From positions 1 to 64,000 of the forward strand of contig JAFRJC010000079.1 in NCBI GenBank assembly GCA_017432445.1: a DNA stretch of 64,000 bases, in the 5' to 3' direction. This document shows, in pieces, positions 1 through 64,000 of the stretch. A program made the translations under genes and the position numbers. How positions within the stretch are numbered: position 1 is the stretch's first letter; each line of letters opens with the position of its first letter. The notes under the pieces are model-generated. The model searched no databases and was not told the DNA's origin. It saw only the letters and a list, made by a program, of their open reading frames with translations. The DNA is from Eggerthellaceae bacterium. GTDB lineage: Bacteria; Actinomycetota; Coriobacteriia; Coriobacteriales; Eggerthellaceae.

Positions 1-141
1 AAATCCACTACCATACGGAACAGAGCTATACGTCGTTTTTTGCCCTGAAAATGGAAAAATCAGGCCTCCGAACAGTCGCGAAGCCGCCCGGAGACCCGAT
101 TTTTCAAGAAAATGCCGTATTTTTGCTCGAAAAGCACAAAA

Positions 142-180
142 TAGCCGCCTTTGTCCTGGTAGACAAAAGCGGCTACTTTT
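142..180 (-). terminator. Rho-independent terminator beyond tRNA-Asn 3' end
   Basis: A 14-bp stem (142-155 with 162-175, one G-U type mismatch) closes a six-base loop. T-rich sequence follows on both strands (CTTTT on plus, TTTTGTGCTTTT on minus). It lies just beyond the 3' end of the tRNA-Asn fragment when read on the minus strand, so it is probably the terminator of the original tRNA gene. It may also stop transcription of the minus-strand oxidoreductase operon. Confidence 0.6.
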
Positions 181-181
181 G

Positions 182-226
182 TGGCTCCCCGGGTAGGACT
201 CGAACCTACAACCCTCCGGTTAACAG
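182..226 (-). repeat. Attachment-site copy 1: 3' half of tRNA-Asn
   Basis: This 45-bp block is identical to 6471-6515 in direct orientation. Read on the minus strand it is the 3' half of a tRNA with anticodon loop CTGTTAA (anticodon GTT, Asn), T arm GTAGG-TTCGAGT-CCTAC and acceptor strand CCGGGGA. The sequence beyond the anticodon loop does not supply a pairing 5' half, so this is not a complete tRNA gene. A terminator follows it on the left. It is interpreted as an att site left by integration into tRNA-Asn; the stop codon of the nearest gene lies only 6 bp away. Confidence 0.7.
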
Positions 227-231
227 GGCAT

Positions 232-1230
232 CTAGTTTTTCTTTTTCTCTCCGGCCTTCGGCGTTGCGCTGAGCACTTTGTCGTTGCGCGCGCCTGACAA
301 AAGCTCGACGAAGCTGTAGCCCACATGCTCGCCCGACTCGGTTTCGACTTTTGCCAAAAGCTCGTAGTACACGAGGTTCAGCTGACCGTCGATGGCGGGC
401 GTGATGATATAGCGCTCATCCTTGAAGCCCGGCGCGGAGAGCTTCCACTTGCATGCGAACTTGATTCCGTCCTGGACGGTGAACTCGAGCGGCACGAGCG
501 TGTAGTTGTTCAGGCGTTCGTAGCTGCCGTCGGCACGGATGTAGGTGCCGTCGACATACGCCGTGTCATAGAGCCCCTCCTCGTTTGGGAACGAGAACAG
601 CATCGCTTCCTCGCCATCGAAGAACCGCAGCGAGAACCACTCCCAATGCGTGTAGGTCTTGAGCATCGAGTAGGGGCCGCCTTGCTTGTCGACCCACGCC
701 TTGCCCTCGATTGCAACCTCCTTGCCATCGATGGTAATGGTGCCCTTGCAGGGGACGTTGGTCCACGAGTAGTACCAGGTGAGTTCCTTCGGCTTGTCGA
801 CGCGCATGCGAAGCTTGCCGTCCTCGCAATGCCATACGGGATCCTTGGCTGGCTTCATCTCGACATCGAGGCTGAATTCGTTCTCGTTCATGGTCAGCAG
901 CATGCCGTTTCCGGTTTTCTCGAGGCACGCCTCGTTACCGACCTGCGCCTTTGTCGGAGACACCGTGATCGTGTTCTTGTCTGCGCCTGCGAAGACGATG
1001 CGGTGATCCTCATCGGTACAGTTCGTGACTGCTGCCTGCAGTTGGTAGTAGGGTAACAGCCCCCCGACCATGGCCTTGATGAGCGTGTATTGGAAGCTGT
1101 ACAGCTTGCCGTCGTCTCCCGTGCCGTATCCGGTCGCGTACCACCACTCGCTCTGACGCTTGTGGGCAAGCCACTCGTCCTCGAATGTGCCGTGGGGTAT
1201 ACCCTTGGATTTCGTGAATTGAATCGTCAT
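232..1230 (-). CDS. CrtC/AttH-type lipocalin-fold protein
   Basis: The 332-residue protein has the EWWY...YSFQYTLI signature near residues 24-50 that marks the hydroxyneurosporene hydratase (CrtC) and AttH family, which has a double lipocalin-like barrel. Known members bind or hydrate hydrophobic polyene-type ligands; the substrate here is unknown. The frame is open upstream for 145 more codons, but ATG at 1230 follows a clear AAGGAGA site and the upstream residues are antisense-like, so the short start was chosen. It is the last gene of a minus-strand operon behind a molybdopterin oxidoreductase and its ferredoxin subunit, which suggests a role in handling the same substrate. No signal peptide is visible. 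Confidence 0.75.
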   Translation of the reverse strand: MTIQFTKSKGIPHGTFEDEWLAHKRQSEWWYATGYGTGDDGKLYSFQYTLIKAMVGGLLPYYQLQAAVTNCTDEDHRIVFAGADKNTITVSPTKAQVGNEACLEKTGNGMLLTMNENEFSLDVEMKPAKDPVWHCEDGKLRMRVDKPKELTWYYSWTNVPCKGTITIDGKEVAIEGKAWVDKQGGPYSMLKTYTHWEWFSLRFFDGEEAMLFSFPNEEGLYDTAYVDGTYIRADGSYERLNNYTLVPLEFTVQDGIKFACKWKLSAPGFKDERYIITPAIDGQLNLVYYELLAKVETESGEHVGYSFVELLSGARNDKVLSATPKAGEKKKN

Positions 1231-1313
1231 GCGTGGTGTCTCCTTCGTTGACGCCGGCGCCGCATAAGGCGCCGGCTGGGGTTTATCCTTCCGTGAGATC
1301 GGGCTCGTCTGCG

Positions 1314-1727
1314 CTAAATGCTGTTCTCCGCGTAGCGGATGCCGGGTCGCGTGTCCTCCCAAACGGGCATCTCGTACACGCGGAAGCCTTTCTGCTTCAG
1401 CTGGGCCTCGCGTTTCGAGGCCTCGCTGTCGGGGTCGTCGAAGTCGCCGTAGGTCAACGCCCCTGCCGGGCAGTTGTACACGCAGTAGGGCTTGAAGTCC
1501 GTGGCCGCTTCCCCGCGGCAGCCGATGCAGCTCTGCTTCCAGATGGGCATCCACTTCAGGTACAGGTTCGGCCATTCGCCGCCCGGCTGGTCGATCTCGC
1601 CGCCTCCGATGGTGCGCACGAACTGCCTGAAGGTCTCCGGCTCGAGCTTGTACTGCATCTTGCACGACATCGAGCAGGTCCAGCAGCCGGTGCAGCGGTT
1701 GATGTTCACGAGAATGTTGTTAGCCAT
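1314..1727 (-). CDS. Two-cluster 4Fe-4S ferredoxin subunit of molybdoenzyme
   Basis: This 137-residue electron-transfer subunit has eight cluster-type cysteines: CxxCxxCxxxC at residues 12-22, CxxC near 67-70, and Cx3CP near 82-87. That allows two 4Fe-4S clusters, whereas DmsB/NrfC-type subunits usually run to about 200 residues with four. It starts two bases after the stop of the catalytic subunit, with its GAGGA ribosome site inside that gene's end, so the two are translationally linked. It probably passes electrons to the molybdenum subunit in the cytoplasm. No membrane anchor subunit follows, so its electron donor is unknown. Confidence 0.85.
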   Translation of the reverse strand: MANNILVNINRCTGCWTCSMSCKMQYKLEPETFRQFVRTIGGGEIDQPGGEWPNLYLKWMPIWKQSCIGCRGEAATDFKPYCVYNCPAGALTYGDFDDPDSEASKREAQLKQKGFRVYEMPVWEDTRPGIRYAENSI

Positions 1728-1729
1728 GA

Positions 1730-4186
1730 TTAGTCCTCCACTTTCCTCACGTCGCAAACGTTGTCCCAGATGCCCTCGGGCGTCGCGTTGCCGGCGACGA
1801 ACGCCATGCTCTGCGGAGCGCCGAGCACCTGGGTGAACTTGGCCGTGGAGACCTGCCCCACGATGTCCGCGAAGGCGTCGTAGTTCTCTGGGGCGTTCTC
1901 CGGGTTCATCAGGTCCTGCGGGCAGAGGCCCTCGTAGCACGTCTCGTCGAAGCTGTACCACGTGTGCGCCATGCCCTCGGGGATGTCGTCGCGCAGCTGC
2001 AAGGGGATGCGGTAGGCCCCGCGCTGGTTGACCACCTCGACGATCTCGCCGTCGACCATGTCGCGGCGGGCCGCTTCTGCCGGGTTCAGGGCCACGCCCC
2101 ACTGCGATTCGGCCAGGAGTGCGCACTCGTCCACGTTGGTGAACTGGCCCTGCATGAAGTGCTTGTGGCGAGCCACGTAGAACTGCAGCGGGTACTCGGC
2201 GCGGACATCCTCGCGACCGATGTTGGGGGCCACGTAATCGGCCATCATCTGACCGACGGGGGCGACCTCCTCGCAGTAGAACTCCAATCGCCCGGTCGTG
2301 GTCATGCGTAGGTCGTTTGCACCCGAATCCTCGCCCATGCCTTCGGGGAACGCGGCGCGAACGCACTCGTCGCGCTCGAGCCACTCGAGCGTCACCGGCG
2401 CCGTGCCGGTTTCCTCGCCGGTCTCGGGGTCGTACACGATGCCCTCGCGGTCCGCAAGGCCGGTCTGCGCGTTCAGATCGCACCAGCCCTTGAGCGAGTC
2501 GAACGGGAACACCTCGGGGATGCCCAGGCGCACGGCCAGCTGCTGCCAGATCCAGGCGGGGTCCTTGCAGTCCTCGGGCGGCTCGACGGCTGGCTTGCAG
2601 TAGAAGTAGCAGTCGTCCGTGTCGCCGATCAGCTCGTAGCGCTCGTAGGTGGTCGCCTCGGGCAGCACGATGTCGGCGTAGCGGGCGGTGTCGGTCATGC
2701 GGATCTCCCACGACACGAACAAATCGAGGTTCGGGAGGATTCGGTTGCGCCACAGGTCCTTGTTGGGCCAGTTCAGAAGCGGGTTGCCCATGCAGTTCAG
2801 CCACACCTTGTACTGCTGCTTGCTCGGGTCGGCGAACGCTTCGAGCATCTCGGGGACGGTCACTTGGCGGCTCGTCGACTTCATCTGCTCGGGCGGTGGG
2901 AACTGGATCGCCGCGGTGCTCAGGCCGCGCGTGTTGATCAGGTTGTTGTTGCCCGCGACGATGAACGACGCCTTCTCGCCGTCCTCGTTGCCCATGAGCA
3001 GCGAGAGTAGCCTGATGGCGCGGCACGTCTGCGTGCCGTTGCGGTAGCGGAAGCCGTAGTACACGTAGGTGGTGGCAGGCGAGTGCTCCACGTAGTCCAT
3101 GGCCAGATCCTCGCACTCCTCCGCGGGGACGCCCGTCAGGGCTTCCTGAGTTTCCGGCGTCCACCTCTGCACGTGCTCCTCGAGCCGCTTGAAGGCCGTC
3201 TTGCACGGGATGCCGTTCACGACCGTCTCGCCGGAGAGCACAGGTGCCGCCTCGCCGTAGCCGCTGAACGGCTGGCCCATGGGATGGAAGACGGGGACGG
3301 GCGCGCCGTCCTCGCCGAGCGCGTAGAACACGAAGTCGCTTCCGCCCTCTTCGAGGTCGGACTGGCGCAGGTACTTGTCGGTGTCGGAGCGTACCAGGTA
3401 GCCGGCAGAGGTCTTGCCCAGAAGGAACTCCTCGTTGTACGCGCGCTCGCGGATGATGACGTTGGCCATGGCCAGAGCCAGCGCCGCGTCGGTGCCGGAC
3501 TTCACGGGAACCCAGCGGTCGGCCTTCGCGGACGTGACGTCGAACAGGTTGGAGACGTGCACCAGCTTGGCGCCGCGCTCCTGCGCGTCGAGCGCGAGGC
3601 GCGTCGTGGTTGCCGGGCGGGTGAACCCCAGCGGGTTGCCGCCCCAGATGAGCAGCATGGAGCCTTCGCCCACGTGGTTCACGAGCTTGCGCGAGTTCGC
3701 GCCCGTGAAGCCGCTGTCGACGGCCTGCTCCCACGTCACGCCGTGATCGACTGCCTGGTTCTCGATGAGGCTCGCGTCCCATGCGAAGCAGAACCTGAAC
3801 ATGAGGTCGTTTTGCTTCGAGTGCCAGTCGCCCGGGTAGCCGCACCAGAAGCGGTTGAGGATGACGGACTGCGGCCCGAACTCCTCGGTGCTCTTCTTGA
3901 TTGCATCGGCAATCGTGTCGAGCGCCTCGTCCCAGGTGATCTCGACGAACTTGCCCTCGCCGCGTTCGCCCACGCGCTTGAGCGGGTGCAGGATTCTGTT
4001 CTCCAGGTACGGCATCTGCGCGGACAGCACGCCCTTCATGCAGATCTCGTTCTGGGGGTCCTTGCCTGGGGTCCGGTACTTCTGGATGCGCGTGATCTTC
4101 CCGTCGCGGGAATGCACCTGCACCATGCAGCGCTCGTGGCATCCCCATCCCTGGCAGGGGTGGATGGTAACTCTCTCTTCGGTCAT
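1730..4186 (-). CDS. Molybdopterin-dependent oxidoreductase, catalytic subunit
   Basis: This 818-residue member of the DMSO reductase family binds bis-MGD. An N-terminal 4Fe-4S motif (C11-x4-C16-x3-C20 ... C-M-K-G near residue 50) is followed by the long molybdopterin domains and a C-terminal dinucleotide-binding region. There is no twin-arginine signal, so the enzyme is predicted to be cytoplasmic. It is partnered by a short ferredoxin and a CrtC/AttH-like protein, and faces a PucR-type regulator across a 167-bp gap. Related gut Actinomycetota enzymes act on catechols, transhydroxylate aromatics or reduce other small molecules; the substrate here cannot be read from sequence. Other frames stay open across it only because of high GC. 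Confidence 0.9.
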   Translation of the reverse strand: MTEERVTIHPCQGWGCHERCMVQVHSRDGKITRIQKYRTPGKDPQNEICMKGVLSAQMPYLENRILHPLKRVGERGEGKFVEITWDEALDTIADAIKKSTEEFGPQSVILNRFWCGYPGDWHSKQNDLMFRFCFAWDASLIENQAVDHGVTWEQAVDSGFTGANSRKLVNHVGEGSMLLIWGGNPLGFTRPATTTRLALDAQERGAKLVHVSNLFDVTSAKADRWVPVKSGTDAALALAMANVIIRERAYNEEFLLGKTSAGYLVRSDTDKYLRQSDLEEGGSDFVFYALGEDGAPVPVFHPMGQPFSGYGEAAPVLSGETVVNGIPCKTAFKRLEEHVQRWTPETQEALTGVPAEECEDLAMDYVEHSPATTYVYYGFRYRNGTQTCRAIRLLSLLMGNEDGEKASFIVAGNNNLINTRGLSTAAIQFPPPEQMKSTSRQVTVPEMLEAFADPSKQQYKVWLNCMGNPLLNWPNKDLWRNRILPNLDLFVSWEIRMTDTARYADIVLPEATTYERYELIGDTDDCYFYCKPAVEPPEDCKDPAWIWQQLAVRLGIPEVFPFDSLKGWCDLNAQTGLADREGIVYDPETGEETGTAPVTLEWLERDECVRAAFPEGMGEDSGANDLRMTTTGRLEFYCEEVAPVGQMMADYVAPNIGREDVRAEYPLQFYVARHKHFMQGQFTNVDECALLAESQWGVALNPAEAARRDMVDGEIVEVVNQRGAYRIPLQLRDDIPEGMAHTWYSFDETCYEGLCPQDLMNPENAPENYDAFADIVGQVSTAKFTQVLGAPQSMAFVAGNATPEGIWDNVCDVRKVED

Positions 4187-4288
4187 AATTCCCCCTCTAC
4201 GGTTGCGTCCCGCCTACCGTGGCGGATTCATTGGCGGTATTGTTCCATCCGCCCCGTGTCGTCGGTAATGACCGCCGCGCACAATGAT

Positions 4289-4318
4289 TTGCCAATTCTA
4301 TTGCGCACTTTGTACAAT
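4289..4318 (+). promoter_or_regulatory. Sigma-70-type promoter for PucR-family regulator
   Basis: TTGCCA (4289-4294) and TACAAT (4313-4318) are separated by 18 bp, 36 bp before the GTG start at 4354. The site lies in the 167-bp divergent gap between the oxidoreductase operon and the regulator, where an operator serving both directions is likely. No clear minus-strand promoter could be picked out. Confidence 0.5.
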
Positions 4319-4353
4319 GACCCCGTTCAAGCAATCCGGGCGAAGGAGAAGCG

Positions 4354-5970
4354 GTGAAGTTGCGCGGCGATGTTCTCGTCGAGGCCCTCGAGACGAGATT
4401 CGGACTGGTAGAAACCTCGTGGTTCGACGAAGATGCCGAATACGGACAGCCTGCGCTCATGCGTGGTGCGACAAGCGCCACCGCCCGAGGAGATGCCTTC
4501 GTTATGGCAGATTGCCATATTGGAGGAGGGGAAGGCCGGCCCCTGCAGCTCCCGTGCGGCGCGGTCGCGTACCTGGCCGCGGGGGCGCTGGAGATCCAGG
4601 GCGTGCTCGCGGGGGCGAACGCCGGCCCCCGTGGGTCCGCCGTCGTCGCTGTGCCCGGGGCTCGCGATGAGCTCGAGCTCTACGATTTCCTCGTCTCGCT
4701 CTACCGCGAGGCCTCGACCTGGCACGAGAGGCTCGACCAGATATGCCTTTCCGGGGGAACCGTCCAGGAACTGCTCGACGAGAGCCTGCCGATGTTCGGC
4801 AACCCCCTCATCCAGTTCGAGGAGGACTTCGGCAACTTCACCTACTCGATCTCCGAAGAGGACGACCTCGTCGCCGAGAAGTGGGTCGTCGACCATAGGC
4901 GCTTCGAGTCCGGTGATTTCCGCATCTCCGACGTTCGCTACGAATCCTCCTGGGTGCGAAGCAACCCCGAGAGGGCGTTCGAAACGGAGCTGCCGCTCAG
5001 CAGCAACGCGCCGCATGCGTCGACGAGGGTCCTTTCGTGCTACATCGCCGCGAACGGAATGGGCGGATATGTGGCCATGGTACTCATCCATGGCTCGATA
5101 ACGCATACGCAGCGCTTCTACCTCGAGGTGCTCGCCCACAGCATCGCGGTGATGTACGAGGGACGCGCGCGGGCTTCGTACGTGCGCGGCAGCTCCCTGC
5201 GCGCGCTCGTCACGGCGGCGGCCGACGGGGCGAACCGAGACGAGCTCGCGATGGGCTTCGGGCCCGTCACGTCGGGGCTGCTACCGCCGTTCCGCTGCCT
5301 GGAGTTCGTCCCCGCCGCATCGGGAAACCAGGTGATCCCTGGGGAGCTCGCTTGCGCCGAGGTCGAACGTAGCATCCCCCACTCCCATGCCGCCTGGGTC
5401 GACGACCGGCTTATCGCGCTCGTTTGCAGCGGGGAGGATGAATCCGGCAGAGTGGCGAGGAGGCGCAGCGCTGCAGGCGGCCAATGCAGTGTCTCCACCC
5501 TGGCGCTGAGCGTATGCGAAGCGAGCGCTGGCCTCTCCCTCGAAGCGGGCATCAGCCTGGAGTTCGACGACGTGTTCAGCCTGGCCCTGTTCTCAAAACA
5601 GGCCGAGCGGGCGCTTGCGATTGGAAAGCGAAACGACCCGAAGAGCAAGGTGCACCTATTCGAGGAGTGCGCCGTTTCTTACATCGTCCAGTTCGGGACT
5701 ACGGAATTCCCCGCATGGGCGCTGTGCATGCCCGGGCTGCGCCGTCTCGCCGAAGAGGAGCGGGGAGCGAGCGTCGACTACCTGGAAACGCTGCGCTGCT
5801 GCTTCGCGAACAACTTCAACGCTGCCAAGACCGCACGCGAGCTCCACATACAACGCAACACGCTCCTCTATCGCCTCAAGCGCATCCGCGACTACGTGGG
5901 CTTCGACCTCGAAGATGCCGGGCTTCTGCTCTACCTGCAAGTATCGCTCGTGCTCATGGACGCGATGTGA
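4354..5970 (+). CDS. PucR-family transcriptional regulator
   Basis: The 538-residue protein ends (about residues 470-530) with the PucR C-terminal helix-turn-helix: a long region containing NFNAAKTARELHIQRNTLLY and a following LKRI segment. The rest is a poorly conserved sensor region, as usual in this family, which often controls catabolic genes in response to small molecules. The GTG at 4354 was chosen because AAGGAG lies 6 bp upstream. It is divergent from the molybdopterin oxidoreductase operon and is very likely its activator or repressor. Large gut-specific regulators next to molybdenum enzymes are a recurring arrangement in Eggerthellaceae. The ligand is unknown. Confidence 0.85.
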   Translation: MKLRGDVLVEALETRFGLVETSWFDEDAEYGQPALMRGATSATARGDAFVMADCHIGGGEGRPLQLPCGAVAYLAAGALEIQGVLAGANAGPRGSAVVAVPGARDELELYDFLVSLYREASTWHERLDQICLSGGTVQELLDESLPMFGNPLIQFEEDFGNFTYSISEEDDLVAEKWVVDHRRFESGDFRISDVRYESSWVRSNPERAFETELPLSSNAPHASTRVLSCYIAANGMGGYVAMVLIHGSITHTQRFYLEVLAHSIAVMYEGRARASYVRGSSLRALVTAAADGANRDELAMGFGPVTSGLLPPFRCLEFVPAASGNQVIPGELACAEVERSIPHSHAAWVDDRLIALVCSGEDESGRVARRRSAAGGQCSVSTLALSVCEASAGLSLEAGISLEFDDVFSLALFSKQAERALAIGKRNDPKSKVHLFEECAVSYIVQFGTTEFPAWALCMPGLRRLAEEERGASVDYLETLRCCFANNFNAAKTARELHIQRNTLLYRLKRIRDYVGFDLEDAGLLLYLQVSLVLMDAM

Positions 5971-6229
5971 CACCGTCGCCGACAGTAGCAGCGTCCCATT
6001 CGCCGCTTGTCGACGCAACTCGATGAAGAGCAACGTCCATCGGTGAGACTTGCTCTAGTGCCAAACCGCGTAGAAGCTATGTCGGAAGCTGACCGGGGAA
6101 TGGACCGGGCCTGTCGTCGGGTCCCACGATGCCTGCCAGGGATGCCGATATTGCCGCGAAGCGCTCGATTGGGATTCGGCGGATGCGTAGATTCTTTAGA
6201 AGAGGAGATTATTAATAGATATTACGTTC

Positions 6230-6355
6230 CGCTGTGGCGAAAGCAACCCCTTAGATGCTGTCGCCAGGGTGAAAGCATAGGTTCCGCTATGCCGAAAACA
6301 TGGTTTCGCTAGGGCGAAAGCAAGGTTTTCCACATTCGCCAGGGCGAAAGCAAGG
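6230..6355. repeat. Five degenerate palindromic repeats, TTTCGC-N4-GCGAAA type
   Basis: Five units begin at 6230, 6262, 6285, 6307 and 6337 in an otherwise gene-free 500-bp stretch (5971-6470). The two best read CGCTAGGGCGAAAGCAAGG and CGCCAGGGCGAAAGCAAGG. With the preceding TTT or TT they form TTTCGC-N4-GCGAAA palindromes. Spacing is 22-23 or 30-32 bp, about two or three helical turns. They may be operator or recombination-protein sites. No open frame here looks like a gene. Confidence 0.6.
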
Positions 6356-6396
6356 TCTGTTTTCGGGCCTCTATCTGCAGATGCTTCAAAACGATT

Positions 6397-6435
6397 TGTT
6401 GGTAAAATGTTGGTCACATGTTGGTCAGACCAACA
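6397..6435. repeat. Three TGTTGGT direct repeats (putative integrase arm sites)
   Basis: TGTTGGT occurs at 6397-6403, 6408-6414 and 6419-6425, exactly 11 bp apart, so all lie on the same face of the helix. The last forms part of the palindrome TGTTGGTCAGACCAACA (6419-6435). The row lies 46 bp left of the att core at 6471. A matching row of TGTCGGT lies on the other side. This is the layout expected of arm-type binding sites for a lambda-like integrase. Confidence 0.55.
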
Positions 6436-6440
6436 ATTAA

Positions 6441-6470
6441 GGCCAGAACAACGTTCTGGCCTGGGGTTTT
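6441..6470 (+). terminator. Rho-independent terminator before att copy 2
   Basis: GGCCAGAAC (6441-6449) pairs perfectly with GTTCTGGCC (6453-6461) around a three-base loop, followed by TGGGGTTTTT. It abuts the second att copy and would insulate the two islands from each other. Confidence 0.7.
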
Positions 6471-6515
6471 TGGCTCCCCGGGTAGGACTCGAACCTACAA
6501 CCCTCCGGTTAACAG
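6471..6515 (-). repeat. Attachment-site copy 2: 3' half of tRNA-Asn
   Basis: This is an exact 45-bp direct repeat of 182-226 (tRNA-Asn anticodon loop to acceptor end, minus strand). To its right lie a tRNA-like D-arm (GAGTTGGTAGAAC) and an ACCCC-AGGTC-GGGGT hairpin, but the would-be acceptor and anticodon strands do not pair with the 3' half. The gene is therefore not an intact tRNA. The integrase gene starts 208 bp to the right, which is the usual place for the att site of an integrative element. Confidence 0.7.
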
Positions 6516-6642
6516 CGACCCCGACCTGGGGTTATAGCAGTTCTACCAACTCAAAACCCCCGCAGAAATGTGTGCGAGCTGTGTTTTTCGCTTTCTCGCT
6601 TTGCACCAGATTTCTGTGATTGCAGTCTTTCCGACGCGCCCC

Positions 6643-6683
6643 TGTCGGTTATTTGTCGGTTGTATTGTCGGTGACATGTCGGT
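6643..6683. repeat. Four TGTCGGT direct repeats (putative integrase arm sites)
   Basis: TGTCGGT occurs at 6643, 6654, 6666 and 6677, with spacings of 11, 12 and 11 bp, directly upstream of the integrase start. Together with the TGTTGGT row left of the att core it brackets the 45-bp core. The two rows differ by one base, as expected if they belong to two related elements meeting here. Confidence 0.6.
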
Positions 6684-6722
6684 CGCAAATAACTGTGGAA
6701 AACGCGTAGGAAGGAGCAAGCC

Positions 6723-7985
6723 ATGAGATTCACAAGCAGGGGCATACGCCAGCGCGGGGACACAGACAAATGGGAGATAACGCTGTCGCACCGCGATCCG
6801 GCCACCGGCAAGCAGGTCCGGACGTTCCACACCATCGAGGCGAAGACGCTGAGGCAGGCCGAGAAGAAACGTGACGAGTTGATCCTCAAGCTCGAGATGG
6901 AGGGCACGGCGGCAGGCTCGCGACTGCTCTTGGTCGAGTTCCTCAACCTGTTCATGGACTACAAGGAGAAGGCCGCCGTCATCGAGGCCTCCACCGTCAG
7001 GGGGTACCGCCACGAGACGAAGCTGATATGCAAGTACATCGGGGATGTGAAGCTCAGCGACCTGCACATCGCGGAGGTCAATCAGTTCATGGCCGAGATG
7101 ACAGCGGACGGCTACGCTCCCAAGAGCGTGGCCGGCTGCTTCCGCTTATTGAAGCAGGCTCTCAAGTGGGCCGTGGCGCAGGACATGCTGACGAAGAACC
7201 CGTGTGACTTTTGTAAGCCACCCAAGCGCGTGAAGACCCCCATCAACGCATTGAACCGCGCCGACCGAACCCGCATGCTCAAGCTTGCTCGTGCCGCAGG
7301 GGCGCAGCCGCTCGCGCTCGCCATCGAGCTCGCGCTCACTACTGGCATGCGCCGCGGCGAAATCTGCGCGCTGCGCTGGTCGGATTTGGGAAACGACTGC
7401 ACCATCACGGTGAACCACGCTTTCGGGCAGAAGGAAGGCGGCTTCTACCTCAAAGCGCCCAAGACCGACAGCTCGGTTCGGACCATCCCGCTGACCGGGC
7501 GTATCTACGACGTGTTGTGCGCCATGAAGAAGGACTCCATGCGAATCCTGGCTGAGTTTGGCGTACGCTACGCCGACCCGTTCATCTTGGGCACGCAAGA
7601 GGCCGACAGCCGCCCGTACAACCCGCAGCTGCTCGGCAAGGAGTTCGCCGCCTTCTGCAAGATGAATGGCTTCGACTGCACGTTCCACGATCTGAGGCAC
7701 ACCTTCGCGACCATGATGATCGCGTCAGGCACCGACGTGCGCACCGTCGCGAGCTATCTCGGGCACGCCAACGTGGCCATGACGCTCAACACCTACGCCG
7801 ACGTTGACCCTGATGCCAAACGCGCCGCGGTGAGCAAGGTGGAAGGGGCGTTCGACGTGGACATGACGCGCATCATCGATGAAGCGATGGATGAGCCAAC
7901 GCCAGCGGCTGCTCTTGTATTCACCGCTGATCAGCTGCGTGCCATGTTGGCCGAAGCCGAACGAAGGGAGGGCAACGATGTTTAG
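6723..7985 (+). CDS. Tyrosine recombinase / integrase
   Basis: The 420-residue tyrosine recombinase has an AP2-like arm-binding domain (about 1-60), a SAM-like core-binding domain (about 70-170) and the catalytic domain. The catalytic residues are visible: R210 in TTGMRRGE, H322-x2-R325 in HDLRH, H348 in LGHAN and Y358 in LNTYAD. AGGAAGGAG precedes the ATG. It sits next to the tRNA-Asn att copy and to rows of probable arm sites, so it is expected to catalyse integration and excision at that tRNA. Its stop overlaps the start of a 25-codon frame encoding a cationic peptide. Confidence 0.97.
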   Translation: MRFTSRGIRQRGDTDKWEITLSHRDPATGKQVRTFHTIEAKTLRQAEKKRDELILKLEMEGTAAGSRLLLVEFLNLFMDYKEKAAVIEASTVRGYRHETKLICKYIGDVKLSDLHIAEVNQFMAEMTADGYAPKSVAGCFRLLKQALKWAVAQDMLTKNPCDFCKPPKRVKTPINALNRADRTRMLKLARAAGAQPLALAIELALTTGMRRGEICALRWSDLGNDCTITVNHAFGQKEGGFYLKAPKTDSSVRTIPLTGRIYDVLCAMKKDSMRILAEFGVRYADPFILGTQEADSRPYNPQLLGKEFAAFCKMNGFDCTFHDLRHTFATMMIASGTDVRTVASYLGHANVAMTLNTYADVDPDAKRAAVSKVEGAFDVDMTRIIDEAMDEPTPAAALVFTADQLRAMLAEAERREGNDV

Positions 7986-8055
7986 AAAACTTGCTAAATC
8001 GGTTCTCCGATTCGTCAGATGGCTCTTCCGCTCAATCTTCAAATTCGTGTGGTGA
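7978..8055 (+). CDS. 25-residue cationic amphipathic peptide overlapping integrase
   Basis: An ATG at 7978 overlaps the last codons of the integrase (GATGTTTAG) and opens a 25-codon frame. The peptide begins MFRKLAKSVLRFVRWLF and ends KFVW. Basic residues recur every three to four positions between hydrophobic ones, giving a strongly amphipathic, membrane-active-looking helix with no acidic residue. The overlap suggests translational coupling, and a strong terminator follows at 8097. It could be a toxin-like or membrane-targeting peptide or a chance frame; its unusual composition argues for a real product. No family was recognised. Confidence 0.45.
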   Translation: MFRKLAKSVLRFVRWLFRSIFKFVW

Positions 8056-8096
8056 CGTGCGAATCTAGAACTCATTCGAAAACCCTTGATGTATTT

Positions 8097-8127
8097 CCTC
8101 CCCTATCGCGATAGGGGAGGATTTTTT
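8097..8127 (+). terminator. Strong Rho-independent terminator after integrase
   Basis: The perfect palindrome CCTCCCCTATCGCGATAGGG plus AGG (8097-8119/8120), a 12-bp self-complementary stem, is followed by TTTTTT (8122-8127). It ends the integrase/peptide transcript. Confidence 0.85.
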
Positions 8128-8145
8128 ACTGCCGAAACAAAATGA

Positions 8146-8181
8146 TAAGGCAAATCGGCAAAGCGGTAGATGCCTTATACT
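8146..8181 (+). promoter_or_regulatory. Putative operator and -10 box before CARF-HEPN gene
   Basis: Inverted arms TAAGGCA (8146-8152) and TGCCTTA (8171-8177) flank an 18-bp spacer, and the right arm overlaps a possible -10 box TATACT (8176-8181). No good -35 box is seen. This is a weak call based on position and symmetry alone. Confidence 0.3.
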
Positions 8182-8222
8182 GCGGATATTGAGAATCAGT
8201 GCTCTAGGCATTGGAGGCATCC

Positions 8223-10151
8223 ATGCAGACAAACGTTATCCTCTGTGTTTTAAACAACGTTTTCCTGAATAGAGGCGATGACGGGAGGAGCCTTCCCGAC
8301 GAGCTAGCGTACACGCATGTTGAGCACGGCGGGGAATTCCATGGCATACAGGCCAATGAGGCGCCGGTAAAGTACCTGATTAAAAAAGCGCATGATGCCA
8401 AGAATCCTGTCAAAGCAATTATTTATCTCTGCTCCGAGAAATGCCTTCAACCGACCATACCGTACCCCCTTATCGGAAATGCTCTCCCTCAAGCTGAGAG
8501 CTGCGATTACACGCCGGAGCGTTTCTTCAATGAGCGTATTGAGAAGTACTGCAAGGAAAACGGCTACGAAACGCCAATGCCCACACCCATTGCCTACAAC
8601 CCAGCCGGTCCCGCCGATTCACTTGACGCTTTTATCGAGATATTCGAGAGCAACTCGCGCTATTCCATCGACATCACAGGTGGCCAACGCGACACCGTGA
8701 TCCTCCTTGCAATCGCCTCGCAAATCATCAAAATGGGCGCCACAGAATCGGCTATAGGAGATATCGTTTACTCGAATTTCGGAGAAAGAGCGATATACAA
8801 GCAGAACAACACATTCAACTTGGTCGACCTGCTGAATGCTATCAACGTGTTCACCGACTACGGCCGAGCCGACAAGCTTGAATCATTCTTCTGCTCCAAC
8901 GAGTACACGAAAGAATCTACGCGCAAGCTTTGCCGGAGTATAAGGGCATTCTCTGACTCCCTGGCGTTATGCCAGGTGAACGGAATCGAGCTCAAGGTAC
9001 GTGAGATCCAGAAGTGCCTTGATGATGTTGAGATTCAGTTAGGCAGATTCAAAGACCGCTACTCCTTATACACCGATGCGATTGAGCAAATCGGTGGATC
9101 TAGCGAAGTGCGAGAACGCACTTTCGAAGAGGCGCTCGACGAAATCGCCGAACTCAATCCAAATATCGACTTCACTGGGTTGAGCAAGAACGAGCTTGCC
9201 ATGAAACTAGAAGACCTCAGAAAGCCGTCGCGCGTCAACCGAGGCGAGCTGCTCTTCCTGTCTTTGATTCCTATGATACGGGAGAAATTCATTCCTGAGA
9301 CAGATGATGAATCGGCAATGCTGATGAACATCATAGCCTGGTGCGCAGATCATCAGATGATTCAACAGGCTCTGGGGATCTACAGGGAGAGAATATCGGA
9401 ATGCCTCGTCAGGCTTGGCTTCTTTAACGGAAGCCTTGATATCGAAGAAACCCAGTCAAAAGAGCTAACCAATCTCTGCTCGAATTGCAAGCCCATAAAG
9501 AACCGGCTTTCAATGTATCAGGACCACGACTTGTTCTCAATAAATCGGGAGAAAGAGCCCCAGATGAGGCTCATATACGCTTGGTACACCTATCTGCACG
9601 AAACGCGAAACGCCGTGATGCACGCTAGCTCGGGAAAGGATAAGTACAACTATTTCTTTGCATGTGCCTTACTCGGTAAGGATCCCGACTCAGAATTAGC
9701 AATTGAGGACCTGGAAAACGATATCAAAGAAGCTCTTGACAGCATTGTCTCCCCAATCTCAATAACCACTTCTGAGTGGAATGAGGCCAGATCAACTGCT
9801 CGCAAAGAAACCAATCGTGCACGTAGCAAAGGCACTTATGGCAAAGAGCGACGCGACTATGAAAAGTATGCGAAAGCAACGACCGAAGACAAGGTTTCTG
9901 GTGGCAAAGCTATCGAAACAATGGAAGAACTTACCTCGCTTATCTCAGAGTATAGCAGCGGTCAAAACCGCGTATTGTGGAGTACGTTTGAAACCTGGTG
10001 CGTAGAAGAACGCCGATGCCGTCTCGACAGATCGGGGCTCGCGCTCCCCGAAGAGGGTTCGTATCCCCAAAGCCTTTGCAGCAAATATCCCAGTCGATTC
10101 AGTCTTGAATCGACCGCTTTTGGAGACGTATTGAGCGTCAAAGATAGATAG
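8223..10151 (+). CDS. CARF-HEPN protein, Csm6/Csx1/TM1812-like RNase
   Basis: The 642-residue protein has a CARF-like Rossmann region with the nucleotide-binding motif DITGGQ at residues 150-155, a helical middle part, and a HEPN RNase motif RNAVMH at residues 462-467 (R-x4-H). In type III CRISPR such proteins bind cyclic oligoadenylate and cleave RNA non-specifically. A TTG lies in frame at 8211, but GGAGG at 8213-8217 sits just before ATG 8223, so that start was chosen. No CRISPR array or cas gene is in the window, so its second messenger must come from elsewhere. It converges on the phosphorylation-triad operon. Confidence 0.75.
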   Translation: MQTNVILCVLNNVFLNRGDDGRSLPDELAYTHVEHGGEFHGIQANEAPVKYLIKKAHDAKNPVKAIIYLCSEKCLQPTIPYPLIGNALPQAESCDYTPERFFNERIEKYCKENGYETPMPTPIAYNPAGPADSLDAFIEIFESNSRYSIDITGGQRDTVILLAIASQIIKMGATESAIGDIVYSNFGERAIYKQNNTFNLVDLLNAINVFTDYGRADKLESFFCSNEYTKESTRKLCRSIRAFSDSLALCQVNGIELKVREIQKCLDDVEIQLGRFKDRYSLYTDAIEQIGGSSEVRERTFEEALDEIAELNPNIDFTGLSKNELAMKLEDLRKPSRVNRGELLFLSLIPMIREKFIPETDDESAMLMNIIAWCADHQMIQQALGIYRERISECLVRLGFFNGSLDIEETQSKELTNLCSNCKPIKNRLSMYQDHDLFSINREKEPQMRLIYAWYTYLHETRNAVMHASSGKDKYNYFFACALLGKDPDSELAIEDLENDIKEALDSIVSPISITTSEWNEARSTARKETNRARSKGTYGKERRDYEKYAKATTEDKVSGGKAIETMEELTSLISEYSSGQNRVLWSTFETWCVEERRCRLDRSGLALPEEGSYPQSLCSKYPSRFSLESTAFGDVLSVKDR

Positions 10152-10231
10152 CTGCGTACAACATGCTTGCAGGTAGGCATTGCGCGGTTGGTCGGTACTC
10201 CATTTCGACTAATGCGGAACGCGATGCCTCA

Positions 10232-13200
10232 TTATTCCTCGTTAATACCCGTTATTCTAATGGCGCTGAAACGGTCATCACCTGTGAGATAGATTTTGAG
10301 AGCGTATAACAATGCAGGCATTCCCTCTTCATCTTCAAGCCTTGCTGGCAAATCTAACTGAACACGAGATTTTTCGGCTGATTGGCAAAAACGCTTGTCT
10401 GCCGATAGACGCATTACATGCTTTGTAAGCGTTTTTGATCTCTTTTGCCAAGGCTGAAGATAACGCCGCAATTCTACGTCGCTTGAGTTCCTGATTCTGA
10501 GGAGCGCCAAAGCTAGCTCAAGGAATTTAGTCGCATCCGAATAAATCTGGCTGTTTATGGGCTGCCCTTTATGAGACTTGGCTATTCTCGTCTGAACGAT
10601 ATTGATTTGGTTCATAAGTCTCGGACAGATTTCCTTTATCTCGTCGAATGACAAAGCAGGGATGAAGTTTGGATTACGCCAAGCTGCGTTAGCAAGAATA
10701 TTCAACATCAACTCGTCTTCAAGGCCAATTACCCATGAAAGCAACCCGCGCTGCCAGTATTCATTGAGTCCTCCCAAGGCAAATCCAAGCGTTCTAGCAG
10801 TTATCAAATTCTTCTTTGGGTTGGTAATTTGACCAAGCCTCTTTACAGCTTGATCGGGCATGTCATCTCCCATGCAAGCAAGGAGAAAGAGGGCTTCGTT
10901 TCGGATATCTGTTCCAACATTATCGTCATACGCAACATCAACCAATGCGGTTATCACGGGTTTGATTTCGCGCTTGAAATCCGCAGGACAATCGATGTCT
11001 TTCAGGGACCGTCCATCCGACCAAATCCGGAAGAAAGGCACGTATAGTGAGCTGTGGACGCTAAAAACAAATCCTGTTTTCGTTTTCCCTGGCGTGCCCG
11101 CGACGCACAGCGCTCTTGGCCTTCCCTTGTTGTTTCCGACGAAGAAGCACAACCTACCTCCGTCTTCGGCCTCTTCGAATGCTCTTCCGCTTACAAAGTT
11201 ATTCTGATGCACAAAAACACTCATGCCGTCGTAATCAACGTGCGTGTAATTTTTATCATTCTTATCCAGGCGCCAATCGCCATCGATATACGCCTCCCCA
11301 ACGCAAGAAAGATCCGTTTCGATAAACATATCCGTACCGCGATCAACCGCCCACTTGAGGAAATCCGTGTCTTGCTGGGTTCTTGGATTAATCTGCTTAC
11401 GTAGATCAGTCCATTTGATTGACGCTTCGAAATTCGGCCCTGGAACGTCCTCGGCGGGAATATCTGTCTTCGATTTCCACTCAACTCGTATCGGATCAAA
11501 CGATTGGTCCACTGGATAAAAGACGAGAGTATAAGGGTCGTCTGCACCGTACGTATAAGTCAAGAACGGCCTACAAACGACATCCGTCTCAAAAGGCATA
11601 TCTGGAGAGCGCAAGAATGCTGCATATTCGATAGCCTCTCCGTCAATCCCGGTGCTTTCGTTTGTGCCCTGGAATAGTTCGAAGTAGGTTTTTCCAGCTG
11701 GAATTACAAACTCTTGGTCGATTGGGATTCTCTTTGCATGGCCCCGAATGGGCTCGATAGTCGTATCTCTACCGACAAAGTAGAAGTACTCCATTTGCCC
11801 TGTGCCCTCATTGAAGACCTTGGTCATCAGCTCTGGTATCTTGCTTCGCCATATTGGCATACCACATGCAAGCTTTTGCAAGGCCATGAGCTTAAGGCCG
11901 CCTGACACCGGGCGCGAATTCAGCCCAATATATCTATCAAACTCACCATTTTCGTCGATTGCAACGATATTCGATGAGATTTTATGCCTTGTTCCATACG
12001 GGTTGATTTTGTTATGCCATTCCCCAGATTTGTTTACTAGCGCAATCTTATAACCCACCGAATCAGGCTCTACTCCTTGGCTTGCGATTCGGGGAATGTC
12101 TCGCTCCCAGATGTAGCCTTTCGTTTCCGGGACTCTTTCGTAGAGCTCTTCGCTGAAACGCGCCGTGAGAACAGTGACGCAAGAAACCGAATTCAAGGTT
12201 TCAACAACTGCGACGGAGTAGCCGTCGCCAGTAATCTCGTCGTAGCCTATGTTCTCTAAAACAGCAGCAATAGAGCAAGGAAGCGGTTCTGCATGAGGAA
12301 AGTATGAATTGATATTGCGTCTCAGGATTTCCAGGTCAAATTCATTGAGGCTATCCGGTGTAATCCAGATGAGTTCTGAGGTTTCGAACAATTGGGACAT
12401 TCTCTCAGCGAAAGCACTGGCGGCTGCGTTGAGGTCATATTTACTCATCTGTTTTGAGAACAGGAGATCTGGAGACATTACCGTCCTTGAATCAGGATGC
12501 TCCATTACCGCATCCGATCCGAAAAGGCAGATTTCAACATCGCCCTCGCGCTCATTGGACCAACATTGCCAGATAAAAGAGCTTGCCAGCAACCCGGAAT
12601 CGCCATCCGAAGCATATGCCGGGGTGAGCAATGTCAAGTCGACGGATGTCGGTCCGCGCGTTATCGGCACGCGTTGAGCGGATCGTTTAGTTTTCTTTTG
12701 CCTTCGTACGAGAGCTGGATCCCATGGTCGAATATCGAAGCCGTTCCAGTCAACAATGACTGGCATTTCGGCAAATTGAGTTTCGCCTGCCGCATATGCA
12801 CTTGCAAGCTGATTCCAGCGATTTCGAACTTGGCAACGTCGCGTATAGTCTTCGTTGTCTCGATCGATATCGTCATCGATGGTCTGCAGCCAGCGCCACG
12901 AATCCCATACTCGACGATAATCGCGATGCGATATGAGCGTGTTATTGGGAGGAAGGTTTTCCCATCTAGAAATCGATAAGGCCTCGTCGCTCCTGAGCCA
13001 TCGCTGTAGCGTTGAAAGGAGGGCATCGCTCTCGCCAAGGTAATCATGCCTTAGCGTTAGTAGTTCCACGAGTTCTAGCACGTAAGCCTTCAGCAGCCTG
13101 TTTTCCGTGGTATCAGAAGACTGGTAGTGGCGCACAGCCTGCATGTACGGTTTGTCTGCTAGTTTCTCGCGGATGTTGCGACCCGGTCTTCTGCTTAACG

Positions 13201-13534
13201 CAACAAAGCTAGACGTGTCTAATTCGCGCACATCCCTTATGGGCATATACTCGCTCATGCGCCTGGGCTCTTCCGTCAACCCCATGATCAGTCTTTGCAC
13301 GGCCGTTCGGCTGTGTTCGATGGCCCGCCAAACACGATCTTTGGGAAAGCCTTCATCCGACACGTTGCTAGACCTGCGCAATACCTCGGTCAAACACGCA
13401 GGCATTGGTCGGCCTGTCTTCGGATCGAAGTCGACGAGGCACGAAATCCAATGCGTCTGATTCAGGAGGCCTTCAGCTCTGCGATGAGCGTCTCCACTTG
13501 ATGCGTACCCTATGTAAAGCTCTTCGAGGTTCAT
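10232..13534 (-). CDS. DUF2357-type large protein of TerY-P/McrB-like operon
   Basis: In this 1100-residue protein, residues about 90-160 match the DUF2357 pattern: an RELDxSxF...RRPG segment, then SSDTTENRLLKAYV. This region often accompanies McrB-like ATPases and PD-(D/E)XK-like nuclease parts. A middle stretch (about 380-480, ITPDSLNEFDLEILRRNI, then a hydrophobic strand) resembles an actin/Hsp70-type fold, but that is uncertain. No clear nuclease triad was found. It begins 6 bp after the stop of the McrB-like ATPase gene and is the last gene of the operon, so it is probably the partner that this ATPase acts on. Confidence 0.6.
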   Translation of the reverse strand: MNLEELYIGYASSGDAHRRAEGLLNQTHWISCLVDFDPKTGRPMPACLTEVLRRSSNVSDEGFPKDRVWRAIEHSRTAVQRLIMGLTEEPRRMSEYMPIRDVRELDTSSFVALSRRPGRNIREKLADKPYMQAVRHYQSSDTTENRLLKAYVLELVELLTLRHDYLGESDALLSTLQRWLRSDEALSISRWENLPPNNTLISHRDYRRVWDSWRWLQTIDDDIDRDNEDYTRRCQVRNRWNQLASAYAAGETQFAEMPVIVDWNGFDIRPWDPALVRRQKKTKRSAQRVPITRGPTSVDLTLLTPAYASDGDSGLLASSFIWQCWSNEREGDVEICLFGSDAVMEHPDSRTVMSPDLLFSKQMSKYDLNAAASAFAERMSQLFETSELIWITPDSLNEFDLEILRRNINSYFPHAEPLPCSIAAVLENIGYDEITGDGYSVAVVETLNSVSCVTVLTARFSEELYERVPETKGYIWERDIPRIASQGVEPDSVGYKIALVNKSGEWHNKINPYGTRHKISSNIVAIDENGEFDRYIGLNSRPVSGGLKLMALQKLACGMPIWRSKIPELMTKVFNEGTGQMEYFYFVGRDTTIEPIRGHAKRIPIDQEFVIPAGKTYFELFQGTNESTGIDGEAIEYAAFLRSPDMPFETDVVCRPFLTYTYGADDPYTLVFYPVDQSFDPIRVEWKSKTDIPAEDVPGPNFEASIKWTDLRKQINPRTQQDTDFLKWAVDRGTDMFIETDLSCVGEAYIDGDWRLDKNDKNYTHVDYDGMSVFVHQNNFVSGRAFEEAEDGGRLCFFVGNNKGRPRALCVAGTPGKTKTGFVFSVHSSLYVPFFRIWSDGRSLKDIDCPADFKREIKPVITALVDVAYDDNVGTDIRNEALFLLACMGDDMPDQAVKRLGQITNPKKNLITARTLGFALGGLNEYWQRGLLSWVIGLEDELMLNILANAAWRNPNFIPALSFDEIKEICPRLMNQINIVQTRIAKSHKGQPINSQIYSDATKFLELALALLRIRNSSDVELRRYLQPWQKRSKTLTKHVMRLSADKRFCQSAEKSRVQLDLPARLEDEEGMPALLYALKIYLTGDDRFSAIRITGINEE

Positions 13535-13540
13535 TTATAC

Positions 13541-16072
13541 TCACAGTGTTGCTCTTGGCTGTTCTTCTTCAGCCGATTCTTCTTTCAGGTATTCCGCCGA
13601 TTGCCAGACGAACTGGCCATATCCGAGCCTGCGAGCGAGCTCGAAATCCTTGTCAAGGTTAAACGGTACGTCTTTCACGCCTTTGAGGAGCAGGTTTTTA
13701 ATCGGTATGATGCATTTCTTTTCACTCTCTCCTGCAGTATCAATGCCCCTGAGCTTCGGCATAATCTTCTGGACTATCTGATCCTCAAAGGCGACATGCA
13801 TTGCGCGGGCACGCTCTTTCGAGCCGCGTTCAGATAGTCTGACCTCGGGATAGCTTGCCATGTAGTACTCGACGGACTGCCAAACGCGATGTCCGATTGC
13901 ACGGCCGACGAAACCCAACGCTTCGTTCATCTCTTCTACGAAGGCTTTGTACGGGAGTATTTCCTCGTCAGAAAAGTCAGTTTCGTCAACTTTCCAGCTG
14001 TTCCAGGTCCCGACATGCAAGATTTCCCCCCGATTGCTCTCGTCTAGCGAGTTGACCTTCTTGCGCCGCTTCAGCTCGGTTGGACGCGGGAAATACATGA
14101 CGATTGAGCGGTCGAGAACCTTGTCCGAGAGAGACTTCGTCGTTTCGTCTTGGTTCATAGTGCCGGTCCAGAGCATGTTTCGACCCAGTGGGATTGGGTA
14201 AGGATCCATTCCCGTGCCGAGCTTTACTTCGATTGCCGGAAGATGGTCTCTATCGCGACCGCGACGTTCTTCGAACTTGCTCAGAAACTCCGCGAAATAC
14301 AATTCCGGATGGGCGAGGTTCATCTCATCCAAGAGAATCATACAGACTGCATCGCTCAGACCTGGGTAACCGATTTCGTCTTCGGTATCGTCTCTCCAGT
14401 TTTGCTGGCTCTGCGCCAAAAAGCGCAGTATTTTTTCAGCATCGAACCTGTTGTCTATCGAGTTGAAGAAGCCGAGCATTGACTCTTTACTGTCCCAATT
14501 AGGTTGAACCGGAATCGAAGCGAAGTAGATGCCGCCAAAGTGCGAATAGAGCCTGGGAAGCTCGGATTTACCCGTTCCAGAAACTCCGGCGAGAACCGTG
14601 ATGGGAGACCATTCGGCAGTTTTAAGCGAAGTGTGAAAGGCCTTGAGAAGGCGCGGGTTGAAATGCAGCCCATAATTCTCACAATCGTTGTAAATGCCGT
14701 TAAGCCAGGTAATCTCGTCAGGCCTCTCGCCCTTCTTCAACTTCTTAGGCCTACCAGGCTGCAGGCTTCCGTCGACTGTTTGCTCCGTCTCGAGTTCGAA
14801 AAAAGGCTTCTCAATCTCTGCAATGCGCTCCTCGCGGGCCTTTGGCTTTTCATACGCAGCCAGGTATCGATTGAGTTTTTCCTCCAATTCCGCTTGATAT
14901 CCCTGGGCGTTCTTGAGCAGAGCCTGCGCTTGGTCACGCTCTTGCCTTGCCTCGTCTAGCTCGAATTCCATTCTGCTGTAATCGAGCTTTCGCTGGCGGT
15001 CGCCGACGCTACCTTCCTCAAGCTCCCTAATTCTTGCTTGCGCGCTATCTCGTTCGTTTTCCGTTCGCTCTAACCTCTCCGAAAGCTCCCGAGTCGCAGC
15101 CCCAGTTGCTATTTCTTCATTGAGCCTTGTAATCTCGTCTCGAAGGTCGGTTAGCTCTGCTAGCGCAGTTTGCGGAGATTTGCCACCGAGCTGTTTCTTT
15201 AGCTCCTCGAAAGACTCCAGCAGCTTGTCTTGCGAAAGCAGCTGTTCGATCAGCCTCTCCCTTTCCTCGCGGCTCTCTTCTTCACGCGCCTCGAATTCTT
15301 CTTTCCTTGCTTTGACACGATCTTCAGCGAGATCGTCTATCTCGTCTTTTCTTTTCTCCACGTGCGCTTCGAAACGACCCCGCTGGAGTTCGAAGCCTTT
15401 CTGCTCCAAATCGAAGTCCTCGCTTTTACGGTCGAGCTCGCTCTTTTGCGCGTCCAGTGCGCCACGGTCTTTGTCAATTTGCTGCTGGAGCTTCACAAGC
15501 TCCTTCAGCTGTCGATCATGCTCTTCCGCCCATGATGCCCTTTCGCTTGCAATACTCGTCCGCTGGGCCTCGGCCTCGGCTTTCAGCGCGGCGTCGTGCT
15601 CAGCGCGTATTCGGGCCAGGTCTTCTTGTAGCTCTTTTATTGCCCTCTGCTCCCGTTCCGCTATTATGCTTTTTGAACGTTCGTCGGCATCCTGAAGCTC
15701 CTGCTCGTGCTTGTTTTTGGCCTTCTGGTAGCCTTCATCGCGTTCAGCCTCTGCCTTTTTCACGGCCGTTTCTCGCGCCTCGATATCTGCTTTGGTTTGC
15801 GCAAGAGCGCTCTCTCGTTCCTTTACGTCTTCTTCACGCTTAGAAACGCGCTTCTCTCTTTCAGCAAGAAGATGTTCACGCTCATCAAGTGCGGAACCGA
15901 CCTTAGCCTCGCTAGAAGGTATATGGTTGCCGTCAGTGGTATCGGCCGATACTTCCTGAAGGTCTTCTGCTTGCCTGGCGCCTTCCATATTGGGCGCGCT
16001 TTCTTGCTTGGCCATCTCGTCTTGCTCAGGTCCCCATGTGCCAAGATAGTCGTTTGTTTTGTTGTCGCCCAT
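13541..16072 (-). CDS. Coiled-coil McrB-like AAA+ ATPase
   Basis: In this 843-residue protein, residues about 60-420 are a highly charged Glu/Arg/Lys coiled coil. A McrB-type AAA+ domain follows, with Walker A GVSGTGKS near residue 495, Walker B ILLDEMN and a sensor region GTMNQDETTKSLSDKVLDRS. The start abuts the previous stop (TAAATG) and has GGAGGT upstream, so it is tightly coupled. McrB-like motors with long coiled coils usually assemble on DNA or RNA and drive a nuclease partner. Here the partner candidates are the DUF2357 protein downstream and the HEPN-like protein upstream. Confidence 0.85.
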   Translation of the reverse strand: MGDNKTNDYLGTWGPEQDEMAKQESAPNMEGARQAEDLQEVSADTTDGNHIPSSEAKVGSALDEREHLLAEREKRVSKREEDVKERESALAQTKADIEARETAVKKAEAERDEGYQKAKNKHEQELQDADERSKSIIAEREQRAIKELQEDLARIRAEHDAALKAEAEAQRTSIASERASWAEEHDRQLKELVKLQQQIDKDRGALDAQKSELDRKSEDFDLEQKGFELQRGRFEAHVEKRKDEIDDLAEDRVKARKEEFEAREEESREERERLIEQLLSQDKLLESFEELKKQLGGKSPQTALAELTDLRDEITRLNEEIATGAATRELSERLERTENERDSAQARIRELEEGSVGDRQRKLDYSRMEFELDEARQERDQAQALLKNAQGYQAELEEKLNRYLAAYEKPKAREERIAEIEKPFFELETEQTVDGSLQPGRPKKLKKGERPDEITWLNGIYNDCENYGLHFNPRLLKAFHTSLKTAEWSPITVLAGVSGTGKSELPRLYSHFGGIYFASIPVQPNWDSKESMLGFFNSIDNRFDAEKILRFLAQSQQNWRDDTEDEIGYPGLSDAVCMILLDEMNLAHPELYFAEFLSKFEERRGRDRDHLPAIEVKLGTGMDPYPIPLGRNMLWTGTMNQDETTKSLSDKVLDRSIVMYFPRPTELKRRKKVNSLDESNRGEILHVGTWNSWKVDETDFSDEEILPYKAFVEEMNEALGFVGRAIGHRVWQSVEYYMASYPEVRLSERGSKERARAMHVAFEDQIVQKIMPKLRGIDTAGESEKKCIIPIKNLLLKGVKDVPFNLDKDFELARRLGYGQFVWQSAEYLKEESAEEEQPRATL

Positions 16073-18034
16073 TTAAACCTCCAGTATCCCCTTGATGACT
16101 TCAAAGACAAATATCCTATAGTTACCCGTCTCTTCTCTTGACTTCTTGATAGTTCCGTTACCGTGTCCGCGAAGGGTTATAAGGTCGCATATGCCTTGCA
16201 CGAACCCGGGAACAACGGATTGCATAAATGAAAGCTTCGACTCATCCGCAAGGCTCAGATAAACAATTAGCGAAGGACCCAACGTGTGGTTGCCGCCCCC
16301 TTGGAGCGCATCTTGGATAAATGTTCTCTTTGCCTTAAGGAGTCCGCCCGGCAGCTCTCCCAAGTCTAATCTTTGGCAGCGCTCTAGAGCCGTCGAGCAG
16401 GGATCGAACGACTTGCTCTCTGGCCTGCTCACCCTGTCCGACACAATCTCAGCATCTAAGATTGCCTGCAAAGCTGCATAACAGTCATTTAGGAAGGGCT
16501 GGATGTTCTCCTCGCCGTCGAAAGATATCCAGAAGCGCTCTGCGCTCAGCAGTGATTCACGTGCGCCGCGTGTCATCTTAAGATATGGGACAGCAGGCCC
16601 GAATTCGCCCATGATGCTGTTCTCAGCATTGAAGTTGACATTCTTGAATGCTGTGTTGTCCGTTTGAGTTCCGCTGACGTGTCCTCCATCGACGAAAACG
16701 ACTCCTGGAAGTAGAGTTGATACTAGCTCCATCATGTACTCGTTGTCCGGCGAATCCAATTCAACGATCCGGTCGTTATCGCCTCCATGCAGCGGTGCAT
16801 CCCTCCGGCTCTTCATGCGCGATATTCTCTCCACGAAGTCGGGATGCTTCTCGCAGAAAGATCTCAGAGGATGCGACGAGTCGTCTGCTGCCTGCAGGAT
16901 TGACATCGGTAACACGACTTTCATCTCAGGTATTTCGGAGAGGTATCGCGTCAAATCATGCTTATTCACGGGCGGAACAAACGCTATCACATTGCAGCCG
17001 ATTGACGCCATGGCCTGTTTGATCATAGAAACCTGGTCTAAATCGGATGCGAACCTTAACTCATCGACCTTATCGGTGAATCCGTTGATTCTGCAGCTGT
17101 AGAACAACGCCCATTCAATGGCTGCGTAAACCTGTCCGATTGATCTGGTCCCATCCCTTCGAATGCGCAGGCTCTGTTCGAGGCCGGGATACGAGTCGCG
17201 TACGCTCTTGCTTAAACTGTAGACGCTTACATCGCGAGCTTCGTCGCCGCCGTCAACAACCAGGCTATTGCTCCAATTCACCAACCATTTCTGAAGCCCC
17301 TCATCTTCGCTCATCTCCTGGAGGAAAATGGTTTCAAGTTCTCTGGAGTACCCGTAGCCGAAGGGGTCGGCGATGCGCCACCTCCCATCGGAATCCCTCA
17401 TGACGATTGGGCAGTCAAGGAGATATCTTTCAGGGTTCGGGCTTACATCGATTTGCCCTACACGAGGCAGGTGGATTTTATCCCCATAACCTTCAACCCT
17501 GCGCTTTGTCTCACGCATGGATGCGAGCACCTCGTCAGGCGACGGCGCTCCGAAATTGATCGTTGCCGACTTCAAGACCTTTGCGTACTGAGGCTCCTTT
17601 TTCCAGCGAGGTGGGTTATCGCCTTTTGGTAAATAGATAAACGGGAGCAGCTTTCCAGATACGAGCTCACGGTAGACCCATGCTGTCCTGAGCTCGAGTC
17701 CACCATAGTTCTGATCTAGGCGGTTCACCCCCTCGTCAGTTATTCGGTTTTGTTCGTCGATGAATTCTTTATCACGCAAACGCAGCAGTACGCCTTCAAC
17801 GAAATCCTGCTCGAGGCAGGTTTCGGAGGCTATCGAGGCCGAATCTCTATGGCGCGTAACTCGCATGATTCCAAGTATTACCTTCTCGAAGGGGTTCAGC
17901 GTCTCGATATCGCTGATTGTTCTGGGCAGGCTGATCCGATATCCGTTGACTGGCCATCCGAGATGCCGCGCGGCGCCGATGATTCCTGTCTTCGGTGTTA
18001 CGTTGTTTCCGAAATCCAGATACCTTATTTGCAT
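16073..18034 (-). CDS. Unrecognised 653-residue protein with winged-helix-like start and HEPN-like motif
   Basis: No family was recognised with confidence. Residues about 45-95 (FEKVILGIMRVTRH, then ASIASET...VEGVLLRLRDKEFI) read like a winged helix. RRDAPLHGG near residue 420 has the R-x4-H spacing of HEPN RNases, and LRGHGNG occurs near residue 625. The start overlaps the helicase gene end by 10 bp, and its stop touches the McrB-like ATPase start, so all three are co-translated. It may be the effector or the target-recognition subunit of the system. Catalytic identity is speculative. Confidence 0.55.
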   Translation of the reverse strand: MQIRYLDFGNNVTPKTGIIGAARHLGWPVNGYRISLPRTISDIETLNPFEKVILGIMRVTRHRDSASIASETCLEQDFVEGVLLRLRDKEFIDEQNRITDEGVNRLDQNYGGLELRTAWVYRELVSGKLLPFIYLPKGDNPPRWKKEPQYAKVLKSATINFGAPSPDEVLASMRETKRRVEGYGDKIHLPRVGQIDVSPNPERYLLDCPIVMRDSDGRWRIADPFGYGYSRELETIFLQEMSEDEGLQKWLVNWSNSLVVDGGDEARDVSVYSLSKSVRDSYPGLEQSLRIRRDGTRSIGQVYAAIEWALFYSCRINGFTDKVDELRFASDLDQVSMIKQAMASIGCNVIAFVPPVNKHDLTRYLSEIPEMKVVLPMSILQAADDSSHPLRSFCEKHPDFVERISRMKSRRDAPLHGGDNDRIVELDSPDNEYMMELVSTLLPGVVFVDGGHVSGTQTDNTAFKNVNFNAENSIMGEFGPAVPYLKMTRGARESLLSAERFWISFDGEENIQPFLNDCYAALQAILDAEIVSDRVSRPESKSFDPCSTALERCQRLDLGELPGGLLKAKRTFIQDALQGGGNHTLGPSLIVYLSLADESKLSFMQSVVPGFVQGICDLITLRGHGNGTIKKSREETGNYRIFVFEVIKGILEV

Positions 18035-20286
18035 GGGAGCATCACCCCCTCAGCTGAGCATAGGAGGTAAAAGTCAACGAGTCCTGGGATGTACTTGTCC
18101 GCAAGGTCGGTCGCAAGGAGGCTACTATCTCCTACAACGACTAACAATCTCTTTTGCCGGCTCATCGAAACGTTCAGCCTGTTGTACATCGTAAGGAAGC
18201 CGAAGAGCCTTCGCGCCTGCCTTGCTTCGTCCGGATCTCCTGAAGGCCATACAATCTCTCTGGGCTTGTAAGCCTTATGGCGAACGGTCTCGGTTCGAGT
18301 TGTGGTTATGATGCGCCTTGCGGTTTCCTGGCTGCCTTGATTCCTAAACCGTCCGAAAAAGCCGCTTCTTGAGGGGCGTTGCTCTTCAACGACCTCTTCT
18401 GCTGGCACCGATACTTGTTCGACGAATTCGCCCAATTCGAGTTCATGTGTTTCGATGCCATCTGGAAGAGACCTCACCATCGAAAGGAATACGACGTCAA
18501 ATTCCATGCCTTGGAAAGAGTCGACGGTTCCGACACGGATTTTGCTACCATCGGCTCTTGATCCAAGGGCAGCTTCGATTATTTCCGTTTGCCCCTTGTA
18601 GAAGGATATTACTCCATAGGTCAAATCACGGCCCTCGTCGGAGGCGAGCCACTCGTCTATTTGCGCAACGATGGCTTCCGCCTCGGCCTGGCGGTACAGG
18701 CTGAAGTTGCTGTTTCTCAGCTCCTTCCCTTTAAACCGAGGCACATCAATCCAGGCGACTGGCTTATTGTCTGTGCCGGGCAAGTTGTGTTCGTAGTACC
18801 GGGCATCGAGACCCGATTTCACTTTTTCCGAGCCTTTGCTGTATCGCTCGTAGAAGTTCCTGCTGATAAAGTCTCCGAGGAGTGGATGCATGCGGAACTG
18901 GGTGTCGAGCGTTACGTGGCGGCACACTCCATCCACCTCTTCTAGCTCTCCAACCCTCTCCGTAAAAAGTTGCTCGAACATCGACTTTTCGAGCCAGTCG
19001 AAATCTGCCATATCGGCGCTCTCGTGCTTGATTGCTTCCTCTACCTGCGTGTCGATGGTATGCGGAAGCTGTCTGTGGTCTCCCACAAGGATTATTTTTT
19101 TACCTTGCGACATCGGAATCATGAGGTCGCGTGGTGCAACGCGAGCCGCTTCATCGACGATCACGTATTCGTAAACGAATTCCGTTGGCTCATCATCAAC
19201 TGCCTTCGCCTCGAGCATCATCATGCTCGCGCTTTGTTGGCAGGTTGCCGAGAACGCAAAGCTGTATTCCGCGACGGCGTCGATCATGCCGTAATGGTTG
19301 TTCTCGAGATCCGTTACGAACTCAGAAAGAATTCGGAGCCTCTCATCGCTATCCGAGCGTCTTGGTTTCCTGCTTGCCTCGATAAACTCCTCGGCGAGAG
19401 TCAGGACGGTCTCGTTCGGTTTGTCAACATGGAAAGCAGGAGGAGCGGAGAGCCGCTCTAGCAGTCTTGCTTTGAGCTTAACGAGATCTTTGAGGAATGG
19501 CGGCACGCCTCGAACCGTATTCCAAGCGCTCGCCTTGCTCAGGAGCTTTCTCTCCTGGGGCTTCAGTCTATCGTATAGGGCATCGAGGACATCGCCGGCT
19601 CTTTCGGGTCCGTCATCAAGGAAGCTATCGCTTTTTACTCTCAGAAGTCGCACCGTCAGCAGCGGAGATTCAATCTCTCCAAGTTCTGAGAGTGCGTGTT
19701 GGTTAATCAGTTCAGTTTGCGCTCTTTCCCTAAGTGATGGGCCAGTAATCGAAACGGGTGTTTCAACGATTTCCTTTAGCAACTCAATAGCAAGAGAAGC
19801 GCTTGGAGCCTTGCTGTACTGAAGGGCGAGCATTTGAGCATGCGTCGATTTTCCAGCTTCGTCGAGTTTCGGGTTCTTTCCGCGGATTCTATCAGCGACA
19901 TCGTGGCACCATTCCGTTAGGGCGCTTTCATAAATGTTCTCTCGACCAGCATCCTTGTCTGCCGAGCTTTTGCCGAACTTAGGAACACAAGGAAGACCGT
20001 TGAGCGACATTCTGCTTATCATGTTTTCAACGGCATCGTGCTGGAAGCCACTCAGGAGAATCTGCCCTTTGACATTGATTCCCTTTTCGGCGCAAATCTG
20101 GTTCAATCTTTCGACAATTGCCGTTATGACGGTTGTTTTTCCAGTACCCGGAGGTCCCTGGATGAGAGCGATGTCGGGCGTGTTCAACGCTATGTCTATG
20201 GCTTTGACCTGCGAGTCGGTTGGTGGGTTCTTGGGAAACACCTTCTTCTTAACCGACGAGTTCAAGGCGGTTTGCCTGCTTGGCAA
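18025..20286 (-). CDS. Superfamily 1 helicase core (C-terminal part of interrupted gene)
   Basis: This is a DNA2/NAM7-type helicase. Walker A GPPGTGKTT is near residue 40 of this part, the motif II region is VIVDEAARVAPRD, and there follow VGDHRQLPHT, DTQFRMHP, TVDSFQGMEFDVVFLSMVRS and the final motif NVSMSRQKRLL. The given start is a TTG with no clear ribosome site. The same frame is open for 87 more codons up to 20547 and encodes the expected pre-helicase domain (LPHSGQLILSIGGEVVQIKR). Upstream of that lies a TAG (20548-20550), then the 368-residue N-terminal part in the same frame. The whole would be a 1209-residue protein. Confidence 0.85.
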   Translation of the reverse strand: MPSRQTALNSSVKKKVFPKNPPTDSQVKAIDIALNTPDIALIQGPPGTGKTTVITAIVERLNQICAEKGINVKGQILLSGFQHDAVENMISRMSLNGLPCVPKFGKSSADKDAGRENIYESALTEWCHDVADRIRGKNPKLDEAGKSTHAQMLALQYSKAPSASLAIELLKEIVETPVSITGPSLRERAQTELINQHALSELGEIESPLLTVRLLRVKSDSFLDDGPERAGDVLDALYDRLKPQERKLLSKASAWNTVRGVPPFLKDLVKLKARLLERLSAPPAFHVDKPNETVLTLAEEFIEASRKPRRSDSDERLRILSEFVTDLENNHYGMIDAVAEYSFAFSATCQQSASMMMLEAKAVDDEPTEFVYEYVIVDEAARVAPRDLMIPMSQGKKIILVGDHRQLPHTIDTQVEEAIKHESADMADFDWLEKSMFEQLFTERVGELEEVDGVCRHVTLDTQFRMHPLLGDFISRNFYERYSKGSEKVKSGLDARYYEHNLPGTDNKPVAWIDVPRFKGKELRNSNFSLYRQAEAEAIVAQIDEWLASDEGRDLTYGVISFYKGQTEIIEAALGSRADGSKIRVGTVDSFQGMEFDVVFLSMVRSLPDGIETHELELGEFVEQVSVPAEEVVEEQRPSRSGFFGRFRNQGSQETARRIITTTRTETVRHKAYKPREIVWPSGDPDEARQARRLFGFLTMYNRLNVSMSRQKRLLVVVGDSSLLATDLADKYIPGLVDFYLLCSAEGVMLPCK

Positions 20287-20547
20287 TCGCAGTGAAGTTA
20301 TTTCCTCGCCCGGCTCGAGGATTAGAGCGAGCTGGGGATTCGCCGACTCGCAATCCTTTATTCGTTTCCTTGCTTCAGCCCTTCTCTTTATCTGGACGAC
20401 CTCGCCGCCAATCGAGAGAATGAGCTGGCCGCTATGGGGAAGGCCATGGGCTTTGAGGGTGAGCTTATTCGACCCCTCGTTAAACGAGACGACTTCGTAC
20501 GTCTTCCTCTCTTCCCTCGATTGGCCGGATGCCCGTTGCTCGCGACT

Positions 20548-20550
20548 CTA
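20548..20550 (-). other. In-frame amber codon within helicase gene
   Basis: TAG on the minus strand separates two open stretches of the same frame (368 codons before it; 87 plus 754 after it). No ATG or GTG, and no TTG before 20286, follows it in frame, and conserved helicase sequence resumes directly after it. It may be a nonsense mutation, an assembly error or a suppressed codon. Confidence 0.8.
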
Positions 20551-21654
20551 AGCCATCAGTTCTGCGACGAATTCCTCAAAAGTCATCTCGAGATTCTCTA
20601 TATACGATGGTATTGCGGTAACTATGTCGACTGATTCGATACCGCTGACAGCCATTTCGGTGAATGCAGATTCGCCCGCACTCGACCCAACAAGCTGAAC
20701 GGTCGTGGTCTCGTCAAGTCCAGGAACGGCACCTGAATACGAAAGCACGCCGTACTTTCTCGCCTTCTCTAAAAGGAAGCTTCCTTCTTCGTCGCCATAT
20801 TCATCCCATTTCTTGAGATAGGTCGAGTTTTCATTCGAGAGTTTGATTACCTGCGCTCTCGCGGTAGCCGCGATGGCGCCAGTCGCAGTAAGATCTGAGA
20901 ACTTAAGCCTACCTTTAGCGAGGCGAACGCTTCTTCCGGACCGATTCTCGCGTCTGGTCATCTTGCTAGCGATAAACACATCGCCTATGCCTGTAACCTT
21001 CTTCGCGGTCACTGCAAAGAAAACATCACGGCCTATGATTCCGAAGGAATTGCCCGTAGCGGCAAAGGCGTTCGTCGTAACAGCGATTTGCTCATCCGAG
21101 GATTCATCGTTGTCGGATCCCCGTTGCGCCTCCCTGCGCTCTGCATCCTCCGCAAGGTCCATATCGCTGTCGAGCGCTGAGCCGGCAACGATGAAAAAGT
21201 AGTACTCGTCACCATGCTTGATATTGAAATCCCATTCCATTTGGGAGCGTACTGCTTCTACATCCTTTTTCGAGGTTACCTTGTTGAGGTCCCTGAAGCG
21301 TTCGACGACATATTCGTCTACTGCGATTTCCACGTCGCCCATAATTGATTGCTTCTGGAAAAAAAACGCCATCCTGAGTTCGAAGCTCCCATCGCTGCAG
21401 CGCGGTTCGATTTGCGCCAGATGAGCGCGGCCGAGCGCGAGTTCGCTGTCGAGGCGAGACGATGTGGACTTGTCGACGGGCTCGGCATGAATAACCGTAT
21501 CGTTCGTGAAAATATCGAACTCTCCCAGGACAACATCACTTGGCTTCACGCGCTTCACGGGCAATGGCTTGCTCGCCTCAAGATACGGGATGTCCTCTTT
21601 TGATTTCAGCCTGAATGACAGGATGGGAACGGGGAGGTCTTGGAACTTCATCAT
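20548..21654 (-). CDS. N-terminal part of the interrupted superfamily 1 helicase
   Basis: The 368 residues end at an in-frame TAG and continue in the same frame into the helicase. The segment STYLKKWDEYGDEEGSFLLE near residues 285-305, followed by KARKYGVLSYSGA, is the kind of region found just before the beta-barrel of DNA2/NAM7 helicases. This supports one original gene. The start overlaps the kinase stop (ATGA); a second ATG at 21651 is better spaced from GAGGAGG. It may still be made as a separate subunit, but no good start exists for the downstream half. Confidence 0.7.
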   Translation of the reverse strand: MMKFQDLPVPILSFRLKSKEDIPYLEASKPLPVKRVKPSDVVLGEFDIFTNDTVIHAEPVDKSTSSRLDSELALGRAHLAQIEPRCSDGSFELRMAFFFQKQSIMGDVEIAVDEYVVERFRDLNKVTSKKDVEAVRSQMEWDFNIKHGDEYYFFIVAGSALDSDMDLAEDAERREAQRGSDNDESSDEQIAVTTNAFAATGNSFGIIGRDVFFAVTAKKVTGIGDVFIASKMTRRENRSGRSVRLAKGRLKFSDLTATGAIAATARAQVIKLSNENSTYLKKWDEYGDEEGSFLLEKARKYGVLSYSGAVPGLDETTTVQLVGSSAGESAFTEMAVSGIESVDIVTAIPSYIENLEMTFEEFVAELMA

Positions 21655-22994
21655 GCCTCCTCGGAGAATTTGAACGAGATGATTCCCGACGGGTCTTCAT
21701 AGCCTCTGGATGGTTTTACGGTCTTGTTCTCGTAATCGATAACGAGTCGATAGCCTGTTTCATCGTTGAAATGCTGCAGGTCAAACGGATGCACAAGCCG
21801 ATGGGGCACGATGGTTTCGGCATCACCCTCTTGTACCACCATATCCCAGAAACGGCTTTCCAAAGTGACCGTGCGCGGTTTTTCGGCATCGCAATAAGGA
21901 CAAACGTCTTCGTCCGAGTAATAGGCCATTCTGCAGTTCGGGCAAACCAAGGAGTGGTCATATGCTTGCGATAATGCCATCGACCACAGAGACAGGGGCG
22001 TTCGCTTATAAGGCTCCAGCCTCCCGTATCCTAGAGTTTGCTGGAACATCCAACGCAGCATTGGGGTAAGAACCAGGACCCTCGGTAGACCTGCGTCCGG
22101 GGCCTCATTTGAGTCGTCTTCCTCATCGTCTATAAATGGGAAATGGCCAGCATATGCCATCTCGTCGAGATCTTCGAAATCGACTTCATCGACTGGATCG
22201 TCGCAGTCCCATCCGCCATCGGAGCCCTCGGGGTCGAGCACTCTGCTGCCGATGAAGGGATGGTTAAGGGCAAGCATCTCAAATGCCATTACGGCAAAGG
22301 ACCACACATCTGAAACTTCCCGCGATGCCGCAAGCCCCTGTACGACTTCAGGGGAGCCGAAACGCGGGGTATATACGGTTGCACCGCCACGACGCTGCTC
22401 AAATCTTAGATTGTCGGCATCGATTAGCCAAACTTCATCTGTTGCTTTATCGATGAATACGTTATTTGGCGATAGATCGCAGTAGACCAATCCGTTTGCA
22501 TGGAGCCTTGCCAGCACGGCGGCACAGCCAGCGAGGGCTATCAATCGTTTCCTCGTCGAACCGCTCCTGGCATAGTGTATTAACGGGACGGCCTGATCGG
22601 GATCGACGTTCTCCAGCCATTCAGGAACATCGCCCTCCTTCAACCGCTCCTTTGTTTCGCCCTTGAGGTAGAAGACGCTATCGAAGGGAAACATCCCCCT
22701 CAGGAGTCGCATTACGTATCCTGGCTCGTCTCGAAGAATAGATAGGGGTAGCGCGATTCTCGCATCCTGTGGAATGGGGAGGCTGCGCACGCTGCGGAAT
22801 ATGCTCCGCATGTTCGATCGAAGATCAATTTCCCCTGTTTCTGGGTCAATGGGTTGTTTAATAGCGAGATCGGGGTCCTTCGTCCGATACACGACCCCTT
22901 GACCTCCGCGAGACAGCTCGTTACGCAGATGAAATACGTTGCCGAATTCGTCGACTCGGATCTCTCCGCTTCTCGATAGGATTCCTTCACTCAT
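21651..22994 (-). CDS. Serine/threonine protein kinase with C-terminal zinc ribbon
   Basis: The 447-residue kinase has the glycine loop RGGQGVVY, lysine in LAIKQP, catalytic loop YCDLSPNNV, metal-binding DAD (in place of DFG) in LIDADNL, and SPE in FGSPEV. A zinc ribbon (CPNCRMAYYSDEDVCPYC) follows near residues 385-405. ATG 22994 is preferred because AGGTGG precedes it and the next gene overlaps by ATGAGTGA; an ATG at 23006 is also possible. With the PP2C phosphatase and vWA proteins it forms a TerY-P-type phosphorylation triad. Targets are probably the downstream helicase or ATPase subunits. Confidence 0.9.
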   Translation of the reverse strand: MSEGILSRSGEIRVDEFGNVFHLRNELSRGGQGVVYRTKDPDLAIKQPIDPETGEIDLRSNMRSIFRSVRSLPIPQDARIALPLSILRDEPGYVMRLLRGMFPFDSVFYLKGETKERLKEGDVPEWLENVDPDQAVPLIHYARSGSTRKRLIALAGCAAVLARLHANGLVYCDLSPNNVFIDKATDEVWLIDADNLRFEQRRGGATVYTPRFGSPEVVQGLAASREVSDVWSFAVMAFEMLALNHPFIGSRVLDPEGSDGGWDCDDPVDEVDFEDLDEMAYAGHFPFIDDEEDDSNEAPDAGLPRVLVLTPMLRWMFQQTLGYGRLEPYKRTPLSLWSMALSQAYDHSLVCPNCRMAYYSDEDVCPYCDAEKPRTVTLESRFWDMVVQEGDAETIVPHRLVHPFDLQHFNDETGYRLVIDYENKTVKPSRGYEDPSGIISFKFSEEA

Positions 22995-23715
22995 CTTCCA
23001 CCTCATTTTTTAGAAGGCAAGCGATGGTTTTATCGTCAGTATGTTTTGGAGTTGGCCAATTCTCGAGCATCTCCGTTGCGGCCTTCGTCGCTGAAATGGT
23101 GGCCATTTCAGAAGACGACTCGACAAATCCTTTCAGGAAGCCACGTAAGTTGTCGTCGCCAACAATGTCGTCTGATACTCCATCCGTGCAAAGCACAACG
23201 GCTTCGCATTCGCTTTCCGGGATGCACGCCAGCTTCCACTTGTCGGCAGATACGGTTGCGGAAAGGGGTTCCGCCACATTCGAGAAACTACCGGTTTTAT
23301 CATCGGAAAGAATCGTCACTCTGCCATCCTTCCTAATGACAGCAGCGCATCCGTCTCCGAGAAGCCCAATCCACACCATCGAATTAAAGATGATTCCGAA
23401 TAAGCACGTAGCAGCTGCAGAGCGAGGCTCTAGCGGAGCAATATGCTCAATCCAATAGTCTCTGACATCGTCAAGGAAATCTTCATCCAGGGCGTCGCTT
23501 TCATTGATCCACATGCTAAATGCGGCGCGCTCGACAGCCATACAGGCCGCAGCACTTCCAAAGTGCGAAAAGCCCTTTGATCCGACCCCGTCAGACACGA
23601 CTATCCCGTCGCAGAAAGAACGGTGAAAGGCGCTCCAAGAATCCTGGTTCGGCGTGCGGGTCGATAAATGGCCCGGCCCAATAACGCTCGCTCCGAAGCT
23701 AGTCCAATAGGCCAT
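22987..23715 (-). CDS. PP2C-family serine/threonine phosphatase
   Basis: The 242-residue PP2C domain covers the whole protein. Metal-binding aspartates are seen in TPNQDSW, VVSDGVGS, VLCTDGVSDDIVGD and HTDDKTIACLL. It lies between the vWA genes and the kinase, with a 2-bp gap upstream and an overlap downstream, so the phosphatase and kinase are made together as a reversible switch. This matches the phosphatase of the TerY-P triad described by comparative genomics. Confidence 0.92.
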   Translation of the reverse strand: MAYWTSFGASVIGPGHLSTRTPNQDSWSAFHRSFCDGIVVSDGVGSKGFSHFGSAAACMAVERAAFSMWINESDALDEDFLDDVRDYWIEHIAPLEPRSAAATCLFGIIFNSMVWIGLLGDGCAAVIRKDGRVTILSDDKTGSFSNVAEPLSATVSADKWKLACIPESECEAVVLCTDGVSDDIVGDDNLRGFLKGFVESSSEMATISATKAATEMLENWPTPKHTDDKTIACLLKNEVEDE

Positions 23716-23717
23716 GG

Positions 23718-24176
23718 CTAATCACCGAATTCCTCAAGAGCGGCAAGGATATTCTCGGCGGTAAAGACATATGGGGCGTCGAGCCTTCGATTGGCATCCG
23801 CCCCTAGCAAAACTACCCGCACGTATCCATCGTCATGAGACTTGGCCCAACTTTCGAATTCATTGTCCCGGTCGTCCCAGTAGCCATCTGAGAGAATTAG
23901 CACTGGCGCGTCGAGATAGTCTCCTAGCTCCTTAATCAATGTATCGACGCCTGATGATCCATGGCAATCTAACAGTTTCTCAGGAAAATCGTCTCCTGAC
24001 ATCCATTGCAAGTATTCAATTTCGTCGCCCCAGCCCAAAAGCTTTATTTCGGCATCGGGGTTGAGCATTTGGTAGTACTGGTCGATGGTGCGCAGGGCAG
24101 TATTCATGGCATAGCGCTTGCCACACTCCATCATGCTTCCAGAGAGGTCACATACGATTGTGGCCTCGTTTACCAC
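23718..24176 (-). CDS. Small vWA-domain protein (TerY-like)
   Basis: The 152-residue von Willebrand A domain has the MIDAS motif DLSGSM near residues 10-15 and a second metal-site aspartate in LILSDGYWDD near residue 95. It overlaps the upstream vWA gene by 7 bp. It probably mediates metal-dependent protein interactions in the kinase/phosphatase complex. Two adjacent vWA proteins of different lengths suggest division of labour, or heterodimer formation. Confidence 0.85.
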   Translation of the reverse strand: MVNEATIVCDLSGSMMECGKRYAMNTALRTIDQYYQMLNPDAEIKLLGWGDEIEYLQWMSGDDFPEKLLDCHGSSGVDTLIKELGDYLDAPVLILSDGYWDDRDNEFESWAKSHDDGYVRVVLLGADANRRLDAPYVFTAENILAALEEFGD

Positions 24177-24982
24177 CTGAAGCCCTCCTCCTCGTCCTCA
24201 TCTTCATCGATGACAACGGCGTCGACGATGACGGACCCATCGGCGTCGTCCGCAATAGTGTTTGCCTTCTCTATTGCATTCTCTCCAGATTGCAGTTGTA
24301 GAACTTGCTTAGCGGGTATCAGCTGGTTCGGGTTCTTGGCTTGGGTGCGCTGGGTAACGGTCATCGTCACGAATTTGAAGAATTTGACGATATCTCCCGC
24401 CTGGTCAGCCGTGAAAACGGGGTTGTCGGTTCCCTTTACGAATTCCTCCAGCATTTCCCAAGCGCCGTCGCCTTTTTGGCACCCTACTGCGAGCGCCATG
24501 CGATCACACTTCGCCGTACGGCCATTCGTAATGAAATCATTCAGTGGTGCTTCCCAGCCGTAATCGGGCACACCATCACACACGAGCACGACCAGGGGCC
24601 TGTAGGAGCGGGAGGGAATCTTCTCTTTGTCTTCGATGAGCTCTTTTGCCATAGCCAAGGCAACGTCGAGAGGAGTGTTTGCGTTTGCAGTCAGACCGGT
24701 AAACTGCACCTGTGAAGCTGGCTCCGGAGTTTCTCCGGCAACAAATCGCGCTCCGCGCGGCCCGATTCCGCCAAAAGCAATTGCAGAAACGAGAAACTCA
24801 GACGCAATGCTCTCTTCTTTTGCCAATGAGGTAAGCATCATACGAACAGCCTTATTGAGAACGTCGATCTTTACACCTTCGCCGAGTCGCGCGCCCATCG
24901 ATCCGCTCTCGTCGAGCAGCATGATAATTGGGAGGGGCTTTGCCTTGGTTACAGCGAAATCTGCAGCATTGAACTTTGCCAT
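24170..24982 (-). CDS. vWA-domain protein (TerY-like), first gene of operon
   Basis: The 270-residue vWA protein has MIDAS motif DESGSMG near residues 24-30, a conserved threonine region NANTPLDVAL and VLVCDGVPD. It ends in an acidic tail (DEDEDEEEGF). AGGAGA precedes the ATG. It is the first gene of a tightly packed eight-gene (nine-segment) operon running down to 10232. TerY proteins of this type are scaffold parts of stress and defence complexes. Confidence 0.9.
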   Translation of the reverse strand: MAKFNAADFAVTKAKPLPIIMLLDESGSMGARLGEGVKIDVLNKAVRMMLTSLAKEESIASEFLVSAIAFGGIGPRGARFVAGETPEPASQVQFTGLTANANTPLDVALAMAKELIEDKEKIPSRSYRPLVVLVCDGVPDYGWEAPLNDFITNGRTAKCDRMALAVGCQKGDGAWEMLEEFVKGTDNPVFTADQAGDIVKFFKFVTMTVTQRTQAKNPNQLIPAKQVLQLQSGENAIEKANTIADDADGSVIVDAVVIDEDEDEEEGFRW

Positions 24983-25045
24983 TTTGCTCTCCTAACAAAC
25001 TGGGCTTTCGAGTGCAAGCGTCGATTACTGACCCTTAGCGCTTCT

Positions 25046-25051
25046 ATTATA
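25046..25051 (-). promoter_or_regulatory. Probable -10 box (TATAAT) of the phosphorylation-triad operon
   Basis: A perfect TATAAT on the minus strand, 64 bp before the first vWA start, in the 260-bp gap between the operon and the divergent WYL regulator. No good -35 hexamer was found at 16-18 bp, which would fit a regulated promoter. The call is weak. Confidence 0.35.
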
Positions 25052-25242
25052 GGACTTAGCAGGTAAACAGGGTATTGCTCTGTGCAACTAACCCGTTTCC
25101 GACTATCCGTATTATTTCACCATGTAGCAATCCTTCCCATTGCCCAATAAGCGATATGACCAAAATATTATTTTGTCATTCATGGAATCTTTGACGCTAT
25201 GTTTTGCTGCATCGCTCATAATGCCCACAAGGAGGTTTCGCT

Positions 25243-26436
25243 ATGGATGAAATGATGACAACAGAAGAAATGGCAGAGATGCTCCCCGGCTCTCTTGGGC
25301 TTCAAGATGATGCGCGCTCGCGACTGCTATGCACCTTGGGCATTCTCATGCAATTCACTGACTCAAATCACGGTTTAACTGCCACAGAAATCCGAGACAT
25401 ACTCGCGTCCCGAAGCGAGTCCGGCAAACGCCCGTCGGAGCCTTCCGTTCTCTCAGACATCAAGTCCCTCGCAGAAAACGGAATGCCCGCCATAGAAATC
25501 GAGCGCCCGACTCGCGGGAAGACTGACGGCTTCAGGTGCACGAAGGCTTTTCTCACTGACGCACAGGCGAGACTGCTTATCAACATTGTGCGCACATGCA
25601 AGTTCATCACACTCGACGAATGGAGGCATCTATGTGAGACCCTGGAAGGACTCGTCTCTGTGGACCAACAGGACAGGAGCGTTGGCGAGGTCTATGTCGA
25701 TGAACGCCCCCGCCCTACGGAACCGGACGTATACGAGGCGGCCGATGTCGCTACGCAGTCGATTGAGCTCGGAAGGAAGATGGGCTTCGGATACTGCTAT
25801 CACGGGCTCGATGGTAAGGAGCACCTTCTCGAAGCACCTGGCGGCGGTTTCGAGTTCCACGAGACCCCCATTGCGCTCATATTCAGCAACGGTAACTACT
25901 ACCTTGAGACATGGCCCGAACACCCGAGCGAAAGCCTTCCGCGAAAGCATTTCAGTCGGCGGCTTGACCGAATCAGGAACCCCAGGGTCCTCGATGCTAA
26001 AGCCGAGAAGAACGATGAGATCGAAAGCCTCAAACGTAGCGTTCCAAGGAGAATCAGCCAGACTTTCGACATGTATGGCGACGGCGTGGAGCGGCACCTA
26101 TTTCTAAAAGTGAGCGCCAATGTATCCAACAGTGTTCTCGCGAGGTTTGGCCATGCGTGCAAGTTCGAGAACGTGGCCATGGAAGAAGACGGAGTCAAGT
26201 ACGGCTACCTGCTAGTGTCGGTGCAACTGTCACCAACGTTCTACAGATGGATTTTTGGGTTCGGTTCACAAATCCAAATCGTCCGTCCCGTTAATGAGCT
26301 CTGGATAAGGGGTGGTACGTGGGCGAAGCATCCTGCTTCGAAGCGCACGTTCAACAGTCTCGTCGAAGATTATGAGGCTGCCGTCGATGGATACGTTGCA
26401 CATCTTAAAGAGGCGTTGTCGCCCTATGAGGTTTAA
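25243..26436 (+). CDS. WYL-domain transcriptional regulator, divergent from triad operon
   Basis: The 397-residue protein has an N-terminal winged-helix region (about 25-90: LCTLGILMQF, then TATEIRDIL...SVLSDIKSL), a WYL-type ligand-binding part (YYLETW near residue 220) and a C-terminal WCX-like domain (about 270-390). AAGGAGG lies just before the ATG. WYL proteins often repress or activate phage-defence genes in response to nucleic acid or nucleotide ligands. Its position facing the operon across 260 bp suggests that it controls it. Confidence 0.85.
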   Translation: MDEMMTTEEMAEMLPGSLGLQDDARSRLLCTLGILMQFTDSNHGLTATEIRDILASRSESGKRPSEPSVLSDIKSLAENGMPAIEIERPTRGKTDGFRCTKAFLTDAQARLLINIVRTCKFITLDEWRHLCETLEGLVSVDQQDRSVGEVYVDERPRPTEPDVYEAADVATQSIELGRKMGFGYCYHGLDGKEHLLEAPGGGFEFHETPIALIFSNGNYYLETWPEHPSESLPRKHFSRRLDRIRNPRVLDAKAEKNDEIESLKRSVPRRISQTFDMYGDGVERHLFLKVSANVSNSVLARFGHACKFENVAMEEDGVKYGYLLVSVQLSPTFYRWIFGFGSQIQIVRPVNELWIRGGTWAKHPASKRTFNSLVEDYEAAVDGYVAHLKEALSPYEV

Positions 26437-26534
26437 CGACTGGAAATACGCCTTTTACTGATGTCGCGTTACTCAGTTCATGTGACGGCACTGGCGAATG
26501 CCGATATAATGAGCAAGTCACGCCATTTGAATAC

Positions 26535-26590
26535 TCACACGGAGAGAGCCCCCGATTGGGGGCATCTGCCTACTGGGCTCTTCCGTGTGA
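26535..26590 (+). other. Long hairpin leader upstream of small gene
   Basis: TCACACGGA (26535-26543) pairs with TCCGTGTGA (26582-26590), and GAGCCC (26546-26551) pairs with GGGCTC (26575-26580). A competing inner hairpin CCCCC-GATT-GGGGG occupies 26549-26562. The alternative pairings resemble an attenuator or a structured leader. The rest of the gap (26437-26675) has no other recognised element. Confidence 0.45.
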
Positions 26591-26675
26591 AACCCAACGG
26601 CGTGACAACCGAGGTGGATGCCTCCTTAGGCTATCTCCCTCAGCTGACATGCCATTCCCACGGGAAGGTCAAGCT

Positions 26676-26879
26676 ATGGTCGATGCAGCCAAGGTGAACA
26701 GGACGATGGAAAACGCCGTCGTCGAATCAGCGGAGAAGCTCGAGGGCGCGGCGGAACTGCTCAAGCTCCTGGAAGACAAAGCCGACCGCGAGGCAATCTC
26801 AGCCGCTGAGCTGTCAGCCGTCCGGTGTATCGTTGAATCGTGCGCGAAATCTCTCGACGCTTCCTGGCAGGGAGCGTAA
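26676..26879 (+). CDS. Small helical protein, 67 residues
   Basis: The protein starts MVDAAKVNRTMENAVVESAE and is mostly helical and mildly acidic with two cysteines. The frame is open further upstream, but those codons read through the hairpin leader, and the ATG at 26676 has GGGAAGG 6-9 bp before it. No family was recognised. It is alone on the plus strand between the WYL regulator and convergent small genes. Confidence 0.5.
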   Translation: MVDAAKVNRTMENAVVESAEKLEGAAELLKLLEDKADREAISAAELSAVRCIVESCAKSLDASWQGA

Positions 26880-26902
26880 CGGGGCTTAATGGGATACGCC
26901 GG

Positions 26903-27100
26903 CTAACGAAACGCCCGCCTCGTGCGGCGCTCGTGGTAGGTTGCCCGCCAATCGGCACAGACGGCCTTGGCCTCCTCGGGGCGCAGGCCCGGAAAATGGT
27001 CGATTAGCGCGACGGGTGCGAGCACCGTGCTCATCTCGCCGTTTTCGCGCATTTCGTCAAGGAACGCGAAATAATCCGCGTCCGGGTACATGTTCCTCAT
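26903..27100 (-). CDS. Small hypothetical protein, 65 residues
   Basis: The protein starts MRNMYPDADYFAFLDEMREN, has a central hydrophobic segment and a basic C-terminus (YHERRTRRAF). AGAGGAGC precedes ATG 27100; the frame can extend to a TTG at 27133 without support. No recognised domain. It converges on the preceding 67-residue gene with a 23-bp gap. Confidence 0.5.
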   Translation of the reverse strand: MRNMYPDADYFAFLDEMRENGEMSTVLAPVALIDHFPGLRPEEAKAVCADWRATYHERRTRRAFR

Positions 27101-27310
27101 CCCAGCTCCTCTCGGCAATCCATTATCGCCCAAGCGAAGCCTGCATAGCGCTCAGCGTCCGATTTACCGCCGATTCACCATCCTCGCTGATGGCAGCCCC
27201 GTGTACGACGCAGTCAATGCCGCCAACCACGACCTGCCGCCACCCCCTCCACCCTCATCTAACCTAGCGGCCGCGTCAGCACCCGCCCTGCGCTCCTCTT
27301 AGCCACGACG

Positions 27311-27495
27311 CTCGGCGCGAACCGCTGCACGCGCAAGGGCACGCGAAAACTTTTCAGCGCCAGCACATGCACGCAGCTGAAAACTCAAGGCCCTCCGGGT
27401 TTCGCTTTCCACCCTTGGCGCCCTCCGCGAACCCCGCCGCAACGGGGCCCACGAGGCCCGCAAGGGGCGGGCCGCAGACAAAAGGAGGTCGCAAG
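27311..27495 (+). promoter_or_regulatory. Conserved leader, copy 1 (upstream of YraN-like gene)
   Basis: This 185-bp leader resembles 55290-55470 along its length. Shared blocks are CGCAAGGGC, GAAAACTTTTC, GAAAACTCA, GGCCCTCCGGGTTT, CGAACCCCGCCGCA, CCACGAGGCC and a final AAGGAGGTCG. TTTTCAGC (27351-27358) pairs with GCTGAAAA (27376-27383); the equivalent hairpin in copy 2 has different bases but still pairs. The stretch 27101-27310 to its left holds no recognised gene. Confidence 0.6.
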
Positions 27496-27867
27496 ATGAA
27501 GAAGAAGATGAAGAAGAGGGCCACGGCGGCAATCGCCCGGTACCTTGAGCTCAAGGGCTGCGAGATCCTCGAGGAGGGCTGGAGCCACGGCGGCGACACG
27601 GCAGATTTCATCGTCCTCGACGGCTACGAGATCGCCTTCGTGTTCGGCTTCGCGAGCGAAAACATCGGCGAGGGGATCCCAGACAGGGCGATCGACCGCA
27701 AGACGTTCGAGCGCCTGGCAGCCGCGTACCTGGCCGAGCATCCCGACCACGTCGACTGCGCGGTGCGCGCCGACATCGTCTCGCTGCTGGTTCTCTCGGA
27801 CAACCGGGCCATGATCCGCCACCACGTGAACGCGATCGACGCCAGCGGGCTCGACCTCCGCCCGTAG
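27496..27867 (+). CDS. Degenerate YraN/UPF0102-like protein
   Basis: The 123-residue protein has the layout of the YraN (UPF0102) nuclease-fold family: ATAAIARYLELKGCEILEEG, GGDTADFIVLDG, IAFVFGF, a lysine helix RKTFERLAAAYLAEHP and AVRADIVSLLV. The usual GEID and FVEVK catalytic residues are replaced (DTADF, FVFGF), so it is probably not an active nuclease. AAGGAGG precedes ATG 27496; the open frame to the left lies in the conserved leader. The leader is shared with the amidoligase gene at 55471. Confidence 0.6.
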   Translation: MKKKMKKRATAAIARYLELKGCEILEEGWSHGGDTADFIVLDGYEIAFVFGFASENIGEGIPDRAIDRKTFERLAAAYLAEHPDHVDCAVRADIVSLLVLSDNRAMIRHHVNAIDASGLDLRP

Positions 27868-27896
27868 GCTCCATCGGCCCCGCCTCCGGGCGGGGC

Positions 27897-27948
27897 GAGC
27901 CCCTCCGCCGGCATGACACGTTGCCAGAGGCGGAGGGGCTTTCCTTCT
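27897..27948 (+). terminator. Rho-independent terminator after YraN-like gene
   Basis: AGCCCCTCCGCC pairs with GGCGGAGGGGCT around a 23-base loop region, followed by TTCCTTCT. A second GC-rich hairpin (GCCCCGCCTCCGGGCGGGGC) lies immediately before it. It also separates the convergent SGNH hydrolase gene. Confidence 0.6.
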
Positions 27949-27976
27949 GATCGCGGCTGCGACACGAAGGGCTTGG

Positions 27977-28594
27977 TCAACCCCGCATTCCCGCGATTGC
28001 TTTGGCAAGTACTTCGGCAGCCAGCAGCGTCCCCGCTTCGCTTGGGTGAACCCCATCGGGACCGTAGAGGGCTTCGGCGCCGTTTGACTCGAAGAAAGCC
28101 TCGCCGATGTTCGCCAAGATGGCGTCGTATGACTCGGCGGCTTCCGTGAACGCGGACTGCAGCGCCGTATGCATGCTCTCGTAATCGTGTCCCAGGCCTT
28201 GAAGCTTCGTGCAGCCAGGAGCGTACGCCCACGTGGCGTAGACGATGGGCACTGCGCCGATTTCGCGCACCTGCGTGCAGAGCGCGGCTACGGAGCGAAG
28301 ATACGCCTCACGGAATCGCACGGGACCGTCGCTGCGCTCCTGGAGGACGACGTGCGTCCACTCGCCTTCTGCAAACGCCGCCTGCGTCATGGCGCCAAGT
28401 CTCGTCTTCGGGTTGAGGTGTTCCGAGAGCCTCGCGCCACCGCGAGCATGTACGACGACCTCGCCCCCGATGAAGCCGCCAAGCAAAGCTGGGAGCCTGT
28501 TCGAAGTCGTGAGGCTGTTGCCCAGCATCAAGACGCGCGGCACAGATGCGGGATCGCCAGCCTTTACTGGCGTCGATATAAAGCGGTTCGCCAT
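27977..28594 (-). CDS. SGNH/GDSL-type hydrolase-like protein
   Basis: The 205-residue protein has the block I serine in LGNSLT near residue 28, a glycine in ARGGARL, an asparagine-region substitute in VVLQERSDG, and the terminal DGVHPS (Asp and His) near residue 185. These fit an SGNH hydrolase acting on esters. ATG 28594 follows the stop of the macro-domain gene by 14 bp, with AGGACAGGA between them. It is the last gene of a seven-gene minus-strand operon starting at 32668. No signal peptide was seen, so it is probably cytoplasmic. Confidence 0.75.
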   Translation of the reverse strand: MANRFISTPVKAGDPASVPRVLMLGNSLTTSNRLPALLGGFIGGEVVVHARGGARLSEHLNPKTRLGAMTQAAFAEGEWTHVVLQERSDGPVRFREAYLRSVAALCTQVREIGAVPIVYATWAYAPGCTKLQGLGHDYESMHTALQSAFTEAAESYDAILANIGEAFFESNGAEALYGPDGVHPSEAGTLLAAEVLAKAIAGMRG

Positions 28595-28608
28595 CAGATG
28601 GTCCTGTC

Positions 28609-29589
28609 CTACCGATAGCAAGTTGCTTCGAAATCGGCCATCACGCTCTCCCCGAGCTGCTTCGACTCTTCGGACAGCACGCAGAACGTAATCGACATAT
28701 TCTGATCGTTATACTCGCCAAGCCAATCAAAGCACGCTTTGATGGCCACATACCACGCCGCGTCTTTGGGGTATCCGAAGATGCCGGAGGATATCAGCGG
28801 GAAGGCGATGCTCTCGCAGCCGTTCTCTGCGGCAACGTCGAGGGCGCGCCGGTAGCAGCTCGCGAGCAGCTCGGCCTCGCCGCAACGCCCTCCTTCCCAC
28901 ACGGGGCCGACCGCATGCACAACGTAGCGCGCCTTCAGGGCGAACCCGGGCGTGATGACCGCATCGCCCGTGTCGCAGTGGCCGATCTCCGCGCAAGCCC
29001 CCTGCATGTCGTCGTAGCCTGCCGACCGAAATATCGCGCCGCACACGCCGCCGCCCGCGCGGAGGCCCTCGTTAGCTGCGTTCACGACCGCATCAACGTC
29101 TATCCCCGTGATATCGGCAACGGTAATCTTGATATCGCCAACTCTGGCCCTTCTCTCAACGAAGCTCGAGCCCCTCCACCGGACCTCTCCGCCGACCACG
29201 AGCACGCCTGCCTTGACATCGCTAAGGTTCTCTCGCTCATCCTCGGTAAGCGGCCCATCCTGCACGAAGGCCCATCCGCGCGGAAGCTTCTCCAGGGCGC
29301 ACTCTGAGAAGGGGTCCGACCCGCACTGGCTCATGTACCTCATCATGTAAACGCCGGCGAACTCCATCTCGATCTCGGGCCAGACCCCCGTTTTGTCCCG
29401 AGAATCGTACCTGAGCTTTAACAGCAGCGAATCCGTCTCGTCGACGAACCTCGCGAGGTTCTTGTCCTGGCCGTCCGTCTTCGCCAGCGGGTCGTACTCG
29501 AAACCCGCCATGTACCAGTCGTGGAAGCAATCCGCTATGCGCATGAGCTCGTCTGCGTCAGCCTGGCTCTGTATGACGCGCCATTTCAT
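28609..29589 (-). CDS. Macro-domain protein with N-terminal unknown domain
   Basis: In this 326-residue protein, residues about 150-325 form a macro domain: IKITVADITGIDVDAVVNAAN, then GGGVCGAIFRSAG, VVHAVGPVW and FPLISSGIFGYP. Such domains bind or remove ADP-ribose, or hydrolyse O-acetyl-ADP-ribose. The first 145 residues are unrecognised and contain WYMAGFEYDP and two cysteines. GAGGAGTAA precedes the ATG. It may reverse ADP-ribosylation in the cell as part of the operon's function. Confidence 0.88.
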   Translation of the reverse strand: MKWRVIQSQADADELMRIADCFHDWYMAGFEYDPLAKTDGQDKNLARFVDETDSLLLKLRYDSRDKTGVWPEIEMEFAGVYMMRYMSQCGSDPFSECALEKLPRGWAFVQDGPLTEDERENLSDVKAGVLVVGGEVRWRGSSFVERRARVGDIKITVADITGIDVDAVVNAANEGLRAGGGVCGAIFRSAGYDDMQGACAEIGHCDTGDAVITPGFALKARYVVHAVGPVWEGGRCGEAELLASCYRRALDVAAENGCESIAFPLISSGIFGYPKDAAWYVAIKACFDWLGEYNDQNMSITFCVLSEESKQLGESVMADFEATCYR

Positions 29590-29593
29590 CCGG

Positions 29594-30334
29594 TTACTCC
29601 TCGTCGTCCTGTCCTACGAGCTCGCAGACCCATTCCGGCCTCTCGTCTCCGTCCGACACTTCCAAACCAACGATATCGAAGAGGCCCTCCCAGAATAATC
29701 CGAGCGTCTCGGGCCATGCGTTCGAGCCCTCGCTCGCGAACACCTTCCCGTTCTTGAGGCGGATCAGAAGGCTCCAGCCCCAGCCGTCCAGGACCATATA
29801 GCCGATGGGGGCGTATTCCCTGTTCCACGTCGGGACGCCCGCCTCTTCGATGAGGCTGCGAAGGCTCTCTTTCCCTTCCTGATCGAGTTTGACGGACTTC
29901 CCTTGGAAATCGCTTGCATCCTTCCATTCCGGGGCGACTTCGAGAGTCTCGCCGTCGTACACTGCCTTGGATTGCCCTCCGAGGAGCAATGCGGGCTCGT
30001 ACGTCAATTTCAGGTATTCGATCTCGTCGAAATCGAATTCAACGGCAGGATCGATGCGCTCGTGAAGGCAGATGCCCTTGTCGAAATCCTGGTCGACGAA
30101 CAACCCCTTCTCTTCTGCATAGGCCTGCACCTCGACCTCAGCATCGTCAATATCTTCGGGAGAGAACGGCCCGTAAGTCCCTGCGATGGTGTACTGCTCT
30201 TCGTCCTCGTCGAACTCGATGTCGGGCGCCAGCGACGCGAGCTCCTCCATCATGACCCATTTACCTAGTGGCCATTCATCGATTTGCCTGCAAAGCGCCT
30301 CTACGAGGGCGTCCCAGTTCTTCCTCTCGTTCAT
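29594..30334 (-). CDS. Acidic hypothetical protein, 246 residues
   Basis: This very acidic, soluble protein (MNERKNWDALVEALCRQIDE start; VCELVGQDDEE end) has aromatic-rich stretches such as YMVLDGWGWSLLIRL. The composition resembles immunity or SMI1/KNR4-like proteins, but no family was fixed. It lies in the middle of the seven-gene operon, 4 bp before the macro gene. AGGCAGGA precedes the start. Confidence 0.65.
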   Translation of the reverse strand: MNERKNWDALVEALCRQIDEWPLGKWVMMEELASLAPDIEFDEDEEQYTIAGTYGPFSPEDIDDAEVEVQAYAEEKGLFVDQDFDKGICLHERIDPAVEFDFDEIEYLKLTYEPALLLGGQSKAVYDGETLEVAPEWKDASDFQGKSVKLDQEGKESLRSLIEEAGVPTWNREYAPIGYMVLDGWGWSLLIRLKNGKVFASEGSNAWPETLGLFWEGLFDIVGLEVSDGDERPEWVCELVGQDDEE

Positions 30335-30355
30335 GATCCTGCCTTCCTCTCGCGT

Positions 30356-30559
30356 TTACCGCAAGCCATTCAAGCATTCATGGCAGTGCTTCCAGGTTAC
30401 CTTATGGAACATCAGCTCGCCATCCACCTCGACCCACTTCTTCAGGCAGAACGAGAACGGCCTGTCCGGGCAGTATGCGAGCATCGTGCACTTGCGCGCC
30501 GCCCTCTCCATCTCCTCGTCGGAGGGGAAGCTCTCCAGGATGTACTCTTCTTTCGACAT
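30356..30559 (-). CDS. Small cysteine-containing protein, 67 residues
   Basis: The protein starts MSKEEYILESFPSDEEMERA and has four cysteines and two histidines (KCTMLAYC, FCLKKW, KHCHECLNG) that could bind zinc. AGGAAGGA precedes ATG 30559. It lies between the Sel1 gene and the 246-residue gene in the same operon. No known family. Confidence 0.6.
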   Translation of the reverse strand: MSKEEYILESFPSDEEMERAARKCTMLAYCPDRPFSFCLKKWVEVDGELMFHKVTWKHCHECLNGLR

Positions 30560-30590
30560 GACGTTCCTTCCTCTATGACGAACTGCGGAC

Positions 30591-31460
30591 TTACTCGACC
30601 TCCTGCATGCAGCGCTTGATTCCCGCCCGCGAGCTGGCAAGCGCCTTCTCGTACCACGGCTCGCCGTTCTCGACTGCGAACTCCAGCGCATCGGCGGCAT
30701 GGCGGTACATCTGAAGCGCGCATGAGAAGCTCTGCTCGCATCCGAAGCCCTCCTCGAAGCATTCCGCCAGGCGAAGCGCGATGCTGCCCAGCACTACTGG
30801 CGTATCGCCATCCAGCGCGAGCTGTGACGCGCGGAGGTACCAGCTGTACGCGGAAGACGCATCGGGGTCGCAGCCGATGCCATCTCTGTACAGGTCGCCG
30901 AGCTTGTAGCATGCTTCCGGTATTCCAGCTTCAGCCGCGATTGAGAAGCACTCGAAGGCTCTCTCCTCGCGTGGATAAGGCCGCCTGTAGTCCTCCTCGG
31001 TCTCCAGGGTCATGGGATCGACCCAGTACCGGCCCTCGCAGCGATCGTAGCTGTAGACATAGCCCAGGCACATGCTCGCCAGCGCGTTGCCCCTGCCCGC
31101 GGAATGGCGGTAGAAGACCTCCGCAGCCCTGAAACAGTCGATGCGCTTCTCGCGGTCTTCGGGGTCGGTGTAGCCCATGCCCTCGCCGTAGTAGCAGCCA
31201 CCGTAATAAAGCGCATCCTCACCATCATCGTCATCGTGACCAGGGTTTGGAAACATGTGATCGATGTAGGGGTAGACCATCGTGTATGTACGCCCCTCAG
31301 CGTCTCCCTCATCGTCCAGAATGGGCTCGGTGACCCAGATAGCTGGCAGCTTATCCCCGTTGGGATATTCCGTCTCGCGACTAAAATCCACCTCGAAGAC
31401 AGGATCGTCGCGATGAATCCAGTACGTACCCCATTCCCTCCTCCCGTCTGGCTTAATCAT
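30591..31460 (-). CDS. Sel1-repeat protein
   Basis: The 289-residue protein has Sel1-type repeats from about residue 105: FYRHSAGRGNALASMCLGYV, a FECFSIAAEAGIPEACYKLG stretch ending GDLYRDGIG, and LRLAECFEEGFGC. Such repeats mediate protein contacts. The first 100 residues are unrecognised and acidic. It overlaps the HIRAN gene end by 8 bp. It is probably a scaffold for the operon's complex. Confidence 0.8.
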   Translation of the reverse strand: MIKPDGRREWGTYWIHRDDPVFEVDFSRETEYPNGDKLPAIWVTEPILDDEGDAEGRTYTMVYPYIDHMFPNPGHDDDDGEDALYYGGCYYGEGMGYTDPEDREKRIDCFRAAEVFYRHSAGRGNALASMCLGYVYSYDRCEGRYWVDPMTLETEEDYRRPYPREERAFECFSIAAEAGIPEACYKLGDLYRDGIGCDPDASSAYSWYLRASQLALDGDTPVVLGSIALRLAECFEEGFGCEQSFSCALQMYRHAADALEFAVENGEPWYEKALASSRAGIKRCMQEVE

Positions 31461-31872
31461 CGAGGCTCACCTCCATGTGCAACTTGTTCCAGGTGCCGAG
31501 CTTCTCTTTGCCCGTGAGCTTGCCTGAAAGCGCTTTGCCGCCGTCCATGAGGCGCGCGAGCACCTCGTTGCAGTCCGCCGGCACGAAGCCGATCCTGTCG
31601 TCACCGGCGAAGACCTTTATCGCCCAGTAGTCGGCCAGGTTGCCCGGCTCGCGCTCGAAGCGCAGGTCAGAACCAACCTCGAGTCTCTCGACGATTCCAT
31701 CGATACCGCGGATATGCGTCGTGCCTGCGACGCGCGTGTCCTCGATGAGAACGATCTTGCTCTGGAAGGGCACGGGGATAGAGAGCGGCGTTCCCGTCGC
31801 GCTCGCCGCAGCGATTACGCCGCCAGCGCCGATTGTCGTTATCGCCGAGCTGTTGGCAACGTTCGCGTTCAT
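31453..31872 (-). CDS. HIRAN-domain protein
   Basis: In this 139-residue protein, residues about 47-125 form a HIRAN domain: VAGTTHIRG, L..GSDLRFEREPGN, AIKVFAGDDRIGFVPADCNE and LARLMDGGKALSGK. HIRAN domains bind single-stranded DNA ends in SWI2/SNF2 helicases (HLTF) and occur alone in bacterial DNA-processing operons. The N-terminal 30 residues are low complexity. It starts 1 bp after the upstream stop. Confidence 0.85.
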   Translation of the reverse strand: MNANVANSSAITTIGAGGVIAAASATGTPLSIPVPFQSKIVLIEDTRVAGTTHIRGIDGIVERLEVGSDLRFEREPGNLADYWAIKVFAGDDRIGFVPADCNEVLARLMDGGKALSGKLTGKEKLGTWNKLHMEVSLDD

Positions 31873-31873
31873 G

Positions 31874-32668
31874 TCACTTCCTCCCGGCCAACTCGTTGAA
31901 GCGCTCGTCGTAGGCCCGAGCCGCCGCCTTCTGCTCCTCGATCTGACGCTTCAGCCCCGACGTTCGGCGTACGACCCATGCGCCGTCCTCGAGCTTATCC
32001 TTCAGCGCGTAGGGGTTCGACTGCTTGAGCTCCTCGAGCTGCTGGCCCACGACGCGCTCCTGCGCGAGCACGAGCTCGAGCTCGGCGCTCGCCTCGTCTC
32101 CCTCCAGGTCGGCGCCTTCAGGCTCGGCGCCCATTCCCTCGGTTGCGACGTCGATGGCCCGGAGCATCTCGAGGTCGCCGTGCTCGTACGCAACCTGCGC
32201 GACCATGAAGAAGCGCGCCGCCTCCTCGGACTGGCCCGGGTGCAGGTCGGGGTGCAGCCTCTTGATGAGCTCTCGGTGCAACCTCACGAGCTCCCGGGAT
32301 TCGGCGGGTGACAGCTGCTTCGAACCGGCCATTCGCTCGGCGGCCTGAAGGAACGCCTCGACGCTCTTGGCGAGCAAGGCGTCCCAATCGGCAAGCTCCT
32401 CGTCGAGCTGCGCCTCGAACTCGTCTTCGGCGAAGGTCCCGCCGGCATTCGCGCGCGCCTGCGCGAGCGAGTAGCGGCGCCGGGCGCGGCGGGCGGCGAT
32501 CTGCCATTTCAGGAGCTCGTTCTCGAGGTAGCCGATCTTCGTCGCGTACTCCGCCTCGACGCGCGGGTTCACCTGCAGGGTGATGTCGTCGATCTCGAGG
32601 AGCAGCTCGGCGATCCGGCTGCGGGCCTCGGCGATCTGGTCCTGAATGCTGACGGCTACGTTCTCCAT
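31874..32668 (-). CDS. Coiled-coil protein with J-domain-like region
   Basis: The 264-residue protein has an N-terminal coiled coil (about 1-75) and a J-like region near residues 125-170, RLHRELIKRLHPDLHPGQS followed by FMVAQVAYEHGDLEML, which contains the HPD motif of DnaJ co-chaperones. A C-terminal charged coiled coil follows. It is the first gene of the seven-gene operon ending at 27977. It may recruit Hsp70 or act only as a structural piece. Confidence 0.75.
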   Translation of the reverse strand: MENVAVSIQDQIAEARSRIAELLLEIDDITLQVNPRVEAEYATKIGYLENELLKWQIAARRARRRYSLAQARANAGGTFAEDEFEAQLDEELADWDALLAKSVEAFLQAAERMAGSKQLSPAESRELVRLHRELIKRLHPDLHPGQSEEAARFFMVAQVAYEHGDLEMLRAIDVATEGMGAEPEGADLEGDEASAELELVLAQERVVGQQLEELKQSNPYALKDKLEDGAWVVRRTSGLKRQIEEQKAAARAYDERFNELAGRK

Positions 32669-32840
32669 GACGCCCCCTTTCGCTTACGGTAACCATTCTC
32701 CCAATATCGAAAGCTCGGGGAGTACCTTGCATGGGACAATCGAATGCCATTCGCGGTTATCGATTTCAACGCTTATTGGCCTGATGACAGGTCGATTTGA
32801 CAATATAAACGCTGGTTCCGATAACGCTTAAGCGCTCAGC

Positions 32841-33233
32841 TCATCGCGTCTTGCCGAGCACGCAGTCCGCGAAAGCCCGCGCGAGGGTCAGCGGGTGCTC
32901 GGGGAACATCCCGTCGTAATCCGCCTTCTCTGACAGGTTCATCAGGGCGCCGCGCTTCCATTCTGGGTCGTACGGGTCCTCATTCCAACCCTGCATCCCC
33001 TCGTCGGTGATGGTGATCAGGCCCTCCCTGCGGCATAGCTCGCCGATCAACGCGTCCCGCATTCCGGTCGTGCCGATCTCCTCGAACTGCCCCTGGAAGT
33101 GCGTCGCGCCGTCATCGGCCGCGATGTCCATCGAGAGGATGTAGAGGGCGCCTTTGCATATCTCGCCGTCCATCAAGAGGTTCTTGACAATGGTGTAGAC
33201 GTAGGGCTTGCCGTCGAGCACGCCTGATTCCAC
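32841..33233 (-). pseudogene. C-terminal part of interrupted hypothetical protein
   Basis: The 130-codon frame begins at a GTG (33233) without a clear ribosome site. It is in the same frame as the 73-codon stretch to its right, separated only by TAA at 33255-33257 and seven further sense codons (DNQGLIE, just before the GTG). Read through, the two give one continuous protein of about 205 residues. The family was not identified. Confidence 0.55.
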
Positions 33234-33254
33234 CTCGATGAGCCCCTGGTTATC

Positions 33255-33473
33255 TTACAGGAAGCCGTGGACCGCGTCGATCACCGTCTCCTGGTCGTAG
33301 GGCATGCGCTGGTCCTCATCGATATGGTGGGCTAGCACGAAGCAATACGCCTGCCCGGTTTGGACCACGAGCGGGATGGAGCCTGCCGGGTCCTCGGGCT
33401 CCGAGGGAACGCGCTGGTAGTACTCGGGAACGTTGAACCTGAATCCCTCGACCTCGAATGTGTTCTCACTCAT
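33255..33473 (-). pseudogene. N-terminal part of interrupted hypothetical protein
   Basis: This part starts at ATG 33473, six bases after GGAGG (another ATG at 33476 is too close), and runs 72 codons to an in-frame TAA. The sequence (VEGFRFNVPEYYQ, QTGQAYCFVLAHHI, ETVIDAVHGFL) flows into the next stretch as DNQGLIEVESG, as a single domain would. It is probably a nonsense mutation in a once-intact gene. Confidence 0.55.
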
Positions 33474-33500
33474 CATTCGCCTCCATACTCGTGTTTCAAC

Positions 33501-34004
33501 CTAGTCCCAGCACATACATAAGCCGGAATTGCTCAAGTCGCCGCCGCACTCGGGGCATTTCAGGGCTGGGGCTTCTCCGGACTCGACGTCGACGACCGAC
33601 ATCGGCTTGCCGCATTTCTCGCAGGAATGCACCCGCTCCTTGACGAGGTCGTAATCCTCGTGAAGGTCGTCCTCCATGACGTACGGAACATATCCCCATT
33701 CACCGGCCGTCTTCTCACCGAACTGCTTTTTCAGCAGCTTGCCGACGTCCTTGGGGGCGTAGAGCGACATGCCGTAGCCTACTTCCCAGCAGCCGCAGTC
33801 GTCGCAGCGGTACAGCCTCAGCTCCGCGTCGACGGCGAAATGCTCGATGCCACGCGCCGCTTCCTGCCACTCACGGCCGTAGGCCCCGTCGAGGACGTCC
33901 TTGACCGCCTGCCGGTACACCTCGGGGAAAGCCATCCCCGCCCCGACGCTAACATCGTAGTTCACACCGCACTTCTCGCAATGGTAGTAGTATCCGCTGC
34001 CCAT
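33501..34004 (-). CDS. Zinc-ribbon protein with three Cys pairs
   Basis: The 167-residue protein carries CEKCG near residue 9, CDDCGCWEVGYG near 67, and CEKCG ... CPECGGDLSNSGLCMCW at the C-terminus. It could bind two or three zinc ions. ATG 34004 was chosen because the 57-bp leader before it is nearly identical to that before the GTG at 37014. It is divergent from a WYL regulator 187 bp away. Function unknown. Confidence 0.7.
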   Translation of the reverse strand: MGSGYYYHCEKCGVNYDVSVGAGMAFPEVYRQAVKDVLDGAYGREWQEAARGIEHFAVDAELRLYRCDDCGCWEVGYGMSLYAPKDVGKLLKKQFGEKTAGEWGYVPYVMEDDLHEDYDLVKERVHSCEKCGKPMSVVDVESGEAPALKCPECGGDLSNSGLCMCWD

Positions 34005-34060
34005 TGTTGCCGCCCTTCTCCCTTCCCGCACTACTCTTTGGCGGGACAGCATTATTATCA
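34005..34060 (-). promoter_or_regulatory. Duplicated leader, copy A
   Basis: Directly before the zinc-ribbon start, about 56 bp match 36958-37013 almost base for base. Shared blocks are GATAAT, CGCCAAAGAG, AGTGCGGGAAGGGAGAAGGG and GGCAAC, then the start codon. It contains the ribosome site and probably more, since the match exceeds what a ribosome site needs. Confidence 0.6.
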
Positions 34061-34191
34061 TTCAAAGCAGCTCCGCAGCGTGTACCGTGAAAAGGACAGG
34101 GGGGCTGCTGTTGGCCGTCTATTTGTGCTACAGTTCACCTATCAGACTGCGACGATGCAGCCAGGAAAAAACGCCGGGAGAAGAGGTTCTC

Positions 34192-35175
34192 ATGGCAGCG
34201 AACGGCAAGCAAAAGCTCAAGCTCCTCTACCTGTACAAGATGCTCGACGAGCAGACCGACGCCGAACACGGTCTGTCCATGGCCCAGATACTCGAGAAGC
34301 TCGAGGAGCAGGGCATCACGGCCGAACGCAAGGGCATCTACAAGGACCTCAACGTGCTGCGGGAGTTCGGCTGCACGATAGGCACCATCCAGCACATGCC
34401 CGTGGAGTACACCATGGAGAAGACGGGCCTCGACCTAGCCGAGCTCACGCTGCTCGTCGACGCGGTGCAGTCGAGCCGCTTCCTCACCCAGCGAACGGCC
34501 AACCGGCTCGTCAAGAAGCTCTCTGACCTCGCGAGCGTCCACGAACGCGATGCGCTCAAGCGGCGAGTGCACGTCGACGGCCGCGTGAAGAGCCAGTCGG
34601 ACTCGGTCTTCTACAACGTCGACACGATCCACGAGGCCATGAGGCTCAAGCGCAAGGTGGCGTTCCTCTACTTCAAGTACGACAGCAACATGAACCCCGA
34701 GGCGCAGCACGACGGCAAGCTCTACGTGCAGACGCCGGTACACGTCGTGTTCGCGAACGGCTACTACTACCTCATCGGCTGGTCGGACAACCACGAGGAC
34801 TTCGTACGCTTCAGGATCGACCGCATGAGGCTTCTGCAGGTGTCCGACGAGAAGGCGACACGCAACCAGGAGATCGCCAACTACGCCTTCGAGGATTTCG
34901 CCTACCAGGCCTTCGGCATGTACGGTGGCGAGCCGGTCAGCGCCAAGCTGCGCGTGGCGCCAGACGCCATGGACATCGTCGCCGACCGCTTCGGCACGGA
35001 CGTGCCCACAAGGCCCCGCAAGGACGGCGGCGCCGAGGTGTCGGTAACCGTGCGCAAGAGCGCGCAGTTCTTCGGCTGGGTAGCCGGCATGAACGGGGCC
35101 GTGACGATCGCGGGACCAAAGAAGCTCGCAGACGAGTACCGCTCCTGGCTGCGGGGTCTAGCAGAACAGGCCTAA
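34192..35175 (+). CDS. WYL-domain transcriptional regulator
   Basis: The 327-residue protein has an N-terminal winged helix (about 5-65: LKLLYLYKMLDEQTDAEHGL, MAQILEKLEEQGI, KGIYKDLNVLREFG), a WYL domain (about 140-215, FANGYYYLIGWSDN, FRIDRM) and a WCX domain at the end. ATG 34192 follows GGGAGAAGAGG. It is a paralogue of the regulator at 25243 and lies between small accessory genes, so it may regulate the divergent zinc-ribbon gene or act elsewhere on the element. Confidence 0.88.
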   Translation: MAANGKQKLKLLYLYKMLDEQTDAEHGLSMAQILEKLEEQGITAERKGIYKDLNVLREFGCTIGTIQHMPVEYTMEKTGLDLAELTLLVDAVQSSRFLTQRTANRLVKKLSDLASVHERDALKRRVHVDGRVKSQSDSVFYNVDTIHEAMRLKRKVAFLYFKYDSNMNPEAQHDGKLYVQTPVHVVFANGYYYLIGWSDNHEDFVRFRIDRMRLLQVSDEKATRNQEIANYAFEDFAYQAFGMYGGEPVSAKLRVAPDAMDIVADRFGTDVPTRPRKDGGAEVSVTVRKSAQFFGWVAGMNGAVTIAGPKKLADEYRSWLRGLAEQA

Positions 35176-35576
35176 ACCCTCCTCCAGCAAAGGTCGCATT
35201 CGCGGTTGTCGGCCATGCCGGCACCGTCGAGATCGGGCACGGGTATGGCGCGCGCTCGCGTGTCCACCGCACCCTGCCAGAGGACGGCAGGCCTCGGCCC
35301 CAGGCACACCACGATGTCGGTGCGCTCGAAGCGCAGCACCTCCAGGCCGTCGTGCCACTCGTCCGCGAGGTCGTCCCACAGCCGATAGCGCTCGACCAAA
35401 TCGCCTGCATCTTCCGTGCGAACATCTGTAGGACCGCCCTGGAACGAGAGCGACAGAACAAGCCTACCTTCCAGATAAACCGGGCCGTCTTGGGGAACGA
35501 GACGATCGGGCACGCTGTCCGCGCGATTCGTGTCACCGAATACCGCATGCGCGTTCAATCCGTGCTTGCCGCTCAT
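35172..35576 (-). CDS. Hypothetical protein, 134 residues
   Basis: This soluble protein starts MSGKHGLNAHAVFGDTNRAD and has repeated strand-like segments (VYLEGRLVLSLSFQGG, RLWDDLADEWHDGLEVL). It ends CDLCWRRV. The gene is convergent with the WYL gene and overlaps it by 4 bp. No family recognised. Confidence 0.6.
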   Translation of the reverse strand: MSGKHGLNAHAVFGDTNRADSVPDRLVPQDGPVYLEGRLVLSLSFQGGPTDVRTEDAGDLVERYRLWDDLADEWHDGLEVLRFERTDIVVCLGPRPAVLWQGAVDTRARAIPVPDLDGAGMADNRECDLCWRRV

Positions 35577-35688
35577 AGCATTCCGTTCCTTTCCCGGCTC
35601 TTCAGTCGTCGTAGTCTTGCCTCATTTGCTCCACCATAGCTTGGAGCTTCGCCTTCCAAGTCCTCGTCTTGGGACTTGGTTTTATTCG

Positions 35689-35805
35689 CTAAGCCTTCTT
35701 CGCCAGGCTGAAAATCGCGCTCAGGAACGTGACGAGCAACGCCGCGACTATCAGGAGAGCTTCCAGCAAGATGCGTGCGATCTTGCTACCAATTGACTTT
35801 TCCAT
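35689..35805 (-). CDS. Single-pass membrane peptide, 38 residues
   Basis: The peptide starts MEKSIGSKIARILLEALLIV, has one long hydrophobic helix and ends SLAKKA. GAGGTGA precedes ATG 35805. It follows another small membrane protein by 10 bp, so the two are a likely pair. It is too short for family assignment; size and layout are reminiscent of type I toxins or small stress peptides. Confidence 0.5.
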   Translation of the reverse strand: MEKSIGSKIARILLEALLIVAALLVTFLSAIFSLAKKA

Positions 35806-35815
35806 CACGTCACCT

Positions 35816-35995
35816 CTACTTCCGCGTTTTGAACAGCCAGTCGAATAGCACACCGGACGCGCTCGACACCAGCCAAAGCGGCACGATGAGGAAGCCTGCT
35901 ATGAATAGGCCGTACAGCACTGGATGAAGTACGCTGCCGCCGACTAACGCAGCTATTGCCACCGCGATGATGACGAATGCAAGAAGCCAGCTCAT
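35816..35995 (-). CDS. Two-pass membrane protein, 59 residues
   Basis: The protein starts MSWLLAFVIIAVAIAALVGG, has a second hydrophobic segment (LYGLFIAGFLIVPLWLV) and a basic end FKTRK. ATG 35995 has AAGGA 6 bp upstream. It is paired with the 38-residue membrane peptide downstream. Function unknown. Confidence 0.55.
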   Translation of the reverse strand: MSWLLAFVIIAVAIAALVGGSVLHPVLYGLFIAGFLIVPLWLVSSASGVLFDWLFKTRK

Positions 35996-36119
35996 GATCA
36001 ATCCTTCCAGTCTTGAGGCGAATGCGTTCTAATACCTCGATTATGGGGTGGTAGACCGTCTCAGGGTGTCCTACGTGAAGGACACAGGACACCTTTTCGG
36101 ACTTCCCGGGCCAGGAGTG

Positions 36120-36857
36120 CTATTCAAACAGATATCCAAGCATCCTCTCTGGATCCTCGAGGAAGCGTCGCATCACCTGGTAGTGCCCTGTGTCGCGATA
36201 ATCCACGTGCGAGAGACCCTCCTCATCAATTTGAATTACGTCGGCGCCAGGAAACGCCATGATCATCGGCGAGTGCGTCGACACGATGAACTGCGACTCG
36301 TCGTCCACGAGCCTTCCCATGTGGCGCATTAGCGTCATGACCCGCATAGGTGAGAGTGCCGCTTCCGGCTCATCCAGGATGTAGAGCCCCTTGCCCCAGA
36401 ACCTGTTCTCCACCAGCGCCATGAAGCTCTCGCCGTGCGATTGGGCATGAAGCGATACCTGCCCGTAATTCCCCACGACGCCAAGATCGTCTATGTTCGA
36501 GGCCACGTTGTAGAAGCTCTCAGCACGCAGGAAGAAGCCATCCTTCCTCCACCTGCACCCCTTGATCACGCGCAGGTAATCATGAAGCGGCGAATGGCTC
36601 TCGCGGGTGGCAAAGTTGAAGTTCACGGTGCCGCCCTCGGGGTTGAAGCCCATGCGGATGGCGATTGCCTCGACGAGGGTGGATTTCCCAACGCCGTTCT
36701 CGCCGATGAATATGGTCACTGGACGGCTCAAGTCTAGCCCGCCCGACTCCACCATGCTCCTGACGACCGGCAAACGTGAAACGTAGCTGTTTCCAGGTAT
36801 GTCACCGTCGACTTCGACTCTTTGCAGATAGAGATCCGTCAACTCCAGAGCCCCCAT
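36120..36857 (-). CDS. AAA-family (SMC/ABC-type) ATPase
   Basis: The 245-residue ATPase has Walker A IGENGVGKST near residue 55, the signature-like HGESF near 150, Walker B GLYILDEPEAALSP near 165 and the switch histidine in FIVSTHSPM near 200. This is the compact AAA_21/OLD-like form seen alone or with nuclease partners. ATG 36857 (MGALEL) is preferred over 36887 because of GAGGAAAGG upstream. No nuclease partner is adjacent, so the role is open. Confidence 0.88.
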   Translation of the reverse strand: MGALELTDLYLQRVEVDGDIPGNSYVSRLPVVRSMVESGGLDLSRPVTIFIGENGVGKSTLVEAIAIRMGFNPEGGTVNFNFATRESHSPLHDYLRVIKGCRWRKDGFFLRAESFYNVASNIDDLGVVGNYGQVSLHAQSHGESFMALVENRFWGKGLYILDEPEAALSPMRVMTLMRHMGRLVDDESQFIVSTHSPMIMAFPGADVIQIDEEGLSHVDYRDTGHYQVMRRFLEDPERMLGYLFE

Positions 36858-36957
36858 AGCGTCGCCTTTCCTCACCTTCTTTTGCAAAGCAAACGATAGC
36901 CTTGAAGAAAGCCACTACATGTACCATGCGAAGTACTTGAAGGTGGTTTCTCGTGGG

Positions 36958-37013
36958 CGATAATGTGCGTGTCTCGCCAAAGAGAAGTGCGGGAAGGGAG
37001 AAGGGTGGCAACT
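36958..37013 (+). promoter_or_regulatory. Duplicated leader, copy B
   Basis: About 56 bp before the GTG at 37014 match the minus-strand leader at 34005-34060 with only a few changes, including the CGCCAAAGAG and GCGGGAAGGGAGAAGGG blocks. The match fixes GTG 37014 as the equivalent start. Confidence 0.6.
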
Positions 37014-38087
37014 GTGAGCGAGAAGACGTTCGATGGCGTCATGGAAACCATTGCCCAGGGCCTCAACGGCGATTCTGAGCACGACATCGCCTACCTGAAG
37101 GAACAGGCGGAGGCGTACAAAAACCACGAGTTCGGGCAGGAGATCACCCGAGCATGCGGAAGGCTCATGTGGGAGGCCCTGCCCGACGATAAGAAAGCCG
37201 AGATCCAGCAGGTAATGGACAATCACGGAGCGAGCGCCCAGTCGGTCATAGACGAGGCGAACTACAACATGAAGATGGGCAATCCGGCGAAAGCGCTCGA
37301 GCTCATCGAGCCCCTGGCGAAGAAATACGATGATCTCACCGCCGAGGGCTGGGGCGAGGACGACAGGGATAGCGTCCACTTCGACTTCGATTCAATCATC
37401 GAGCATTTCGTCTGGCGTGCCCATAGCAACGAGGAGCGTACGGTAAGGTCGGCAGTCGAGCCCTTCGCGCTCGTCTACTTCACCTACGGGTCGGTCCTGT
37501 ACGAGGCGGGCGGGTTCGAAGACGCCATCGTCGCACTCGAGAAGGCTATAAGATGGAACCCGGCGAAGCCCATGCTTCGTTTCGAGCTAGGCGAGAACTA
37601 CAAGAAACTCGGCGACATGGAGACCTACAACCGCGTGCTCGACGAAACGCATCCCTACATCGCCACGGCAGACGACATGGCACGCTTCCATCGCTCGAAG
37701 GGATTCCTTCTCATAGAGATGGGAAGCTACGAGCTCGCCGCAGCCCATCTCATGTACAGTCTGCTCTACGGGAACTCCGAGCTGGCATTGAGCGAGGTCA
37801 TGTACATCAAGATGCAGTTCGGGGAAGACTACACGGGTATGACCCCCGAAACTGCCGGAAAGCTCCTCGAATCCAAGGGCGAGCTTTGCGTGGCCAACGA
37901 AGACACGCTCAGCACCCTCTACGCGCTCATCAAGATCGCAATCGATAACGAGGACGTGGAAACCGCCATCAAATCGGCGATCAATCTCTACCAGCTCACT
38001 GGAGACGAGGAAATCGGAGATATCGCGAGAAACCTCATCAAAGCTGTCGAGGAAGCGCAGGCAGAGGCCGGCGGGAATGGCAACTAG
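37014..38087 (+). CDS. TPR-like repeat protein
   Basis: The 357-residue helical protein has TPR-like units: VYFTYGSVLYEAGGFEDAIV, LEKAIRWNPAKPMLRFELGE, NYKKLGDMETYNRVL and LIEMGSYELAAAHLMYSLLYG. GTG 37014 is preferred to ATG 36963 because the upstream codons belong to a leader duplicated at another gene. Such proteins bind partners; no partner is obvious. It converges on the 390-residue gene of the restriction cluster. Confidence 0.75.
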   Translation: MSEKTFDGVMETIAQGLNGDSEHDIAYLKEQAEAYKNHEFGQEITRACGRLMWEALPDDKKAEIQQVMDNHGASAQSVIDEANYNMKMGNPAKALELIEPLAKKYDDLTAEGWGEDDRDSVHFDFDSIIEHFVWRAHSNEERTVRSAVEPFALVYFTYGSVLYEAGGFEDAIVALEKAIRWNPAKPMLRFELGENYKKLGDMETYNRVLDETHPYIATADDMARFHRSKGFLLIEMGSYELAAAHLMYSLLYGNSELALSEVMYIKMQFGEDYTGMTPETAGKLLESKGELCVANEDTLSTLYALIKIAIDNEDVETAIKSAINLYQLTGDEEIGDIARNLIKAVEEAQAEAGGNGN

Positions 38088-38123
38088 CCGTCGTTTGGGC
38101 AAACGCGAACGGTCGATTGTCCA

Positions 38124-39296
38124 CTAACCAACCTCGGCGGCCTTTTCCTTCTCGATTTCCTTAGCGCCCTCACCATCGAACCAGTAACCGGACCCGATAA
38201 TCCATAGCACCGAATGCGCATCGAGCATTGTTGTTTCGGGGTCAAACTCGAGCAACATCTGCCGTATACGCTCGAGGTAGCCTAGGAAGCGTGTGTAGTT
38301 ATCCCAAGAGCAGTAACCGCTCAGGTAGAACTCGACCCCGAGCTTGCGCAAACCCGTCTCGAACACGTCTGGTTTGACGGGCACATAGGCTTCCTTGTCT
38401 TTCAGGAACATGAGGTGTGAGATGACCGGATACTGCCTTCCGAGCAGCGATACAGCCTCTTCGAAGAACTCCCTGGCGACCATATCTCCGACGTAAAAAC
38501 CGTACGCCGCCTTCTCGAAACGCTTGATGCCATCCCTCTTCTCCTCGAGCTTCGCCCGAAGGTCGAAACCGCCGAAACGCTTGGTTATCCAGTTCGCATC
38601 GTTATCCTCGAACGTCGGCTTCAGCGCGTCGACGAACTCGCCCGAGCCGACTTTGCCCTCTGACCACCCATCGAAACCGAGCTCTTTGTTCCATCGAACC
38701 CAGTAGAGCTCCTTGTAACCTTCCTGCGATTCCATGAAGTCGTTGTGGATGAGCGGTTGCCCTGGAGCCTTCACGTCGAGCACGTCGGTCCGATATCGAG
38801 TGAGCCATTCCTCGAGTGATTTCGCCTCCACTTCCTGGTTTCGAGCGTTTGCGAGCGCGCGCCTTCCTTTGGGCGCCTTCGATACGTTAAGCGCATCCAC
38901 CGTCTCGGCAAGGGCTTCCTCGGCCCTGGCAATGCCTTCTTCGGTGAGCGCGGCTATCTCCCCGCGCTCCGCGAGCCACGCATTCTTCATTTCCGCCCTG
39001 TTGGGCACCACTCCGTGTTTGAAGGCTAGTTTGCAAGCGAGCTGGTCGACAATCATGCCGTCCTTATCGGCGGAAAGCATCATGGTCAACAGTGGAAGCC
39101 CATTCTCCGAGCACCAGTCCGCGCACTCGCGAAGCGCAGTCTCATCGCGAAAGGGAACATGCGCTGGTCCTCCAACGAGCTCGGTTAGCTCCTCGGTCCA
39201 CATATTTACGCTTGTGCATGTACCAATCGAGCATTGCTGAACACGCTCGATTAATGCTCTCAGCACTTTTATCGATTTGTCGGATATTTTCGACAC
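38124..39296 (-). CDS. Unrecognised 390-residue protein at end of restriction cluster
   Basis: The N-terminal part (about 5-90: SIKVLRALIERV, ADWCSENGLPLLTMMLSADK) recalls a small domain often fused to restriction-linked nucleases. The middle is charged, and the C-terminus contains FYLSGYCSWDNYTRFLGYLE and LDAHSVLWIIG. No catalytic motif is certain. It follows the DUF6998-like gene on the same strand, 41 bp away. Confidence 0.55.
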   Translation of the reverse strand: MSKISDKSIKVLRALIERVQQCSIGTCTSVNMWTEELTELVGGPAHVPFRDETALRECADWCSENGLPLLTMMLSADKDGMIVDQLACKLAFKHGVVPNRAEMKNAWLAERGEIAALTEEGIARAEEALAETVDALNVSKAPKGRRALANARNQEVEAKSLEEWLTRYRTDVLDVKAPGQPLIHNDFMESQEGYKELYWVRWNKELGFDGWSEGKVGSGEFVDALKPTFEDNDANWITKRFGGFDLRAKLEEKRDGIKRFEKAAYGFYVGDMVAREFFEEAVSLLGRQYPVISHLMFLKDKEAYVPVKPDVFETGLRKLGVEFYLSGYCSWDNYTRFLGYLERIRQMLLEFDPETTMLDAHSVLWIIGSGYWFDGEGAKEIEKEKAAEVG

Positions 39297-39337
39297 CAGG
39301 CGCTCCCATCATCAGCATTGTTCCTGGCATTATCCTA

Positions 39338-40198
39338 CTACTGCACCCTTTGTCGTACCCATTTGATAAACGGCGTCCGATTATCACGCCCGCCCACGCC
39401 GAGGCCATACCAGTCATTCGAAACGATATACGACTCGTCGCCGATGGGAATCGGGCTCTCGTAATATCGCCTGTTCCCATGTCTATCGCGGGCTTCCACC
39501 TTGACTCCGTCAAGTGACATCCCCGTCACGCACTTCAGAATCGCGAAAGAATGCTCGAGCACCTGCTTGCAATACTCGGCGTCCATCAATGCGCTGATGT
39601 CGGCGTCAAGCGTCGGGCTGCCATCCTTGAGCAGCTGGATGCACTTCATCGCGAACTCTTTGTTCTTCATGACGCTGAGCGGATCGATGCGGCGTTCGGG
39701 CTTTCCACCGTCTTTGCTTTCGCCTGCCTTGCCGCGAGAAAAGCCGCCATTGCAAGCCTCGTTGACCTTGTCGCTGACATCCTGTACGAACCCTCGGCTA
39801 CGAAGCCCGTCATCGAGCGTAATGCACCAGTAGTTGCAGGCTCTATCGTATTTGGCAACTTCGCGCGCCTGGGCAACCGCGACCTCGCTCGCCGACTCGA
39901 TGTAACCGTCTTCGTCAAAAACGAGCATCACGAGCACGTCGAAATCCCAGTCCTCTATCGCGGGAAGCTGGATTGGCCCAGATTGGGTTCGCTTGGCAGA
40001 CCTCGTTTCAACGATGCGCCCATCGGCGAGCCGCATTGCCTCTGATCGGCCAGCCACGGATGTACCCGCATCGTACGCTTCCGCAACCAAGATGTCGCCT
40101 ATTGCCGAAAGGATATCGTCCTCGCGCCCGAGAGCTTTCGCAAGTTCGCTTTTCGCCCGATTGTAGTTAAACCAAAGTTCAGCTATGTCGCGTGGCAT
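39338..40198 (-). CDS. DUF6998-like (restriction-fold) protein
   Basis: The 286-residue protein has an N-terminal region like DUF6998 proteins: SAIGDILVAEAYDAGT, LADGRIVETRSAK and AIEDWDFDVLVMLVFDEDGY (about 30-115). These have a shape related to restriction endonucleases, but the catalytic lysine context is changed (VETRSAK). The C-terminal half is unrecognised. ATG 40198 has AAGGGGAT upstream; the frame to 40303 is unsupported. It lies between the methyltransferase and the 390-residue gene. Confidence 0.6.
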   Translation of the reverse strand: MPRDIAELWFNYNRAKSELAKALGREDDILSAIGDILVAEAYDAGTSVAGRSEAMRLADGRIVETRSAKRTQSGPIQLPAIEDWDFDVLVMLVFDEDGYIESASEVAVAQAREVAKYDRACNYWCITLDDGLRSRGFVQDVSDKVNEACNGGFSRGKAGESKDGGKPERRIDPLSVMKNKEFAMKCIQLLKDGSPTLDADISALMDAEYCKQVLEHSFAILKCVTGMSLDGVKVEARDRHGNRRYYESPIPIGDESYIVSNDWYGLGVGGRDNRTPFIKWVRQRVQ

Positions 40199-40331
40199 CG
40201 CAATCCCCTTCACCAAACGTAGTAAGGGGATGATCCCACTAGCCGATCGAAAGATCAAATGCTCAGCACAGCAATCCGACACCCGTCGATTCCGTGCTAA
40301 CACTATCGATGCGCACTAGCCCACCTTCGAA

Positions 40332-41843
40332 TTAAGCGGTGAGCGTCTTGATGACCTCTTTCCCGAGCGCGTATGCGAGCAACGGCGGAATGGCGTCGCC
40401 GATTTGCTCGTACTGGTCCTGCTCCGGGTCGCTGTGGAACTTGACGTACGGTCCCTGGAACAGATACCAGTCGGGGAACGACTGCAAACGCGCCGCCTCT
40501 CTCGGGCTCAGACCGCGGTTCGCCGTAGGGTGGATCATCTCGTCAAGGCAATGCGACGTCACCGTGAACGACGGCTCTTCGGGACGCAATCTCCTGTTCC
40601 TAGCCGCGTAAATCTTCTTGGGGAAGTATTCCGCTACGAGGTCGTCGTTGCCCTCAGCCGCCAGTCTCAAGCTCGCCGATTTCATGCTTTCGCCCTGCTT
40701 GATGAGCTCGATGCGGCCGAGCATCTTCTTGGTGTGGCCAGGTGCCTTGTGCCCGGTAAGCGTGTCCTCCTCAAAATTGAGGTGCTCGGGTGGCATGGAG
40801 AGTTCGCCCCTCATGCGCCTGATGAACATGTCGCGCGCCGTGCCCGATTCGAGCGTGCCGATGTCGAACTTGTACTTCGTGCTCTCGCAGCCAACCCCAA
40901 TGCTGGGGAGGTCCGAGATCGCATCGCCGACGGTCACGTACGGGAAATCAGCGCCGGGGCCATTGGTCTTCTTCGGGTAGCTGAAGGTGAGCTCGGGGTA
41001 TTTCCTATTCAGACCGACGAGGAAAAGCCTCTCGCGCGCTTGCGGGACCCCGTATTCCACGGCTTTCAGAAGCACGGTGTCCTTGTCGCGTGATGCCAGG
41101 ACGTATGATGGCTCGTCGTCCTTGCCCTCGCTTTCGAACTCGTCGCAGATCGCCTTGTACATCGCGCCCGCCTTGCCGTCCATCTTCTTGGAGAACAAGC
41201 CCTTGACGTTCTCGAACATGAACATCCTCGCGTCGACGGCCTTCGCGATGCGAAGAACGTTTTGGTAGAGCTGGTTGCGGTCGTCTTCCTCCTTGCGATC
41301 GCCGGCCATGCTGAAGCTCTCGCACGGTGCGCCGCCGGTGACGATGTCGACGGTATCGACCCCGAAACGCGACTGCAGAATCGCATCGATCAATTCCTTA
41401 GAGACGAGGTTGATGTCGCCGTATATGAGGACAGGCTTCTCGCAAGGCGATAGGAACGGCTGCAGCTCCGCCGGGTCAGTCAGGTACTGGTTCAAATCGA
41501 GGATATCAGCGCCGTGGGATTGCGCGTACGTCTGGGTGGTCCAATAGCTCCATTCCACCGCGATGAGCGGCTTTATGCCCGCCCAGCGGAACCCAGTTGC
41601 CAGCCCGCCCGGCCCCGAGAACAAATCGATGCTGGTCAGATACGGTTTTTCGGGAATAGAGTAGTCCTCTTTATAGCGCAGGGCCCTCTTGTCGCCGGGC
41701 TTCGTCGCGTTGCACGGCACCATCCAGGCGTTTGACACCTTCTTCGCGCCGAATATGCGCCCTTCTGCGCAATAGGTCTGCACCCTCCGCTTCGAGACGC
41801 CCCACTTCTTCGCTGCTTCAGCCGCAGACATCATCTCGGTCAT
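40332..41843 (-). CDS. DNA (cytosine-5-)methyltransferase with N-terminal HTH
   Basis: In this 503-residue protein, residues 5-50 form an excisionase-like helix-turn-helix (SAAEAAKKWGVSKRRVQTYC). The C5-methyltransferase follows: motif I IDLFSGPGGLATGF (72-85), motif IV GGAPCESF with catalytic C174, ENVKG, VPQARERLFLVG, and late motifs LSPREAARLQSFPD and QIGDAIPPLLA. AGGAGGGT precedes ATG 41843. The adjacent endonuclease (MspI-like) is its likely partner in a type II system; the target sequence is not readable here. Confidence 0.95.
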   Translation of the reverse strand: MTEMMSAAEAAKKWGVSKRRVQTYCAEGRIFGAKKVSNAWMVPCNATKPGDKRALRYKEDYSIPEKPYLTSIDLFSGPGGLATGFRWAGIKPLIAVEWSYWTTQTYAQSHGADILDLNQYLTDPAELQPFLSPCEKPVLIYGDINLVSKELIDAILQSRFGVDTVDIVTGGAPCESFSMAGDRKEEDDRNQLYQNVLRIAKAVDARMFMFENVKGLFSKKMDGKAGAMYKAICDEFESEGKDDEPSYVLASRDKDTVLLKAVEYGVPQARERLFLVGLNRKYPELTFSYPKKTNGPGADFPYVTVGDAISDLPSIGVGCESTKYKFDIGTLESGTARDMFIRRMRGELSMPPEHLNFEEDTLTGHKAPGHTKKMLGRIELIKQGESMKSASLRLAAEGNDDLVAEYFPKKIYAARNRRLRPEEPSFTVTSHCLDEMIHPTANRGLSPREAARLQSFPDWYLFQGPYVKFHSDPEQDQYEQIGDAIPPLLAYALGKEVIKTLTA

Positions 41844-41936
41844 GGACCCTCCTGAGCTATTGTTCCGACTTGCGAACGTTAGCACAGTATAAGCGAGGGT
41901 TGCAAATATCTCTACAAGATGCGCAGCATTTCTTCG

Positions 41937-43109
41937 TTATGGAATGATTTTCGCCTTGAGCTGAATGCTCTTCCCGCGCTGCCCCGACGCGTAAGTCCAC
42001 TGGTATATGGTCCCGAAGCCGCTCGTGCCCTTGTTGAGCTTCTCCTGTGCATGGCAGTAACTGTCAATGTCGTGCACTTCCACGTTCGATGACCCCTTGG
42101 CTTTCGTGACGAGGTACTGCGCGCACTGTATGTCCCTCACGCCCGCTGCTCCTCGCCCCGAGAACACCCACCTGTCGAGGTCGAGAAGGTACGGCTTGAG
42201 CTCATCCTTCAGGGCGTCTGCGGTGCCGGGTCTCATGTCCGACGCACTTCCAGCGCGCTGGAATTCGTTGAGCAACTCCCGCAGCCTGTCGTTGCTGGGA
42301 TCGAGGACGTCGGCAAACGCATCGGCTGTGTATTGATGTACGCTCACCCGCGTGTTTGAACTGTCCTTGAGGGAGAACGTCACGAGCTGCTGCCCGCCGC
42401 CCTGGAGGTTGACCTTCGCCGCAACGTCTGTCTTTGGGCTCCCGCCGCTTGGCAGCTTGGGTATGTCGGTCGTCGCGAATATGCTGTCGATCTCGCCGGG
42501 ATCGAACCCCAGTGCCCGCATTACCTTGTGGAATGTCTCGTAGAGATATCCGATGTCGGTGCCCACGCCGTTGAAGCGGTTGAGGTTCTCCCTGCTTCCC
42601 AATATCGAGCAGAACAGCTCCTCGAACTTCCTGCCCTCGAGGTCGTGCCTGACTCCCGACTTCAGCCTCTCTCCGTACTTGGCGATCTCAGCTTCGTAGA
42701 ACTCGTCGATGGTGAGGATGTCGTCGATGGCGGAGTACATCGAGCCGCTCCTCATCTTCTCCCTGAACGTCACGCTGCCCTTGAGCGCGTCGTCGTCGGG
42801 GATGATGATGTAGGCGTATTCGATGCGGCTTTCAATCTGCTTGATGTTGTAGGCGTCCCACTGCTGCCCTTTGACGCGGTCGCTTCTTATCGAGTTGGTC
42901 GAGTAGAGGATGTATTCGGTCCCGTCGCTTGCAGTTATCTCCTTGTCCGCCTTGAATTGCGACTTGTCGTGGTCGTCGTAGCCGTACGAAGGGCTGTCCT
43001 TGTGCTTCTCGAAGGCCCCGTAGTTCTCAAGCTCCACCACCACGTAGTCGAGCGTCCTCTTCGCGTGTATGCCGTGCTGCGCCTTGATTTGGTTTTCCTC
43101 GGAACTCAT
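41937..43109 (-). CDS. MspI-like type II restriction endonuclease
   Basis: The 390-residue protein carries GSPKTDVAAKV followed 16 residues later by VTFSLKDSS. The spacing D-x17-S-x-K matches the D-x17-N-x-K active site known for MspI, with Asn replaced by Ser. RVSVHQYTADAFADVL follows, as in that family. It lies between the C5-methyltransferase and a helicase on the same strand. If it is MspI-like, the target could be a CCGG-type site, but this is inference. Confidence 0.7.
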   Translation of the reverse strand: MSSEENQIKAQHGIHAKRTLDYVVVELENYGAFEKHKDSPSYGYDDHDKSQFKADKEITASDGTEYILYSTNSIRSDRVKGQQWDAYNIKQIESRIEYAYIIIPDDDALKGSVTFREKMRSGSMYSAIDDILTIDEFYEAEIAKYGERLKSGVRHDLEGRKFEELFCSILGSRENLNRFNGVGTDIGYLYETFHKVMRALGFDPGEIDSIFATTDIPKLPSGGSPKTDVAAKVNLQGGGQQLVTFSLKDSSNTRVSVHQYTADAFADVLDPSNDRLRELLNEFQRAGSASDMRPGTADALKDELKPYLLDLDRWVFSGRGAAGVRDIQCAQYLVTKAKGSSNVEVHDIDSYCHAQEKLNKGTSGFGTIYQWTYASGQRGKSIQLKAKIIP

Positions 43110-43132
43110 CGTTTGCTCGTTTCACTCGATCG

Positions 43133-44854
43133 CTAATGCACCGCACTGGGCGGGAACTTTAAAACGCTTGCATCCTCGTCTGCCTCTTCGATCGCCACGA
43201 CGTCCTCGAGCCATTCGCGCAGGAAGCTCTCCACCGCCGCATCCTCTTCGCCTATCCTCATGAACGTAACCTTGTTCGGCAGGCTGATCCTGTTCGGACC
43301 TTCTTCGAGCTTGTCCTTCAGCTCTATGCCAGCGGCGAACCTCCTGATGTCGGAGACGAAATCGAGGACTATCACCTTGTCCTTGTCCTCCGATATCCTC
43401 AGGCCGCGCCCGAGCTGTTGTATGAATATGCGCCTCGAATGGGTGACGCGCTGGAACACGATTATGTTCACGTCGGGCACGTCGATGCCCTCGTTGAAGA
43501 TGTCCACGACGCAGAGGCATGCGATGTCCCCGTTTGCGAAGTCGCCGAGAATCCGATTTCTCTGGTACTGGTTCATCGACTCGCTCGGCCTGCCGCCCCC
43601 GGAGTACAGCGCCTCGGCACGGCAGAACCCAAGCTGGTTGATTTTGTCCCTCATGGTCTGGGCGTGGTCTATGGTCCCGCAGAAGACTATCGCGCGGGGC
43701 CGTGGTTGCTCCCTCCAGGCTTCCTTCAGCCGATACACAACCGCATCGTCCCATTCGTTGATGAACAGGGTGCGGTTTATCTGCTTGGGCGAGAAACTCT
43801 TGCCCTGCAGGTTCGCGAGCATATCCCAGTCGATGTTGTCCGAAAACATCCTGTAGTCCACGTTGGCGAGGAAGCCCTGCTTGAGCCCCTGTACCATATC
43901 GATGCTCACCCTCGGGTCGCCGAAGTACTCGCGGATATCGATCTCGTCAGCCCGCCATGGCGTCGCAGACAGCCCGAGCGCGAAAGCTCCGTTCAGACTA
44001 CCCGCGTCGAGCGCGTCGAAGACGATGTCGTACCGTTTCGCGCCGACGTGGTGGCACTCGTCGACCAGCAGGATGTCGAACTCAGGCGCAGCCCGCTTCG
44101 ATAGATAGTTGGCCATGGAGTCCACGCAGGCGAACACGAAGTCGGCGTTGTTGAGCTGGTCTTCTGTGACCGTTTCGTTCGAGTTGAACACGACGGTTGT
44201 GTCCCGAGGCTGTAGGAAAGGCCAGAACGCGCGCTCCAGCTGATAGACCAGGTCGTTTGTGTGCGCGCAGACCAGCACGCGCGCATTCGGCTGGATGACG
44301 CGTATGCGGCGGATGCTCTCCGCGGCGACGTACGTCTTGCCAAGGCCGGTCGCCATGACGGCCAAAGCGCGGTTGTCGTCCTCGTCGAAATAGGCTCCGA
44401 CGATGCTCTCCACCGCGTGCTTCTGGTACTCGCGCAGGGGACGCGGCTTGCTTTTCGCGAGGGCGGGGTCGTCGAACAGCTTCTTCGCCTTCTTGACCAG
44501 GTCGGCCGAATCCCATAGCTGCAGCCTGATGCCCTCGTCTAGAAGCTCCTTGTGCTTTGCCTTCGCAGATGCGTCGAATCCTGACGAGGCAACGATGACC
44601 GGGACCTCGGCCCCGTACTCCTTCGCCGCCTTAAGCGTCTCTGTCACCACGGACAGGCCGACGGGCTTGCCCCAGTGCTTAGCCTGGAAGAGCCATTTCT
44701 TCCCGTATCTCATCGCGACAACATCTGCGCCGTGGTCGTTCGTCTGGCCGACGAGACGCACATTCTCAAAGCCATCGTACGTGAGGAGGCGCGACAGGTC
44801 GCGCTCGAACGATTGCCAAGTCTGCCTTGCTATGACGAGCTCCGATTCGAACAT
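43133..44854 (-). CDS. Mrr-type endonuclease fused to DEAD/DEAH helicase
   Basis: In this 573-residue protein, residues about 12-115 are a restriction-endonuclease-like domain (LLTYDGFENV, HGADVVAMRYGKKWLFQAKH with D and Q-x-K). The superfamily 2 helicase follows: ATGLGKTYVA, LLVDECHHVG, LGLSATPWR, VFCGTIDHA and QQLGRGLR. Its start overlaps the stop of the MORC-like gene (TAATG). Such fusions accompany restriction systems and may translocate or remodel DNA for cleavage. Confidence 0.92.
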   Translation of the reverse strand: MFESELVIARQTWQSFERDLSRLLTYDGFENVRLVGQTNDHGADVVAMRYGKKWLFQAKHWGKPVGLSVVTETLKAAKEYGAEVPVIVASSGFDASAKAKHKELLDEGIRLQLWDSADLVKKAKKLFDDPALAKSKPRPLREYQKHAVESIVGAYFDEDDNRALAVMATGLGKTYVAAESIRRIRVIQPNARVLVCAHTNDLVYQLERAFWPFLQPRDTTVVFNSNETVTEDQLNNADFVFACVDSMANYLSKRAAPEFDILLVDECHHVGAKRYDIVFDALDAGSLNGAFALGLSATPWRADEIDIREYFGDPRVSIDMVQGLKQGFLANVDYRMFSDNIDWDMLANLQGKSFSPKQINRTLFINEWDDAVVYRLKEAWREQPRPRAIVFCGTIDHAQTMRDKINQLGFCRAEALYSGGGRPSESMNQYQRNRILGDFANGDIACLCVVDIFNEGIDVPDVNIIVFQRVTHSRRIFIQQLGRGLRISEDKDKVIVLDFVSDIRRFAAGIELKDKLEEGPNRISLPNKVTFMRIGEEDAAVESFLREWLEDVVAIEEADEDASVLKFPPSAVH

Positions 44855-47394
44855 TACTGCGCCATGCCCTTCTGCAGATAGCTTATGGACGCCTGCACTA
44901 TCTCCAGGTAGTCTCGGTCGTCCACCTGGTCGGTGAGCATGTACACGACGTTCTCAAGGCAAGTCCTGCACCGACGCCTCGCCTTCTCGTTGGCCTCGCT
45001 AATCACGGACGGGTCGATGAACCCGCTAGCTGCTCCAGCCGACATCGCGTCTTGCCAGACGTTCCCGCCGAAGAACGCATCGGGGTCGATCGTGAAAATG
45101 GTCAGCAGGAAATCGTAAGGCGCGAACTTGATGTATGCGCCCGAAGAGATGAGGTTGCCCGTGTTCTCGAGCGGAACATGCGCGTCGACCATCTTCGAGG
45201 TCATCGCCTTCTTCTGATCGTTCTCCATCGACTCGGCGTAATCCGCAAGCTTCGCCCCGAGGGCGTCCTGAAGCTTATCCTGGATTTCTGCCAGCAACGC
45301 CTTGGCGGCTTCAGTGGTGGATACCTTGTCCTTGTTTAAGCTGTCCGCCCATTTGGAGTCGAGCACCGACCAGGTCAGGTTCGATATCGTGTGAAGCGGC
45401 TTTCCCGTGTCCTTCGAACGCTCGTCGTAAAGGTACTTGGCGACCTCGGCCGCGATAACCTCCTCGACGGGGATGCCGCACGATGCGAAAATCGGGTGCG
45501 ACTTGTCGACGAAGATGCGGATGCTGCCGATTCCCTTGTCCAGGATGACGGGCGTCGTTTTCTTCGTCAGGAAATCCTGCATCGGGTTGGTGACGGCGAA
45601 AACCTCCAGGTCAATCGGCTCGCTTCTCGTGTCGTCGGGGAACACGATGGTCAGCGACTTGTCCGACAGATCATCGTCTCTGCTTGAGTTCTTTAGCAGC
45701 ACGTCTGGCGCGAGCGGGTTCATCTTGTTCTTCCCGTACCCGCATACGATACACGTCTCGTCGTTGGCGTTGTTCCGCGTTCCGCATACATCGCAGTTCC
45801 ACGGTTCGAGGATCTTCGGGTTCTGGTCGGCTCCGCAATGTGGGCACGTGAACGCTGAAAGCGCAATCCTCTGTCCGCATTCCTCGTTAACGCATGTCTT
45901 CCCGAGCAGCACGTATCCGCAGATTCCACAGACCTCGTCGTTCTCGGAAATCTGGTTGTCGCATTCCGGGCAGGTGATGACCGTCGGCATGGGCGGCTGG
46001 TCGGCCGTCTCCACGAGCCGCCACCACTCCTCGTCGTCGTAGAAGCCCTTGATCTTCGCCTTGAACTTCGCATAGTATTCTTGCTCGACCTCGCGGCTGA
46101 TGCGTTTCGCCTTGCCCGCCGCTGCGTCCCAGGTCCCCATGTACATGTCGCCGCGTCCGATGTTGCGGACCTTGCGGTACCCGTGGAAGAGCCGCGCAAT
46201 CGGCGACGTATTCTTCTCGGGGCCCATCTTGCCGGGTTGAAGCGAAGTCGTTCCGCGCAGATACTCGATTGCATGCTGCCACTCGGCGCTGCTCCTCTGG
46301 AAGTCGGTCTTCATGAAGTCGACGGGGACAGAATCGATGTGAATCTCGCCGATGATGCGCCCGTAAGGTGAGTCGATCGGGTAGTCCTTCACCTGTTGCT
46401 GAAGCTCATCGTAGAAGGTGAAGAACGCGTCCTTCTCGCCGATCCTGATGGCGCGCCCGTTGCGAATGAGGTCGATTCCGAAATCCGTTGTGCTGTCAAA
46501 GCGCTGTACGCCGACCCACCCGGTTACCTTCTCCTGGATGGTCCTGAACTCTCTGCTGCCGCATGAAGGGCACGTATCCTCTCCGGAAGCGACGATGGAG
46601 GTGCAATGCGAGCAGCGACGCGTCGAGCCGAGCACCTTGTCGATGTCGATACGCGCTTCGATCTGCTCGCCGTTCCTCGTCACGTAGCGGTTCGAACCCC
46701 ATGCGCAATGCTCGAATGGCTCGCACATCTGCCCATCGATCGTGATGGCAATCTCGGAATCGCGAAGAATGGTCGCGTACCGACGCCCGATCTGGGCGCG
46801 AATCGTGGGCCTGCCGTAGCCTATTAGCTTTGAAACGAAACCGTAGTTCGAATTGCCCTTGGGCCACCAGTCGTCAACCTCGATTATCGTTCCGCATTGC
46901 CCTTCCTTGAATACGGCATTTGGGCCCTTCTTCTCCGTGTAGACGGGAAGGGTGTAGTTTTTCGTGTTGTTGATGTTGTTCAGGTCGATGACGACGCGAA
47001 TGTAGTAGTCGGAATTCGCTTTCGCCGTCATTAGGGTCGTCCGATTGCCGAGTTTCCCTGTGGAGATGTTGAATCCCATGCCGAAGAGACCGAGCGTATC
47101 GTAGGGGTTGTTGCCCGAAAAGCCAGCCTTGATCGCCTTCTCCGCTTCCTCGTCGGTCATGCCTGGCCCGTTGTCGGCAACGCGAAGACGTCCGCTCCCG
47201 TTGCTGATGTTGCTGTTGCTCGGAAGCTCTATTGTCACAGAAGGGTGGTCTACAACAATCCCTTGAAGCTTTGCGCTCGCAAACGAGTCTATGCCGTTGT
47301 CGATAAGCTCGCAAAGCGCATCAAGCGGCTTCATGGGCGTGTGCGTCAATGCAAGGAGAACCTTTGGGTCCGGCGTGAAATCGAAACTCTTCAT
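44854..47394 (-). CDS. MORC-like GHKL ATPase with multiple zinc ribbons
   Basis: The 846-residue protein has a GHKL ATPase at the N-terminus (LCELIDNGIDSF near 27-38, VADNGPGM near 72, LGLFGMGFN near 100), a transducer-like S5 region, and several zinc ribbons (CSHCTSIVASGEDTCPSCG near 255-275; a run of CxxC motifs between about 475 and 560). MORC/Hsp90-type ATPases in bacteria sit in restriction operons and are thought to clamp DNA. Here the order is MORC, Mrr-helicase, endonuclease, methyltransferase. Confidence 0.9.
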   Translation of the reverse strand: MKSFDFTPDPKVLLALTHTPMKPLDALCELIDNGIDSFASAKLQGIVVDHPSVTIELPSNSNISNGSGRLRVADNGPGMTDEEAEKAIKAGFSGNNPYDTLGLFGMGFNISTGKLGNRTTLMTAKANSDYYIRVVIDLNNINNTKNYTLPVYTEKKGPNAVFKEGQCGTIIEVDDWWPKGNSNYGFVSKLIGYGRPTIRAQIGRRYATILRDSEIAITIDGQMCEPFEHCAWGSNRYVTRNGEQIEARIDIDKVLGSTRRCSHCTSIVASGEDTCPSCGSREFRTIQEKVTGWVGVQRFDSTTDFGIDLIRNGRAIRIGEKDAFFTFYDELQQQVKDYPIDSPYGRIIGEIHIDSVPVDFMKTDFQRSSAEWQHAIEYLRGTTSLQPGKMGPEKNTSPIARLFHGYRKVRNIGRGDMYMGTWDAAAGKAKRISREVEQEYYAKFKAKIKGFYDDEEWWRLVETADQPPMPTVITCPECDNQISENDEVCGICGYVLLGKTCVNEECGQRIALSAFTCPHCGADQNPKILEPWNCDVCGTRNNANDETCIVCGYGKNKMNPLAPDVLLKNSSRDDDLSDKSLTIVFPDDTRSEPIDLEVFAVTNPMQDFLTKKTTPVILDKGIGSIRIFVDKSHPIFASCGIPVEEVIAAEVAKYLYDERSKDTGKPLHTISNLTWSVLDSKWADSLNKDKVSTTEAAKALLAEIQDKLQDALGAKLADYAESMENDQKKAMTSKMVDAHVPLENTGNLISSGAYIKFAPYDFLLTIFTIDPDAFFGGNVWQDAMSAGAASGFIDPSVISEANEKARRRCRTCLENVVYMLTDQVDDRDYLEIVQASISYLQKGMAQ

Positions 47395-47761
47395 AATTAC
47401 CGTCCTTTGGGAATCGACAAAGATGCCGTGATTGCCTTAGCTGAAATTCTATCACCCGATACTCAAAAAAGGCATTTACCAGTGCGGAGAGGCTAACGAA
47501 GTCTTTTGCAATGTCGCTTTTAATGGCAGTTAGATTCATGCTTTCAAGAGCATAATCTTTTGAGCAGCGTTGTGAGTATTGTGCGAGATTATCGCCCGTG
47601 GTTTTACATACGCGGGAAACCAATACTTAATCTCAATCTTCATCGCTAGCGGGCTCTTATGTTCAAGCAGTATTGAAATCGACCTTAGTAAACCAAAACT
47701 GCAGAATACGCATCAGGATTAATAGGGCTCTGCCCTATTAATCCTGATGCGAGCTAAACGT
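47395..47761. other. Gene-free stretch ending in a perfect 19-bp palindrome
   Basis: No gene is supported in this 367-bp gap, which is AT-rich compared with its left neighbour. At 47710-47728 and 47732-47750 two perfect 19-bp arms (start GCATCAGGATTAATAGGGC) enclose a three-base loop, 12 bp beyond the stop of the alpha-CTD/sigma-like gene. No T-run follows on either strand, so it may be a terminator of unusual form or a protein-binding site. The promoter of the MORC-like gene must lie here as well. Confidence 0.6.
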
Positions 47762-50479
47762 TTATCGTTTTTTCCGAATCGCAACACCTGCATGCACCTC
47801 GAAACCGAGGTCTTCTATCGCACGCTTATTAAGCTTCTCCTTATCGCCGTCAGGGAATAATTTGAAATAGATCTTCTTTATTTGCACTAGGCTATAACGA
47901 TCGTCCGTTAGGTTCTCTCGGAGCCTATATGCTTCTATAAAATCGAAGTGAGCGTAATCTCTCTCATTCCTGGATCGATCCTTCACTTTTTTATTTACGC
48001 GATTCATCTTTATATAACCGCCAGAAACATATTGTTTTACGTATGTGAGATAGCTTGTCTTGAAGGTGCTGGGCTCGACGCCGTATTCCTGTTCATATGC
48101 GTTCGCGAGATCGTCGATAGAAATCGGGGCAAGTTTCTTTGCCAAAGACTTAACTTGTTCTTCCCGATCGGCATTTTTGCCCACGATAATCATGGGCATT
48201 CTTCTGCACGGCCTGTATGGCAATCCCTTTGCCTCTTTGTTTGCCTCATAGTATTTGCGCAGCACACTGTGTAATTCGTAAGGATCATCTAAACCATAAT
48301 CTGAGAGAACCTCAGGATTGTTTCGAAGGAAAACTCTCGTTGAAATCTCTTTATTGAAATGCTCCCTTAGCCTCAGCTCCTTCAGCAAACAAGGAATATC
48401 GTACTCACGATAGTCGTAATACCTCATCCGTTTTCCGTTGCCGCTTATCACGCATTCGTTATGCCGCATCGTGGACGTATATCTTTCGGAAAGAGCGAAC
48501 TCACCGTCAGCGTCTAATCCATGCTGCGCCAGGAATTCGTAGTATCTGCTGATGAATTCAGCATCTGCTATAGAGCGCTTTGATCCGTAAAGCTTCAGAA
48601 CGTGCAGGGCGAGAACTTGCCTGCTAGCTTTTACGTACTCTCCGCCAAGCTTGATATAGCCGTAGTAAATTGCCTCTTCAAGCTGCAGCTTCACGCGCTG
48701 CGGCAGTCGCTGCGATCGCAGGAGCTCAGTTGCCGAATAACGATATTCGCCGGAATCGCCATCAGTGAAATCGAAGTAATGCGAGGCGGCGTTCCATTCT
48801 TCTCGCGTTGCGCCTAGGCCATCGCAACAGTGTCGCTCCGTCAATTCGTAGCTCTTCAAAAGAAGGTAGTATTGCTTCGCTCTCGTTCCGTCCAAGGACA
48901 GCTTTCTGGTTGCTTTTTGCAGTATCTGTCTAACTCTTTCGCCGGTAATGCCAAGATCTACGCTGATCTCTTCGCTAGTTTTACCTTCAATCCTTTTGCT
49001 AAGAGCTGCTATCTCTTCGACATCATTAATCGAGCGATCCACCATCAAGCTCAATGGCAGATCTACGGAGAATAGCAAGCCTTCTTTTTCTTGGATTAGT
49101 CCTCGCCTGATAGCTTGCTCAACACCTCTGTTAACAAACTCATTTGATCTTTCGTCAAGCTCTGAGGAGAAGATGAGCCTGATCTCGTCAACTGTCAAAC
49201 CCCAGGGGCTTTCAGTAAGTAGTTTTTGCGCAGCAGAAGCTGCTAAAGCATCGTAAGCTTCGTTCTTGTCTACGCTCGATCCTCTTTCGAGGATAAGTAG
49301 AAAAGCAGCTGGCGAAACAACCATGCTTTCTGATAAGCCAAGTATCAAATCTCTGACAGCAAGCTTTACCTCATCCTCATGCTCTTTTCTAAACTTATCA
49401 ACCTTGTGTATTTCTTCCTGTTCAGCGACGTTGTCTTCCGACTCTTCCGCGGCAGCGTCTTCCAATAACCGCGGATGGTCAGTGAGGTAGCTCTCCATTT
49501 GCCCGTTGGCGCATTCGAGGATCTCGGCCACTGTAACTATGCCCGTATTCTTAAGGGCCAGAAGACCCCCTTCGCCAAGCGCAAGTATCTCACCTAAGCT
49601 TTTTGTTTTCGCAAACCGCAAGGCGTTCCGCGCCCTTGTAGACAGCTCAGTAACATCAAGCTCAATCGAGAAGAGCTCTTGTGGTATTTGTTTATTTCCC
49701 TTCGGCAACGGCAACTTTAATCCACTCGCTCCAGACATGGATGAACTACTTTGCCGAACGTGGTTGCCTATTGGGCTTTGACGCTTATTGAAATCGTCGA
49801 CTAGAAAATGGCTCAAGTCCCTTAAGGCTTCCTCGATTTCGGCAATCGTCTTTGCCCCAGAATTTCGCATTTCGGAAATATGACCTCGTCCTAATGCGCA
49901 TAAATCTGCGATCGTTTCGACTTTTGCTCGTTTGAGAATGTTCGATGATCGAGTTCCGAGTTTGAGCTCTTCGATGGGCAACGTATAAAGATAAGCGAGG
50001 AAGCCCTTCTCGTCCGTTAGCGCGTCGAACTCTCTCAATGCTGCAAGGGCGATTTCGTTCGCGATCTTTTTTGACGAGACGTGAATGACAGTATTTGCAT
50101 TTGACGGTAATAGCAATGATTTGGCAATACCGAGAACCTGCTCTTCGGAAAGACATTGAAGCGCATCGTAGTTATCGCTCCCTAGTCCATGCTTAAGAAG
50201 GTAGGTGGAAAGCGACATATGCACCATACTCTTTAGCGAATCATAAGGTGTTGCCTCTGGCTTTGACCTATGATTCGATTCGCAATCGGAGTTCGTTTCG
50301 TCTAGTTCTGGGCAATTAATCTCGGTGAGCCATTCAAAGGAATCGTTGTCTTGGTTGCCGAAAGGATCCCAATCTAGAGTTTGTCGCAAGAATTCAAGCA
50401 CCTCATCGCGGCTCATATTCATGGCATCATCTGCGTTGTTTGAGCCAATTTGCTCTTCGCCGTCGTTCATATCAACCAT
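47762..50479 (-). CDS. Protein with two RNAP alpha-CTD-like domains and a sigma-4-like HTH
   Basis: In this 905-residue protein, two regions match the RNA polymerase alpha C-terminal domain. One is near residues 165-225 (LPIEELKLGTRSSNILKRAK, then a second helix with EMRNSGAKTIAEIEEAL). The other is near 270-325 (LDVTELSTRARNALRFAK, ALKNTGIVTVAEIL). A sigma region-4-like helix-turn-helix follows near 500-530 (KTSEEISVDLGITGERVRQI). The last 370 residues are unrecognised and basic at the end. This is a transcription-machinery-like chimera of unknown job next to the restriction cluster. The ribosome site is weak. Confidence 0.8.
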   Translation of the reverse strand: MVDMNDGEEQIGSNNADDAMNMSRDEVLEFLRQTLDWDPFGNQDNDSFEWLTEINCPELDETNSDCESNHRSKPEATPYDSLKSMVHMSLSTYLLKHGLGSDNYDALQCLSEEQVLGIAKSLLLPSNANTVIHVSSKKIANEIALAALREFDALTDEKGFLAYLYTLPIEELKLGTRSSNILKRAKVETIADLCALGRGHISEMRNSGAKTIAEIEEALRDLSHFLVDDFNKRQSPIGNHVRQSSSSMSGASGLKLPLPKGNKQIPQELFSIELDVTELSTRARNALRFAKTKSLGEILALGEGGLLALKNTGIVTVAEILECANGQMESYLTDHPRLLEDAAAEESEDNVAEQEEIHKVDKFRKEHEDEVKLAVRDLILGLSESMVVSPAAFLLILERGSSVDKNEAYDALAASAAQKLLTESPWGLTVDEIRLIFSSELDERSNEFVNRGVEQAIRRGLIQEKEGLLFSVDLPLSLMVDRSINDVEEIAALSKRIEGKTSEEISVDLGITGERVRQILQKATRKLSLDGTRAKQYYLLLKSYELTERHCCDGLGATREEWNAASHYFDFTDGDSGEYRYSATELLRSQRLPQRVKLQLEEAIYYGYIKLGGEYVKASRQVLALHVLKLYGSKRSIADAEFISRYYEFLAQHGLDADGEFALSERYTSTMRHNECVISGNGKRMRYYDYREYDIPCLLKELRLREHFNKEISTRVFLRNNPEVLSDYGLDDPYELHSVLRKYYEANKEAKGLPYRPCRRMPMIIVGKNADREEQVKSLAKKLAPISIDDLANAYEQEYGVEPSTFKTSYLTYVKQYVSGGYIKMNRVNKKVKDRSRNERDYAHFDFIEAYRLRENLTDDRYSLVQIKKIYFKLFPDGDKEKLNKRAIEDLGFEVHAGVAIRKKR

Positions 50480-50580
50480 CCGGATATTGTCAAGCCTTGC
50501 TATCGTTGCTTCACCTGCAGATCCACCCGATATCTCAATCCCTATTGTATATGCGATATCGTCAAGACGGATTTTGAAAG

Positions 50581-50883
50581 CTAATAGCGTCCGCTTCTTT
50601 CATGAAGAACCTTGCCTTCAAGGTCGACCCACACTATTTCGAACTCGATTGCGTCAGATAGAGGGTAAGCGCCAAGATTTATGAAAGCTTTCTCGTTTTT
50701 AACCTCAACGATGGCCTTTGCGAATGCGACCACCTTACCATAACCGCTTCTATGCGTTTTCAAATCTTGCTTGTCGTAGCCCTGCTTTGCTAAAGCATAC
50801 TCGTCACCACAGAAGAGCGTTCGATACCCTTCGATGCTATTCATCTCATCAAGGTATTCGCCATAAATAAACGCGAACGACAT
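50581..50883 (-). CDS. Hypothetical protein, 100 residues
   Basis: The protein starts MSFAFIYGEYLDEMNSIEGY and contains a mixed alpha/beta sequence (YGKVVAFAKAIVEVKN, EFEIVWVDLEGKVL). ATG 50883 follows AAGGTTGA. It lies 101 bp upstream of the alpha-CTD/sigma-like gene on the same strand and may be co-transcribed with it. No family recognised. Confidence 0.55.
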   Translation of the reverse strand: MSFAFIYGEYLDEMNSIEGYRTLFCGDEYALAKQGYDKQDLKTHRSGYGKVVAFAKAIVEVKNEKAFINLGAYPLSDAIEFEIVWVDLEGKVLHERSGRY

Positions 50884-51019
50884 AAGGCTCAACCTTTCAA
50901 CTTGAACACTTTGAGTTGATAATACGCCAGGTATTCTCAATTTGAGACCTTTTCGTAGTCAAACGCAAGTGGCCTACTCCGTGTACACAGTACCCGGAGC
51001 AGCACTTGCCGGCTTACCT

Positions 51020-51236
51020 CACGCGTGTGTAACGATTCGTGAATCATGCCTGGCGTGAAGCCGGTACCGACCGTGCGGATTTCGTTGTGTTGCGCGCTCG
51101 GTCGGTGTGTCTACTGCCAAAGCCACGGCTTTGGCAGTAGACTATACGGGGGATTCCCCGCGCCCCTAAAACCGAATACTCGGCGAGACCGCTTCCAAAA
51201 CTCACTGGCCTCGCCACGATGCGAAGGAACACTGCC
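51020..51236. other. Candidate origin of transfer (oriT)
   Basis: This gene-free stretch precedes the relaxosome and relaxase genes. It holds a perfect 14-bp inverted repeat (51111-51124 with 51127-51140, start CTACTGCCAAAGCC) and a second imperfect pair, GACCG/CGGTC, at 51068-51105. Inverted repeats just upstream of mobC/relaxase genes are the usual place for oriT and nic. The gap from 50884 to 51020 holds nothing else recognised. Confidence 0.5.
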
Positions 51237-51644
51237 ATGGAGAAACATGAGAAGCAGCTCCATGTTCGCATGTCCCAAGAGGAACTCAACCGCGCGCGGA
51301 ATCTCTCGGGCACGTTGGACATGACGCTTTCCGATTTGATACGAACCCTCATTCAAATATCCGCTCCTGCCATCTCTGAAACCCCCGGCTCGCTCATCGT
51401 CATCGACCGCAGCACCGCGCTGGGTCTCAGGCGTGAGACGCGCCGCTGGGGTCACCACTTCAACCAGGCTGTGCACGCACTGAACGCCATCGCGTACTAC
51501 CTGCGCCTCGGCGAGACGGATGCCGACGAGGTCCTGGAGGAGCTCGGGAAGGTGGGCTATAAGCTCGACTCGATGAACTCGGGCGTGGCTCTGCTCCGTG
51601 CCGAGGTAGCAGATCTGGCGAGCCACCCGCGCGCCTTCATCTAG
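51237..51644 (+). CDS. MobC-like relaxosome protein
   Basis: The 135-residue protein has an N-terminal ribbon-helix-helix-like part (KQLHVRMSQEELNRARN, TLSDLIRTLIQI) and a C-terminal helical part with WGHHFNQAVHALNAIAYYLR, typical of MobC accessory proteins that help the relaxase at oriT. ATG 51237 follows GAAGGAA; an upstream ATG at 51219 is less well placed. It lies 15 bp before the relaxase. Confidence 0.8.
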   Translation: MEKHEKQLHVRMSQEELNRARNLSGTLDMTLSDLIRTLIQISAPAISETPGSLIVIDRSTALGLRRETRRWGHHFNQAVHALNAIAYYLRLGETDADEVLEELGKVGYKLDSMNSGVALLRAEVADLASHPRAFI

Positions 51645-51659
51645 GCGGGTGAAGCGACA

Positions 51660-52934
51660 ATGCCGGTATTGAAGCCCATATCGGGGCACAGCTCGGCACG
51701 CCCCATCATGCTCTACCTCATGAAGAAGAACCGCTCGATCGCAGCCGACTACATCAACCTCGACGCGCCACTCGATGAGCGCGATGCCGTTTGCTTCGAC
51801 TGGGCCGCCGAGATGGACGCGACCCGGCACGCCCTCGGCAACGACGTACCCTGGCGCGGGATGCGCGTTCGCACCTACAAGCACTACATAGTCTCGCCCG
51901 ACCCGAAAGACCATATCGGGCTCGACGATTTGCGCGACCTTACGCGATCGTGGGCCTCGGAGCACTTTGGCGACTACGAGGTCGCCATCGTCTACCACGA
52001 CGACAACGAGCGCGGCATCCCGCACGCCCACGTGGTCGTGAACAACACCAACCTCGAAACGGGCCGCAGGCTGCAGGATCCAGACCCTGCGGCGCTCAAC
52101 CACTCGCTGCAGAGGATGGCGGCCGAACGGGGGCTTCGCCACTTCTCGGACACTGCAGAGCTGGCCGGGGTGACGGCGCGGGCAGAGAAGATGAGCAAGC
52201 GGACACGCCCCAGGTCGCTTCAACGCGAGTACGTGCGACGCGCGGAGGCCGATCTCGTCGCCCAAGGCGAGTACTCGTGGACCGCGGACATCCGCGCCCG
52301 CGTTAGGGTCGCCCGTACCGTCGCGAGGAGCGAGGCGGAGTTCAGAGGCGCGCTCTCCGCCATGGGGATCGTGGTCTCCGACAACTCGCCGAAGGCGCCG
52401 AGGCGCGACTGGCTGTACAGCTTCGCGGACCATCCGGCCAGGCGCATCTCGGGCGAGAAGCTGGGGCTGTCATACGGCAGGGAAAGGCTGCTCTCCTCGT
52501 TCAAACTAAAGGGCGCGGGGCATCTGCCCGACGCGTCCGAGAGAGAGATCGCCCGCATCGCCAAGGCCGCGATAGAGGTTGGCGACCTCGAGGGGCTGAG
52601 GAGGCTCGCTCGCGCGGTCGCCCTCATCGACGCCAACAACATCTGCTGCCTTCGCGACCTCGAGCGCTTCAGGGCCTCCGATTACGCTAAGCGGGTATGG
52701 ACCGACCCGGGAGAGGAGGAGGCGGGCCAGCTCGTGGCCTTCATCGAGCAAGCGGGGATCCTCCCCGAAAGGGCGTCCCCGTACGCAGCTAGGGAACCTG
52801 CCAGCAGGCGCCAGAGCGGCGGCCGCCGCGGCGAGGGAGGCTTTTCTAGCAGGGCCGGCTCGGAGCGCCTGCGAGACGCGCCCGCGCAATCACAACAGCA
52901 AAGGACCGGCAACGAAAAGGGCGGTGCGAGATGA
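51660..52934 (+). CDS. MobA/VirD2-type relaxase
   Basis: The 424-residue relaxase has RTYKHYIVSPDP near 75 and the metal-binding motif ERGIPHAHVVVNNTN near 118-132 (H-x-H), preceded by VAIVYHDD. It lacks a helicase domain, so it is of the small mobilization type. It nicks oriT and leads single-strand transfer. No type IV secretion genes are in the window, so the element would depend on another for transfer. Its stop overlaps the next gene by ATGA. Confidence 0.92.
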   Translation: MPVLKPISGHSSARPIMLYLMKKNRSIAADYINLDAPLDERDAVCFDWAAEMDATRHALGNDVPWRGMRVRTYKHYIVSPDPKDHIGLDDLRDLTRSWASEHFGDYEVAIVYHDDNERGIPHAHVVVNNTNLETGRRLQDPDPAALNHSLQRMAAERGLRHFSDTAELAGVTARAEKMSKRTRPRSLQREYVRRAEADLVAQGEYSWTADIRARVRVARTVARSEAEFRGALSAMGIVVSDNSPKAPRRDWLYSFADHPARRISGEKLGLSYGRERLLSSFKLKGAGHLPDASEREIARIAKAAIEVGDLEGLRRLARAVALIDANNICCLRDLERFRASDYAKRVWTDPGEEEAGQLVAFIEQAGILPERASPYAAREPASRRQSGGRRGEGGFSSRAGSERLRDAPAQSQQQRTGNEKGGAR

Positions 52935-53500
52935 TAGTCAAGACCTACTACGAGGGAGGCCACATCGTCGCCTTCGACACGGACCACATGACCGAGAGCA
53001 TGCCCCAGAAGGGCAACATGCTCACGAACTACTCCATAGACCTCGACGACGTTAACGGCGAGAGGCTGTGGCTTTCGACGTACTACTACGAGGCAAGCGA
53101 CGCCTACCGCGAGACGGTCGGCCCCAAGGGCCTGCCCGTGGCGCGCAGACGCGACGGCTGGAGCTTCCTGATAGCCGACGACGAGGACATGGAGAAGCTG
53201 ACCCGCGTCACGGTCGACGGAGAGGACGCCCTCGTGCGCGTCGCGGGCGCGCTCGTAGACGCGACCGCGCTCAGCCATGCCTATGACGTAGCCGAGGACA
53301 TCATTCCGAAGGCCGTCAAAGCCCACCACCACCTCGTCGCCGAGCTCGCAAACGTACCCGGAATTGACATCGAGGTTGAGGCGTGCAACCGAATGGGCTT
53401 TCCGTTTGAGACGTTCCAGGCGGTACGACGCTATGAACCCGCTGACGAAGCCGTGGGCGAAATCAACCGTGACCTATTTGGCGTGTCTGAGAAGCCTTGA
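52931..53500 (+). CDS. Hypothetical protein translationally coupled to relaxase
   Basis: The 189-residue soluble protein (start MIVKTYYEGGHIVAFDTDHM) contains YYYEASDAYRETVGPKGLPV and a central strand region. It overlaps the relaxase stop by ATGA, so it is likely a mobilization-linked gene. No family recognised. Confidence 0.6.
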   Translation: MIVKTYYEGGHIVAFDTDHMTESMPQKGNMLTNYSIDLDDVNGERLWLSTYYYEASDAYRETVGPKGLPVARRRDGWSFLIADDEDMEKLTRVTVDGEDALVRVAGALVDATALSHAYDVAEDIIPKAVKAHHHLVAELANVPGIDIEVEACNRMGFPFETFQAVRRYEPADEAVGEINRDLFGVSEKP

Positions 53501-53528
53501 ACCAAAAGGCAAGAACACTCGGAAGGCT

Positions 53529-54473
53529 CTACTCGGGCTTGATTCTCTTTGCGAACGCCTCGTACTCCGCCTTGTCGATGAATCCGCCGTCGAGGAGCGA
53601 TTTCATCTTCTCAAGCGCCTCGTCAGGAGTTTGCCCGCTCTCCGCGGCTTTCTCCTCGACCTCGCGCTCTCGCTCCTCCTCGGCCGCTATGACCTCCTGG
53701 ATCTCGATGATGTCCTGCTCGAGGTCCTCTTCCGTGTAGTCGAACTTGGCGTCGTCGAGGCAGTAAACGAGCCGCATTCCCATCGGTCGCATCGATACCA
53801 GCGTCAGGCCGCCCGATGCAATGCCTCCGATGATAGGAATCGCCTTCGCAACGCCCTTGGCGAAGACCTCCTTGGTCATGCTCTTACCGAAGAACTGGGC
53901 GATCGATTTCACGATGGGATAGTAGAACGTCTTGGTAAGCGCCATGTTCGGGATCTTCTTCAGCGCCTGCTGCGACAAGGCCGACGACATGGTCTTCAAG
54001 GTGGCGGATGCGCCGCTCGCGCCGAACATCGTGCCTAGGTATACGATGAACGTGCCCAACACTTTGTCCGAGTCTATGCCGTCGTCGCTCCAAAGGTCTT
54101 CTGCACCGTAGAGATATGCGATCTCCTGGGCAAGCCTGAGCGCAAATCCGTAGTATTGCAGGAGGTCCGCCGGGATGGTCCCCGCCATGGCGATCCCTCC
54201 AGGGATGCCTGCAGCGAACGAGAAGCCGGAAGACTCCAGCGTGCGCTTGTTGACGAGGCCCTTGGCAAGCCTGAGTAGCTCCTCGCGGCTGCATCCCGCC
54301 TCGACTGGGCCCACTTCGATTATTCGCGCACGCCTCTCTGGGTCCGACGAATCGAAGAACTTGTTGAGGAAGTCCTTTCGGTCAACCTTCACGCCCGGTA
54401 CGGTCATCGCTTTCTCGATGATCTCGACGATCATGCTGTCTCGATCGCCAGATGGCAAGACTTTTTCGCCCAT
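53529..54473 (-). CDS. EcsC-like membrane-associated protein with C-terminal SHOCT
   Basis: In this 314-residue protein, residues about 80-215 carry glycine/alanine-rich hydrophobic segments (GFSFAAGIPGGIAMAGTIPA, FIVYLGTMFGASGASATLK) like EcsC-family proteins. The last 30 residues match a SHOCT domain (LEKMKSLLDGGFIDKAEYEA). An acidic linker lies between them. GGAGGCTGG precedes the start. It probably binds membranes; function unknown. Confidence 0.75.
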   Translation of the reverse strand: MGEKVLPSGDRDSMIVEIIEKAMTVPGVKVDRKDFLNKFFDSSDPERRARIIEVGPVEAGCSREELLRLAKGLVNKRTLESSGFSFAAGIPGGIAMAGTIPADLLQYYGFALRLAQEIAYLYGAEDLWSDDGIDSDKVLGTFIVYLGTMFGASGASATLKTMSSALSQQALKKIPNMALTKTFYYPIVKSIAQFFGKSMTKEVFAKGVAKAIPIIGGIASGGLTLVSMRPMGMRLVYCLDDAKFDYTEEDLEQDIIEIQEVIAAEEEREREVEEKAAESGQTPDEALEKMKSLLDGGFIDKAEYEAFAKRIKPE

Positions 54474-54592
54474 TGATTCCAGCCTCCTTTGTTCGGTTTG
54501 CTCGCGGAGACGCTATGCGCTCCATATTAGAACGTGTAAATCTCGCGGACAAGCGTCATAGTCGCTGCTTCTTTTCTTCGCTATTATCCGAT

Positions 54593-55036
54593 TCACGGAG
54601 CATCTAACGGTGAGCCGCAGTACTCGCACGACGAGCCCGATGAAACGCCCCCACACGCGCGGCAACGTAACTTTCTGCTCGACACCTCGTTCGCCCTGCC
54701 TAGCTCCTGAGCAACCACTGCATCGCAACTGGTGCGGTACCGCCAAACTGGCACGAGCGCCCAGGCGATGAGCGCGAAGCCGATGACGATCGCCGTTATT
54801 CCGGCGCCAACGCTCGACTGGCCAGGGCAAGTTGCCACGAATAAAACTCCGAAAAGGAGCTTCGCCGCCGTCTTTCCCACAGTGGGGACTTTGAATCGCG
54901 TGGGTATGCCGCCCTCCGCGCAGATGCGGCTGTAGCAGGCTGGACATACCGATGTGCCATCTTGCTTGTAAGACAGCCGCTGCTCCAACATGCCGAGCGA
55001 TCGCCCGCACACGCCGCATTCCACCTTTTCGGTCAT
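54593..55036 (-). CDS. Membrane protein with N- and C-terminal zinc ribbons
   Basis: The 147-residue protein has N-terminal CGVCGRSLG ... CPACYSRIC, one or two hydrophobic segments (LLFGVLFVATCPG; VGAGITAIVIGFALIAWALV), and a C-terminal zinc ribbon (CRACGGVSSGSSCEYCG). It is a small membrane-anchored zinc-binding protein of unknown role, alone on the minus strand. Confidence 0.7.
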   Translation of the reverse strand: MTEKVECGVCGRSLGMLEQRLSYKQDGTSVCPACYSRICAEGGIPTRFKVPTVGKTAAKLLFGVLFVATCPGQSSVGAGITAIVIGFALIAWALVPVWRYRTSCDAVVAQELGRANEVSSRKLRCRACGGVSSGSSCEYCGSPLDAP

Positions 55037-55289
55037 GGAAACTCCTTACGCCTCGTTAACGCTCTCTCGCAGCAACGCCGAAGGATGCCCTCTAGCGCGA
55101 TGCAGACCCCGCCTCTGCAAGGGTCTCTCTTCGCCCTATACATGGATTATCTGCTAGCAGGCCAACACCGCATGTACCGTCCAACGGACAGGCGGGCCAG
55201 TTTCCTCCGTGCCTGGCCTCCTCCTCGTGGCCGCCGACCCCCAAGGCCCGCCCGCCGCCCCTTCCGACCTCGAGCGCTCATCCTCGACG
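55037..55289. other. Gene-free stretch before leader copy 2
   Basis: No gene with a plausible start, ribosome site and composition was found here. The open frames that cross it are GC-driven. It separates the zinc-ribbon membrane protein from the plus-strand amidoligase leader. Confidence 0.4.
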
Positions 55290-55470
55290 GGAACCGCCCC
55301 TCCCGCAAGGGCGCGGAAAACTTTTCGCCGCTCATCTAGACGTGCGGCCGAAAACTCATGGCCCTCCGGGTTTCCGCTTTTCCTCCCTTGCGCTCGCGCC
55401 GAACCCCGCCGCATCGCGCGCCACGAGGCCGGCAGAAGGGCCGGCCTAGAGCTAAGGAGGTCGACATACC
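55290..55470 (+). promoter_or_regulatory. Conserved leader, copy 2 (upstream of amidoligase)
   Basis: It matches 27311-27495 along its length. The hairpin TTTTCGCCGC (55322-55331) / GCGGCCGAAAA (55344-55354) replaces the TTTTCAGC/GCTGAAAA hairpin of copy 1 with one bulge, which supports a selected stem. GGCCCTCCGGGTTT, CGAACCCCGCCGCA and AAGGAGGTCG are shared. Confidence 0.6.
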
Positions 55471-56739
55471 ATGACTACGAGGAGAAGGCGCACGGAGCCC
55501 CCAGAGGGGATGGCCCCGATGCTCGACCAGTGCCGTCATTGCGGCGATTTCTTCGAGCCTGCCGAATCCAGCTTGGCGGGCGTGTGCCCCGCGTGCGAAT
55601 CCGAGCGCTACAGCACCTGCCCAGAGTGCCGACAGGTCCGGGCGAACCGCGAGTTCATCACGCTCGAGGGCGGGCGGACCATCTGCAGGACGTGCGCCAA
55701 CACGATCGCGCGCCGCTGCGACGAGTGCGGGCGCTGGCACCTTATCGACGAGGTGGGTCACATTACCGACCGTCACGGCAACCACATCTGCGAGCGCTGC
55801 CAGGAAGGCTGGACGCGCTGCGAGCGCTGCGGCGAGTGGGTCCCCGACAACGAGACGCGCGAATCCACCGGTAGGCGCGTCTGCTTCAGATGCGCGGCCG
55901 ACGAGGCCCACGAGGGCGTGCAGTCCTACTACTATAAGCCCCGACCGGTGTTCCACCGCGCCGACGGGGAGCCGGCAGACGGCCTGCTCCTCGGCGTCGA
56001 GCTCGAGATGGACCACGGCAACGGCGACGCTGCGGCGGCTCGCATCATCCAGGAGTTCGGCAGCGACTGGCTCTACTTCAAGCGCGACGGCAGCCTCGAC
56101 GACGGCGTCGAGCTGGTGACGCACCCCATAAGCCCGGCCGTGATGATGTCGGATGAAACCCGCGAGATGTGGGCGCGCATCTCGGAGGTGGCGCTCGAGG
56201 AGGGACTTCGCAGCCACGACACCCGCACCTGCGGGCTGCACGTGCATGTCAACCGCGACTACTTCGGCAAGGGCGCGCTGGCCCAGGAGATGGCCGAGCT
56301 CAAGCTCAACACGGTGGCCGACCGCTTCTTCGAGCCGCTGACGATCTTCTCCCGCCGAAACCGCGACCTCCTGCATCGTTGGGCGAAGCGCCCGATGCTT
56401 CCCAGGAGCGAGGACGGCTGGCGAAAGCGCGCGAAGTGCTGCCACGACATGTCGTGCACCGACCGCTACCGGGCGGTCAACGTGACCAACGAGGCCACCA
56501 TCGAGTTCCGGCTGTTCCGCGGGACGCTCAAGCCCCAGACGCTGATGGCCACGTTCCAGTTCGTGAGCGGGCTTTGCGCCGTGGCGAAGGCGTCGTCGGT
56601 CGGCAAGCTGGAGAAGATGACGTGGTACGAGCTCTGCGACGCGATCGTCGACGCCTGCCCGACGGAGGCGGCCGAGCTGGAAGCGTACCTGGTCGAGCGC
56701 GAGCTCATGACCCCGAAGGAGGTTCTGAAATGTGCGTGA
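55471..56739 (+). CDS. Amidoligase (COOH-NH2 ligase, GS-like) with zinc ribbons
   Basis: In this 422-residue protein the first 150 residues carry several zinc-binding CxxC pairs (CRHCGDFF, CPACESE, CPECRQ, CRTC, CDECGRW, CERC, CERCGEW). The amidoligase domain follows: GVELEMDHG near 175, LYFKRDGSLDDGVELVTHP near 205, CGLHVHVNRD near 255 and NEATIEFRLFRGTL near 340. This family ligates amines to carboxylates with ATP. It overlaps the glutamine amidotransferase gene, which could supply ammonia. AAGGAGG precedes the ATG. Confidence 0.85.
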   Translation: MTTRRRRTEPPEGMAPMLDQCRHCGDFFEPAESSLAGVCPACESERYSTCPECRQVRANREFITLEGGRTICRTCANTIARRCDECGRWHLIDEVGHITDRHGNHICERCQEGWTRCERCGEWVPDNETRESTGRRVCFRCAADEAHEGVQSYYYKPRPVFHRADGEPADGLLLGVELEMDHGNGDAAAARIIQEFGSDWLYFKRDGSLDDGVELVTHPISPAVMMSDETREMWARISEVALEEGLRSHDTRTCGLHVHVNRDYFGKGALAQEMAELKLNTVADRFFEPLTIFSRRNRDLLHRWAKRPMLPRSEDGWRKRAKCCHDMSCTDRYRAVNVTNEATIEFRLFRGTLKPQTLMATFQFVSGLCAVAKASSVGKLEKMTWYELCDAIVDACPTEAAELEAYLVERELMTPKEVLKCA

Positions 56740-57551
56740 TAGTCTACAAGCCCGCCGGGCAGCCGATGCCCGGCATGTCGACCCTGGCCGCCTGCTGGGC
56801 GGCCAACCGCGACGGCGCGGGGTTCATGCGCCCCGAGAACGGGAGCGTGCGCATCCGCAAGGGGTTCATGGAGTGGGACGACTTCGCCGAGGCGCTCGAG
56901 GCCGATATGGCGTCCTGCGACGCGGAGGCGCTGCCCTTCGCCCTGCACTTCCGGATAGCGACGCACGGCGCCGTGAAGCCCGGCTGCTGCCACCCGTTCC
57001 CGGTGTGCGGCAGCGCGTCGCAGATGCGGCGAACAGAGCAGACGGCGGCCATCGGGTTCATGCACAACGGCGTGCTATCGGGGCTGCCCACCTCCGAGGC
57101 GGTGTCCGACTCCATGGCGTTCGCCAAGCGCGTGCTCTCGCCGCTCGACCGCCTGTCGGGCGACCTCCTGGGCAATCCCGAGATGCGCAAGGTGATCGGC
57201 GCCTCGACCCAGGGCTCGCGCTTCCTGCTCATGGACGGTTCGGGCGACGTGCGCACCTTCGGGCGCTGGATAGCTCAAGACGGCATCATGTTCTCCAACG
57301 ACAACTGGAAGCGCCGCCCGCTCACGGCCCTCGGCTCCTACCTGGCGCCGTATGCGCTGGGCGGCCAGATGCGCCTTTTCGACGCGTACGAGGCGTTCGG
57401 CGGCTTCGACGCGGACGACCCCGCCCGCTACGGCCTTTTCCCCGTCTGCGCCGAATGCGAGATGATGCCGGAATGCGCAGAGGGGCTTCCGTACTGCGCC
57501 GACGAGGACGACGCCGAGTCGATGGCCGCCGCCTTCGTGCTCCCTCGCTAG
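56730..57551 (+). CDS. Class II glutamine amidotransferase-like protein
   Basis: The 273-residue Ntn hydrolase has nucleophile C2 exposed after Met removal (MCVIVYKP), NRDGAGFM near 32, FRIATHGAV near 80 and GFMHNGVLSG near 107. It is the usual partner of phage-like amidoligases, releasing ammonia from glutamine. ATG 56730 has GAAGGAGG just upstream and overlaps the amidoligase end by 10 bp. The C-terminus has four cysteines (CAECEMMPEC..LPYC) that may bind metal. Confidence 0.85.
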   Translation: MCVIVYKPAGQPMPGMSTLAACWAANRDGAGFMRPENGSVRIRKGFMEWDDFAEALEADMASCDAEALPFALHFRIATHGAVKPGCCHPFPVCGSASQMRRTEQTAAIGFMHNGVLSGLPTSEAVSDSMAFAKRVLSPLDRLSGDLLGNPEMRKVIGASTQGSRFLLMDGSGDVRTFGRWIAQDGIMFSNDNWKRRPLTALGSYLAPYALGGQMRLFDAYEAFGGFDADDPARYGLFPVCAECEMMPECAEGLPYCADEDDAESMAAAFVLPR

Positions 57552-57670
57552 AGACTCTCCACAATCTGTTCGCTATACGAAGGCGCCTGCTTGATGCTAG
57601 TGTGTATTCGAGTGCAAGGCGATTGCGAACGGGAGCGTGAACCGCGCCCCGCAACCCGAAGGGACGAGCC

Positions 57671-58303
57671 ATGGCATTCGATTTCAAGAAGGAATACCGC
57701 GACCTGTACCAGCCGAAGGGCGCACCCTCGATCGTCGAGGTGCCACGCATGCGCTTCTTAGCAGTCGCGGGCGCAGGCGACCCCAACGAGGAGGGCGGCG
57801 CCTACGCTCACGCGGTCAACCTCCTGTACGGCGTCGCCTACACGCTGAAGATGAGCTACAAGACCGACCATGCGATCGAGGGCTTCTACGAATACGTGGT
57901 GCCGCCCCTCGAAGGGTTCTGGTGGCAGCAGGGCGTCGCCGGCGTCGATTACGCCGACAAGGCGTCGTTCAGCTGGCTCTCGGTCATCCGCGTGCCCGAA
58001 TTCGTGCGCGAGGCCGACTTCGCCTGGGCCGTCGAGGCCGCCACCGCCAAGAAGAAGCTCGACTTCTCGCCAGTGCGGCTCGTCGAGGTCGAGGAGGGCC
58101 TCTGCGTTCAGTGCATGCACAAGGGCCCATACGACGACGAGCCCGCCACCGTCGACGCCATGCACGCGTTCGCCGCTGCGCAGGGATACGCGCCCGACTT
58201 CTCGGATGAGCGTCGGCACCACGAGATCTACCTCTCCGACCCGCGCAAGACCGAGCCCGCCAAGATGAGGACCGTCGTGCGACATCCGATAAGGGAGGCG
58301 TGA
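57671..58303 (+). CDS. GyrI-like small-molecule-binding protein
   Basis: The 210-residue GyrI-like (SHS2-fold) protein contains FKKEYRDLYQPKGAPSIVEV, MRFLAVAGAGDPNE, LKMSYKTDHAIEGFYEYVVP and EIYLSDPRKTEPAKMRTVVR at the end. Members bind drugs or other small ligands. AAGGGACG precedes the ATG. It stands alone, convergent with the GNAT gene. Confidence 0.88.
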   Translation: MAFDFKKEYRDLYQPKGAPSIVEVPRMRFLAVAGAGDPNEEGGAYAHAVNLLYGVAYTLKMSYKTDHAIEGFYEYVVPPLEGFWWQQGVAGVDYADKASFSWLSVIRVPEFVREADFAWAVEAATAKKKLDFSPVRLVEVEEGLCVQCMHKGPYDDEPATVDAMHAFAAAQGYAPDFSDERRHHEIYLSDPRKTEPAKMRTVVRHPIREA

Positions 58304-58322
58304 GGCTCGCCCGAGGTTGCGA

Positions 58323-58730
58323 TTAGGTCCAGAGGTCGGTGATGAACATGGGCGAGGCATCCGCCGCCTTCTCGAACCCGCAGTTCTCGTAGAATCCGAC
58401 CTCGCTGTCGTACGCGACGACGACGATGCGCAGGAAGTCGGCGTAGCGATCCTTGACCCTCCGCACAAGCTCCTTGCCGATGCCCTTGCCATGGTATTCC
58501 GGCCTGACGAGGAGGTAGTGGACGTAGGCGGTCATGGACGCGTCGTCCATGGCGCAGATGAGCCCGACGAGCAGATCGCCGTCCCAGGCGGAGTAGACTG
58601 CCTCGAAGCCGCGCATGGCCGCGACGAGCCTTTCCGGGTAATGACCAGAAGACCATTCCACAGATAGGAACAGGTCCTGCAGCTGGTCCTGGTCGAACTC
58701 GTGGGTTTCCCTTATCGTTATGTCGGACAT
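58323..58730 (-). CDS. GNAT-family N-acetyltransferase
   Basis: The 135-residue GNAT has the acetyl-CoA-binding loop VRPEYHGKGIGKELVRRV near residues 75-92 and ENCGFEKA near 115. Substrate unknown. It is a single gene, convergent with the GyrI-like gene. Confidence 0.9.
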   Translation of the reverse strand: MSDITIRETHEFDQDQLQDLFLSVEWSSGHYPERLVAAMRGFEAVYSAWDGDLLVGLICAMDDASMTAYVHYLLVRPEYHGKGIGKELVRRVKDRYADFLRIVVVAYDSEVGFYENCGFEKAADASPMFITDLWT

Positions 58731-58919
58731 GAAGCACCTCGCAATCGTTCGGGTATATTGTACTGCCCATTGCTATCCGCGAATGCACGCGATTAGCTGC
58801 AGCATCACCGACACGCAGTAACGAATTATCGCGCCGATGTCCCAAATGACGTACTCACACGAGAGTCCGCATGATTTACGGTATCGTCATCTGATCAGCG
58901 ACGGTAGAGGACGGATGAC

Positions 58920-59132
58920 ATGAGCAACGGATTCTTCAACGACCACTCCATGCTCGGCGCAATGTTCGACTTTGACCGGGACGGGTCGCTCGACCTCGGC
59001 GAGGCGATGTTCATGGGCGCAATGGGCGCGGCGATCATCGACGAGGAGGAGCGTGCGTCCCGGAAAGCGGAGCGCGAAAGCAGCGTCTGGGACGATGCCG
59101 ATGACTGGGAGACGGACGAAGATGACTGGTAG
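58920..59132 (+). CDS. Small acidic protein with canonical EF-hand loop
   Basis: The 70-residue protein contains a perfect 12-residue calcium-binding loop DFDRDGSLDLGE (residues 17-28) and an acidic, Trp-rich tail (VWDDADDWETDEDDW). Its stop overlaps the start of the metallo-beta-lactamase-fold gene by 11 bp, so they are coupled. Calcium-dependent regulation of the hydrolase is possible. Confidence 0.7.
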   Translation: MSNGFFNDHSMLGAMFDFDRDGSLDLGEAMFMGAMGAAIIDEEERASRKAERESSVWDDADDWETDEDDW

Positions 59133-59925
59133 GCTCGAACTCGCAATCCTCGCGAGCGGCAGCTCTGGCAACGCGGCAATCGTGCGCGATGCAGAGACCG
59201 GCCGATCCCTGCTCGTTGACTGCGGGATCTGCGCGAGCGCCTTCTTCGGAAGATGCGACGAGGCGGGCGTCGACCCATCGGAAATCGAGGCGGTCCTCGT
59301 GACGCACGGGCATTCCGACCACACTTCCGGTCTCGGCGTCGTCCTTCGCGGGCTCGCGAAACGGGGATGCACGCCGCCGCTCTACGCGCATTCTCTTACA
59401 CGCTCCGCAAGCAAGAAGATCACCGAGACCGATGGCCTCGTCGAGCAGTTCGACATCGCCCACGGGAAACCGTTCGAGGTTGCGGGGATGACGGTCACGC
59501 CGTTCCCCACGAGCCACGACTCCGAAGGCTCCACGTGTTTCCGCTTCGAGGTAGGAGACGACGCGATCGGCTACATGACCGACACCGGCGTCGTCACGCC
59601 TAAAGCCCACGAGGCCCTTACAGGCGTCCGCATCCTCGCTATCGAGAGCAACCATGACAAGGCGATGCTCAAGGAGGGCCCATACCCTCCCTTCCTGAAG
59701 TGGCGGATACTCGGCAACGAAGGCCATCTGTCGAACGCTCAGTGCCGCAAGCAGGTCGTCTCCCTGCTTCACCCGAGCCTCGAGCACGTTGTCGCTATGC
59801 ACGTGAGCGAGAACAACAACACGTTCGAACTGCCCGCTGAGGTGCTTTCGGAAGCGCTCGCCGCCCATGGCCACGGAGCCTGCGTCCACGTCGCTCTGCC
59901 CGATAGACCCATCACGGTCTCGTAA
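59122..59925 (+). CDS. Metallo-beta-lactamase-fold hydrolase (YycJ-like)
   Basis: The 267-residue protein has ASGSSGNAAIV near residue 10, metal motif THGHSDHTSG near 60, TSHDSEGS near 130 and IESNHD near 170. This matches the YycJ/WalJ group, which acts on nucleic acid or phosphodiester substrates. ATG 59122 overlaps the EF-hand gene. The frame extends to the left only as a shadow of that gene. Confidence 0.92.
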   Translation: MTGRLELAILASGSSGNAAIVRDAETGRSLLVDCGICASAFFGRCDEAGVDPSEIEAVLVTHGHSDHTSGLGVVLRGLAKRGCTPPLYAHSLTRSASKKITETDGLVEQFDIAHGKPFEVAGMTVTPFPTSHDSEGSTCFRFEVGDDAIGYMTDTGVVTPKAHEALTGVRILAIESNHDKAMLKEGPYPPFLKWRILGNEGHLSNAQCRKQVVSLLHPSLEHVVAMHVSENNNTFELPAEVLSEALAAHGHGACVHVALPDRPITVS

Positions 59926-59972
59926 ACGCTTCGAGAAGAAGATCGTCGATCTGAACGGTCGGGAGGCCAAAG

Positions 59973-60314
59973 ATGCTGTTGTCGTTTACGGAAGAAGAGA
60001 CGGAGTACCTCGACAGGACAACTCATCGCCTGCAGGCGGTAGAAGACGCTCCCGATTATGTAAAGGTTTCCATTGAGACTAAGAACAGAAGCGTTTTCGA
60101 TTTTGCGAGACGATTCGAAGGCCGCCTGATGCGGAGATGGATGGATTCGAGGAAAAGCCATTTCATTGAGGGCGGCTGGGCCATACTCAACCATGGCGGT
60201 GATGTCATTGGCCTGAAGGAAAACGCGCCTAATGAGCTGAAAGATCAGTTCGAGAATTACAAGCGTGACCTAATGATGCTCACGAAGCGTTTTCAAGAAA
60301 TAGCATCGTCATAA
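59973..60314 (+). CDS. Hypothetical protein, 113 residues
   Basis: This helical, charged protein starts MLLSFTEEETEYLDRTTHRL. GGGAGG precedes the ATG, 47 bp after the hydrolase. No recognised family. It may be in the same transcript as the EF-hand and hydrolase genes. Confidence 0.6.
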   Translation: MLLSFTEEETEYLDRTTHRLQAVEDAPDYVKVSIETKNRSVFDFARRFEGRLMRRWMDSRKSHFIEGGWAILNHGGDVIGLKENAPNELKDQFENYKRDLMMLTKRFQEIASS

Positions 60315-60345
60315 GTGAAAGCCACAACGCAGCTGGGGTTTTCAG

Positions 60346-60507
60346 CTACATGTTGCCCTTCAAGATTTCCAGGCTGAGCCTTAGGGCGTTGTAGGTCACG
60401 AGAAGGCGCTCATCACCGTAGTCGTTGTACAGCCCCTCGACGACGGGCATCAGCTCCTCCAATCCGCGCTGCACCCTGCTCATTGCGAGTTCTTCGGAAA
60501 GCCCCAT
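60346..60507 (-). CDS. Small hypothetical protein, 53 residues
   Basis: The protein starts MGLSEELAMSRVQRGLEELM and is helical. A perfect ribosome site GGAGGTGATC precedes ATG 60507, which argues for a real gene. It lies 94 bp downstream of the short membrane peptide gene on the same strand. Confidence 0.65.
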   Translation of the reverse strand: MGLSEELAMSRVQRGLEELMPVVEGLYNDYGDERLLVTYNALRLSLEILKGNM

Positions 60508-60601
60508 GAGATCACCTCCGAATTGAGCGTAGCAGATTCCACGGTCATGCGCATTTACCAAACTTGAAAGGGCGCCCGGCTTTTGCCGAACACCCTTCCT
60601 G

Positions 60602-60715
60602 CTACATTTCCTCGAGATGCCTGTCGGATTGCGCGCCCACGTAGAGGCAGCACCAGGCTGTGAACATGCACGCCGCCGCGAGGAACCCGGCGACGAACAG
60701 CGCGACGCGCATCAT
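60602..60715 (-). CDS. Single-pass membrane peptide, 37 residues
   Basis: The peptide starts MMRVALFVAGFLAAACMFTA, with one hydrophobic helix and three further residues CCL before a polar tail. It starts 3 bp after the adhesin stop, with GGGAG inside the adhesin end, so it is co-translated. It may be a small accessory to surface assembly, or chance. Confidence 0.45.
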   Translation of the reverse strand: MMRVALFVAGFLAAACMFTAWCCLYVGAQSDRHLEEM

Positions 60716-60718
60716 GGC

Positions 60719-63700
60719 CTACTCCCAGCGCACGTCTTGCCAGTAGGGCTCTTCTTCATCTTCATCATCCTCTTCGCAACCGGGATCTAAACCGTCTCCC
60801 TCGCGTTTCATGCCGCGCCTGCGCGCGAGCAGCGCGATTGTGGCAAGGCATGCCGCCGCCGCTGCGAAGCAGGCGATGGGGACCCACTGCATGGTGTCGC
60901 CCGTCTTGGGCAGCGGCAGGCCCGGGATCGGGCCGAGAGGGGTCTCCTCGGGCGGGTTCGCCACGGTCACGCTCTGCTCCGCGCTTCCGATGTCGGCATG
61001 CGTCGCTATCTCCTCGCCGCCAAGGGAGAGGCTCTCGAACGCGACGAGCGTCTTTCCCGCTAGGTTGCCTGCGTCTACCTTGAACGTGACTTTCACCGAC
61101 CCGGATGCTTTCTCGGGCGTGAACGCGACGGTTGTGGTCACGTCCTTGCCGCCCGACTGGACGGGCTTGCCCGTCTCCTTGTCCATGAGAGTTCCGGTCA
61201 CGGTGTAGTTCTCCCCGGGCGTCAATCCTTCGTACATGACTTCGTCGACGATCTCCGCTTCGCCTGCCGCGATCTCATGGTCGCCGTCGGCGGCGTCGAC
61301 CGCCTGCGTCGAGAGCTTGGGCACGGGCTTCTCCTCGGGCGGGACGATGGCGACGGTCTGCCCCTCGTCCGAGGGGTCGACGTGCTTCGCGACCTCGACG
61401 CCGTCCCCGTCGTAGAGGTACTCGTAGGCGACGAGCCCGTGGCTGGAAAGCGCCGACCCGTCGAACTCAAACGAGACGACGGCCGTCCCAGAAGGTTCCT
61501 CGGGGGTGAACGACGCCTCCGCCGTCACCTCCTTGCCGCCCGACTCGAGCGGCCTCGCGGTCTCCTTGTCGATGAGCGTGCCGACGAGCCTGTACTCCTC
61601 TCCGGGCGTCAGGTTCTCGTATGCGACCGCGTCGTCTACCTTGACCGTCTTCCCTGCGACGGCCTCGTGGTCGCCGTCGGCCGCGTCCGTCGCGGTGGTG
61701 CCGATCTCGGGCTCGGGCGGGACGACCTCGACGGTCTGGCCCTCGTCGTCGATGTCGGCATGCTCTGCCACGAGCTCGCCGTCGCTGTAGAGCTCCTCGA
61801 AGCACACGAGCGCGTGCCCAGCCAGTTCCGTCGCATCCACCGTGAACCCGACGGTAACGGTCCCGCTGGCCTCCTTGGCGTTGAACCAGAGCACGCAGGT
61901 CGCGGTGCCGCTTTCGCCCTGGACGGGCTCGCCGGTCTCGCGGTCCATGAGCGTGCCGACGAGCTGGTAGCGCTTCTTGGGCGTCAGGTTCTCGTAGCGC
62001 ACCTGGTCCTGGACGATCGCCTTGTCCGATGCCGCCACCTCGTGGTCGCCGTCGGCCGCGTCGCAGGCCGTCGTCCCGATGGCTGGCGGCGGCGTGAGGG
62101 TCACGGTCTGCCCCTCGTCGTCGATGTCGGCATGCGCCGCCAGCTCGGTGCCGTCGAGCGAGAGCGATTCGAACGCGACCACATCATGGCCCGCAAAGCC
62201 CTCCGCGTCGAACTCGAACGTGACATTGACGGTCCCGTAAGGACTGATGGGCTTGAACGTGGTCGACGCCGTCACGGGCTCGCCGCCCGAGAGCACAGGC
62301 TCCTCCGTTTGCTTGTCCATCAGCGTGCCGGTCAGCGTGTACTCCTTGCCGGGAACCAGGTTCGCGTACTCGACCACGTCGTTCAGCACGACCGTATCGT
62401 CCGCCGTCGCGGCGTGGTCGCCGTCGTCCGCGTCGGCCGCGGTTGTCGCGATCTCGGGCAGGGGCTCGTCGTCCACCGTACCCAGGTCCACGTCGAACTC
62501 GGTGGCCGTCGTGTCGCGGCTCACGTTGAAGGAGTCGGACCACAGGCAGTAGCCCTCGTTCGCCTCGCAGCGCATCTCTTGGATGGTGTACTCGCCGTAG
62601 GGAAGCGCGCCGAGCGAGTCGTCCGCGCCCGCCGTGGTCCCGTGTTCGCCGAGGCCGAACCAAATGCCGGCGTCCTCGACGATGTCGGCCGACGCGATGG
62701 CCTCGCGCCCGATGAGCGCGTCGTTCGCGTTCGTGTTCGCGCTATGCGCCCGCCATCCGGCCGACGTGTTGAGCATGCCGTTGCGGTCTGTCACCGCTAC
62801 ATGTGCCTCCCCGGTCGTCACGTTGGTGATGAGGAAGGGCACGTACGCGAGCTTCTTGTCGCCGACCTCGCCCTTTTTCTGCAGGTGCATGTCGTGGCGC
62901 ACCACCTGGTCCCGCCAGGTCAGGTTCTTGTTGTCATGGCTCTTGCGCACGACGTCGCCGTCCGTCCTGATCAGGAACGTCCTGGGCTCGCCGTCGGAGA
63001 GCAGGTAGCTCTCGTTCGTGCCGGTCTCGGCCACCTCGTAGGTGCCGTAGGGCAGCGCGTCGGAGGGGGTTTGCGCCGTGTAGGCCTGCTGCTCCTCGTT
63101 CCATGCGGTGTAGATCCTCATGATGATGGCGTCGGGCCCGTAGTACTCGCCGGCCACCATGACCCCGTGCTCGGAGCGGTTCGTGATCGTGAACTCGATG
63201 CCGCAAAGCGATGCACCTAAATATCCGTCCACGCCGAGCTCTGAGTGGTTCGCTCCGCCGAGCGCCTCGGACTCCTTCAGCTCACGGTCGTCCTTGCGTA
63301 CCATCACGCCACCGCGTATTACCTCGTTGAGGATGCCGTCGGCGGCCACGAGCTGGTCGAACTGGCCGTCCTCCCGGATCTCGATGGTGCGGCTCAGGGT
63401 TCCCTCGTGGAGGTAGCCTTCCGGCGCCTTCGTCTCCACGACCTCGTAGGTGCCGTAGGGCAGCGCCCGGGCCCCTGTGGACGCGACCCACGCGTCGAGC
63501 GCCGCGTTGTACGTCGTCGGCACGGTCATGATCTCGTCGTCGGGCGCGTACATCTCGTTCGCGGCGCAGTCGCCGTCGCCGTTTCGGTCCACCCACACTT
63601 CGGCCTCGGAGCGGTTGTACACCGTGAACTCGGCGCCCTCGAAGGTGGCGTCTCCCTGGGCGTAGTTCCAGTAGGTCCCGTCCTCGTGCTCGTATTCCTC

Positions 63701-64000
63701 GGCATCGCCCTTGCCGACCATGAAGCCGCCGCGCTGCACCGTCTCGCCGAACTCGTTTTCGGGGACGAGCTCGAAGGTGGCGATCGACTGGTCGCACATG
63801 TCGGCCGTCACCCTGAAGGAGTGGGTGCGCGTGTCGGGCAGGTAGCCCTCGGGCGCCTTGGTCTCCTTCACGGTTATGTCGCCGAGCGGGATGCCCTCGA
63901 ACACGATCTGCGCGTTTGCCGACGTCCCCTTGACGGTCTTGCTCTCGCCGGCGTAGCGGTACGTCACGGCGTACTCGGCGCCGTCGAGCGACGCGTCGCC
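60719..64000 (-). CDS. Sortase-anchored VaFE-repeat adhesin (partial, N-terminus outside window)
   Basis: The open frame continues past the right edge, so the N-terminus is missing. From the right there are three SpaA/CnaB-type domains (a GDASLDGAEYAVTY start; KETKAPEGYL; VETKAPEGYL; VAETGTNESYL). Four VaFE repeats of about 125 residues follow, beginning near 62455, 62081, 61703 and 61316 and marked by ADGDH and VAFESL. Then come a Pro-rich spacer, LPKTG (about 60899-60913), a hydrophobic segment and a tail with charged residues. These form isopeptide or ester cross-links, and sortase fixes the protein to the wall. It is probably a pilin or adhesin for gut surfaces. Confidence 0.92.
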   Translation of the reverse strand, partial: GDASLDGAEYAVTYRYAGESKTVKGTSANAQIVFEGIPLGDITVKETKAPEGYLPDTRTHSFRVTADMCDQSIATFELVPENEFGETVQRGGFMVGKGDAEEYEHEDGTYWNYAQGDATFEGAEFTVYNRSEAEVWVDRNGDGDCAANEMYAPDDEIMTVPTTYNAALDAWVASTGARALPYGTYEVVETKAPEGYLHEGTLSRTIEIREDGQFDQLVAADGILNEVIRGGVMVRKDDRELKESEALGGANHSELGVDGYLGASLCGIEFTITNRSEHGVMVAGEYYGPDAIIMRIYTAWNEEQQAYTAQTPSDALPYGTYEVAETGTNESYLLSDGEPRTFLIRTDGDVVRKSHDNKNLTWRDQVVRHDMHLQKKGEVGDKKLAYVPFLITNVTTGEAHVAVTDRNGMLNTSAGWRAHSANTNANDALIGREAIASADIVEDAGIWFGLGEHGTTAGADDSLGALPYGEYTIQEMRCEANEGYCLWSDSFNVSRDTTATEFDVDLGTVDDEPLPEIATTAADADDGDHAATADDTVVLNDVVEYANLVPGKEYTLTGTLMDKQTEEPVLSGGEPVTASTTFKPISPYGTVNVTFEFDAEGFAGHDVVAFESLSLDGTELAAHADIDDEGQTVTLTPPPAIGTTACDAADGDHEVAASDKAIVQDQVRYENLTPKKRYQLVGTLMDRETGEPVQGESGTATCVLWFNAKEASGTVTVGFTVDATELAGHALVCFEELYSDGELVAEHADIDDEGQTVEVVPPEPEIGTTATDAADGDHEAVAGKTVKVDDAVAYENLTPGEEYRLVGTLIDKETARPLESGGKEVTAEASFTPEEPSGTAVVSFEFDGSALSSHGLVAYEYLYDGDGVEVAKHVDPSDEGQTVAIVPPEEKPVPKLSTQAVDAADGDHEIAAGEAEIVDEVMYEGLTPGENYTVTGTLMDKETGKPVQSGGKDVTTTVAFTPEKASGSVKVTFKVDAGNLAGKTLVAFESLSLGGEEIATHADIGSAEQSVTVANPPEETPLGPIPGLPLPKTGDTMQWVPIACFAAAAACLATIALLARRRGMKREGDGLDPGCEEDDEDEEEPYWQDVRWE

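Follow-up and report, generated by a model that had tools for sequence, protein, structure and literature searches.

We analysed a 64,000-nucleotide stretch of an Eggerthellaceae genome (contig JAFRJC010000079.1), here called the window. It encodes P0001, a protein of 905 residues read from an ATG start, among the following features:

39338..40303, minus strand: 321-aa protein with a weak match to a methyl-directed Type II restriction enzyme
40332..41885, minus strand: C5-cytosine DNA methyltransferase (Dcm), 517 aa
41937..43109, minus strand: MspI-like restriction endonuclease, 390 aa
43133..44854, minus strand: Mrr-type nuclease-SF2 helicase fusion, 573 aa
44854..47394, minus strand: GHKL ATPase (HATPase_c_3) with zinc ribbons, 846 aa, a paraMORC-like neighbour
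47709..47751: perfect inverted repeat with 20-nt arms and a 3-nt loop, dG -37.6 kcal/mol, no T tract
47762..50479, minus strand: P0001, with two alpha-CTDs, a sigma-4 HTH and tandem winged helices, ending ~230 aa short of the family C-terminus
47768..48883, minus strand: P0001 residues 533-904, first part of the conserved tandem winged-helix C-terminal module, ending at a domain boundary
48884..49033, minus strand: P0001 residues 483-532, sigma region-4-like HTH (Pfam, contact residues)
49496..49678, minus strand: P0001 residues 268-328, alpha-CTD 2 (Pfam, HMM, contact residues)
49805..49996, minus strand: P0001 residues 162-225, alpha-CTD 1 (Pfam, HMM, contact residues, fold)
50581..50940, minus strand: short ORF upstream of P0001, without a Pfam match
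51109..51142: second perfect inverted repeat with 16-nt arms and a 2-nt loop, bordering the P0001 unit on its upstream side
51660..52934, plus strand: MobA/VirD2-type relaxase, a marker of a mobile element

The hairpin at 47709..47751 (z=-8.9) lies 10 nt past the P0001 stop codon and is the probable end of the P0001 transcription unit, which possibly includes the ORF at 50581..50940. Downstream on the same strand and 367 nt away lies the GHKL ATPase/Mrr-helicase/MspI/Dcm cluster. The MspI-like endonuclease adjoins Dcm there, making the pair a Type II restriction-modification system as predicted from profile matches. Brx profiles (BrxC, PglZ) had no match among the neighbouring proteins scanned, which are part of the window ORFs. 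That P0001 is carried on a mobile element, as the earlier note had it, is plausible given the relaxase and a tyrosine integrase at 6723-7985.

Other parts of the window hold further genes of possible interest. A second low-GC cluster on the minus strand (10232-24982) encodes proteins of 1100, 843, 653, 753, 368, 451 and 270 aa, including a wHTH-PRTase_assc protein (653), an AAA_11/12 helicase (753), a protein kinase (451) and a VWA protein (270). It adjoins the integrase and resembles another conflict system. A WYL-WCX regulator, a type frequent beside defence genes, is encoded at 34087-35175, and a metallo-beta-lactamase-fold protein at 58972-59925 has a weak match, below cut-off, to the anti-Pycsar protein Apyc1.

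The earlier note described P0001 as a chimera of two alpha-CTD-like domains and a sigma-4-like HTH, and profile and structure comparisons bear this out. Pfam RNA_pol_A_CTD matches the protein in two stretches (E=1.1e-20; 73.6 bits versus a cut-off of 23.8), and Sigma70_r4 matches residues 497-527 above its curated cut-off (E=4.6e-6). RNA polymerase alpha was the sole kind of match when P0001 was compared by phmmer with the PDB. A profile built from 30 relatives matches alpha-CTD (7e-17) and sigmaA region 4 (1e-10), both where expected. The AlphaFold model has a mean pLDDT of 75.5, with about 85-93 across both alpha-CTDs and about 86-97 for most of residues 490-820. Using Foldseek, a 55-60 residue stretch of the model superposes on solved RNA polymerase alpha-CTDs within 1.0-1.3 A (for example 7vpd_S, TMt 0.90, probability 1.00). 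The alpha-CTD fold is thus confirmed, and the outcome that would have spoken against the earlier note, only generic helix-hairpin-helix domains, did not appear. HHH_5 had no Pfam match in P0001 at E<=1, and we rejected a generic HhH protein because Pfam, phmmer and Foldseek all pointed to alpha-CTD only.

The C-terminal half of P0001 after sigma-4 is a winged-helix array by AlphaFold and Foldseek, with weak SelB, Dcc1 and TFIIIC-like matches. Whole-chain Foldseek matches to TFIIIC, SelB, Dcc1 and UFL1 had low TM-scores and were taken as tandem winged helices only. This array and the truncation of P0001 relative to its family are features absent from the earlier note. Only CTD matches of alpha were found by Pfam, with no alpha NTD (the assembly domain) detected in P0001. 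Sigma-2, for -10 and core binding, had no match at E<=1, and a sigma-3 match fell below its cut-off over the same HTH as sigma-4. Neither a NERD nuclease nor a Ser/Thr kinase was matched in P0001 by Pfam.

Rather than standing alone as a chimera, P0001 belongs, as a truncated orphan, to a widespread, apparently unnamed, defence-associated bacterial family. A chance origin of its architecture is excluded because dozens of distant relatives repeat it. In most intact members two to three alpha-CTDs and a sigma-4 HTH stand ahead of a constant tandem winged-helix module. Domain counts for the 73 non-redundant members that reach 750 aa show sigma-4 in 67, between one and three alpha-CTDs in 52, and both kinds of domain in 51; the HMMs behind these counts were partly trained on P0001 and P0004, and Pfam on individual members agrees. 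The remaining 21 of the 73 have no detectable alpha-CTD, and promoter reading is therefore not universal in the family.

When the members are aligned, the C-terminal module is constant and the N-termini vary. The module is also found behind other N-termini, among them a segment that resembles the C-terminal half of type II restriction endonucleases, in loci with a linked MutH-type enzyme. This points to an exchangeable N-terminus serving recognition and a C-terminus serving coupling. Proteins of ~515 aa with the family module are encoded in loci L113 (5991-7547), L114 (6017-7570), L116 (5976-7532), L120 (5992-7545) and L126 (8388-9926). The L113 protein matches a type II restriction endonuclease profile at its N-terminus (1.7e-28, over the C-terminal half of the profile), and its gene lies beside those for Dcm, a MutH-type enzyme and ParB/SNF2. 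A 401-aa member (L046, 8030-9235) has an N-terminus that is PglZ-like by eye.

The family is encoded in genomes of Bacillota, Actinomycetota, Spirochaetota and Melainabacteria, and the annotations seen were only 'sigma factor-like HTH' or 'hypothetical'. Profile searches placed members in 12 of the 123 genera of the window's order. By tblastn we found homologues in Enterococcus and Exiguobacterium plasmids annotated as 'sigma factor-like helix-turn-helix DNA-binding protein'. One Exiguobacterium plasmid (L049, 2886-11833) has three tandem family paralogues downstream of Dcm and Vsr, without ParB/SNF2. No members were found in 2.9 million viral contigs, scanned behind exact-pattern prefilters, or in 50,697 phage records. 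Viral scans with A1, P0002 and A5 likewise returned no relatives, the single-protein patterns being too specific. No published name or description of the family was found in the searchable literature, which excludes subscription papers and some preprints. Neither the ParB nor the family protein is modelled in PADLOC 2.0.0 other than through cross-matches to alpha-CTD, HTH and restriction endonuclease.

We then compared the polymerase-derived domains with those of E. coli at contact residues assigned from established alpha-CTD/DNA and sigma-4/-35 structures. In alpha-CTD1 the family keeps R265 (98%), the main DNA contact, as well as N268 (92%), N294 (81%), G296 (100%), K298 (75%), S299 (79%) and E302 (92%). 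Identity to E. coli averages 0.88 at these seven positions versus 0.25 elsewhere (permutation p about 1e-5). For sigma-4 the mean is 0.85 at eight contact positions (R562, L573, E574, R584, E585, R588, Q589 and K593) versus 0.21 elsewhere, also with a permutation p of about 1e-5. The alpha-CTD1 residues for sigma-4 contact (257-261) and CRP contact (285-288) are not kept, and the sigma-4 loop before the HTH is five residues shorter in the family. P0001 itself retains equivalents of R265, N268, N294, G296, K298 and E302 in alpha-CTD 1, with S299 replaced by T. Its alpha-CTD 2 retains R265, N268, N294, G296 and E302, with V in place of K298, and its sigma-4 retains R562, E574, E585, R588, Q589 and K593, with R584 replaced by G and L573 by S.

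With the DNA faces selectively kept, unlike the alpha docking surfaces, the polymerase-derived domains of the family are probably DNA readers rather than polymerase-docking pieces. Judging from sequence conservation, DNA reading appears to be the property under selection. A decoy for CRP-like activators was rejected because the docking residues are not kept. The earlier note had also proposed that P0001 hijacks host polymerase or is a specialised activator. A single chain with two kinds of RNA polymerase domains would suit a hijacker or activator on a mobile element, but we consider this highly improbable: the alpha NTD and sigma-2 were not detected, the alpha 261 and 287 determinants are not conserved, and the neighbours are restriction and helicase genes. 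Specialised activation is not indicated.

In most members the next gene codes for a ~405-aa protein that carries VIDGNRR, a motif of the ParB/Srx type, and an SNF2 helicase gene comes after it. To survey this pairing, about 85,000 species genomes were scanned with the ParB-like neighbour as the sole query, giving 155 loci of which 80 were kept. They come from Clostridia, Bacilli, Coriobacteriia, Bifidobacterium, Arcanobacterium, Treponema and Melainabacteria. The family gene adjoins ParB in 75 of the 80, mostly overlapping it or at most 20 nt apart, and four of the other five loci stop at or near the ParB gene. Because ParB alone was the query, this adjacency is not built in. Distances between ParB proteins and between C-terminal modules also co-vary (Mantel r=0.80, reached in 0 of 2000 permutations; 66 non-redundant loci). 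The family gene is thus co-inherited with the ParB-like gene and one of two further parts: an SNF2 helicase, which may or may not carry a PLD nuclease domain, or a HEPN domain at the N-terminus of ParB.

Two operon layouts were found. Fifty loci have the order family gene, ParB, SNF2, in which the helicase comes in a ~620-aa form and a ~855-aa form whose N-terminal PLD domain (PLDc_2-SNF2) carries HxK...GSxN. Half of these loci (25 of 50) have a Dcm and MutH/Sau3AI-like pair, an Eco57I-type methyltransferase or BREX genes in their flanks, which upholds the link to defence. The second layout is HEPN_Swt1-ParB (~575 aa), family gene, HIRAN, with the HEPN and HIRAN assignments resting on one scanned representative each. 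It accounts for 25 HEPN-ParB-sized loci, 22 of which have the R[NDE]x3-5H motif. None of the 25 codes for a methyltransferase, restriction endonuclease, BrxC, PglX or PglZ, and one has a BrxL only. A BrxL-like gene (E=2.8e-214 with a BrxL profile) comes after a gene of HEPN-ParB size in Ruminococcus (L088, 6930-13211).

Additional family members lie within BREX loci or beside McrBC, and solo members without ParB/SNF2 are found beside Dcm/Vsr (Exiguobacterium) and inside a BREX locus (G411). Four Coriobacteria BREX loci (L012, 2737-19591; L013; L046; L047) have PglX split into an N-terminal gene of ~850 aa and a C-terminal gene of ~325 aa with small ORFs between, and family members between the N-terminal gene and PglZ. 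Six loci (L081, L090-L093, L096) share a nearly alike set of an Eco57I methyltransferase, a T5orf172-helicase, a short family member of 437 aa, ParB and SNF2. This five-gene set is common to Bifidobacterium, Collinsella, Paraeggerthella and Arcanobacterium, which suggests recent transfer across orders.

As the first gene of the helicase-type operons, with DNA faces kept in the absence of polymerase-contact surfaces, the family gene might code for a transcriptional regulator or silencer. Such a protein would bind UP and -35 elements, keep polymerase away and so silence either the AT-rich promoters of foreign DNA or its own operon together with linked restriction-modification genes. Several members that, like the window copy, lack ParB/SNF2 and lie beside Dcm/Vsr or in BREX loci would fit. 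We find this reading unlikely, as ~900-1500 aa with many winged helices is far above the size of a simple repressor, the gene is tightly co-inherited with ParB and helicase or HEPN genes, and in the HEPN type it lies downstream of ParB.

We favour, at a probability of about 0.45, P0001 being a truncated, orphan member of a promoter-mimicking DNA-recognition family that reads promoter-like DNA and signals via the ParB-like protein. The alpha-CTDs would bind the minor groove of AT-rich, UP-like DNA and sigma-4 the major groove of a -35-like element, so that the family protein would read promoter-like DNA without polymerase. The winged-helix module would relay the binding state to the ParB-like protein, under whose control the helicase/nuclease or the HEPN RNase would act against DNA that invades the cell. 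A linked methyltransferase, where present, would mark self DNA. Host promoters are self DNA, and promoter reading alone therefore gives no self/non-self rule without that methyltransferase. An anti-phage function is suggested by gene neighbourhood. The near absence of restriction-modification and BREX genes from the HEPN-ParB loci and the members without a detectable alpha-CTD speak against this explanation, as do, for P0001, the missing ParB partner, C-terminus and R584. The window copy retains the DNA-reading domains but lacks the C-terminal module and partners.

A more ambitious version is that the family forms a widespread immune module with a polymerase-free promoter-reading surface (UP element and -35) as its recognition subunit. 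It would detect active or unoccupied foreign promoters, or guard polymerase surfaces modified by phages, and a ParB-like switch would trigger PLD-helicase or HEPN effectors. We regard this version as doubtful.

The domains could instead be bait. The family operons encode HEPN and PLD effectors, both of a kind typical for abortive systems. Under a guard or decoy reading, alpha-CTD and sigma-4 would attract polymerase-attacking phage proteins, namely ADP-ribosyltransferases acting on alpha R265 and AsiA-like anti-sigma factors, and modification or binding would free the ParB/helicase/HEPN effectors. Phage T4 has both kinds: Alt and ModA, which modify Arg265 of alpha, and AsiA, which binds to region 4 of sigma (PMC2988021). 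Both targets are present in the family, with R265 98% conserved, and a decoy or sensor of phage takeover, as proposed in the earlier note, is conceivable. However, conservation of R265 does not separate the guard from the DNA reader, as Arg265 makes the principal contact with DNA too. The rest of the DNA face is likewise mostly kept, which bait alone would not need, while the alpha docking surfaces are not kept and the sigma-4 loop ahead of the HTH is shortened. We rate the guard or decoy as quite unlikely.

Within the DNA-recognition family that we favour, the window copy is a weak representative. In the alignment P0001 stops directly after the motif preceding the last ~230 residues of full-length relatives, and it is homologous to the C-terminal winged-helix module over the first part only. 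No remnant of the missing residues was found downstream in any frame, ruling out a frameshift or missed continuation. A ParB-like, SNF2 or HEPN partner was absent beside P0001 in the window, and a hidden ParB or SNF2 was looked for there without success. No ParB partner was found in the window's genome using a profile that does match in relatives. The GC content of the P0001 DNA is 47% versus 53-64% on its flanks. We found no close homologue among 150 relatives or in the order survey. A phylum survey with P0001 gave a single chance-level alpha-CTD match (G100) beyond its own genome; a second match in its own genome (L002) was the normal rpoA. A contig scan of genomes with P0001 alone returned no relatives, its single-protein pattern being too specific.

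The window copy is thus a relic or repurposed orphan beside the Dcm/MspI/GHKL restriction cluster. We give even odds to it being a non-functional relic of horizontal transfer, which is compatible with the family-level explanation. The loss of the C-terminus exactly past a conserved motif, the missing ParB, the R584G and L573S changes in sigma-4, the low GC and the lack of a close homologue all favour a relic. The stop-free frame of 905 codons, the intact DNA residues of alpha-CTD1, the clean hairpin past the stop codon and the solo members beside Dcm/Vsr in other genomes argue against it. P0001 may still serve as a DNA-binding accessory, because solo members (Exiguobacterium, G411) show that the arrangement recurs. 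We consider this role about as likely as relic status; at most the copy may bind DNA as an accessory to the neighbouring Dcm/MspI cluster or regulate it.

The closest precedents of the family are PglW, PbeA of PbeABCD and HEPN-ParB fusions. PglW of BREX type 2 has an alpha-CTD-like domain followed by three winged HTHs (PMC12839542). The P0001 family is similar in having alpha-CTDs before winged helices in a restriction/BREX context, and PglW profiles match P0001, though only over the alpha-CTD. Unlike PglW, the family lacks the NERD nuclease, kinase and iSTAND, and has sigma-4, two to three alpha-CTDs and ParB with SNF2/HEPN partners. In its long form the SNF2 partner is an HKD(PLD)-helicase resembling PbeA (PADLOC PbeA, E=9.6e-73), as in PbeABCD (PMC10853773, PMC6459918). 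In contrast to PbeABCD and CxC systems, the CxC ABC ATPase and DndE are absent among the conserved operon genes, part of the neighbours having been profiled, and a ParB-like protein and the alpha-CTD/sigma-4 protein stand in their place.

The GHKL ATPase, SF2 helicase, restriction endonuclease and Dcm of the window resemble paraMORC/GHKL restriction-modification operons, for which the parts of PMC2292703 consulted describe no alpha-CTD/sigma-4 protein. P0001 is set off from this paraMORC-class cluster by the 367 nt and strong hairpin noted above. The HEPN_Swt1-ParB of the second operon type is like the Saro_3948-type HEPN-ParB fusions (PMC3710099), whereas a term search of that paper found neither an alpha-CTD/sigma-4 partner nor a HIRAN gene. 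As in RNA polymerase alpha and sigma-70 factors, the family has homologous DNA-reading domains with conserved DNA contacts. It differs from them in lacking polymerase-assembly domains and in its surveyed contexts, which are restriction, BREX, plasmid or ICE-like.

The family is a shared partner linking restriction-modification, BREX, PLD-helicase and HEPN modules. If the proposed mechanism is true, bacteria would have turned the domains with which their own RNA polymerase reads promoters into a device for immune recognition, with promoter-like DNA recognition or the guarding of polymerase surfaces as the testable principle.
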